This document shows, piece after piece, positions 1 to 25,418 of a stretch of 25,418 nt of DNA (the first letter of the stretch is position 1; each line of letters opens with the position of its first letter). Source of the stretch: a virus. Below the pieces are notes generated by a model. The model had not been told where the DNA came from. It searched no databases and saw only the letters and a list, made by a program, of their open reading frames with translations. The translations under genes and the position numbers were made by a program. The stretch spans positions 1 through 25,418 of the IMG/VR virus record IMGVR_UViG_3300047333_000017; one strand, 5' to 3'.

Positions 1-87
1 ATCGTGGACCGGCACTTCCCCGGCTTGGCGGTTTGAGCCGCGTCAGCTTCGCCCCGTATGTCGGGCTACGCTGTTGCTTCTATTGTA

Positions 88-243
88 CTACAGGACGTGC
101 GCCACAATCGCCACGGCGACGGTGTAGGCGACGGATGCGAGCAGGGCCTTCTTCGGGTTCGCAACCACCCAGGCGGCTTGCTTTTCAACGAACGACGTGG
201 CCTTCGCGACGTCGGTCTTCACTGCGGTTACTGGATCTGCCAT
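88..243 (-). CDS. Small single-pass membrane protein, unknown function
   Basis: 51 codons encode a protein whose first half is polar (MADPVTAVKTDVAKATSF) and whose last 20 or so residues form one hydrophobic segment (ALLASVAYTVAVAIVAHVL) running to the C-terminus. The ATG at 241-243 is chosen over a longer frame because AGGGG lies 8 bases upstream. A lone C-terminal membrane anchor in a phage late region can belong to a holin-like or accessory membrane protein, but nothing here decides that. It is the last supported gene at the left edge; the 87 bases beyond it show no complete gene. Confidence 0.6.
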   Translation of the reverse strand: MADPVTAVKTDVAKATSFVEKQAAWVVANPKKALLASVAYTVAVAIVAHVL

Positions 244-301
244 GAGTTTTACCCCTGATTTGGTGCATACGTAGAACTGAGGATTCGTACAGTAGTATAG
301 C

Positions 302-469
302 CTAAGCACGCTTCGTCACCCTTGCGCCCTTGTGCCATCCGCTCTCCTCGCGGAGGTTGCTGGGGTACCCTGCCTTGTGCGCGGATGCGTCGTCCAGGTC
401 GCGGCGTTTGGCTTCGCGGGACTTGTCGCCCCACTTGCTGGCGGTGCGATTCGGCTTGTCTTCGGTCAC
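302..469 (-). CDS. Small basic hypothetical protein, GTG start
   Basis: A 55-residue, strongly charged protein starting MTEDKPNRTASKWGDKSRE and ending GARVTKRA. The GTG start overlaps the stop of the upstream gene as GTGA, and AAAGGA lies 9-10 bases upstream, so translation is probably coupled. Lys/Arg richness suggests binding to nucleic acid or virion components, but this is inference. The overlapping frame at 249-434 is less convincing: it is Arg/Pro/Gly-rich and has neither a coupled start nor an SD. Confidence 0.6.
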   Translation of the reverse strand: MTEDKPNRTASKWGDKSREAKRRDLDDASAHKAGYPSNLREESGWHKGARVTKRA

Positions 470-765
470 GACACGATGTCCTTTACGTCAACGCCCAGGT
501 ACAGGGCCATGGCCTTGATCCATTCGATCTTCTCGGAAGACTCGCAGTCCTTGAGGCCGACGAGCGTGTCGAAGCTCTTCGCGGCCCGCAGCAGCTTCAG
601 GAACTCCTCGAACTGCTCCTTCGTTGGACCGTTGTACTGCGCTGGTGTCAGCTGGACCTGGAACTGGTTGGCGTAGGGTTGGGCACGGTCTGTATTGAAT
701 TGGTTCGGCGGCGGGTTAGGCCAAATTTGGCGACCAATGTCACCGACGTACGATACGACGCACAT
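466..765 (-). CDS. Hypothetical protein
   Basis: 99 residues. The N-terminal part is rich in Pro, Asn and Gln (WPNPPPNQFN, then ANQFQVQLTPAQYN), and an amphipathic helical C-terminal half starts at about residue 48 (TKEQFEEFLKLLRAAKSFD). CGGAG stands about 11 bases before the ATG. It overlaps the next leftward gene by GTGA. I do not recognise the family. Its place among virion-assembly genes suggests a minor structural or assembly role, with no direct support. Confidence 0.65.
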   Translation of the reverse strand: MCVVSYVGDIGRQIWPNPPPNQFNTDRAQPYANQFQVQLTPAQYNGPTKEQFEEFLKLLRAAKSFDTLVGLKDCESSEKIEWIKAMALYLGVDVKDIVS

Positions 766-846
766 TTACACGATACTCCGAGAAAATGGTGGGTGATTCA
801 ACAGGCAGTCCCGGCCTGGGCACGGTCTGCTGAGACCCAGAAACTG

Positions 847-1320
847 TTACCCTATCCAGGCCAGCTGCGCGAGCGGGTCGCCTGTGATCTTGCCCTTGAG
901 GTTCAAGTCCTCGATCAGGGCGAACTGGCTGAAGATCTTCTCGCTCTTCAAGTCACCGTTGATGTCCTTCCAGGTACGCTCGCCCATCAGCACCCGCCAA
1001 CGGTCGCCGCCATAGAGCGGGATGCGGACGTAGTCACCCGGCTTGACCCACTCACCCTCAGGCCAGACCTGCAGCGTCTCACGGTTCCTGAAGGCACCCG
1101 GACCGAGCGCGATGACCTTCGCGACGCGCGTGTTGTCGGCCTCGGTCTCCACCGTGTCACCCGTCAGATGCAAGCCGGACTCGGTTCGGGTGGCGGCAGA
1201 TTTGATCTGCACCAGCACCTGGCTGCCGAATGGGATCGTCTGCGGATCGACATCCGGGAACGCCTCTTCAAGAGTCTGAGAGAGAATGCGCTTGACCTTG
1301 AGAGCTGAAATGGCTGCCAT
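847..1320 (-). CDS. GroES-like co-chaperonin (Cpn10 fold)
   Basis: 157 residues with a Cpn10-like core at about 29-140: a first strand FGSQVLVQIK, a loop and strand TRTESGLHLTGD in the place of the GroES mobile loop and IVL contact, VAKVIALGPGAFRN matching the GroES strand before its roof, and VKPGDYVRIPLYGG matching the conserved VGD-V-Y-G region. GroES is about 97 residues, so this protein has roughly 28 extra N-terminal residues and a longer insertion around the roof. Phage co-chaperonins such as T4 gp31 cap host GroEL to fold the major capsid protein, and its place near portal and terminase fits that. AAAGGAAAG lies just before the ATG. The fold is read from motifs, not from a search. Confidence 0.8.
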   Translation of the reverse strand: MAAISALKVKRILSQTLEEAFPDVDPQTIPFGSQVLVQIKSAATRTESGLHLTGDTVETEADNTRVAKVIALGPGAFRNRETLQVWPEGEWVKPGDYVRIPLYGGDRWRVLMGERTWKDINGDLKSEKIFSQFALIEDLNLKGKITGDPLAQLAWIG

Positions 1321-1343
1321 ATCTTTCCTTTGATGTGCTGAAA

Positions 1344-1493
1344 TTATGCCGTGGCTTGAGGCGTTTCTGATTTTGCTGCGCGGGTACCAATGCTGTACCT
1401 GCCAGCCTCTCGGCGTGCCTTGACTACGAGCGCGTGCAGCGCCTTCAGCTCTTCGCGAGTAAGCCTACCAAGTAGCAGATCGTGTTTGTTCAT
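1344..1493 (-). CDS. Small helical hypothetical protein
   Basis: 49 residues from MNKHDLLLGRLTREELKALH, mostly one basic amphipathic helix with a polar tail. The same frame can start 11 codons earlier (ATG 1524-1526), where AAGGG lies 11 bases upstream, but those extra codons are made of overlapping palindromic DNA. Neither start has an ideal ribosome-binding site. No family recognised. Confidence 0.5.
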   Translation of the reverse strand: MNKHDLLLGRLTREELKALHALVVKARREAGRYSIGTRAAKSETPQATA

Positions 1494-1560
1494 ATGCTGT
1501 ATGCGTATGCCATACGCGGCATACATTCAGAGTATTACCCTTAGGGCATAAACTGCCTAA
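1491..1560. promoter_or_regulatory. Palindrome-rich leader upstream of a small gene and the co-chaperonin gene
   Basis: Two overlapping inverted repeats sit here: GCGTATG-C-CATACGC and GTATGCC-ATACGC-GGCATAC (7-bp arms). About 15 bases further upstream is CCCTAAGGG, a 9-base palindrome. No clear sigma70 promoter with both elements is visible. The arrangement could be an operator or an RNA hairpin controlling the genes to the left. Confidence 0.35.
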
Positions 1561-1565
1561 TCAAC

Positions 1566-1781
1566 CTATAACGTGTCGTCGTCTTCCAGTTCCTTGCGGC
1601 TGAACTCGGTCTCGATGACCTTCTGCGCGAACTGCATCCCTTGCACGTACCCGAATCGCCTACCGGCCTCGTACGCAACGGACTGGTCGTTACCTACGAT
1701 GCTGTGGGATGCGCCCTCGATAGTTGCTTGCTGGATCTTCCGCGCAAGCACCTGAGACACCTTCTGGCTGTCTACGTTCAT
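1566..1781 (-). CDS. Hypothetical protein
   Basis: 71 residues beginning MNVDSQKVSQVLARKIQQ and ending in the acidic tail KELEDDDTL. The ATG at 1779-1781 is preferred to one two codons earlier because AAGGG lies 6 bases before it and directly abuts the earlier ATG. Predicted mostly helical, without membrane segments or cysteines. No family recognised. Confidence 0.65.
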   Translation of the reverse strand: MNVDSQKVSQVLARKIQQATIEGASHSIVGNDQSVAYEAGRRFGYVQGMQFAQKVIETEFSRKELEDDDTL

Positions 1782-1824
1782 AGCCATCCCTTGATAACGC
1801 CCAACAGTTTCTCGAACCAGGCTA

Positions 1825-2139
1825 TCAGGCGACCGTAAAACCCGTCGGTGCGTTCGGCGTCTCCGTGATCGTGAACGTGGACTCTGCTGACCATGCGGAG
1901 TCGTTCGGGCCGATCACTTGCACAGCGGCTGCGTAGCTGCCAGCGGCGAGCGTGACGCTCGACACCGGGTAAGTCGTAGCCGTCGGGCTGGAGACCGTAA
2001 CCGTCTGCGTGTACGTCCCTGCAACACCCGTCGATGGGCGGATGCCGATGACGAAGCCGGTGATCTCGCCCGCCGCAATCGGCGTCCCGTCGGTGTTGGT
2101 GGTCGGGATGACCCAGCTGAATTGTTTCGGGTTGCTCAT
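1825..2139 (-). CDS. Beta-rich Fn3/Ig-like small protein, possible virion decoration
   Basis: 104 residues rich in Thr, Ser, Val and Gly with alternating beta-strand patterns (ITGFVIGIRPSTG, YTQTVTVSSPTATTYPVSS, YAAAVQVIGPNDSAWSAES). The C-terminus PNAPTGFTVA resembles the linker before fibronectin type III domains. Single Fn3/Ig-like modules are common in phage capsid decoration and tail proteins, and the position near the portal gene is compatible. The ATG at 2137-2139 is chosen because AGGTGG lies 8 bases upstream; an in-frame GTG four codons earlier overlaps that site. Confidence 0.7.
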   Translation of the reverse strand: MSNPKQFSWVIPTTNTDGTPIAAGEITGFVIGIRPSTGVAGTYTQTVTVSSPTATTYPVSSVTLAAGSYAAAVQVIGPNDSAWSAESTFTITETPNAPTGFTVA

Positions 2140-2144
2140 TGCTT

Positions 2145-2315
2145 TTACCACCTGTAGGGGGTAGTAGGCTTGCCTTCGCCTGACTTGTCGTGAGTCATCG
2201 CGTCCGAGTCATCCGGCGCGACGCCCGTCCGACGGTACTCCTGGCGCGGGCCAATGAGCTTGCTGTCGGTGGTGTTGACCTTCTCCGTGGAGGTGTTGTT
2301 TTCTTTCTGTGACAT
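2145..2315 (-). CDS. Small hydrophilic hypothetical protein
   Basis: 56 residues, polar and probably disordered, starting MSQKENNTSTEKVNTTDSKL and ending GEGKPTTPYRW. It fills the space between the portal gene and the beta-rich protein and ends 5 bases before that gene's start. The ribosome-binding site is weak (GGGAAA about 12 bases upstream). A frame of 218 codons over the same bases is Ser/Arg-rich and is an out-of-frame artefact. Function unknown. Confidence 0.55.
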   Translation of the reverse strand: MSQKENNTSTEKVNTTDSKLIGPRQEYRRTGVAPDDSDAMTHDKSGEGKPTTPYRW

Positions 2316-2374
2316 GTTGGACACGTTTTTCCCGTAAGGCGTTGTGAGTTGAAAATTCCCGTAGGACTGAGGCT

Positions 2375-2380
2375 ATTGTA
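2375..2380 (-). promoter_or_regulatory. Possible extended -10 promoter after the portal gene
   Basis: Leftward GGTGTTACAATAG holds TG-T-TACAAT, an extended -10 element with one mismatch to TATAAT, 10 bases after the portal stop. No good -35 is present. The leader that follows repeats TACGGGAA twice. It would serve the small virion-region genes to the left. Confidence 0.35.
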
Positions 2381-2389
2381 ACACCCGCG

Positions 2390-5068
2390 TCAACCCTTCG
2401 GCAGGCCACCCGCTCCGACACCCTTGCCGTCGGTGACGTTGATCCCTGGGTGGGCCTGGGGAGCCTGCGCGGCCTCCTGCAGCTTCGCTCCGACGATCTG
2501 GAGCGCGGTGTCGTTGTCCATGTTGGTGACCTGGACCTTGGTCTGGTTGGTTCCCTGAGACACTGCGCGTGCGGTCTCGTTGTTGGCGAGAGCGATGGCA
2601 CCCTTCGTCTGCTGATCGACCTCGTCGGTCTTGGCGTCCGTCTGCAGCTGGGCAGCGAACTGGGCGTTCTCTTGCTGGTTGTCGCCCTGGTGCAGGGCCG
2701 CCTCCTGGGCCAGCTCCTGCTGCTGCAGCTGCAGCTTCTGGTTCGCGATCTGGGTGTCGGCCTGGACCTTTTGCGAGGCGACGACGCTGGGATCCATCGG
2801 CTGCGGCGGGCTGAACTTCTGCAGCGTCTGCTGCGCCTGCTGGATGATCGCCGGGAGCTTCCCAAAGATCTGGGGCGTGTGCTGGTGGATGTTGTTGCTT
2901 GCAGCCGCCAGCAGCCCGTCGAGTGCGGAGGTGACGGTGCTGTCCTTGATCGTCATCAGCTCCGCGAAGCCTTCCGCGCCCTTGCCGTAAGCCGTCTCAG
3001 CCATCTTTGCCAGCTCGTTGGCGTACCAGAACAGCATGTGCTCCTTGATGTTGTTCAGCAGCCCGCCTATGGCCTGGGGCGCCATGATCGGGTTCTGGCC
3101 AAACATCGGATCCTGGATGAAGTTCAGGTGCGTCTGGATGTGCGCCAGGTGGTCCTGGTCAGGGAACGCAACGACCGGGCGCCCGAGGGCGCAGGCGACG
3201 TTCTCGTTCACGGCATTCATGGGCTTCGGCTCTGGCTTGTCCTGCAGGTACTGCTCCCCGTTGGGGATCTTCATCACCTTCAGGTAGCGTTCCTCGACCT
3301 TCCTGACGTCATAGATGTCTGGTCTGGCTGTGGCTCGCTGTATGAGTGCGTTGGCTTGTTCGACGCGCTGCAGCTCACAGAAGATCTCGGGGTCTGAGAC
3401 AGGAACCACGTCATCAGGAGCGTCAAAGTCCGCCTTGAAGCACATCTGCTCGCCGGTTGCTGCGAGTACATCCTCGTCCTCCAGGTAGGTCGCGTCCAGA
3501 CGGTGCAGAACCATCAGGAACTTTCCCATCGAATCATGCAGGCGGCTGTGGATAGCGGAGAAGACCACCATCTGCTGCTCGATCCGGGCCATGATCGTCC
3601 CCACCGGGACGTTGGTGTTGTCGTTGGCTTCGTCCAGGGTGGTCTTGACGACGTCCTTCCCGGCCTGTACCAGGAACTCCAGCAGGCTCATCAGCACCTG
3701 GCTGGTGGGGTTCAGCGGGACGGGCATGAACACCTTGCGGATGTCGTCCGCCATGATGCCGCCCTCTACCTCGTTGGTCTGCTCTCCCTGGACATTGACA
3801 GACTGCCCACCCATTGGACCTGATTTGAGGCGCATTCCACCAGGGAAGTTGTTGATGAGAGCGCTATCGAGCAATGACCGTAGTGATCCGGTGGTAGCGA
3901 TGGCAAGGCCACCGAGTACTTGCGGAACTCCAATGGCCATAGCCCCGCGCCATGGCAGGAATGGCCACTCAATGATATGGACCAGACTCTCTTCGTGCTC
4001 GTCGTCCTCGTCCCAGTTGCGGTACACCGACAGGACTTTCTGGGTCTCTGCGTCGATGGATACCAGGTACGGTGCTGGACCCAGGTCGGTGTCCTGGGGA
4101 TCCGTAATGCCGCGCTTCTCGTCTGGCAGGGTCAGCTGTACGTCGAACTCAACGATCAGCCTGACGCCGTCCATGTTCTGCGCGTTCTGTTGCTTGCCCT
4201 CGATCTTGGCACTCGTTTGCTCGCTCTTGGTCTGGTCCGGGGCTGTGACGATCTTGGTGGTAGTCAGGTCGCGGTAGACACCGTTCCGTACCCGGTAGTC
4301 GTACAGGTACTGGTCAACCTTCTGCCGGTGTGCCTTACGCGGGCTGCCGTAGAAGCTGGTGGCGCTCTCAGGGAGGACGATCTCGTCCACCCATACCGGC
4401 TCATGTACCGGCTTACGCTTGTTGGTGTCCCAGTACAGCTTCGAGTACTGCACGCCACCCATCGGCACCTGGGTCAGGATCTTCTCCAGCTCGTTCCGCG
4501 TGTTCGGCATCTGCTTGCGGAGCTGCCAGTTCAGGAACTTGACCTTCCGGTCGGCCTTGGCCTCCTTCCGGTCGTCAGGCGTGCCGATGATCTCGCTCTT
4601 GGCGGGTCCACCGGCTGGCCACAGCTCCTTGATCGCTCTCGCGCTGAAGTCAATCGCCACCTCGGCGATGAGCGGGTAGGTCGCGCTGGATGCACCGTCG
4701 AACTCAGCCCCCTTGGACGCCTTGCCGGTAAATCCGGTCTGCTCCAGGGCCATGTCCTGCTGCTTGTCCCTTAGGGTGCGGTCCTCAACGTCCTGGTCGT
4801 ACAGGTCCATCAGCTCCACAGCCATAGAGTTGAGGACGTCTTCCGGGATATCTTCCGCCAGGTTGACGTAGAACTCCTGTGCCTTCTGGACCTCCTTCTC
4901 GTCGTGGAACCGTATGACAGCGCCTCCGTCATCCAGCTCCTCGGTCTGGTGGTCATCCGGGAGCTTGCCCTCTTCCTCTTCAATGGCGTCCGTGGCTACG
5001 TCAGTACGCGGATCCTCCTCTGGATCATCGACGTCAAGGCTTTGGAGAATTTGCGATTCAGTCGGCAC
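2390..5068 (-). CDS. Portal protein
   Basis: 892 residues. After an acidic N-terminus (1-60, runs of D/E), residues 127-154 read SSATYPLIAEVAIDFSARAI..LWPAGGP, a signature of large podovirus-type portal proteins. Later segments (NWQLRKQMPNTRNELEKIL, GPAPYLVSIDAETQKV, FLPWRGAMAIGVPQVLGGLA) fit that family. The last 150 residues or so are Gln/Ala-rich coiled coil, like the barrel or tail of some portals. The dodecameric portal forms the DNA channel at one capsid vertex and docks terminase; the large terminase gene lies one gene upstream. The GTG start directly follows the upstream stop (TAAGTG), so coupling is likely. The length exceeds typical 500-750-residue portals. Confidence 0.88.
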   Translation of the reverse strand: MPTESQILQSLDVDDPEEDPRTDVATDAIEEEEGKLPDDHQTEELDDGGAVIRFHDEKEVQKAQEFYVNLAEDIPEDVLNSMAVELMDLYDQDVEDRTLRDKQQDMALEQTGFTGKASKGAEFDGASSATYPLIAEVAIDFSARAIKELWPAGGPAKSEIIGTPDDRKEAKADRKVKFLNWQLRKQMPNTRNELEKILTQVPMGGVQYSKLYWDTNKRKPVHEPVWVDEIVLPESATSFYGSPRKAHRQKVDQYLYDYRVRNGVYRDLTTTKIVTAPDQTKSEQTSAKIEGKQQNAQNMDGVRLIVEFDVQLTLPDEKRGITDPQDTDLGPAPYLVSIDAETQKVLSVYRNWDEDDEHEESLVHIIEWPFLPWRGAMAIGVPQVLGGLAIATTGSLRSLLDSALINNFPGGMRLKSGPMGGQSVNVQGEQTNEVEGGIMADDIRKVFMPVPLNPTSQVLMSLLEFLVQAGKDVVKTTLDEANDNTNVPVGTIMARIEQQMVVFSAIHSRLHDSMGKFLMVLHRLDATYLEDEDVLAATGEQMCFKADFDAPDDVVPVSDPEIFCELQRVEQANALIQRATARPDIYDVRKVEERYLKVMKIPNGEQYLQDKPEPKPMNAVNENVACALGRPVVAFPDQDHLAHIQTHLNFIQDPMFGQNPIMAPQAIGGLLNNIKEHMLFWYANELAKMAETAYGKGAEGFAELMTIKDSTVTSALDGLLAAASNNIHQHTPQIFGKLPAIIQQAQQTLQKFSPPQPMDPSVVASQKVQADTQIANQKLQLQQQELAQEAALHQGDNQQENAQFAAQLQTDAKTDEVDQQTKGAIALANNETARAVSQGTNQTKVQVTNMDNDTALQIVGAKLQEAAQAPQAHPGINVTDGKGVGAGGLPKG

Positions 5069-5392
5069 TTAGAATCTCGCGGTTTTGTTCTGGTTAGGCA
5101 CATCCGGGTCGTCGGCTGCGCATGGTGTGTGGATCACCCCGGCGTGGTCCTTCTCGGCCAGGGCCTCGATGGCTGGGGCCAATTCAGATGCCGACTTCTC
5201 GGTAGGGTCGAAGGCCACTTGGCTGCCGTCCTTGAGGATGAATACCGTCCCCTCGTACGTGCTGCACCCAAAGACCGACAGGGAGCTGATCACCTGCGGC
5301 GACGCCGCCTGTGCCTTGCGCTCCTCCCAGCGTCCCAGCAGCGTCCCGCCATAGATGCCGATCAGTATGCAAAGGACTGCTAGGTACTTCAT
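5069..5392 (-). CDS. Membrane-anchored or secreted small protein between terminase and portal
   Basis: 107 residues. Residues 1-21 (MKYLAVLCILIGIYGGTLLG) form a signal peptide or signal anchor, followed by RWEERK and a soluble domain with two cysteines (FGCSTYEG and HTPCAADD). It overlaps the terminase stop by ATGA with GGAG 7 bases upstream. The topology (inner-membrane anchor, periplasmic domain) could suit a lysis or superinfection role, but the sequence does not show one. Unrecognised family. Confidence 0.7.
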   Translation of the reverse strand: MKYLAVLCILIGIYGGTLLGRWEERKAQAASPQVISSLSVFGCSTYEGTVFILKDGSQVAFDPTEKSASELAPAIEALAEKDHAGVIHTPCAADDPDVPNQNKTARF

Positions 5393-6969
5393 TGGGAGTC
5401 TCCGGCGTACGGGTTGTGGATGGTTCGGGCCTGGATGCGCTTCTGCTTCTGCCGTGCCACCATGTCCGGGGCCGGGGCCTTGAAGTGACCGGACTTGGCT
5501 TCTTTGATGTGGTGCAGCCAGTTCCAGTCAATGAACCGCCATGCCTGGGTGGCGGTGTCAAGCAAGTCGTCGTGGACCACTGAGCCTTCACCGGAGTAAC
5601 TGCATACCTGCTCTACCAGCGGCTCAGCCCAGGACATGAACCTGCCGGGGCGGTGCGTCGATTCCGGTACCCAGATTATACCATCCTTGGCTATGGGGCT
5701 GACCAGGTGCGTCCGGTCACGCTTGCTGGCGTTCCCCGGGTTGTATCCGTAGGTCGGTATGTCGAACTTCGCGAGGTACTGCCGCAGGCTCTTGCCGCTG
5801 GCCTTCTCCTCGATCAGGATCACGTCCACGGCCTTGCCGGGGGCGTCTGGCTTGCGCTTCTTGTCCACCCACTGCGGTACTGGTGGCGTGGGGATAGTGG
5901 GCCGCTGGTGTGGCTGCGCCCCGTACTTGAAGCCCTGCTCCTTGGCTACGCGCTCCACCAGCTCAGGAAGCCCCAGGTACTCTGCCCAGCAGTCTATGAG
6001 AAACACCCCCGGCTTCTTGGTCTTCGGGTGCCTGAAGCAGCCCCAGACGCTGCAGGCCGAGGGGTCGGTCTCTTGCTTCTTCTTGTCCCAGGCCTCGTCA
6101 CCGTAAGCAGTGTCCAGGGACATGACGATGAACTCGAACTCCGGGAACTGCGTCCCGGCTGGCCACTTCTTGAGCCAGCTGCGGCTGATGATCCCGCCCT
6201 CCTCGCTGTCGATCAGCTCCCCGTAGATCTCCTGCCTGCCGATCTTCGTGCCGTCGTACTTGAGGATGCGGTTCGCGAACTTTTGGCTGAGGTTGGCGAG
6301 GTTGACGTGGGTTGTCGCGCTGGTGACGACCGTGCCCTTGTCTGCGATGATTTTCTTGACGTGGGGGCGGTTTCGCGGCGTAGTCGTAGCAAGGATGAGG
6401 GAAGAACCAAGGCGGACACTGAAGGACATGTTGTCCCAGGCATACTCAGGGTCACAGCGTCCGTTCTCTCCCCACGCCGCCAGTTCGTCTGCCCAGCCCC
6501 GATGCCAGTTTGGACCACGAAAGCGTTCCGGGTTCTCCGCAGCAATGCCACCGATGATCGCCCCGTTGTAGAGCGTGATCTCAGGGTCCGGGGTCTTGTT
6601 GAACTTCCTGATGAGGGGCGACGGTATGACATTCAGCAGCCCCGACTCGCCTAGGAAGCAGGTCTTGCGTAGATCTCCCTTCGTCGGCGCCGCCACCAGG
6701 GAGCGGTTACCTGGCTCGTCAAGGGCTGCGTTGATGAATGTCCACTCCGCGCCAAGGCGAGTCTTGCCGCTTCCTCGCCCAGCCATAGCCAGCCAGACTT
6801 CCCAGTCCCCGTCTGGAACGACCTGGAACTCGTGGCGGGAGTCCACCCATCCAGCCGCAGCCGCGAGCACCATAACGGAGTGGTCATCCAGATGAGACAG
6901 CGCCCGCCGAGTTTGATCACGGCGAAACCCTTGGCGCAGGCCCAGCTCAAGGAAGGCGTCAGCTTCCAC
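5389..6969 (-). CDS. Terminase large subunit (ATPase and nuclease)
   Basis: 526 residues with the full packaging motor. Walker A AGRGSGKT is at 63-70, Walker B-like HRGWADELA at about 156-163 (D161/E162), and coupling motif LATTTPR at 193-199. The RNase H-type nuclease has SLDTAYG (D286), LIEEKASG (about 386-392) and HDDLLDTATQA (about 466-476). It cuts concatemeric DNA and pumps it through the portal. The start is a GTG with no clear SD; TGA and TAA lie in frame a short way upstream, so no earlier start is possible. It overlaps the next gene by ATGA. Confidence 0.95.
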   Translation of the reverse strand: MEADAFLELGLRQGFRRDQTRRALSHLDDHSVMVLAAAAGWVDSRHEFQVVPDGDWEVWLAMAGRGSGKTRLGAEWTFINAALDEPGNRSLVAAPTKGDLRKTCFLGESGLLNVIPSPLIRKFNKTPDPEITLYNGAIIGGIAAENPERFRGPNWHRGWADELAAWGENGRCDPEYAWDNMSFSVRLGSSLILATTTPRNRPHVKKIIADKGTVVTSATTHVNLANLSQKFANRILKYDGTKIGRQEIYGELIDSEEGGIISRSWLKKWPAGTQFPEFEFIVMSLDTAYGDEAWDKKKQETDPSACSVWGCFRHPKTKKPGVFLIDCWAEYLGLPELVERVAKEQGFKYGAQPHQRPTIPTPPVPQWVDKKRKPDAPGKAVDVILIEEKASGKSLRQYLAKFDIPTYGYNPGNASKRDRTHLVSPIAKDGIIWVPESTHRPGRFMSWAEPLVEQVCSYSGEGSVVHDDLLDTATQAWRFIDWNWLHHIKEAKSGHFKAPAPDMVARQKQKRIQARTIHNPYAGDSQ

Positions 6970-6999
6970 TGCATTTTTGTGTCGCGTAGCTCATTCGGG

Positions 7000-7227
7000 T
7001 TACTGGGCAGCCTTGACCTTGGCGATCACATCCTTCGCGCGCTCGTAGACCTCGGTCACACCGGCCCTGGTGTCGTAGTAGGCGGGCACGATGTCTGCCA
7101 GGATGTCTGTGGCCTCGATGGCGATAGCCTTCCAGTCAGTGCCGACGTCCTTGGGCGTGGTCTTGACGCCCACCTGGGCCTCCAGGCGTACGATGTCGTT
7201 CTTCAGGCTTTCAAGTATGGTGGTCAT
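7000..7227 (-). CDS. Hypothetical protein upstream of terminase
   Basis: 75 residues, helical, soluble, with a short N-terminal amphipathic stretch (MTTILESLKNDIVRLEAQVG) and a Lys/Ala C-terminus. AAGGAA lies 5 bases before the ATG, which overlaps the preceding stop (ATGA). No family recognised. Confidence 0.7.
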   Translation of the reverse strand: MTTILESLKNDIVRLEAQVGVKTTPKDVGTDWKAIAIEATDILADIVPAYYDTRAGVTEVYERAKDVIAKVKAAQ

Positions 7228-7484
7228 TTGCGTTCCTTGAAGTACACGCCTTTGCCTGGCTCGATGTCGTCAATCTCAAACGTGCTGCGCCCGCGAACAC
7301 CCTCGTAATCCAGGGCGCATTGAATACTTTCGATCAGCATACGTCGCGAAGCAGTGGGAGACCCGCCGACGTGCATTAACAGGTCAGCAAGGGCCTGGGC
7401 CTCGTCCGCAGTGAGCCGCAATTCAATGAACACCTCCGTCTTGACCGGCTTCGGCGGGATGTGAGTCGTCTTTGCAGTAGCCAT
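7224..7484 (-). CDS. Hypothetical protein
   Basis: 86 residues. After a short Lys/Pro-rich lead (MATAKTTHIPPKPVKTEVFI) comes a strand-helix pattern (IELRLTADEAQALADLLMHV). The second of two adjacent ATGs is chosen because GAGGAG stands 5 bases before it; the first would be too close. The longest frame extends 30 codons upstream through Arg/Leu-rich sequence that belongs to the preceding gene. Function unknown. Confidence 0.7.
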   Translation of the reverse strand: MATAKTTHIPPKPVKTEVFIELRLTADEAQALADLLMHVGGSPTASRRMLIESIQCALDYEGVRGRSTFEIDDIEPGKGVYFKERK

Positions 7485-7486
7485 CA

Positions 7487-7651
7487 TTACTCCTCGTAGT
7501 AGTCCCCAGGCACCTCGCCGCAGTCGCAGCAAGGCTCCCCGTCTCGGTGGTAGCAGTCGCAGTGCCCTTGCCATGCGCAGGGCGGCAGGTCGTCACCAGG
7601 CTCAGGCTGGTCCTCGATGTCGCCCGTGGGCGGCAAGTAGAACGGTTTCAC
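7487..7651 (-). CDS. Small cysteine-rich, probable zinc-binding protein
   Basis: 54 residues. A Pro/Asp-rich N-terminus (MKPFYLPPTGDIEDQPEPGD) is followed by CAWQGHCDCYHRDGEPCCDCG, with six Cys and two His within about 20 residues, and the acidic tail DYYEE. This density suggests one or two zinc sites. The GTG start overlaps the previous stop as GTGA with GGAG 5 bases upstream; an earlier GTG in frame would lie inside the preceding gene. Function unknown. Confidence 0.65.
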   Translation of the reverse strand: MKPFYLPPTGDIEDQPEPGDDLPPCAWQGHCDCYHRDGEPCCDCGEVPGDYYEE

Positions 7652-7818
7652 TTGCACTCCGCGTAGAACTTGTCGCCCGTGGGCGTCGTTGCGTACCCAC
7701 CAGCGCACTGCGTGTGCGTCTCCGGTACAGATCCGACCGTGGCGCAGCCGAATAGTTCCAGGATCGCCAGACCCCAGCTAACCGCGATTGTTCCCCACAG
7801 GGACTTGCGGACAGTCAT
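7648..7818 (-). CDS. Small lipoprotein-like membrane protein (possible outer spanin)
   Basis: 56 residues with a basic N-terminus (MTVRK), a hydrophobic stretch (LWGTIAVSWGLAILELF) and a possible lipobox LFGC near residue 24, leaving a mature tail of about 33 residues with two more cysteines. Phage outer spanins are short lipoproteins encoded next to a membrane-anchored inner spanin, and the upstream gene overlaps this one by 4 bases and has an N-terminal membrane segment. Against this, Phe at -2 is atypical and the tail is not Pro-rich. Localisation is more certain than role. Confidence 0.6.
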   Translation of the reverse strand: MTVRKSLWGTIAVSWGLAILELFGCATVGSVPETHTQCAGGYATTPTGDKFYAECK

Positions 7819-8087
7819 TGGTTCGCCGCCTCTTGCCCAGGCCCGAGCTTGGGGCAGTAGTTCTGCCGGTCTGCGTTCGCGTCGTTCAGGCGCTCCAGGT
7901 CTGCCATGGTGATCACGCACCCCGGGGTCTCCCGGCACTCCTGGGCGGCTCCGGCGACCACCAGGGCTGCGGCGCAACGCTTGGTGAAGCTCGCCGTGAC
8001 ACTCTTTTGTCCCAGCACATTAGCCAGCACGCTGATGCCTATCACGACCACTACGCCGATCACGTCGTACCAGTTTTCTTTGCTCAC
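7815..8087 (-). CDS. N-terminally anchored small protein (possible inner spanin or lysis accessory)
   Basis: 90 residues. After MSKENWYD comes the membrane segment VIGVVVVIGISVLANVLG, then a basic patch and a tail with four cysteines (KRCAAAL, QECRE, PGCVIT, NYCPKL) that could form disulfides in the periplasm. The GTG start makes a GTGA overlap with the upstream gene; a second GTG two codons earlier is possible. Inner spanins have this topology but normally a long coiled coil, which is weak here. The spanin reading is therefore tentative. Confidence 0.6.
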   Translation of the reverse strand: MSKENWYDVIGVVVVIGISVLANVLGQKSVTASFTKRCAAALVVAGAAQECRETPGCVITMADLERLNDANADRQNYCPKLGPGQEAANQ

Positions 8088-8317
8088 TTCCACGTACTCC
8101 CGTTGACCTGGCCATACTCGAACTTGATCCTGGAGAGCACGCCCACCAGCACCTCGTCCTTTTCGAGCATAGCGCGGGCCTTTAGTTCCGCGTCCCGGTC
8201 ATTCTCCGCGTAGATCACGTGCTCCACCGGGCACAGCTTGCGGATCACGTACTCCTTGGCGTTGGTGGGCACCGGGTAGACCACTACTGGAGCCTGTAAG
8301 CTATCGAGATCGCCCAT
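8084..8317 (-). CDS. Hypothetical protein
   Basis: 77 residues, soluble, mixed alpha/beta (APVVVYPVPTNAKEYVIRK, then DRDAELKARAMLEKDEVLVG). It lies 7 bases after the stop of the small two-helix membrane gene. The ribosome-binding site is weak (GTGAG about 8 bases upstream, shared with that stop). Unrecognised. Confidence 0.65.
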   Translation of the reverse strand: MGDLDSLQAPVVVYPVPTNAKEYVIRKLCPVEHVIYAENDRDAELKARAMLEKDEVLVGVLSRIKFEYGQVNGSTWK

Positions 8318-8324
8318 ATCTTGC

Positions 8325-8471
8325 TCACTTGCGGTCGAACTCCAGGCGAGTCAGGATCGACACCAGGACCATCGCGCAGAACCACACCGGACGGTTGGGT
8401 GTGTCAGCAATGAAGTTCCAGAAAGCATAGATCGTCCAGAGAAATAGGCCAATCAGGCCGAGTTGCTTCAC
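8325..8471 (-). CDS. 48-residue membrane protein with two transmembrane helices (holin-like candidate)
   Basis: The protein starts MKQLGLIGLFLWTIYAFWNF (first helix), has a short polar turn with Pro (ADTPNRP), a second helix (VWFCAMVLVSIL) and a charged tail (TRLEFDRK). The GTG start overlaps the upstream stop as GTGA with GGAG 6 bases before it. Two-helix hairpins of this kind occur in small class II holins, though those are usually 60 residues or more. It lies two genes upstream of the lipoprotein-like gene. Membrane location is well supported; the holin role is a guess. Confidence 0.6.
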   Translation of the reverse strand: MKQLGLIGLFLWTIYAFWNFIADTPNRPVWFCAMVLVSILTRLEFDRK

Positions 8472-8893
8472 AGCTTGCTCCAGTGCCTGCAGTCGGCAGA
8501 AGCAACGGCAGAATCTTGCACAGCCTTGTTCTGCTTTGGGTTTTCGTGCTCGATTAGGTCAATGTTCGTCGGGAAACCGTGCGCATCACTGCCTACGCCC
8601 TCGTCCCATTGGACAGTGATGTCCTCATCCGAGAAACACTTAGGTGGTCGCAAGCTGATCACCGTACCGTGCCATTTTTTACCCAGATGCCCGTGCCGCT
8701 TGTGCTGGATCCGGTCCCCTACCGCGAATCCGCCCTTGGTCTTGGGTGTCTCTGGCAGTTCCTTCTCCAGCTCAGCGATGCGCTTTTCTCTAGCGTCCAG
8801 CTGGGCAGTGATTTCTCTTAGGGAATCACCAAGCTCATTGTAGGATTCCTCTAGCAGGCTTATGGCTTTATTGATACGGTCTAGTGCGCTCAC
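8468..8893 (-). CDS. Coiled-coil protein with an SH3/KOW-like domain
   Basis: 141 residues. The first 50 form an amphipathic coiled coil (ISLLEESYNELGDSLRE, AREKRIAELEKEL). From about residue 55 comes a beta-barrel-like stretch, FAVGDRIQHKRHGHLGKKWHG, with the basic loop and VGD-R pattern of KOW/SH3-like folds. AGGAG lies 7 bases before the GTG. The gene two places upstream carries a similar FKVGDRFAYNDEARREGEIL module, so the pair may share a nucleic-acid or protein-binding role. Function unknown. Confidence 0.7.
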   Translation of the reverse strand: MSALDRINKAISLLEESYNELGDSLREITAQLDAREKRIAELEKELPETPKTKGGFAVGDRIQHKRHGHLGKKWHGTVISLRPPKCFSDEDITVQWDEGVGSDAHGFPTNIDLIEHENPKQNKAVQDSAVASADCRHWSKL

Positions 8894-8894
8894 C

Positions 8895-9266
8895 CTAGTT
8901 CTCCTGCTGCCCGCAAATTTCCTTGACGGCCCCGAGGACAGTCCTGACCGTGTTCATAGGCACACCGGTCTTCTTGTCCTTGAGGTGCTTGAATACCTCG
9001 TACTCGCCCTCCATGACCACCTGGCGGCATGGGTCGTTGTACAGCGCTAGAATCATCTGCTCAGCCTGGTGCAGCTTCTGGGTGTAGCTCATGCCCTGGA
9101 AGTGTACGGCCTCCCAGAACAGCTTAGCCATGTCGTTCAGGTCGGTGCCCATCTTGTGTACCGTCAGGGCGCCGTCTGCCGCGATTCGGAACACCGGCCC
9201 GTCCTCGTCTGGCTTGTACCAGACCAGGTCACCGTTGGACTGCATCTTGAGTCCCCCGTCAGCCAT
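8895..9266 (-). CDS. Hypothetical protein
   Basis: 123 residues. The N-terminal part is beta-like (GLKMQSNGDLVWYKPDEDG, FRIAADGALTVHKMGTD); the rest is helical (QKLHQAEQMILALYNDPCRQ). It overlaps the upstream gene by eight bases (ATGGCTGA) and has only a weak SD, fitting coupled translation. Unrecognised. Confidence 0.7.
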   Translation of the reverse strand: MADGGLKMQSNGDLVWYKPDEDGPVFRIAADGALTVHKMGTDLNDMAKLFWEAVHFQGMSYTQKLHQAEQMILALYNDPCRQVVMEGEYEVFKHLKDKKTGVPMNTVRTVLGAVKEICGQQEN

Positions 9267-9723
9267 GCTGATCCAGGAACTGGTCGATTTGTCCCGCGAC
9301 GTAGGCAGCGTCCTCGTCTGTTACCGCGCCGTGCTCGATCTCCTCCGCGTACTCCTTGATTCCGCGCATTACCTCCACGGCATTGGCGACGATCTTCTCC
9401 AGCCGAGCGCGGTCGTGGTACAGCTCGTTCAGCAGCTGCTCAGTGCGCTTGTCTGGTTTCGGCGTACCGAGAACTTGCTCAGGCGTGGATGCGGGAAGCT
9501 GCCACCGGTAGGGAGAAGTAAAGTATCCATTGAACTGCGGTGGATTCGTGAGGTTGATCAGCTTGCTCTCGGCCAGGACGTGCGTGTGATCACGAAGATT
9601 TCCCTTCTCATCGTAGTACGACACTTCGACGGTCCCAGCCAGATGGTTGACCTTGAGGATCTCGCCCTCGCGGCGCGCCTCGTCGTTGTACGCGAACCGG
9701 TCACCGACCTTGAACTTGCTCAT
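9259..9723 (-). CDS. Hypothetical protein with SH3/KOW-like N-terminus
   Basis: 154 residues. Residues 1-50 (MSKFKVGDRFAYNDEARREG, then TVEVSYYDEKG) look like a small beta barrel. Helices follow, including an acidic segment (VMRGIKEYAEEIEHGAVTDE). GGGGAG lies about 5 bases before the ATG, and the start overlaps the upstream stop by ATGA. No enzymatic motif is visible. Confidence 0.72.
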   Translation of the reverse strand: MSKFKVGDRFAYNDEARREGEILKVNHLAGTVEVSYYDEKGNLRDHTHVLAESKLINLTNPPQFNGYFTSPYRWQLPASTPEQVLGTPKPDKRTEQLLNELYHDRARLEKIVANAVEVMRGIKEYAEEIEHGAVTDEDAAYVAGQIDQFLDQHG

Positions 9724-9893
9724 GCGCGCTCCCCGTGTTGGTACTCTCTGGCTATGACAGGGAACTGCTGCAGAAGTTCCACCTGATCCGGTGGGTTGAT
9801 CAGGGAAATGTCCGTAAAATACGCCGCCTCTTGCCTCTGCATCCGCTCGAAGTAGCTCCTTGTGCGCCAGGGGTGGTCACTCTTCTGTTTCAT
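9720..9893 (-). CDS. Small hypothetical protein downstream of terminase small subunit gene
   Basis: 57 residues, from MKQKSDHPWRTRSYFERMQR to REYQHGERA, amphipathic and charged. It overlaps the terminase small subunit-like gene by 17 bases and the next gene by ATGA, with GAGG 8 bases before the ATG. Its tight fit between two genes supports it. Function unknown. Confidence 0.65.
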   Translation of the reverse strand: MKQKSDHPWRTRSYFERMQRQEAAYFTDISLINPPDQVELLQQFPVIAREYQHGERA

Positions 9894-10527
9894 CGTCTTG
9901 CCTCGGTTTCTTGATCGTTGACTTCACCTTCGCGGGCTTCGGCGCCTTGAGTTTGGCTCCAGGGACCGGCGCGCGCTTGGGTGGTTCTTTGTTGGCGAGA
10001 TCCTTGTCGAGCATCATCCCCGCAACGATCCTGCCAAGCCACTGCTTCGCCTCATCCAGGCTCTTGCCCTTGTGGTGCACGTCAACGTCAATCGGCCCCG
10101 CGTCCTTGCCGGTGACCTGTGTCTTGCTGCCCCAGTCGGAGCGGTTGTGGTATCTCAGCCAGTTGGTCGCCGCCTGCGTGTCTCCCGCGAGACCGCGCAG
10201 GAACAGCGTCCGACCCAGGTTCGCCTTGGAGAACTCGAAGGCCGTGTTCAGCTCGTAGTCGAAGAGCTTCTCCAGGTACTGGCGCGTGATCCCAAGCATC
10301 TTCGCGATGGCGTCGTGGCTGACCCCTGAGGCTGCTAGATCGGCCACAAACGTCCGGTGCTTCGGGGTGACGTTGTCCGCGAGGTGCGGGACTACGCCCT
10401 CCTCGATCTTCCGCAGGTTTCGCAGCTCCTGCTGCAGCGGCACGCCGCCACCTAAGGCAACGAAACGCTCGAAGCGCCGCAGCTGCTCCGTGTCTACCTG
10501 GTCATCAATGTCGATGTCCTCAGACAT
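9877..10527 (-). CDS. Terminase small subunit-like DNA-binding protein
   Basis: 216 residues. At about 66-125 it has a helix-turn-helix followed by the pattern seen in many small terminase subunits: GVSHDAIAKMLGITRQYLEK, an acidic/aromatic helix (FDYELNTAFEFSKANLG), then GLAGDTQAATNWLRYHNRSD with the recurring G(D/N)xxAxxxWL. The C-terminal 50 residues are Lys/Pro-rich and probably disordered. The small subunit recognises packaging sites and loads the large subunit. Several small genes separate it from the large terminase, which is unusual but not rare. It shares ATGTCTGA or TGATG junctions with the two frames upstream. Confidence 0.7.
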   Translation of the reverse strand: MSEDIDIDDQVDTEQLRRFERFVALGGGVPLQQELRNLRKIEEGVVPHLADNVTPKHRTFVADLAASGVSHDAIAKMLGITRQYLEKLFDYELNTAFEFSKANLGRTLFLRGLAGDTQAATNWLRYHNRSDWGSKTQVTGKDAGPIDVDVHHKGKSLDEAKQWLGRIVAGMMLDKDLANKEPPKRAPVPGAKLKAPKPAKVKSTIKKPRQDDETEE

Positions 10528-10768
10528 CAGGGAATGCGTCCAGCTGAGGGCTTACCTGCTGCGCCCGGACCAGTCTTCGCCCGTATGCTGCTTGGGCTTC
10601 GCGAAAGCGGTGTGGATCCCTGGACATCGTCAGGTAGTGGCTTGCGCATACCATCTTTCCCCGGACCGTTGCCTGGGGGTGGTTGCGGCACGGCTCTCCC
10701 CGGCTTCTGCCGGTCAGGCGCACGCCCTGGCACTTTGCGCTGGTGTTCGAGGACGACGACGCACTCAT
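10520..10768 (-). CDS. Small zinc-binding-like protein in an overlapping frame
   Basis: 82 residues. After a Ser-rich start comes CQGVRLTGRSRGEPCRNHPQ, then VRGKMVCASHYLT. This resembles small phage zinc proteins with the pattern C..T.+.G.PC+...GK..C..H. Codon choice along this frame looks natural. Its ATG overlaps the stop of the 10765-11253 ORF by ATGA, but it lies almost wholly inside another ORF (10527-10952). There is no strong SD, so it might instead be the continuation of that ORF after a frameshift. Confidence 0.55.
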   Translation of the reverse strand: MSASSSSNTSAKCQGVRLTGRSRGEPCRNHPQATVRGKMVCASHYLTMSRDPHRFREAQAAYGRRLVRAQQVSPQLDAFPDV

Positions 10769-10952
10769 CGGGCCGCACTTCGACCTTTGCCAGCCTTGCG
10801 ATCAGTGCCACTGCGTCCCCGGCGGCTAATCTTAGCTCCACAGGTGCATCCTTCCACGCCGCAAGCACCATCTGCGATATACGGGCCAGCTGGTTCAGTA
10901 CTGCCGGTGCCTGCTGGAACAGCTTCGCCGGGTCGATTTCTGGTTGTGACAT
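10527..10952 (-). CDS. Overlapping ORF; natural N-terminal half, low-complexity C-terminal half
   Basis: 141 residues. The first 75 or so (MSQPEIDPAKLFQQAPAVLN, VLAAWKDAPVELRLAAGDAV) look like a normal helical protein. After residue 75, where the zinc-binding-like frame starts, the sequence becomes Pro/Arg/Gly-rich (PGRAVPQPPPGNGPGKDG), typical of out-of-frame reading. Its stop TGA shares a base with the terminase small subunit start (TGATG). No strong SD precedes the ATG. Either a long overlapping gene pair or a frameshifted single gene. Confidence 0.5.
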   Translation of the reverse strand: MSQPEIDPAKLFQQAPAVLNQLARISQMVLAAWKDAPVELRLAAGDAVALIARLAKVEVRPDECVVVLEHQRKVPGRAPDRQKPGRAVPQPPPGNGPGKDGMRKPLPDDVQGSTPLSRSPSSIRAKTGPGAAGKPSAGRIP

Positions 10953-11253
10953 CTGCGTTCACCAATGCCTCTGTGACCTTACCGTAATCCCTCAGCATCG
11001 CCCGCTGCACCATCACCTGTGACTGTAGCTCGTTCGCAAGGAACCCGGCGCTGGCCTCGTTGCGCTTCAGTTGCACGCCCTCACGCGCGAGCCGGTCTAC
11101 CTCGGATTGTAGTTGCCGGATTGTCGTCCCTGACTGCCTCAAGCTGACCTCAAAAGTACTGAACAGCTGGCTGCCTTCAGCCAGTTGCTCGATGGTTTGC
11201 TTGGGTAGAATCGCCCGCAGTAGGCGCGTCAGAAGGGATCTCTTGGCTGTCAC
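10765..11253 (-). CDS. Hypothetical protein; C-terminal third overlaps another gene
   Basis: 162 residues. Residues 1-100 are helical and coiled-coil-like (QTIEQLAEGSQLFSTFEV, IRQLQSEVDRLAREGVQLK). From about residue 101, where the next ORF begins in another frame, it turns into low-complexity Gly/Arg/Ala sequence. The GTG start has AGGTGA 5 bases upstream and an extended -10 promoter (11297-11302) before it. Its TGA overlaps the ATG of the 10520-10768 gene. The N-terminal part is well supported, the real C-terminus less so. Confidence 0.6.
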   Translation of the reverse strand: MTAKRSLLTRLLRAILPKQTIEQLAEGSQLFSTFEVSLRQSGTTIRQLQSEVDRLAREGVQLKRNEASAGFLANELQSQVMVQRAMLRDYGKVTEALVNADVTTRNRPGEAVPAGTGSTEPAGPYIADGACGVEGCTCGAKISRRGRSGTDRKAGKGRSAAR

Positions 11254-11296
11254 GTTGTCACCTGGGCTGCCCGACGTGGGCTATCCTTGTGTGCCT

Positions 11297-11302
11297 ATTA
11301 TA
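11297..11302 (-). promoter_or_regulatory. Extended -10 promoter before the packaging region
   Basis: Leftward GTGTGATATAATAGG contains a perfect TATAAT preceded by TG-A (extended -10). The TGA is also the stop of the upstream gene. The -35 region is poor, as is usual for extended -10 promoters. Transcription would start near 11290, about 37 bases before the GTG of the next gene. Confidence 0.5.
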
Positions 11303-11545
11303 TCACACGCCCCCAAGCACCCGGCTCAGGTACAGGCTCTTGATCCGCTCCTGCAGCAGCCGCGCGTCGTCCTCCAGCCTGGGGTTCAGCTTCGCCTCGA
11401 CCTCGGCCAGTGACCGGGCCGACAGGCTCACCATCTCGCGCTCGATCAGCGACAATCCCTCCATGTCCAGCTTGTGCAGCTCAGCCACGGCAGAGGCCAG
11501 GGCGATGATCTTGAGTGCCCGCAGCTTGCTGTCTTTGATGTTCAT
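11303..11545 (-). CDS. Small helical hypothetical protein
   Basis: 80 residues, all-helical (MNIKDSKLRALKIIALASAV, LSLIEREMVSLSARSLAEVE), ending LYLSRVLGGV. GGAGAAG lies 5-6 bases before the ATG, which overlaps the preceding stop by ATGA. A frame extending 74 codons upstream is an artefact covering the preceding gene. No family recognised. Confidence 0.7.
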   Translation of the reverse strand: MNIKDSKLRALKIIALASAVAELHKLDMEGLSLIEREMVSLSARSLAEVEAKLNPRLEDDARLLQERIKSLYLSRVLGGV

Positions 11546-11715
11546 GTCTTCTCCGGTTGGCAGATCGCCTTCATCACTGAACGCGGGCCGGTCACCATGG
11601 CGCGGGCGTCCTCCTGGCACCGGGACTGGCTGTATCCATGCAGCCGGTCGATCACGGTATGCGTGCGGCCATCCGGCTGCAGCACCTGGATCCAGAACAC
11701 CAGCACCCAGGTCAT
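11542..11715 (-). CDS. Small hypothetical protein with hydrophobic N-terminus
   Basis: 57 residues. The N-terminal MTWVLVFWIQVLQPDG is hydrophobic; the rest (RTHTVIDRLHGYSQSRCQED) is polar and looks like a small alpha/beta domain, and HTVIDRLHGYSQSRCQEDAR suggests a short strand plus helix. Both ends overlap neighbours by ATGA, and AGGGA precedes the start. Function unknown. Confidence 0.6.
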   Translation of the reverse strand: MTWVLVFWIQVLQPDGRTHTVIDRLHGYSQSRCQEDARAMVTGPRSVMKAICQPEKT

Positions 11716-11825
11716 CGCCGTTCCCTGTCCATCTGGCGCGAGATCGCCCGGTACTTGTCCATCTCATCCAGGATCACCAGCACGGTGAACATGACCCACA
11801 TCCCCCAGAGCATGCCCCAGATCAT
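11712..11825 (-). CDS. 37-residue single-pass membrane peptide
   Basis: MIWGMLWGMWVMFTVLVILD forms a Trp/Met-rich membrane helix, followed by the charged tail EMDKYRAISRQMDRERR. The start and stop each overlap a neighbouring gene by ATGA. It is one of two adjacent 37-residue membrane peptides. The charged tail should be cytoplasmic if the N-terminus is outside, but topology is not decided by the sequence. Confidence 0.55.
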   Translation of the reverse strand: MIWGMLWGMWVMFTVLVILDEMDKYRAISRQMDRERR

Positions 11826-11935
11826 TGGAACAGCCGGAAGCGTTCCCCGCTTTCCAGCTCCTCCAGGAACTCGGCAGCCACAATGGCGGCAACCAAAATT
11901 GCCACGCCCATCGCGAATAGCATCAGGCCGTTCAT
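11822..11935 (-). CDS. 37-residue single-pass membrane peptide
   Basis: MNGLMLFAMGVAILVAAIVA is a membrane helix, followed by the acidic AEFLEELESGERFRLFQ. It overlaps the upstream gene and the next micro-gene by ATGA, which supports translation despite a weak SD. Size and topology resemble phage or host small membrane regulators; no specific role can be assigned. Confidence 0.55.
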   Translation of the reverse strand: MNGLMLFAMGVAILVAAIVAAEFLEELESGERFRLFQ

Positions 11936-12321
11936 TGCCGCACCGCCGGGTATGGATAGGCTTCGGCGTACGCCAGTGCCTCGCGGACACCGACGCGGAC
12001 ACGGGCTGCCCAGTATACCTCCATCTGCTGATCGTTCAGGGCGTCCAGTCGGGATCCGATGCCCTGGTCATGCAGGCTAACCGGGGGCGGCGGGTCTCGG
12101 TACTCGACGTTGTCGTCTTCGACCTTCTGTGTCGTGCCGTCAGGTCGGTTGACGCCAAGGAACATCAGCAGCTCCGTGCGTGCGCTAATCGGGAAGGGCT
12201 GGATGTCCAGCTCAGCGTTGATTTGCTCCAGCGCGTCGTCCAGGGTGCCGACGTAGCCGTCTGGGTTTGCCGTAGCGGCGTCGTAGGACGTGCGCCGGAT
12301 GTCTGTCTGTGCCTTGCTCAT
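11932..12321 (-). CDS. Hypothetical protein
   Basis: 129 residues from MSKAQTDIRRTSYDAATANP, with an acidic middle (TQKVEDDNVEYRDPPPPVS) and a helical C-terminus (QQMEVYWAARVRVGVREA) ending YPYPAVRQ. GGAG lies 9 bases before the ATG, and the start overlaps the upstream stop by ATGA. The frame extends 46 codons upstream in Arg/Gly-rich artefact sequence. Not recognised. Confidence 0.68.
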   Translation of the reverse strand: MSKAQTDIRRTSYDAATANPDGYVGTLDDALEQINAELDIQPFPISARTELLMFLGVNRPDGTTQKVEDDNVEYRDPPPPVSLHDQGIGSRLDALNDQQMEVYWAARVRVGVREALAYAEAYPYPAVRQ

Positions 12322-12641
12322 TTCACCACTCCTTGCAACTCCGTTTTGCTGCCGCTCCGCTGGATCGCGCGAAGGCTGGCCATCATGCCTAGAGGATCGT
12401 CTGGCGGCTCCGCCTTGCGGGTTTGCGCCGGGTCCTGAACAACATCGACATTGTCCCAACCAACCGTGGCTCGCTTACCGGCGACGCGGGTGGCGACCTT
12501 CTGGCTACCGTAGGTCTGGTATCCGCCGTCCAGTTCCGAGACCCAGCGCCCAGTGCGCGAGGACCAATACGAATCACCCTTCACTGCGTCGAGGCGGCGC
12601 ACTACGAATCTTTCTTTGCCGTTCAGTCTTTTGGTGTTCAT
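12318..12641 (-). CDS. Hypothetical protein
   Basis: 107 residues starting MNTKRLNGKERFVVRRLDAV. The first 70 residues look beta-rich (YWSSRTGRWVSELDGGYQTY), followed by a linker and a short helix. GGAGG stands about 8 bases before the ATG, which overlaps the preceding TGA (TGATG). It is second in the unit driven by the leftmost repeated promoter. Function unknown. Confidence 0.68.
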   Translation of the reverse strand: MNTKRLNGKERFVVRRLDAVKGDSYWSSRTGRWVSELDGGYQTYGSQKVATRVAGKRATVGWDNVDVVQDPAQTRKAEPPDDPLGMMASLRAIQRSGSKTELQGVVK

Positions 12642-12850
12642 CACAGCACCTCCAGGACGATGTTGTCGCCGTGGCCGGGGTTGACGACGCGCTCGACCTG
12701 GAAGCCAGCGGCCTTCAAGTTCGAGACGTCCAAGTTGGTCAGGGTCTTCTGGCCCTTGAAGATCGCCAGGTGTACGGCCAGGGCGTTGGCCGGGTAGAGT
12801 TTGTCCACCCCGTACACCGACTTCTGTTCGACTTGCACTACGTTTTCCAT
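12641..12850 (-). CDS. Small hypothetical protein behind repeated promoter copy 1
   Basis: 69 residues (MENVVQVEQKSVYGVDKLYP to GHGDNIVLEVL), a compact alpha/beta pattern without membrane segments. GGAGAGATGAG before the ATG is shared almost exactly with the leader of the 13198-13662 gene, so promoter, leader and ribosome-binding site look duplicated as a block. Unknown function; a small, strongly expressed protein is expected. Confidence 0.68.
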   Translation of the reverse strand: MENVVQVEQKSVYGVDKLYPANALAVHLAIFKGQKTLTNLDVSNLKAAGFQVERVVNPGHGDNIVLEVL

Positions 12851-12863
12851 CTCATCTCTCCAA

Positions 12864-12917
12864 TTGGTTGTTCTACTGGGGGCTATATTAGCACACCCAG
12901 TAGAGCTGTCAACGACC
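12864..12917 (-). promoter_or_regulatory. Repeated promoter/operator cassette, copy 1
   Basis: Leftward strand: -35 TTGACA (12907-12912), 16-base spacer, -10 TAATAT (12885-12890). An inverted repeat brackets the -10, with arms TCTACTGGG and CCCAGTAGA (12871-12880 and 12896-12905; the outermost base of one arm is changed in this copy). Start of transcription would be near 12878, 27 bases before the gene. A 52-base core is nearly identical to copies 2 and 3. Confidence 0.8.
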
Positions 12918-13111
12918 TATTTCGGTCCGTCGTTGTGAATTTCGCGCACTTCGACATCGTTGCTGCCGCTAACGTCCATTGCCTGCTCAACCATTGCGCT
13001 CCAAGACTTGTATCCGGCATCCGTAGCGAAAGCCTCTTTTGCGGCGGCGAGCGTAGACCCGGCGTAGTTTCCGAAATCAACCCCGTTAGCAGAAAAGTTG
13101 TACATCGTCAT
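12917..13111 (-). CDS. Small hypothetical protein behind repeated promoter copy 2
   Basis: 64 residues (MTMYNFSANGVDFGNYAGST to DVEVREIHNDGPK), acidic with a helical middle (LAAAKEAFATDAGYKSW). AGGAG lies 8 bases before the first ATG; an ATG two codons later is also possible. Its stop codon is part of the sequence that leads into promoter copy 1. It is the only gene of its unit, as expected for an independent cassette. Function unknown. Confidence 0.68.
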   Translation of the reverse strand: MTMYNFSANGVDFGNYAGSTLAAAKEAFATDAGYKSWSAMVEQAMDVSGSNDVEVREIHNDGPK

Positions 13112-13132
13112 TTTCCTATCTCCTATCTCAGG

Positions 13133-13192
13133 TTGGTTGCTCTACTGGGGGCTATATTAGCACACCCAGTAGAGCTGTCAACGACTATTTTG
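13133..13192 (-). promoter_or_regulatory. Repeated promoter/operator cassette, copy 2
   Basis: Leftward -35 TTGACA (13176-13181), 16-base spacer, -10 TAATAT (13154-13159). The inverted repeat is perfect, with 10-base arms CTCTACTGGG and CCCAGTAGAG (13140-13149 and 13165-13174) flanking the -10. Just upstream, AAAATAGTCGT occurs twice in a row, once spanning the stop codon of the preceding gene. Confidence 0.82.
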
Positions 13193-13197
13193 GACGA

Positions 13198-13662
13198 CTA
13201 TTTTGTGATGACTGCCTCGACAATTTCACCGCCCTGGGTGCGGCTGGCCAGCTTCATTGCCAGATCCAGGCGGCTGCACCACCCCTGACTCCATACCAGG
13301 TACTGACCGTCTTCGGTCTTCCAGGCGTCCGCGTTGCCGGCATCGTGCTCTGCCAGGCGCACAGCAACGTACCCCTCCTCACCGCCCTCCAGCTCTGCCT
13401 TGGCTCTGGCAATGCGCTCCGGGGTGACGTCGTAGATGCACGGGGAGCCGTCTCGGAAGGTACTGTAGATCTTGCCGTCGCTGGCGGCCAGCAGCTTGGT
13501 ATAGTCCAGGTCCATGCGCCACTTGGAGCGGGCCTGCTTTTCGGCGTCCTTGCGCGCTTCTGAGACCAGCTTTTTGCCGATCACCATGTGCGTGTATACC
13601 TTGTTCTGGCTGCTGCGAGTCCAGGTGTGGCCATGTGCGGTTGCGGTGTGCTTGGTGTTCAT
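13198..13662 (-). CDS. Hypothetical protein behind repeated promoter copy 3
   Basis: 154 residues. The N-terminal half is basic (HGHTWTRSSQNKVYTHMVIG, SEARKDAEKQARSKWRMDLD); the C-terminal half is mixed, with WCSRLDLAMKLASRTQGGE. GGAGAGATGAG precedes the ATG. The repetitive strand pattern and His/Trp at the start do not match a family I know. It stands alone between promoter copies 3 and 2. Confidence 0.7.
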   Translation of the reverse strand: MNTKHTATAHGHTWTRSSQNKVYTHMVIGKKLVSEARKDAEKQARSKWRMDLDYTKLLAASDGKIYSTFRDGSPCIYDVTPERIARAKAELEGGEEGYVAVRLAEHDAGNADAWKTEDGQYLVWSQGWCSRLDLAMKLASRTQGGEIVEAVITK

Positions 13663-13675
13663 CTCATCTCTCCAG

Positions 13676-13736
13676 TTGGTTGCTCTACTGGGGGCTATAT
13701 TAGCACACCCAGTAGAGCTGTCAACGACTATTTTGA
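13676..13736 (-). promoter_or_regulatory. Repeated promoter/operator cassette, copy 3
   Basis: Leftward -35 TTGACA (13719-13724), 16-base spacer, -10 TAATAT (13697-13702), with perfect 10-base inverted repeat arms at 13683-13692 and 13708-13717. The leader to the ATG (AACCAACTGGAGAGATGAG) differs from copy 1 by a single base. Confidence 0.82.
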
Positions 13737-13826
13737 GATTTGGGTCACAATTTTAGGCTGCGACCCCCTTCAGCTTCGCCATCTCAGCGCCAAGGGTCCA
13801 GAGCGCCTGGTTCAGGCCGACATCGA

Positions 13827-13855
13827 ACTATAGGGCATCCCAATGGGGATTGCAA
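13827..13855 (-). promoter_or_regulatory. Sigma70-like promoter in the intergenic region
   Basis: Leftward TTGCAA (13850-13855), a 17-base spacer and TATAGT (13827-13832). The spacer holds a small inverted repeat, ATCCC-AATG-GGGAT. It lies between the terminator at 13868-13910 and promoter copy 3. Only short open frames follow it (for example a 9-codon frame MAKLKGVAA), so its product may be a leader RNA. Confidence 0.5.
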
Positions 13856-13867
13856 GCACTACGTCAC

Positions 13868-13910
13868 AAAAAGAAAAACCCGCCGCAGGCTGGGGAAACC
13901 TGGGCGGGTT
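13868..13910 (-). terminator. Rho-independent terminator of the leftward nucleotide-enzyme operon
   Basis: On the leftward strand AACCCGCC (13903-13910) pairs with GGCGGGTT (13877-13884), with inner CAGG/CCTG pairing, followed by TTTCTTTTTG. This is a textbook stem and U-tract. It would end transcripts of the operon that closes at 13958. Confidence 0.85.
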
Positions 13911-13956
13911 GTGTCGTCTGGCCTGGGGGGAACAGACCGGTGGGGCGCGCAGTTCG

Positions 13957-13962
13957 ATTATA
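13957..13962 (-). promoter_or_regulatory. Extended -10 promoter overlapping a stop codon
   Basis: Leftward TGTGCTATAATCG gives a perfect TATAAT with TG-C before it. Its TAA is the stop of the 13958-14161 gene. The -35 is poor. A transcript starting near 13950 would reach the terminator after about 80 nt. Confidence 0.45.
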
Positions 13963-14161
13963 GCACAGCCATCTTGCGCTGGCCGTGCCGGGGCAGCTTC
14001 AGCCAGTCCCCCTGGTCCACCGTCTCCAGGGTGATCCGCTCCTCCAAAAGGCCCGTAGACTCGTAGAACGCCTGCGAGCGCGTCATCTTGACCTTGCCGG
14101 GAATTGCCCAGGACTTGGGCAACAGGACCAGCTTCTCAGCTCCTATGCGTTGATTGATCAT
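13958..14161 (-). CDS. Hypothetical protein, last gene of the leftward operon
   Basis: 67 residues from MINQRIGAEKLVLLPKSWAI, basic, ending LPRHGQRKMAVL. GGAGG lies several bases before the ATG, which overlaps the preceding stop by ATGA. Alternating strands and a short helix (MTRSQAFYESTGLLEERI) suggest a small folded domain. No recognised family. It is the last gene before the terminator. Confidence 0.68.
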   Translation of the reverse strand: MINQRIGAEKLVLLPKSWAIPGKVKMTRSQAFYESTGLLEERITLETVDQGDWLKLPRHGQRKMAVL

Positions 14162-14901
14162 TTCGGCTCCTCCGTCAGCGCAAGCCACTGCGCACCAGGG
14201 ACTTGCATGCTGATGAGGATCTGCACCACACCCTCCGCGAATTTTCCCAATAACTCGTCGGCAGCTCTCACGGCGCCAGCGGCGTAGGCAACGGCTTCGG
14301 CGGCAGCGTAGGCGGCGGCAACGGCGCAGGCGGGGGAAGAGGCGGCGTCGGCGGCGTGGGCGGCGGCGTCGGCGGCGTGGGCGGCGACGTGGGCGGCGGC
14401 GGCGGCGGCGAAGGCGACGGCACCGGCTGCACCGGCTGCGAGGGCGGCGTCGGCGGCGGCGGCGTAGGCGTCCTTAAAGTCTGTCACTGCTGCGCACTGG
14501 TCTGCGTGATAGATCAGTATCTCGGCTTGCGCTGGATTGAGTTTGGCAACCGCACGTAGAGCATCAGGAACCGACGTATTAACAGCCAGCAGTGCGGTGC
14601 GTTTGGAAAACTCCTGCTCGTCCAAGTTCCCGGCGCTGCCCAGCTGAATCAACCCAAGGCGGCGCAGTCCCTTAGCTCTGGCAGTATCGGAAGACCACAT
14701 GCTGTCGTTCAGCCGTATTTTCAGTCCACGCAATGCCTGCGAGACGCACTGCGGGTCGTCGCCGTGCGGCAACCCCAAGGCGTAGCATACGGCTGCCTCA
14801 ACACACATCTGTCCTGGCACTGGTTGGCCGATACCATCAATCAAACCAGCGTCAATCGTATCCAGAACCTTACGGGCGACGGTTTCGTTTATTTCGACCA
14901 T
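14158..14901 (-). CDS. Phage hypothetical protein with long alanine-rich repeat tail
   Basis: 247 residues. The first 140 form a conserved-looking domain (QMCVEAAVCYALGLPHGDDP, LRGLKIRLNDSMWSS, KGLRRLGLIQLGSAG) that I recognise as a recurring phage protein type of unknown function. Residues 145-214 are an Ala-dominated repeat (AAHAADAAAHAADAA), also usual in that type and likely one extended helical array. At the DNA level this gives GGCGGC-rich simple repeats at about 14278-14470. GAAGGAGAG precedes the ATG at 14899-14901; a 22-codon longer frame overlaps the upstream small gene. Confidence 0.78.
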   Translation of the reverse strand: MVEINETVARKVLDTIDAGLIDGIGQPVPGQMCVEAAVCYALGLPHGDDPQCVSQALRGLKIRLNDSMWSSDTARAKGLRRLGLIQLGSAGNLDEQEFSKRTALLAVNTSVPDALRAVAKLNPAQAEILIYHADQCAAVTDFKDAYAAAADAALAAGAAGAVAFAAAAAAHVAAHAADAAAHAADAASSPACAVAAAYAAAEAVAYAAGAVRAADELLGKFAEGVVQILISMQVPGAQWLALTEEPK

Positions 14902-15034
14902 TGATCTCTCCTTCGATTGTGTCAAAGATCCACCACAGAATGTACCCCACAGCCGCAAAGAAAGCAATCGCCGCCATGAGATTGACGCATCCGTACTCCC
15001 AGGCAGAGACGGCGACCTGGTCTACGCCGTCCAT
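14870..15034 (-). CDS. 54-residue single-pass membrane protein
   Basis: The N-terminal half, MDGVDQVAVSAWEYGCVNLM, leads into the membrane helix AAIAFFAAVGYILWWIF, and the C-terminus is strongly basic (NGRNKRNRRP), suggesting a cytoplasmic tail. It overlaps the upstream gene by 13 bases and the Ala-rich gene by 32, so it would be coupled to both. GGAA lies about 7 bases before the ATG. An internal ATG at residue 20 would still keep the helix. Function unknown. Confidence 0.5.
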   Translation of the reverse strand: MDGVDQVAVSAWEYGCVNLMAAIAFFAAVGYILWWIFDTIEGEINGRNKRNRRP

Positions 15035-15405
15035 TCGTTTTCCGCGTCCTGCAGCTGCGGGATCAGGTCCGGGTACCCCAGCCGCTCCAGGGCAAGGGAT
15101 GCCTGGTCCCCAAAGATCGCCTTTACTCTGCCGCGACCATTGGGTGTGGCGTCGTACACTTCCGCCAGCCCCAAAGCCTCCAGGTCGGTCCTGGACCCCT
15201 GGATGAAGCCGTACAGGAAGCCCTCGAAGGTCTCCGAGTCCTGGGCTGGGTGCAGTCGCAGATCGAGACGCTTCGTTCCCCTCGGCGTGCGGGCGTAACT
15301 GGTCAGCTCCAGCAGGAAGCCGACGTCCCCGGTCTTCACCGGGAAGCGATCATTGCCAACCCACTTGCCGTCAAATTCTTGTGCGTGCTCTCGAATCGTT
15401 GTCAT
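15022..15405 (-). CDS. Hypothetical protein
   Basis: 127 residues (MTTIREHAQEFDGKWVGNDR ... LQDAENEWTA), beta-rich first half (VGFLLELTSYARTPRG, RLDLRLHPAQDS) and a helical second half. AAGGAG and AAGGG precede the ATG, which shares a base with the upstream stop (TGATG). The upstream extension of the frame (32 codons) belongs to the preceding gene. No motif found. Confidence 0.7.
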   Translation of the reverse strand: MTTIREHAQEFDGKWVGNDRFPVKTGDVGFLLELTSYARTPRGTKRLDLRLHPAQDSETFEGFLYGFIQGSRTDLEALGLAEVYDATPNGRGRVKAIFGDQASLALERLGYPDLIPQLQDAENEWTA

Positions 15406-15716
15406 CACCCTTTCTCCTTGTAACCGTGGTCTTTCGCGTCTTGTGGACACAGCGTCGAGTACCAGCCGTTTCTGTACATCAGACTGGCTGGCTTCCCGCA
15501 AAGTTCACAAGTGGTCGCGCTTTTTTCCTGTGCCTCGGCAATCGCGCGGTCGATGCTGTCATCCATCTCAAGATCGCCTGGGGTGTAGTAGATGCGGAGC
15601 GTGCCGTACTTCTCTTTCACCTGGTCAACGGTCCCGCCGACATCCTTGATCATCGCGACGATGGGGTCGATCAGGTGGTTCCAACCGGCCCCACACTCGT
15701 AGTTGCTTTCTGGCAT
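15405..15716 (-). CDS. Conserved phage protein with a C-terminal zinc finger
   Basis: 103 residues from MPESNYECGAGWNHLIDPIV. The pattern VDQVKEKYGTLRIYY followed by CELCGKPASLM...GWYSTLC is one I know from many phages: an alpha/beta domain whose VKEKFGTLR-like segment precedes a CxxC...C zinc site. Function unknown, possibly nucleic-acid binding. It begins inside the end of the upstream gene (46-base overlap). A start 14 codons earlier would lie deeper in that gene. Confidence 0.7.
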   Translation of the reverse strand: MPESNYECGAGWNHLIDPIVAMIKDVGGTVDQVKEKYGTLRIYYTPGDLEMDDSIDRAIAEAQEKSATTCELCGKPASLMYRNGWYSTLCPQDAKDHGYKEKG

Positions 15717-15862
15717 GACGTGCTCTGCGGTATCTTGCGCCAGTGCGTGATGTGCCACTGGCTGTAGTCGAAGCGGTCGTACCTCAGTACTTTCCCGCGC
15801 TGTGTAAGGATCCGCTCGCCCTGCTTAGGCTGCTGTTCGAGCATGTTGATCCACGTCTCCAT
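15671..15862 (-). CDS. Small DUF551-like phage protein
   Basis: 63 residues. It begins METWINMLEQQPKQGERILT and later has YDRFDYSQWHITHWRKIPQ. WI...xQxPxxGExVL...HW+xIP is the layout of DUF551-type proteins, common in phages and prophages, of unknown role. GAGG lies 5-6 bases before the ATG. The last 15 residues or so overlap the next gene and look less conserved. Confidence 0.65.
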   Translation of the reverse strand: METWINMLEQQPKQGERILTQRGKVLRYDRFDYSQWHITHWRKIPQSTSCQKATTSVGPVGTT

Positions 15863-15868
15863 TATACC

Positions 15869-16120
15869 TCAGAACTCCGTCAGCTGAGACACGTCCACGG
15901 GCTTGGGCTTCGGCGGCTCCCAGTCACGGAACTCGCAAGCCTCCTGAGCCAGGTACTGCAGAATAGCGCCCCCGTTCTCGTCGGGAACATTCACGAATAC
16001 CTCTTCAGCCATCTGCCAGGGGCCACCCAGGAACATGCCCAGCACCTTCCGGCCACGAGGTGACTCTGCCTTGTAGACCATCACGCCCTGCTTGTTCCGG
16101 GCGCGTACGACGTCGCTCAC
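15869..16120 (-). CDS. Hypothetical protein next to the nuclease gene
   Basis: 83 residues beginning MSDVVRARNKQGVMVYKAES, with a central alpha/beta segment (KVLGMFLGGPWQMAEEVFVN) and the C-terminus PPKPKPVDVSQLTEF. The GTG start overlaps the nuclease stop as GTGA with GGAAGG close upstream. A longer frame running into the nuclease gene is rejected. Unknown function. Confidence 0.65.
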   Translation of the reverse strand: MSDVVRARNKQGVMVYKAESPRGRKVLGMFLGGPWQMAEEVFVNVPDENGGAILQYLAQEACEFRDWEPPKPKPVDVSQLTEF

Positions 16121-16914
16121 AGGCCCTTCCGGCAGTACCAAAGGTCGAGCAGCGCCGCGAATGCCCTGCGCCCGCTGTCGATCTCGCTCTGGCTCCATGT
16201 CACCGGGATGAAGTGACCGCACTCGCTGCGGGAGACGAACAGGTTCACCGCGATGAACTGCCTCTCGAATGGGTCACCGTACGCCGCGAGCTGGGTGACG
16301 TGCTCGTCGTACGCCAGCACCTTGCTGTCCTGGGCGCGGGTGAACTCCTTGACCTTGAAGTCTAGCACCAGAGGCGGCTTTTCAGGGTGGGTGCCAATCA
16401 GGTCACGCTTGCCCCCGTACCATAGGCCGTTAATCTGCCAGGAGAAGCTGCTCTCTGGATCCCAGCTGTACCCTGGAAATTTTTCCTCGATCCATTGGAT
16501 CGCTGGCAATACCCAAGGAAAATCGTCAGCTGTGCAGGCGATTGTGTCTCGCTTGAAGTATGACTCCATCAGGCCGTGAAGGTACGTCCCACGATCTGCG
16601 GCCTTGTGAACTTGCTCCTTGGAGTCTGCCAGGGCGCGCTCGATGAACCGGGTGTCGTCCTCGCCCTCCAGCCTGGGGAGAGTAAGGCACGAAAGCATCC
16701 CCTGTTTTACAAGCCACGCAGTCAGTTGCGGCTTGGCCTCCAGCTTGAGGATCGTGGAGACGCTGGGAACCAGGTCCAGCTTGCGCGCGTCACGGAGAGT
16801 GGTGGAGCGCAGCTTGCCGTTGGCGCCGACGATATCGTACATCGGCTGACCGGTCTTGGTGTACCAGTGGCCGCTCTCGCTGGCGAAGTCCTTTCCGGTG
16901 GCGAGCAGGCTCAC
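16117..16914 (-). CDS. PD-(D/E)XK nuclease of the RecB/Cas4/exonuclease type
   Basis: 265 residues. Motifs in order: RGTYLHGLME at 108-117 (the GxxxH region), GGKRDLIG at 167-174 (metal-binding D171), VLDFKVK at 183-189 (D185-x-K187, the D/ExK pair) and HVTQLAAY at 205-212 (the QxxxY motif). All active-site motifs of RecB-family nucleases are present. Such phage enzymes process double-stranded ends, often with an SSB or annealing protein, and one SSB-like gene lies in the same operon. It starts at a GTG in a GTGA overlap with AAGGA upstream. Confidence 0.85.
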   Translation of the reverse strand: MSLLATGKDFASESGHWYTKTGQPMYDIVGANGKLRSTTLRDARKLDLVPSVSTILKLEAKPQLTAWLVKQGMLSCLTLPRLEGEDDTRFIERALADSKEQVHKAADRGTYLHGLMESYFKRDTIACTADDFPWVLPAIQWIEEKFPGYSWDPESSFSWQINGLWYGGKRDLIGTHPEKPPLVLDFKVKEFTRAQDSKVLAYDEHVTQLAAYGDPFERQFIAVNLFVSRSECGHFIPVTWSQSEIDSGRRAFAALLDLWYCRKGL

Positions 16915-17564
16915 GCCGCTTCCTTGTCACGCACCGACTTCGGCACCTCGTCACCGTCGAGAAGGATCTTGAAGTACTGCTTCGAGCTGCTGTGGTACAG
17001 GATGATCCCCTCAGGCTTCATGTACCCAGGCGCAGCGACGCTGCCCTCGGTGCGCAGACGCTCCAGTTGCTCCTCGACTCCGCTGGGTAGCACGTACCCC
17101 AGCAACGGGACAACGTGGCAGCACGCGGGCCGCTCCTGCTTGCCGTCACCCCACCGGCTGACGTTGAACAGACTGAACCGCTTCTCAGGTAGCCCGTACC
17201 CGCGCTGGATCCCGTAACCCCACCACTCACCGTAGTGGTACCCTGGACCTAATTTGGTCAGCTCGTCGGCGTGCTCGTACACCCACTGAGCGAAGCCATA
17301 GTTGTCATTCTTCGACTTGATCGCCGCTGGAGTAATGAACCGTTGCCGTGACTGCGCCAGCAGGTAGTGCGGACCCAGGGCGGCTCCGTGCTGGTCTACC
17401 AGCTCTCGGATTGCCATAACATCCGGCTGTGGCTCGATGTCGCCGTGATGGTCGCGGGTCACCGGCACCCAGACAACTGCGGCATTGGTTCCGTCCAGCT
17501 TCTCGGTGACAGCCACCTCGCGCCGGTACCGGGGAATCTTCGGGAATTCGACAAATTGAATCAC
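16911..17564 (-). CDS. RNA ligase family protein (nucleotidyltransferase)
   Basis: 217 residues with the ligase motifs: I EKLDGTN at 21-27 (catalytic K22), III-like YHYGEWWGYG at 109-118, IIIa FSLFNVSRW at 130-138, IV PEGIILY at 184-190 and V FKILL at 198-202. This fits a single-domain RNA ligase of the T4 Rnl2/DRB0094-like group without a clear C-terminal domain. Phages use such enzymes to repair tRNAs cut by host anticodon nucleases. No polynucleotide kinase is visible in the window. The GTG start makes a GTGA overlap, with AGAGGT upstream; a 32-codon longer frame is rejected. Confidence 0.85.
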   Translation of the reverse strand: MIQFVEFPKIPRYRREVAVTEKLDGTNAAVVWVPVTRDHHGDIEPQPDVMAIRELVDQHGAALGPHYLLAQSRQRFITPAAIKSKNDNYGFAQWVYEHADELTKLGPGYHYGEWWGYGIQRGYGLPEKRFSLFNVSRWGDGKQERPACCHVVPLLGYVLPSGVEEQLERLRTEGSVAAPGYMKPEGIILYHSSSKQYFKILLDGDEVPKSVRDKEAA

Positions 17565-17971
17565 GTTTGTACCTCTCGATCCACCTTCCGCGCCCCAGGA
17601 GCCAACGGCGCCCCGCCATACTGCTCGTGCAGCTCCTGGGACCACATCAGCGCACGCCACGCGAGCTGGCTGACCTCCGTCAAGAGCGCGGCCACTTCGG
17701 CATCGTACTCTTCGGTACCGGGCGTGATCGGGTTGCGCGCCAGGTACGCCTCTATGTCAGCGACATCCACCGCGTGACGCAGAATGCAGTCCGGATGGTC
17801 AGTGGACTTGCCGCGCGAGTGGTGGAGCGGCTGACCAGGGTTGTGCTTGTCGTTGCCGTCGATGGAAATCTTGGCGACCCCAGCCATTGCTGCGGGGGCG
17901 TACTTCAGCACCCCACTGTAGAGTGGGTGACGCTTGCGGGCGGCGCTGTCGGTCGGGAGTGTCATGTTCAT
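17561..17971 (-). CDS. dATP/dGTP diphosphohydrolase-like protein (DUF5664)
   Basis: 136 residues from MNMTLPTDSAARKRHPLYSG. The signature VLKYAPAAMAGVAKIS, GNDKHNPGQPLHHSRGKSTD, HPDCILRHAVD and LAWRALMWSQELHEQYGG matches the DUF5664 family as I know it, now named for a dATP/dGTP diphosphohydrolase domain. Family members occur in phages that remodel deoxynucleotide pools. MazG-like and DUF4406 proteins are encoded close by. ATGA overlap at the start with AAGG 8 bases upstream; an 80-codon longer frame is an artefact. Confidence 0.82.
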   Translation of the reverse strand: MNMTLPTDSAARKRHPLYSGVLKYAPAAMAGVAKISIDGNDKHNPGQPLHHSRGKSTDHPDCILRHAVDVADIEAYLARNPITPGTEEYDAEVAALLTEVSQLAWRALMWSQELHEQYGGAPLAPGARKVDREVQT

Positions 17972-18399
17972 GCTCGTGCCTTTATCATTGCGTTGATCTG
18001 GCCGAAAATCACGTCCAGGACGTCCTCCGGCGCAAACTCGTGCGCGGTTGCCATCTCGTCGTCGTACTCCCAGAACTTGAAGCCCTGGAGCAGGCCGACA
18101 AACGCCTCCAGCTTCGCGCCCTTGGACTTGTGCCACCCAGGCAGGAAGACGATCCCCTCGATGCCGGTGTCGGCCAGCAGCTTCACGTCGCGGGCCAGGA
18201 AGTCGCCCCATGTGCGGCTCGCGCTTTTTGGGTCTCCATCCTTCGACAGCAGTGCGGCGCCCTTGTCCTCGGCGTCGTCCAGCTCAGCCGGGGAAACAAC
18301 CTCGAAGCCCTGAGTCCGCAGCTCTGCGGCGGCTGCGTAGAATGCCGGGAAATTGAATTGGGGAAAATTTGACATCGGTCCCGCGAGATACACGCGCAT
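17968..18399 (-). CDS. DUF4406 / nucleoside 2-deoxyribosyltransferase-like protein
   Basis: 143 residues. The N-terminus MRVYLAGPMSNFPQFNFPAF, then AAAELRTQGFEVVSPAEL, WGDFLARDVKLLADT and IVFLPGWHKSKGAKLEAF, follow the DUF4406 pattern: a Rossmann-like fold related to nucleoside deoxyribosyltransferases, which exchange bases on deoxynucleosides. The W-S-GAxxE region matches the substrate pocket of that fold. AAGGAG lies 7 bases before the ATG. The neighbours deal with nucleotides, which supports the assignment. Confidence 0.85.
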   Translation of the reverse strand: MRVYLAGPMSNFPQFNFPAFYAAAAELRTQGFEVVSPAELDDAEDKGAALLSKDGDPKSASRTWGDFLARDVKLLADTGIEGIVFLPGWHKSKGAKLEAFVGLLQGFKFWEYDDEMATAHEFAPEDVLDVIFGQINAMIKARA

Positions 18400-18400
18400 C

Positions 18401-18667
18401 TCACAACTCCTTGGGGTACACGTCCCCGTTCTGGACAGCCTTCGCGTCCTCGTACGCCGCACCTATTCTGCGGTACAGCTCCAGCTTCGCGCACTCCAGC
18501 GCGCCGACGACGTCGTTGAGCGTCTTGTAGCTCAGGCCACCGTTCTGCTGGATGTACTCGATAGACAGCGCCGTGAACTGAAAGTTCAGCTCCCCAGGGG
18601 TAGTTGCTACGTACTCAATGCAGCCAGGGTCCAGCGTCTTTCGGTCTTCTTCAGGTATGTACGGCAT
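18401..18667 (-). CDS. Conserved phage hypothetical protein in the nucleotide module
   Basis: 88 residues: MPYIPEEDRKTLDPGCIEYV, then PGELNFQFTALSIEYIQQ and LNDVVGALECAKLELYRRIG with NGDVYP at the end. I recognise this as a widespread small phage family (MPYI...GELN...GALE.AKLE.YRR...NGDVY) of unknown function, all-helical, often near MazG genes. The later of two close ATGs is preferred (GGAG 7 bases before); it overlaps the MazG end by 17 bases. Confidence 0.75.
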   Translation of the reverse strand: MPYIPEEDRKTLDPGCIEYVATTPGELNFQFTALSIEYIQQNGGLSYKTLNDVVGALECAKLELYRRIGAAYEDAKAVQNGDVYPKEL

Positions 18668-18998
18668 TGCCATGCTCCCACTTGCGTTTGCCACGTCGGC
18701 CCTCGATCTTTTCCATGTTCGAGACCATAACCTCGTTCATCGAGATGTTGTACTCCTGGGCGATCCGGCACAGGTAATGCAAAACATCACCCAGCTCCAG
18801 GGTCAGCTCGCGATGGTCAAGAGGGCCGTCACCACGGATCTCTTTCTTGATCAGCTCCGTGACCTCACCGGCTTCGCCAACCAGGCCGAGCGTCATCACC
18901 ACAAGGTCTCGCAACGGCTCTCGTTTTTTGGTCCAGCCCAGGCTCACCCAGTCCGCAAAGTTGTCGAGACTGATGCCGTCGTACTCTCTGTTGATCAT
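18651..18998 (-). CDS. MazG-like nucleotide pyrophosphohydrolase
   Basis: 115 residues with the all-alpha NTP pyrophosphohydrolase motif ExxE(12-28)ExxD: LVGEAGEVTELIKKEI (E42, E45) and LELGDVLHYLCRIA (E68, D71), which binds Mg and the triphosphate. Enzymes of this fold hydrolyse (d)NTPs to (d)NMPs. Phage versions adjust dNTP pools or lower ppGpp signalling. AGGTGA about 8 bases before the ATG; the gene overlaps its upstream neighbour by ATGA. Confidence 0.87.
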   Translation of the reverse strand: MINREYDGISLDNFADWVSLGWTKKREPLRDLVVMTLGLVGEAGEVTELIKKEIRGDGPLDHRELTLELGDVLHYLCRIAQEYNISMNEVMVSNMEKIEGRRGKRKWEHGNAVHT

Positions 18999-19117
18999 AG
19001 CCGCGTCACCTGCAGATGTGTGTGCGGCAACTGGGTTGGCCAGATGTGTGCCGCGTATGCCGCCGTGAGGGCGACCCCGATGAATGCCCCGGTCAGATAC
19101 TTCGCAAGGTCTCTCAT
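18995..19117 (-). CDS. 40-residue membrane or secreted peptide
   Basis: MRDLAKYLTGAFIGVALTAA followed by YAAHIWPTQLPHTHLQVTRL: one hydrophobic segment (about 8-24) after a short basic start, and a small tail. Both ends overlap neighbours by ATGA, and GGGAGA lies 4-5 bases before the start. Too short for family assignment. Confidence 0.55.
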   Translation of the reverse strand: MRDLAKYLTGAFIGVALTAAYAAHIWPTQLPHTHLQVTRL

Positions 19118-19539
19118 ACGTCTCCCGATAGTGTCAGCTCTCGATCCAGGTCCACGTCCGCGAACTGCGGCAGCAGCTCCTTGATTGCTTTGATCGCCAC
19201 CTCGTAGAAGGTCTTGAACTCTCCCTGGTCCATCTTCGACCAGGAAATGCTGCGTGGCCGCAATGCGATCTTATCACCAGCGAGCCGTATCTCGTCAACG
19301 TACCCTGCCTGGATCTTCACCGCAAACAGGAGGCCGTCTAGGCTCAGGTACTTCTCCTGGTTCTGGTACACCATCCGAAGGAGACCGTAGAATTTCCGGT
19401 GGTGGCCAGGGTTGCGGTCTTTCTTGATCACGGCGCGCACAATCTCGCCCATGCCCAGCTCAGCCAGGTACTCTTCTCCCTGTCCGTCGATGGGCTTCAG
19501 CGTCCCACCCATGGTGCGTGCGAGGTAGATCTCAGTCAC
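19114..19539 (-). CDS. DUF1367 family phage protein
   Basis: 141 residues: LKPIDGQGEEYLAELGMGEI, VRAVIKKDRNPGHHRKFYGL, QAGYVDEIRLAGDKIALRPRS, SISWSKMDQGEFKTFYEVAI. The (R/K)RN..HH+KF(F/Y).LL and ...P+SISW.KMD...F.. elements match DUF1367, found in lambdoid and other phages near recombination genes, function not established. GTG start in an 8-base overlap (GTGACTGA) with a weak SD. The 39-codon upstream extension covers the preceding zinc gene and is rejected. Confidence 0.78.
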   Translation of the reverse strand: MTEIYLARTMGGTLKPIDGQGEEYLAELGMGEIVRAVIKKDRNPGHHRKFYGLLRMVYQNQEKYLSLDGLLFAVKIQAGYVDEIRLAGDKIALRPRSISWSKMDQGEFKTFYEVAIKAIKELLPQFADVDLDRELTLSGDV

Positions 19540-19732
19540 TGAACGTGCTCGTGTCTGTGAACCCGGACCCGCATCTCCTGATGTAGCCCCTGCCTCCGTC
19601 CACGGCGAAGTTCCACTGCCCATCGGGGAGTTTGTTCTTTTCGCAGTAATGCACATTGAAGTCGTGCCGGAACGTTGACTCGATCTCCTTACCGCAAAAG
19701 TCGCACCTCGCGCTGTTCCTTGTGATGCTCAC
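19532..19732 (-). CDS. Small zinc-finger protein
   Basis: 66 residues: CDFCGKEIES near the N-terminus, then HDFNVHYCEKN and a later CGSGFTD, suggesting a Cys/His zinc site. FAVDGGRGYIRR sits between them. Start GTG in a GTGA overlap with GGGGAGA upstream. DNA or RNA binding is plausible for its operon, but it has no specific assignment. Confidence 0.7.
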   Translation of the reverse strand: MSITRNSARCDFCGKEIESTFRHDFNVHYCEKNKLPDGQWNFAVDGGRGYIRRCGSGFTDTSTFSD

Positions 19733-19920
19733 AGGTCTCCCCAGTTACCCTCGTGACGGGTAGAGACGTACGGCACACCCAGCCGGTTCAGGGCCTTGTA
19801 GCAGTGCGTCCGGTTGATCCCGGCCTCCTTCGCCGCTGGCTTGACGTGCCCGTTGTGCTTGGCGAGCAACTGGGTCCAGTACTGCCTCCGGAACTCGTTG
19901 ACGGCCTCGGTGTACTTCAC
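19729..19920 (-). CDS. Fis-like helix-turn-helix DNA-binding protein
   Basis: 63 residues. FRRQYWTQLLAKHNGHVKPA-AKEAGINRTHCYKALNRLGV is the Fis/NtrC C-terminal pattern (Y...L....G....AA..AGI.R...Y+.L..LG), a trihelical HTH. It could regulate phage genes or act in replication. The GTG at 19918-19920 forms GTGA with the upstream stop and has GGAGG 8-9 bases before it; a 5-codon longer frame from another GTG is less likely. Confidence 0.75.
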   Translation of the reverse strand: MKYTEAVNEFRRQYWTQLLAKHNGHVKPAAKEAGINRTHCYKALNRLGVPYVSTRHEGNWGDL

Positions 19921-20096
19921 GACACCCGCCTCCACTGCCAGTGGTACAGACCTGACCGGGCCTCACGCTTGCGCTGGTTCCTGCCGTAGTTGTACGTCTT
20001 GCCGTCGCCACGGTAAAGGATGAACTTGAATCCGCCAGGGTTGAGCGGGTCGGGGACTACGTGCAGCTCCTTGCTGACGTGCAGGTAACGGCTCAT
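19917..20096 (-). CDS. Small basic hypothetical protein
   Basis: 59 residues: a beta-like start (MSRYLHVSKELHVVPDPLNP, GGFKFILYRGDG) and a basic tail (NYGRNQRKREARSGLYHWQW). The ATG shares a base with the upstream stop (TAATG), with a weak SD. Likely nucleic-acid binding from charge alone. Not recognised. Confidence 0.6.
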   Translation of the reverse strand: MSRYLHVSKELHVVPDPLNPGGFKFILYRGDGKTYNYGRNQRKREARSGLYHWQWRRVS

Positions 20097-20440
20097 TACA
20101 GGTACCGCTCGATGTAGCTCGCGATCCACTTGAAGGACTTGCCTTTGTCGTTGAATTTTCCTAGCTTTTTCGCAACGCCTACGCCAAGACCGCACTTGCC
20201 GAGCAGCCGAGCCTGCACCTCGTGCCTGGGGGATTCCCATTTACCAGGAGATTCCTCGTAAGCGAAGTAGCCGTAATTCGGTATCCAGGTTTTCTGGTAT
20301 GGGTCAACAATCGTCGCCAGAACTCCCAGGCAGCAGAATGACTTTCCTTCTTCATTTTCCGAGCGCAACTGGCCAGTGCCCTGCTTGTACTTCCCGCTGC
20401 GCAGGGCCTTGACCCACTTGTTCTTGATACTCTTCAGCAT
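20096..20440 (-). CDS. Conserved phage hypothetical protein
   Basis: 114 residues, MLKSIKNKWVKALRSGKYKQ, then FCCLGVLATIV and a C-terminal FKWIASYIERYL. The pattern KW+.ALRSG.Y.QG.G.L......CCLGVL ... IA..IE. is a recurring phage protein type of unknown role. AGGAG lies about 9 bases before the ATG. It is preceded by 71 bases with no gene. Confidence 0.75.
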   Translation of the reverse strand: MLKSIKNKWVKALRSGKYKQGTGQLRSENEEGKSFCCLGVLATIVDPYQKTWIPNYGYFAYEESPGKWESPRHEVQARLLGKCGLGVGVAKKLGKFNDKGKSFKWIASYIERYL

Positions 20441-20511
20441 GTCGTCTCTCCTGTAATTAGATGCACCGTCGTTTCGTGACAGGTGCGACCACGCTGCTCT
20501 TTGGCTATCCG

Positions 20512-21111
20512 TCAGAACGGTATGCCGTCGTCAAAATCAGCAGTCGCCGCCACTGCGGGCGTGTCGGTCTCGATCACCCGCTCCTGGATTTTCTTCTGCA
20601 GGAACGGCGGTACCAGCTTCCACATCGCCTCGTTGTGCTCGTCCGGGTTGTACACGCACGGCATGTTGTAGGGCCTGGACGGGATCAGTCCCTTCGCCAG
20701 GGCGTCCTTCTGCAGCTGGATCAATCCAAGCACGAGCTGGATGTCCCGCTTGCTGGGGTCGCTCTCGCGCTCCACGATAGCCACCTGGCCGATCTTGCCG
20801 ATGATGGTCTGCACGTCGAATCCCTCCAGCTCCTCAGGCGTAAACGCCTTCCCGCGCCAGGTCTTCAGCATGTCACCGAGCTTCGACTTGCCGCCCAGGT
20901 AGAGCGCGTACTCCTTGCCGATGGTCATGGGCTTCTTCTCTCCCTTGACCTCGATCTGGTGCTCCGGCAGCTCGAACCCGATCCAGACTTTTGCGTTCAC
21001 GGAGTCCCGGAATCGCTGGTTCCCCAGGCCGATGACTTGGTAGCAGATGCCGATGCTCTGCCCGACGGGGGGCTGCTCGAAGGTCTTACCCTTGGTGGCT
21101 AATAGGCTCAT
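20512..21111 (-). CDS. Phage single-stranded DNA-binding protein (SSB-like)
   Basis: 199 residues. The middle has an OB-fold-like series (KVWIGFELPEHQIEVKGEKK, ISKEY-like TIGKEYALYLGGKSKLGDML, WRGKAFTPEELEGFDVQ), the pattern of a phage SSB-like family I recognise. The C-terminus ATADFDDGIPF is the acidic tip that, as in bacterial SSB (DDDIPF), recruits partners. It probably protects single-stranded DNA at phage replication forks and works with the nuclease in the same operon. The start lies within the 26-base overlap with the preceding gene. SD is weak; AGGAAACC lies about 8 bases upstream. Confidence 0.82.
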   Translation of the reverse strand: MSLLATKGKTFEQPPVGQSIGICYQVIGLGNQRFRDSVNAKVWIGFELPEHQIEVKGEKKPMTIGKEYALYLGGKSKLGDMLKTWRGKAFTPEELEGFDVQTIIGKIGQVAIVERESDPSKRDIQLVLGLIQLQKDALAKGLIPSRPYNMPCVYNPDEHNEAMWKLVPPFLQKKIQERVIETDTPAVAATADFDDGIPF

Positions 21112-21262
21112 GTATGGTTTCCTGTTGCATGGTGTTTAAGAATTCAAAGTACGCGGGATCGTTCGTCAGGTAGATCTCCTCGAGCTGACGACGTTCCTCT
21201 TGCTGCGCCTGGTCCCAGGCAGCGTCCAAAGCATCACTGATCTGGTCCGTGGTTTCGTACAT
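21086..21262 (-). CDS. Small acidic hypothetical protein before the SSB gene
   Basis: 58 residues: MYETTDQISDALDAAWDQAQ, QEERRQLEEI and FLNTMQQETIHEPISHQG, helical and acidic. It overlaps the upstream gene by 29 bases and the SSB start by 26, so all three may be coupled. GAGG lies 11 bases upstream of the ATG. No recognised family. Confidence 0.55.
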   Translation of the reverse strand: MYETTDQISDALDAAWDQAQQEERRQLEEIYLTNDPAYFEFLNTMQQETIHEPISHQG

Positions 21263-21458
21263 TCGCCCATCGCCTCACTATGTTGTCGAGCCTCTTCGCA
21301 ACTGGTTCGACTTGCAGCTCCGCTAAAAGTTCATTCCGCTTGCGCAATTCTTTTGCTTGCCCGGTTCTCTTGCGCTGGCTGGTGAGCGTCGTCGGGATAT
21401 ACAGCTCGCCCTCCTTGCGTAAAATGCTGGCGAAGTGCCCACGTACCCGGTCACTCAT
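21234..21458 (-). CDS. Small basic hypothetical protein
   Basis: 74 residues beginning MSDRVRGHFASILRKEGELY, with a long basic helix (SQRKRTGQAKELRKRNELLA) and VRRWANVRNHGPDQ at the end. AGGAG lies about 8 bases before the ATG, which overlaps the upstream gene by 8 bases. Basic charge suggests nucleic-acid binding. Unknown. Confidence 0.62.
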   Translation of the reverse strand: MSDRVRGHFASILRKEGELYIPTTLTSQRKRTGQAKELRKRNELLAELQVEPVAKRLDNIVRRWANVRNHGPDQ

Positions 21459-21984
21459 CAGCCAGCTCCTGTGCCTGCACGTCAACCTCGTTCATGCTCT
21501 GGTAGATCCGTAGCCCGTCGATGCCCTCCGGGAAATTCTCCCGGCGCGCCACGAATATGCTGATCCCTGCCTCTGAGCACATCCGTATCTTAGCACGCAG
21601 TTTTGCGCTGCGCCATGCGTTCTTGATGCCCTTCAGATCCTGCGCACGCTCGCCCTCCGGGTCTAAGGATCCCTTGGCCTTGACACGCTTCGCGAACATG
21701 TCAGCCATCCGGAGCGCCTTCTCGCAGCTCTCATGCACCAGGACGTAGAACCGGCTCGTGTACACGTCGTCCGAAAAGTGGCACACCTGGATCAGGTGGC
21801 TCTGATCCGAGGGAACAGAGTCCAGGAGATGGGCCTTGATGTAGTCGTGGTTGGCGCGCTCCGTGGGTCCGCACCGGAGCAGTCTCCAGCTGGCGACGTA
21901 GTACCCGTCGAAGTTCTCCCCGAGGTAGTTCACGGTCTCGTACCAGCGGGGAATGTGCTGAGGGACGTAGGGTTTTTTGGTCAT
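21451..21984 (-). CDS. Hypothetical protein, first gene of the leftward operon
   Basis: 177 residues: MTKKPYVPQHIPRWYETVNY, RYYVASWRLLRCGPTERANH-like central sequence, then a helical C-terminal half (CEKALRMADMFAKRVKAKGS). I do not recognise the family. No SD precedes the ATG. An ECF-sigma-like promoter motif (21991-22018) would start transcription within a few bases of it, so the message may be leaderless. Confidence 0.65.
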   Translation of the reverse strand: MTKKPYVPQHIPRWYETVNYLGENFDGYYVASWRLLRCGPTERANHDYIKAHLLDSVPSDQSHLIQVCHFSDDVYTSRFYVLVHESCEKALRMADMFAKRVKAKGSLDPEGERAQDLKGIKNAWRSAKLRAKIRMCSEAGISIFVARRENFPEGIDGLRIYQSMNEVDVQAQELADE

Positions 21985-21990
21985 CAGTAC

Positions 21991-22018
21991 TTGGATTGAA
22001 TTTGCTAAATAAAGTTCC
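21991..22018 (-). promoter_or_regulatory. ECF/sigmaE-like promoter before the leftward operon
   Basis: Leftward GGAACTT (22012-22018), 16 bases, then TCCAA (21991-21995). SigmaE-type promoters use GGAACTT-N16-TCTRA-like elements. The predicted transcription start falls at about 21985, next to the ATG of a gene lacking an SD. The same motif precedes the zinc-finger gene at 23192-23503. Confidence 0.45.
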
Positions 22019-22028
22019 CGACAGGAAC
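22014..22028. promoter_or_regulatory. Inverted repeat at the divergent junction
   Basis: GTTCC-CGACA-GGAAC, a perfect 5-base-arm palindrome, lies between the leftward operon and the rightward pair. It overlaps the ECF-like -35 and gives a GGAAC in each direction. It may be an operator. The remaining intergenic sequence (to 22191) shows no confident rightward sigma70 promoter. Confidence 0.4.
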
Positions 22029-22191
22029 AAACTATTTTAGCCGGTCTTCCTACACCAGAGTCGGTGTTCCGCTGTCTTTTCAGTTCGTTGCAGCATCATC
22101 CAAGATATCAACCAAGCAATGTACGGTACCGCACAGAACTCCCTGGTCGGGGTGGGCATGATGGCGCCGTCAACCGAGAAAGGAGGGAGGC

Positions 22192-22410
22192 ATGAGCTGG
22201 AAGATCGAGGTGATGCTGACGACGGAGCCGGGGTGGCACAGCAACGCCCTGCGGTTCCCTACCGAGGAGGAGGCCTCGGAGTGGGCCGCGGACTTGTTCA
22301 TGCGCTGGATGCTGGTCAAGCAGACCCGCGTCCGCGAGGTACCGGAACCGGCGCTGAATCGGATGCTTGGAGGAAAGGTAACTTTTATCAACACAGGAGA
22401 TGAGACATGA
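22192..22410 (+). CDS. Small phage hypothetical protein
   Basis: 72 residues: MSWKIEVMLTTEPGWHSNAL, RFPTEEEASEWAADLFMRWM, ending LGGKVTFINTGDET. The order W.......W..N.LRF.T..EA..+...L..RW is a common phage pattern of unknown role, a small alpha/beta fold. The SD is strong (AAAGGAGGGAGG). The stop overlaps the next ATG by ATGA. It starts the short rightward unit. Confidence 0.78.
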   Translation: MSWKIEVMLTTEPGWHSNALRFPTEEEASEWAADLFMRWMLVKQTRVREVPEPALNRMLGGKVTFINTGDET

Positions 22411-23159
22411 GTGCAGTAATTGACGAGAAGATGGTGGAGAGTGTGGTCGATGGGCTGGAGGGTCGGGGGTACGTGGCCTCGGAGAAGGACATCGAGATGA
22501 TTGCCTTGGAGTCGGTCCACGTCTCGCACGCAGGTAACGGGGTGCGGCAGACCTACCTGCGGGCGCTGGTCGCCAGCACCAAGGCCGCGCTGGGGATGGC
22601 GGACAGCCGCCGCCGCCGGGTGCCGACGGAGATGAGTCCCGAGGAGATGACCCGGCAGCTGGAGGCCCTGGAGACGACGCACGCCAGGTTCTACGAGGTG
22701 ATCCAGAAGACGGTCGAGAAAGTCCCCATCCGGGAGGACGAGCGTGGCCGGGAACGTGCGGCGATCTTCAACGCCCGATGCACCTTCGCCCGCACCTCGA
22801 AGAGCACGCTCCGGTCCTGGATCAGCTCCGGGAACAACCTCGCCGGTTTGGTCCCGGCGAAGGTGACGAAGTACGCCCTCGCTGCGGAGGTATCCAAAAG
22901 CCGCTCCCCGGCACAGGCCAGGGCACCTAGCGAGCGTTATCTTCACGGGGTCGCTGCGAAGATACTTGCACGGGTCCAGGCCGCAAAAGACCAGTCGGCC
23001 AAGATCCGCCTCATCGAGACCGTACTCCACGACCTCGTCACCGGCCTCAGTGAGCTGGGAGTAGAGATCACGGACGACATCGAGGAGGCCATGGAGAGCA
23101 GCAAGCTGCTTCAAACCCAAACCGGCATCGTCTGGCTGGGGCGGAAGCAGGCCGCGTAA
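22407..23159 (+). CDS. Hypothetical protein
   Basis: 250 residues, mostly helical (ESVVDGLEGRGYVASEKDIE, QLEALETTHARFYEVIQKTV), basic and Ala-rich in the second half, ending IVWLGRKQAA. The antisense 349-codon frame is rejected because this frame has a coupled ATGA start, AGGAG upstream and natural composition. No domain recognised. It meets the zinc-finger gene tail to tail. Confidence 0.72.
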   Translation: MSAVIDEKMVESVVDGLEGRGYVASEKDIEMIALESVHVSHAGNGVRQTYLRALVASTKAALGMADSRRRRVPTEMSPEEMTRQLEALETTHARFYEVIQKTVEKVPIREDERGRERAAIFNARCTFARTSKSTLRSWISSGNNLAGLVPAKVTKYALAAEVSKSRSPAQARAPSERYLHGVAAKILARVQAAKDQSAKIRLIETVLHDLVTGLSELGVEITDDIEEAMESSKLLQTQTGIVWLGRKQAA

Positions 23160-23166
23160 GCTGAAC

Positions 23167-23187
23167 GGCGGGGACCGCAAACCCGCC
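23167..23187. terminator. Hairpin between convergent genes
   Basis: GGCGGG (23167-23172) pairs with CCCGCC (23182-23187) across a 9-base loop, between stops that face each other at 23159 and 23192. No U-tract follows on either strand, so termination is uncertain. Confidence 0.35.
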
Positions 23188-23191
23188 ACCC

Positions 23192-23503
23192 CTACCAGGG
23201 TGTGCCTTTGCCGTCCCACTCAGGCAGCGAACGATCCGTAGCAGGGAACTTTTTGGTGACCTCGGTGCGGAACTTGTTGGGCGGTTTTTTCCCGCGCTTT
23301 TGCGGCTCGTGCTTGGCCAGGAACTCAGCGACGGCGATCTCGTGCTCCGCAAACTGCCGCACCCGTTTTTGCTGCTCTCGAACCTCTGGCGGGATGATCA
23401 CGCAAGTCAGTGCGTGCTTGGTGAAGTCCATATTGGCCGGTAACCATCGAGGGCCAACCTGAATCCACTGTATTTCCTGCCCGCAGTGCTTACATTTGCT
23501 CAT
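23192..23503 (-). CDS. Zinc-finger protein encoded opposite to its neighbours
   Basis: 103 residues: MSKCKHCGQEIQWIQVGPRW with the CxxC pair, then H and C (TKHALTC) completing a probable zinc site. The rest is basic (RTEVTKKFPATDRSLPEW). No SD precedes the ATG. The ECF-like GGAACTT-N16-TCTAC motif ends 5 bases before it, so it may also be leaderless. It is the only leftward gene among rightward ones. A regulator or nucleic-acid-binding protein is plausible. Confidence 0.65.
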   Translation of the reverse strand: MSKCKHCGQEIQWIQVGPRWLPANMDFTKHALTCVIIPPEVREQQKRVRQFAEHEIAVAEFLAKHEPQKRGKKPPNKFRTEVTKKFPATDRSLPEWDGKGTPW

Positions 23504-23508
23504 GCTTG

Positions 23509-23536
23509 GTAGACTGTGCAGCCTGCATAAAGTTCC
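23509..23536 (-). promoter_or_regulatory. ECF/sigmaE-like promoter before the zinc-finger gene
   Basis: Leftward GGAACTT (23530-23536), 16 bases, TCTAC (23509-23513). The surrounding CCTGnnGGGAACTTTAT is identical at 15 of 17 bases to the one at 22009-22025. The predicted start lies at the ATG. Confidence 0.45.
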
Positions 23537-23545
23537 CACCAGGGG

Positions 23546-23952
23546 GTAGATCTACGGGAAAGGAACCCCTAACCCATTCGCTAGGGTAAGCGAACGGGGC
23601 CAGATTGGCTCCTTTCCAACGACGCTTAATCAGCCTCAGGGAGTGAGTCTTTTCGCGACGAGGTTCCTAGCATTTAAATTACCAGCCGCTAGGATTTCAA
23701 CCAAGGTCAGCCCACTTGCGCGACAGGGGGACACCGGTATGGTCTTTTTTTGGACGGCAATCAACGCCTACTCCAAGGAAAACCATACCTAACCGGAAGT
23801 CCCTTTCGGGGCCGGGTTGAGTAATCCGCATGCTACTGCGCCCGCGTCAGCCAACCAGGAGGGTTTGCACCTCCCACTGGGGCAGATATTTACGTCCGTA
23901 GCCAGGGACAGAGAAATCGTCTCGACGTTGGAACTAAGTTGAAAGGTTAGTT
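23546..23952 (+). ncRNA. Candidate structured RNA, unidentified class
   Basis: About 400 nt with no convincing gene but at least six stems. (1) GGAAAGGA/TCCTTTCC (23557-23564, 23610-23617) closes a three-way junction with CCCC/GGGG plus TTCGCT-agggta-AGCGAA and GCCA/TGGC. (2) TCCTAGC/GCTAGGA (23665-23671, 23688-23694). (3) A 17-bp helix, 23736-23753 with 23773-23789, one bulge and two G-U pairs. (4) GTCCC-tttc-GGGGC (23799-23812). (5) CCAGGAGG/CCTCC..TGG (23855-23880). (6) AACTAA/TTAGTT (23932-23952). The G-U pairs in (3) and (4) exist only if the rightward strand is transcribed. It precedes the replication genes. It is not a tRNA or any riboswitch I recognise; it could also be a replication origin. 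Confidence 0.5.
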
Positions 23953-23958
23953 GTCTAG
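23931..23958 (+). promoter_or_regulatory. Possible ECF-like promoter before the replication genes
   Basis: Rightward GGAACTA-like sequence (from 23930), 17 bases, then TCTAG (23954-23958), ending 9 bases before an ATG with only a weak AAGG. It resembles the two leftward ECF-like sites but with one -35 change and one extra spacer base. Confidence 0.3.
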
Positions 23959-23967
23959 GCTAAGGCA

Positions 23968-24420
23968 ATGGATAACGAAAAAAGTTCCCAGCTCAACAAA
24001 ACTGCGTTCGACGCCTGGGTGGCGTACCGGGCTGACAGCAAGCACGGCCCTCTGACTGAGGCAGGCAAGAAGCGCGTCGCCAAGCGACTGGAGCGCCTTG
24101 GGTCGGCCCAGGAGTCATCAGTTTACCACAGCATCGCCAGCGGTTATCAGGGTGTGTACCCGCCGCAGGGCACATTACCCGAATTGGAGGCGAAGGAGAT
24201 GGCAGAAGATGACAGCCGTTTGGCCGAAGTTCTCAGACAATGGGGGCAAATTCACCGAGTTACCGTGACACCGAATCTTGTCAAGGCGTACCGGGAAGCG
24301 CTCAAGGGTCTGTCGCATGAGGAATTTGAGAGATCTGTGAGCTACCTCACAAAACACAGCCAGTGGTTCGCAAAACCATCGGAAATTTGGCGTGCCGCGA
24401 AGACGGAGGGCTGGCTGTGA
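23968..24420 (+). CDS. Replication-associated, helicase-loader-like protein
   Basis: 150 residues in two parts. At 8-68, TAFDAWVAYRADSKHGPLTE, KKRVAKRLERLGSAQESSVY and SIASGYQGVYPP resemble the WxxY+...L...Q...+++SI..G+.G+YPP segment of phage replication-initiation and helicase-loader proteins. At 103-148, LVKAYREALKGLSHEEFERS and KHSQWFAKPSEIW resemble loader helices (YxxAL...+.EF..+V..+....WFP+..EI). The helicase gene lies two genes downstream, which supports a loader. The ATG has only a weak AAGG close by. Confidence 0.6.
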   Translation: MDNEKSSQLNKTAFDAWVAYRADSKHGPLTEAGKKRVAKRLERLGSAQESSVYHSIASGYQGVYPPQGTLPELEAKEMAEDDSRLAEVLRQWGQIHRVTVTPNLVKAYREALKGLSHEEFERSVSYLTKHSQWFAKPSEIWRAAKTEGWL

Positions 24421-24785
24421 AGTACCTAGTAACCCCCGAAGGGCACTGGCTCTGGATGGGCGGCAGGACCGGCGGTCACCCAGCGTTCAAGGTCAACGGC
24501 AAGGTCGTGATGGCTCGACGGTACTACTGGGCGCAGAAGCACGGCAAGGAACCTCTGGCGCGGCTGGATGTCAAATGCGGTGACAGAAACTGCGTGAACC
24601 CGGAGCACTGCCGGGAGCACAAGAACAAGCCGGTGCGCAAGGTGCGGCTGTCGCACGCCGAGCGTCGCAGGCAGCACCAGGAGATCATTATGCTCAGGGG
24701 TTGCGAGAAACGGGAAGTCATCGCCCACATGTACGGCATGGCGCCAGACACGATCAGCCACATCTGGTCCCCGAGTAACTGGTAG
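24417..24785 (+). CDS. HNH-like zinc protein with C-terminal HTH, probably inactive nuclease
   Basis: 122 residues. HWLWMGGRTGGHPAFKVNGK, ARRYYWAQKHGK and VKCGDRNCVNPEHC follow the HNH_3 layout (WxW.G..., H+.+Y......, V.HxC.N..CVNPxH). The first catalytic His is replaced by Val and the Asn by Asp, while the zinc cysteines and the last His remain. The C-terminal 45 residues (RRRQHQEIIMLRGCEKREVI, MYGMAPDTISHIW) read as an HTH. It may be a DNA-binding relic of a homing-type enzyme. GTG start in a GTGA overlap with GGAGG upstream. Confidence 0.68.
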   Translation: MKYLVTPEGHWLWMGGRTGGHPAFKVNGKVVMARRYYWAQKHGKEPLARLDVKCGDRNCVNPEHCREHKNKPVRKVRLSHAERRRQHQEIIMLRGCEKREVIAHMYGMAPDTISHIWSPSNW

Positions 24786-24791
24786 GTGGGG

Positions 24792-25418
24792 ATGCTAGAC
24801 GACCTGGGGCCTGACAGCACGCCCCTGGAGCGCCAGGAAGCCATCAAGCGCATCCGCGCCAAGATGATGGTCACTTCAACCATGGGCGACGACGACGACG
24901 AGCCGGAGAAGATCTTCGTGGACTTCGCGCAGATGTCCCCTGAGCAGATGCTGGCCGATTACAACCAGTTCCTGGACAACTACGACACCGTACCCTTCGA
25001 CCCGGAGGGGAAGTACATCCGGCTCTACCGTGGGCAGTGGAGCATCATCAGCGGCTTCCCTGGGGCCGGTAAGACGACCATGCTACGGCAGCTCGTGGCG
25101 CACCTGCTGAGCAACGGGAACGGGGTCTTCGTGTTCTCCGGGGAGGACGACCCGAGCCACTACCTGATCGAGCTGACCGCCACCGCGTTCGGGGTGCTTA
25201 CGCCGACCGCCGAGCAGATCGGGGCCTTCATCGAGTACTTCGGGGACAAGCTCTACATCTGGGGCACGGTATCGGTCGTAGACCACAAGAAGATCCTGGC
25301 GACGATCAGCCACCTGGCGAAGCATGGCAAGATCCAGCATGCTATAATCGACTCGCTGACGACGACCGACATCAGGATGGACGACTATGAGACGCAGCGT
25401 CAGTTCGCGAACCACATA
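24792..25418 (+). CDS. Replicative helicase (DnaB/RecA fold), cut by the window end
   Basis: The first 209 residues are visible. After about 80 residues (RIRAKMMVTSTMGDDDDEPE) comes the ATPase core: SIISGFPGAGKTTMLRQL with Walker A at 88-96, GVFVFSGEDDPSHY at 111-124 and IQHAIIDSLTTTDIRMDDYE at 181-200 with the Walker B Asp, the order seen in DnaB/Twinkle-type hexameric helicases (E/N-terminal part reduced). AGG lies 5 bases before the ATG and 6 bases after the preceding stop. The gene runs off the edge, so length and C-terminus are unknown. Confidence 0.8.
   Translation, partial: MLDDLGPDSTPLERQEAIKRIRAKMMVTSTMGDDDDEPEKIFVDFAQMSPEQMLADYNQFLDNYDTVPFDPEGKYIRLYRGQWSIISGFPGAGKTTMLRQLVAHLLSNGNGVFVFSGEDDPSHYLIELTATAFGVLTPTAEQIGAFIEYFGDKLYIWGTVSVVDHKKILATISHLAKHGKIQHAIIDSLTTTDIRMDDYETQRQFANHI

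Follow-up and report, generated by a model that had tools for sequence, protein, structure and literature searches.

A repeated promoter-like element with a dyad on its -10 hexamer at a site of small-gene turnover in a virus genome record

Described systems and how the locus compares with them

The nearest published bacteriophage case for the locus described here is the extended start-associated sequences (ESAS) of the cluster K mycobacteriophages, a family of 46- to 47-bp intergenic repeats which stand before small genes and combine SigA-like -35 and -10 hexamers with an inverted repeat, and for which a repeat-binding regulator of as yet unproven role has been proposed (PMC3203893, PMC11373665). 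In archaeal viruses, including SIRV2 and SMV2, early anti-defence regulons join many small, unrelated genes behind a conserved strong promoter that is specific to the virus; some of them contain inverted repeats, which are thought to bind a repressor (PMC11065993). The PeSLs of T4-like phages, as PMC4503421 describes them after Arbiol 2010 and Comeau 2014, place a promoter and a stem-loop between swapped accessory genes. Cluster O mycobacteriophages carry 17-bp palindromes, and in one case a gene was acquired or lost between direct repeats of 17 bp (PMC4351075).

The window analysed here, a stretch of 25,418 nt, is the whole of the 25.4-kb virus record IMGVR_UViG_3300047333_000017, which is probably a fragment. 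It holds three near-identical copies of a repeat that, like ESAS, has its -35 and -10 inside the repeat (TTGACA-16-TAATAT in all three copies). The two elements nevertheless lack sequence similarity and differ in architecture, which we checked for ESAS on the Adephagia sequence: the ESAS arms (15 to 17 bp) include the -35 and the -10 with the axis between them, whereas the 11-bp arms here flank the -10 and the axis lies on it, and the 13-bp SAS GGGATAGGAGCCC that is found next to the start codon in ESAS is absent here. As in the archaeal regulons, several small unrelated genes follow one conserved strong promoter; those regulons, however, have TATA/BRE promoters with measured early expression, whereas the promoters predicted here are of the sigma70 type. 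Neither an Aca8 gene nor any known anti-defence protein was found here.

The likeness to PeSLs lies in a promoter with a stem-loop at sites of gene exchange. PeSLs are described as promoter-terminator composites, whereas here the promoter itself falls within the stem-loop and a U-tract is lacking; moreover, the PeSLs so described come from T4-like genomes, whereas the best named terminase relatives here are 62-kb Caulobacter phages, at 42%. The DNA ejection protein families of genome G002 likewise count against a T4-like genome. With cluster O the locus has repeated dyads in common, but the cluster O palindromes number more than 30 copies, many of them inside genes, and are not tied to promoters. 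The element appears to work like ESAS, the archaeal regulons, and the PeSLs, but it lacks defining features of ESAS and PeSL.

The three copies and their surroundings

The copies take the form of a sigma70-type promoter with TGn ahead of the -10, and the 52-base core given by the sequence-only reading is present at all three of its positions, in each case to be read on the minus strand (Table 1). Over TTGACA-GCTCTACTGGG-TGTGC-TAATAT-AGCC-CCCAGTAGAGC, copies 2 and 3 are identical and copy 1 is one base off, in the right arm. A 31-nt core matches the window three times with zero mismatches, and not once in 100 dinucleotide shuffles of the window; within positions 7000 to 25418, the copies are the top three promoter-like sites, each with 10 of 12 hexamer bases and TG before the -10. 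The inverted repeat around the -10 was correctly recognized from the sequence but not its length, said to be 10 bases: copies 2 and 3 have 11 bp, and copy 1, in which the tenth pair from the inside is a C-A mismatch, has 9 bp.

The cassettes have the leaders GGAGAGATGAG or TGAGATAGGAGATAGGAAA. Copies 1 and 3 do have the leader and ribosome-binding site in common, as had been noticed, and copy 2 has its own. The AAATAG upstream, taken to hold the preceding gene's stop codon, does so at copy 1, where the TAG of AAATAGGTCG ends the 64-aa gene, but not at the other two: at copy 2 the preceding stop belongs to an additional AAAATAG that lies 13 nt farther upstream, and at copy 3 the preceding frame is a remnant of a DUF932 gene, ending in TAA about 30 nt upstream.

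Table 1. Positions in the window of the repeat copies, the cassette genes, and neighboring features
Feature	Position	Strand	Details
Repeat family D2, 75 nt	12849-12923, 13118-13192, 13661-13735	-	
Copy 3	13682-13733	-	block AAATAGTCG 13733-13725; -35 TTGACA 13724-13719; arm GCTCTACTGGG 13718-13708; -10 TAATAT 13702-13697; arm CCCAGTAGAGC 13692-13682
Copy 2	13139-13190	-	block AAATAGTCG 13190-13182; -35 13181-13176; arms 13175-13165 and 13149-13139; -10 13159-13154
Copy 1	12870-12922	-	AAATAGGTCG; -35 12912-12907; arms 12906-12896 and 12880-12870 (one mismatch); -10 12890-12885
154-aa gene, cassette 3	13198-13662	-	36% identical to Caulobacter phage CcrSC/CcrBL9 proteins; phrog_32956 at 1.4e-5 (annotated as unknown function)
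64-aa gene, cassette 2	12917-13111	-	no relative found by family search
69-aa gene, cassette 1	12641-12850	-	member of a widespread phage protein family
Small-gene chain	11303-12641	-	overlaps with the 69-aa gene and internally by 1 to 4 nt
Intrinsic terminator of the upstream operon	13868-13910	-	14-bp stem, then UUUUUCUUUUU; sequence conserved in L002
Promoter TTGCAA-17-TATAGT	13827-13855	-	heads the DUF932 gene in L002; retained in the window
DUF932 gene, 3' remnant	13753-13821	-	intact in L002 (299 aa); mostly missing in the window
GGC-rich low-complexity repeats	14268-14484		inside the gene for an alanine-rich protein; L002 homologue 79% identical, also alanine-rich
63-aa protein, Fis-type helix-turn-helix	19729-19920	-	HTH_8 E 0.0027, HTH_28 E 0.0028, both below cut-off

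The terminator of the replication-side operon lies on one side of the cassettes and the TerS/TerL operon on the other, in a window whose genes with matches encode an RNA ligase, MazG, a NinB/Orf-type recombination mediator, an O-like replication initiator, and TerL. The view that each copy heads one small gene does not extend to copy 1, which leads into a chain of overlapping genes toward the terminase; this chain reaches TerS (assigned by position only) and TerL and is nearly unbroken, with two larger gaps. Searches gave no function for the 69-, 64-, and 154-aa proteins. The cassette proteins of the window had no helix-turn-helix match and no match in a defence library, in which inhibitors would not be expected. 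For the 154-aa protein, no close relative was found in viral contigs, and its structure model was too poor for a structural search. It is plausible that the three products are early or host-interaction proteins.

Gene turnover and the explanations weighed

The three close genomes available were compared: the window and two IMG/VR relatives, L001 (12 kb; TerL 98%) and L002 (53.9 kb, read as L130-L132; TerL 97%). Absence of the repeats from close relatives had been named as a finding that would speak against cassettes; both relatives carry the element, and the gene content around the cassettes differs among the three. L002 has an intact DUF932 gene, then a promoter of type B with other small genes, and then one of type A, behind which stands a 70-aa homologue of the 69-aa protein. 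L001 has another small gene followed by type A and the 69-aa gene. Upstream of copy 3, about 100 nt match L002 near-perfectly through TTGACAG and then become unrelated. Copy 3 and the type A element of L002 have a stretch of about 80 bp in common, which begins at AAAATAG and runs as far as the start codon; the genes behind them are unrelated (154 aa versus 70 aa). The small gene of L001 and the type B gene of L002 agree in the leader and first codons and otherwise differ, and CAAATCTCAAAATAGTTGTTGACAG is common to both relatives although the genes upstream of it differ. Gene turnover falls at both edges of the element, and the suggestion that the units are interchangeable cassettes is supported by these two relatives, which have different genes behind the same promoter and in which homology breaks at the promoter edges. 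The -10 is TAATAT in all three window copies and TAATCT in both relatives (exact scans with TAATAT therefore pass over L001 and L002), which suggests that the window copies have spread or been homogenized in their own lineage by recent duplication or conversion.

The explanation that we favor, with a little better than even confidence, is an array of accessory-gene cassettes under a shared promoter-operator that are exchanged by recombination at the promoter. In each cassette a small gene would follow a strong sigma70-type promoter and a short leader that holds the ribosome-binding site, with the dyad on the -10 most likely acting as an operator. Host RNA polymerase would fire all units together, presumably early in infection, and a regulator that covers the -10 would shut them together; the products may have host-interaction or anti-defence roles. 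The promoter-leader unit is the longest DNA that the cassettes have in common, and homologous recombination across it could swap, add, or remove genes while leaving expression intact. The same design with dissimilar promoter sequences, found in two other lineages that have a member of the 69-aa family, was counted in favor of this explanation, as were the placing of two of the three strongest promoters found in L002 (54 kb), which lie in the cassette region, and the precedents set by the archaeal regulons (PMC11065993) and ESAS (PMC11373665).

As the cores of the window copies are identical save the one base in copy 1, it is possible that one repressor serves all three. Two points count against the favored explanation here: the two arm sequences that occur together in the L002 genome need not be recognized by one repressor, and the half-site centers are about 26 bp apart, which is wide for a single dimer. 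The sequence-only reading had placed the repressor outside the window, which may not hold, as the window encodes a 63-aa protein with weak similarity to HTH_8 and HTH_28. This Fis-like protein is a possible candidate for a DNA-binding regulator of the element. No CI-like HTH_3 protein, integrase, or T7-like RNA polymerase scored above cut-off in these records, which are fragments, and the polymerase search was also without a match in control genomes.

The symmetry of the element can be read in a second way, which we regard as unlikely but as the most probable of the alternatives: the palindrome may act as nucleic-acid structure, either as a hairpin, in transcripts that read through from the cassette upstream, that is processed or insulates the units or as a supercoiling-dependent cruciform that hides the -10. 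The inverted repeat is the outer part of a hairpin of 16 to 17 pairs whose 3-nt loop falls on the -10, so that element and -10 fold together, and this holds for both types A and B. The folding energy is -25.9 kcal/mol for copies 2 and 3 and -19.2 kcal/mol for copy 1, with z values against shuffles of -5.95 (copy 3), -5.63 (copy 2), and -3.45 (copy 1). The arms of the type B promoter of L002, GACCCAGTA and TACTGGGTC, differ in sequence from those of type A and are likewise palindromic. Both types pair completely about an identical axis, 24 nt from the first -35 base, and among the 11 outer pairs there are 5 in which both sides are changed. The sense strand of type B, by way of G-U pairs, pairs over its whole length and the antisense strand does not, and phage G006 has two copies that are perfect palindromes with different arms. 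All of the both-side changes, however, come from a single type B sequence (L002 positions 3286 to 3328), which carries the type A 7-mer TACTGGG/CCCAGTA in swapped order. In AT-rich arrays of other phages a slid control reached an equally high covariation score, and the palindrome is incomplete in several of the copies. The lack of a U-tract in the copies means that the hairpin is not an intrinsic terminator, and the promoter's own transcript would start in the right arm, without the hairpin. The comparison of types A and B shows that symmetry is kept, and symmetry would serve a dimeric repressor no less than a hairpin. A dyad over the -10 is the usual place for repression, and published analogues have been read in this way; for these reasons, we infer an operator. 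N4-type hairpin promoters, which have short stems and are used by a virion RNA polymerase, were rejected on the sigma70 hexamers of the element.

It is less probable still that the promoters mainly serve the downstream TerS/TerL operon, in the manner of late promoters after a replication block, with the small genes as passengers. Their location, with the strong terminator that closes the upstream operon immediately before them, would suit such a role, as would the gene chain from copy 1 to TerL, in which no good terminator was found, and the scarcity of other strong promoters in L002. Three tandem copies, a dyad, and turnover between the copies would nonetheless go unexplained, and a consensus sigma70 promoter is more typical of early genes. 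We give little credence to a PeSL-type recombination element, for which shuffling would be the selected function and regulation incidental: junctions do lie at the element edges, as they do for PeSLs in T4-like phages according to PMC4503421, but any conserved promoter yields identical junctions, so that selection for shuffling is not needed, and the hairpin here has no terminator part. Simple tandem duplication of a single promoter, without common regulation, would account for copies that are near-identical and therefore young, yet it is very improbable given the different arms on the same axis in L002 and the similar architecture in other phages.

Distribution and meaning

Across the wider terminase family (78 loci or contigs, 836 kb), no TTGACA-plus-dyad element was found, the one match among 233 sites being below the control rate, and the element therefore appears to be restricted to the species group; it was not found in Caulobacter phage RLK or in phage ctpbd312 either. 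Other matches to TTGACAGCTCTACTGGG (L125, L126, and L128) proved to be near-copies of one unrelated low-GC sequence without a dyad and were set aside. The block AAAATAGTYGTTGACAG, by comparison, is a general phage promoter block, widespread in phages of very different GC content (at least 119 stretches, loci L006-L124). Among the matches listed, a -10 stands at the right distance in 82 of 104 (6 expected), and 53 have a gene start behind them (10 expected). The gene that starts downstream of AAAATAGTYGTTGACAG is often a small one.

The 69-aa family is found at no fewer than 43 phage loci (L227-L269) and has the motif VYG...YP...KT. Its model (pLDDT 84) has a beta-beta-alpha-alpha-beta order and confident structural matches among viral models only, with no match below E 0.3 in the PDB; no relative was found on plasmids. 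Promoters with at most two mismatches occur in 6 of 35 distinct upstream regions of the family, against 0.9 expected. In two AT-rich lineages (G005-G008; L076/L260), TTGACA-17-TATAAT-like promoters, dissimilar in sequence to the element here, stand in arrays of four to six, mostly with one small gene 51 to 62 nt downstream of each, the 69-aa homologue among them. Several of these promoters have a palindrome through or beside the -10, in one case perfect across the whole promoter; on covariation, as noted above, the slid control does as well. Arrays of consensus promoters that are near-identical to one another, with one small gene each, several with -10 palindromes, were seen at L278/L279 (G006), L243-L245, L251, L076, and L260.

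A broader proposal, which we put forward only tentatively and consider rather unlikely, is that arrays with a dyad on the -10 are a recurrent, independently evolved design that runs exchangeable counter-defence genes in unrelated phages, for which the 69-aa family would be a common marker gene; the dyad may then be a hairpin or cruciform switch and not a plain operator. The locus itself is a clear case of gene turnover with junctions at a promoter. If the units are co-regulated accessory cassettes, their shared promoter would be a handle for host-interaction genes that sequence families miss, as has been done for archaeal viruses. Should the recurrent array design also hold true, searches for such arrays would uncover new bacteriophage anti-defence genes.

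Follow-up and report, generated by a model that had tools for sequence, protein, structure and literature searches.

Does the longest gap between genes in an uncultured phage record encode one large structured RNA, mark a replication origin, or control the genes on either side? The window, which is the whole stretch of DNA analysed, is a 25.4-kb IMG/VR virus record. A first-pass annotation had described a non-coding block in it, folded into at least six stems and lying before the replication genes. The gap spans 428 nt (23540-23967) and is the longest in the gene map, followed by gaps of 295 and 207 nt. As the annotation held, it contains no convincing gene, and the frames within it have no meaningful match to a protein family. 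The 49-codon frame 23643-23792 was rejected as a small protein: it has no family match, and its GGAG and GTG start overlap. A group I intron or split gene was also rejected, since the start of the loader gene matches the start in relatives and Rfam is silent.

The genes that flank the gap are in divergent order. Packaging genes and many small genes are leftward in the window, and a loader-like gene, an HNH endonuclease and a DnaB-like helicase are rightward. On the left side of the gap, a leftward gene (23195..23503) encodes a short, Cys-containing, zinc-ribbon-like protein that starts MSKCKHC and has no family match; a clear ribosome-binding site was not found for it. On the right side, the helicase-loader-like gene (23968..24420, phrog_678, replication initiation O-like) is followed by the HNH endonuclease (24417-24785) and the DnaB-like replicative helicase (24792..25418), which is cut by the contig end. 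The placement of the block upstream of loader and helicase genes is therefore as first described.

Against dinucleotide shuffles, the whole block folds better than chance on both strands (z -2.83 rightward and -3.28 leftward), so the block as a whole does not reveal the strand. For comparison, background windows have a mean z of -0.07, a standard deviation of 1.24 and a first percentile of -3.5. The excess is not evenly spread. The 200-nt windows that start at 23600 and 23640 fold better rightward (z -3.8 and -3.0, vs -1.1 and -2.0 leftward), and for starts at 23480 and 23520 the leftward strand is the stronger (z -2.6 and -2.3). Windows starting from 23760 to 24000 are near shuffle level, and the segment 23760-23967 is at shuffle level on either strand.

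Most of the stems listed by the first-pass annotation do not rise above chance. For arms of 6 bp, the number of perfect inverted repeats is at chance level (6 vs 4.7 expected, p 0.34); those with 7-bp arms number 3 (1.2 expected, p 0.12). Only the 8-bp class is above chance, with 2 repeats where 0.3 are expected (p 0.03). The individual stems are nonetheless present in the sequence: the 8-bp pair GGAAAGGA/TCCTTTCC, the 7-bp pair TCCTAGC/GCTAGGA and the long stem 23736-23789. Two elements exceed chance, and they prefer opposite strands.

The left element (23557..23617) is the strongest local fold of the block and lies on the leftward strand, where the leftward gene is predicted to have its leader. 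Read leftward, it forms a nearly continuous 26-pair hairpin that includes five G-U pairs (-39.1 kcal/mol, z -6.36). Read rightward, it is poorer (-28.2 kcal/mol, z -3.0) because the five leftward G-U pairs become A-C. The three-way junction with an 8-bp closing stem, proposed earlier, is this poorer, rightward reading of the long leftward hairpin. At a window size of 65 nt, the leftward hairpin ranks first among the 10142 windows of the window and first among 70416 when five relatives are included (282 kb in total). At 50 or 80 nt other elements outrank it, so hairpins this strong are not unique.

The right element (23697..23820) lies on the rightward strand in the predicted rightward leader and consists of three hairpins closed by UCAACC/GGUUGA and GGUC/GGCC. 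Its main stem, 23736-23789, has 18 pairs (8 and 10 bp around one bulge), two of them G-U. The element as a whole folds to -53.7 kcal/mol rightward and -49.5 leftward (z -3.24). The rightward z of -5.02 is inflated, as the module ends were chosen from the fold; its strength is more fairly judged by the unbiased rank, 9 of 6324 windows. The rightward strand, which had been argued from G-U pairs, thus holds for the right module, fails for the left module and is not confirmed for the whole block. An attenuator through the seven-U run is not borne out. The run sits in the 5' arm of the stem rather than downstream of one, and the single terminator-like match is on the other strand from this run, at chance frequency.

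Between the two elements, the middle stem (23665-23694) is better read, from its sequence, as a putative DNA promoter-operator dyad than as an RNA stem. On the leftward strand, TTGAAA (23700-23695) is followed by the dyad TCCTAGC-N16-GCTAGGA (23694-23665), with TTAAAT in its loop at 17-nt spacing. The same order of -35, arm, -10 and arm is found at three other promoters in the window, at position 7380 of the sister contig G001 and at the leftward promoter of the relative L228 (record G027). In the homologous gap of L228, both dyad arms differ in letters and their complementarity is kept; in that of L227, the promoter is present and the dyad is absent. The layout is found at 8 of 116 promoter-like sites, three of which are copies of one repeat, and its chance rate is about 2% of such sites by our own estimate. 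The block thus contains a sigma-70-type promoter match with a dyad across it, and its position is conserved among relatives. The predicted leftward promoter-operator (23665..23700) ranks 19th in the promoter scan. A predicted rightward promoter, TTGGTA-N16-TAAAGT (23506..23533), has 8 of 12 consensus bases, with a start expected near 23540; it ranks 14th among all window positions in a sigma-70 weight scan and is below the threshold of a simple scan. Both are weak consensus matches.

The three other promoters of the window lie in near-identical 75-nt modules on the leftward strand (12849-12923, 13118-13192 and 13661-13735), each before a leftward gene. Each module has TTGACA-N16-TAATAT within the dyad CTCTACTGGG..CCCAGTAGAG, and these are the best promoter matches of the window. 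In the sister contig, the layout (L091, 7380-7425, rightward) has other dyad letters. Such variation between the sister contig and the window is what would be expected of operators changing along with their repressor.

Taken together, there is roughly an even chance that the block is an early control region with two transcripts, one leftward and one rightward, both having a structured leader. Two face-to-face promoters would lie across it, the leftward one at about 23700-23672, overlapped by the operator dyad, and the rightward one at about 23506-23533. Transcription to the left would begin near 23665, which puts the 26-bp hairpin (23617-23557) in the zinc-ribbon-like gene's leader. Transcription to the right would begin near 23540 and give a leader of about 428 nt, in which the three-hairpin junction (23697-23820) precedes the loader and helicase genes. 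Most likely each folded leader acts in cis on the mRNA that carries it, through read-through, stability or translation. Transcription and these start sites are inferred, as is a regulator, either a repressor or one of another kind, that would bind 23665-23694. Of the functions first suggested, a regulatory leader remains the likeliest. The region is real and mildly unusual; its likeliest identity is a divergent control region of an ordinary kind whose leaders are structured. It gives a concrete candidate control region for an uncultured phage group. It also illustrates that stems which look like one cluster when a single strand is read can be of three kinds: a leader hairpin belonging to the opposite strand, a promoter-operator, and the leader of the rightward transcript.

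Divergent early promoter-operator regions of phages in general, lambda-like ones for example, have divergent genes, promoters overlapped by a dyad and replication genes downstream on one side. The block resembles them in all three features. It differs in that a repressor or cro-like gene is not recognised beside it and in that the dyad flanks the -10 box of a moderate-score TTGAAA promoter. In placement its folds also resemble those of phage HK022, in which structured leader elements lie near divergent early promoters: putL is just downstream of PL and putR about 270 nt downstream of PR (PMC9378689). Here the leftward hairpin would begin about 48 nt and the rightward fold about 157 nt after the predicted starts. 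The put antiterminator RNAs suppress termination by host RNA polymerase and are about 70 nt long with two stem-loops, and the left and right copies are alike (PMC9378689). The block instead has one 61-nt hairpin and one 124-nt three-hairpin junction, and these are dissimilar by local alignment in all strand combinations (p 0.36-1.0). The two modules as put-like copies are rejected for this lack of sequence similarity.

By terminase, the closest cultured relatives are Caulobacter phages at about 42% identity. Terminase relatives also include the sister contig (terminase 97%), which ends about 2.7 kb before the block. Scans with single proteins gave no matches, and no helicase relatives were found in bacterial genomes. 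Helicase alignments reached the relatives L146, L227, L228 and L229/L230. The gene order on the left side is common to L146 (terminase 61% identical), L227, L228 and L230, with loader and helicase on the right. In all four, the homologue of the leftward gene 21451-21984 directly faces the loader across a non-coding gap of 403 nt (L146), about 305 nt (L227), about 263 nt (L228) or about 284 nt (L230). Inside this gap lies a leftward promoter-like site that scores highest in L227 and in L228 and second highest in L230. Gap position and a predicted leftward promoter are conserved. Short inverted repeats are in excess in the gaps of L146 and L230 and are not in excess in those of L227 and L228, which means that structured leaders are not common to these phages. 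Alignment of the block with the L146 gap is significant (p <0.001) only with very permissive gaps, and p ranges from 0.087 to 0.70 with stricter ones.

The alternative that survives best, although it is unlikely, is that the gap is a replication origin in which the inverted repeats act as DNA, either as initiator sites or as single-strand primase hairpins, with the loader gene adjoining. The position of the block before the loader and helicase genes is consistent with this. The cumulative GC-skew minimum also lies about 50-115 bases from the homologous gap in G026 and G024. However, it lies elsewhere in G027, G029 and the window, and divergent transcription alone yields such a minimum. The homologous gap of L230 (3287-3317) contains three tandem, iteron-like copies of GTATGCTGGG. 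In the window, the block has no iterons or DnaA boxes, and its GC content is 0.54 vs 0.60, which is not AT-rich; the direct repeats or DnaA boxes with an AT-rich stretch that mark iteron- or DnaA-type origins are thus not found in it. In addition, the strand-specific G-U pairs favour RNA over DNA for the two main folds. The origin-associated RNA or primer suggested by the first-pass annotation likewise has no positive evidence.

A single rightward structured RNA of about 400 nt, serving as a primer, an origin RNA or a trans-acting RNA, is very improbable. The rightward z of the whole block and of the 200-nt windows at 23600 and 23640 argues for it. A long-range inverted repeat, TTCCAACGACG/CGACGTTGGAA, pairs 23614-23624 with 23923-23933 at 10 of 11 positions, 298 nt apart; such pairing could enclose the right module in a large domain, and it competes with the local folds. 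Against a single RNA, the left third of the block folds better leftward, the minus strand is overall as foldable as the plus strand, the significant folds are on opposite strands, the third stem is promoter-operator-like, and the 3' part (23760-23967) is at shuffle level. Blastn, nhmmer, covariance model and pattern searches also found no homologue. A structured phage RNA of 400 nt would imply comparison with large ornate phage RNAs of the GOLLD/ROOL type (PMC12286853). The block differs from these: it has no Rfam match, it is not conserved between phages, and its two modules are short and lie on opposite strands.

Antisense RNAs repress through stem-loops in plasmid copy control, and there is a slim chance that a leftward RNA stem-loop represses the loader here, antisense to the first approximately 125 nt of the rightward leader: the predicted starts at 23540 (rightward) and 23665 (leftward) would give a head-to-head overlap of about 125 nt with the strongest hairpin inside it, but the overlap depends on two weak promoter predictions and no terminator follows the hairpin to yield a short leftward RNA. 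It is just as doubtful that two overlapping, opposed structured RNAs, with folds of an undescribed class, form a sense-antisense switch that sets the helicase-loader level and replication timing.

Homologues of the folds were sought by several routes. None of the Rfam 15 covariance models matches at gathering score and only one chance match appears at E 10, so that, as first claimed, no named class fits the block. At E 10, a blastn search of phages and plasmids with the block gives only matches of chance length, and nhmmer over the fetched loci finds no homologue. Covariance models R1 (right module) and R2 (left module), each resting on one sequence, recover no homologue, and gapped helix patterns have no match in IMG/VR. 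A match of G013/G014 to 23700-23720 is inside a coding gene and was rejected as chance. The missing homologues are weak evidence, because single-sequence models have a short reach and the near relatives do not cover the block.

Where the four syntenic relatives have a single divergent gap, the window has three more genes (22192-23503, two rightward and one leftward), an apparent insertion beside the loader. In L146, a CHC2-type zinc-finger primase-like gene takes the place of the HNH endonuclease (24417-24785). The window gaps of 207 and 428 nt flank these three genes, and their edges share a 40-bp stretch (p 0.023) with the motif ATAAAGTTCCC, which is present on the rightward strand at 23527..23537 and in a second copy at 22009-22019. 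Its core, AAAGTTCCC, is found four times, at 22011, 23529 and 23981 rightward and at 23244 leftward. All copies lie between 22011 and 23989, within 2 kb around the replication-side gaps, and the core is a possible regulator site. The copy at about 22011-22014 is part of the perfect dyad GTTCC-N5-GGAAC.
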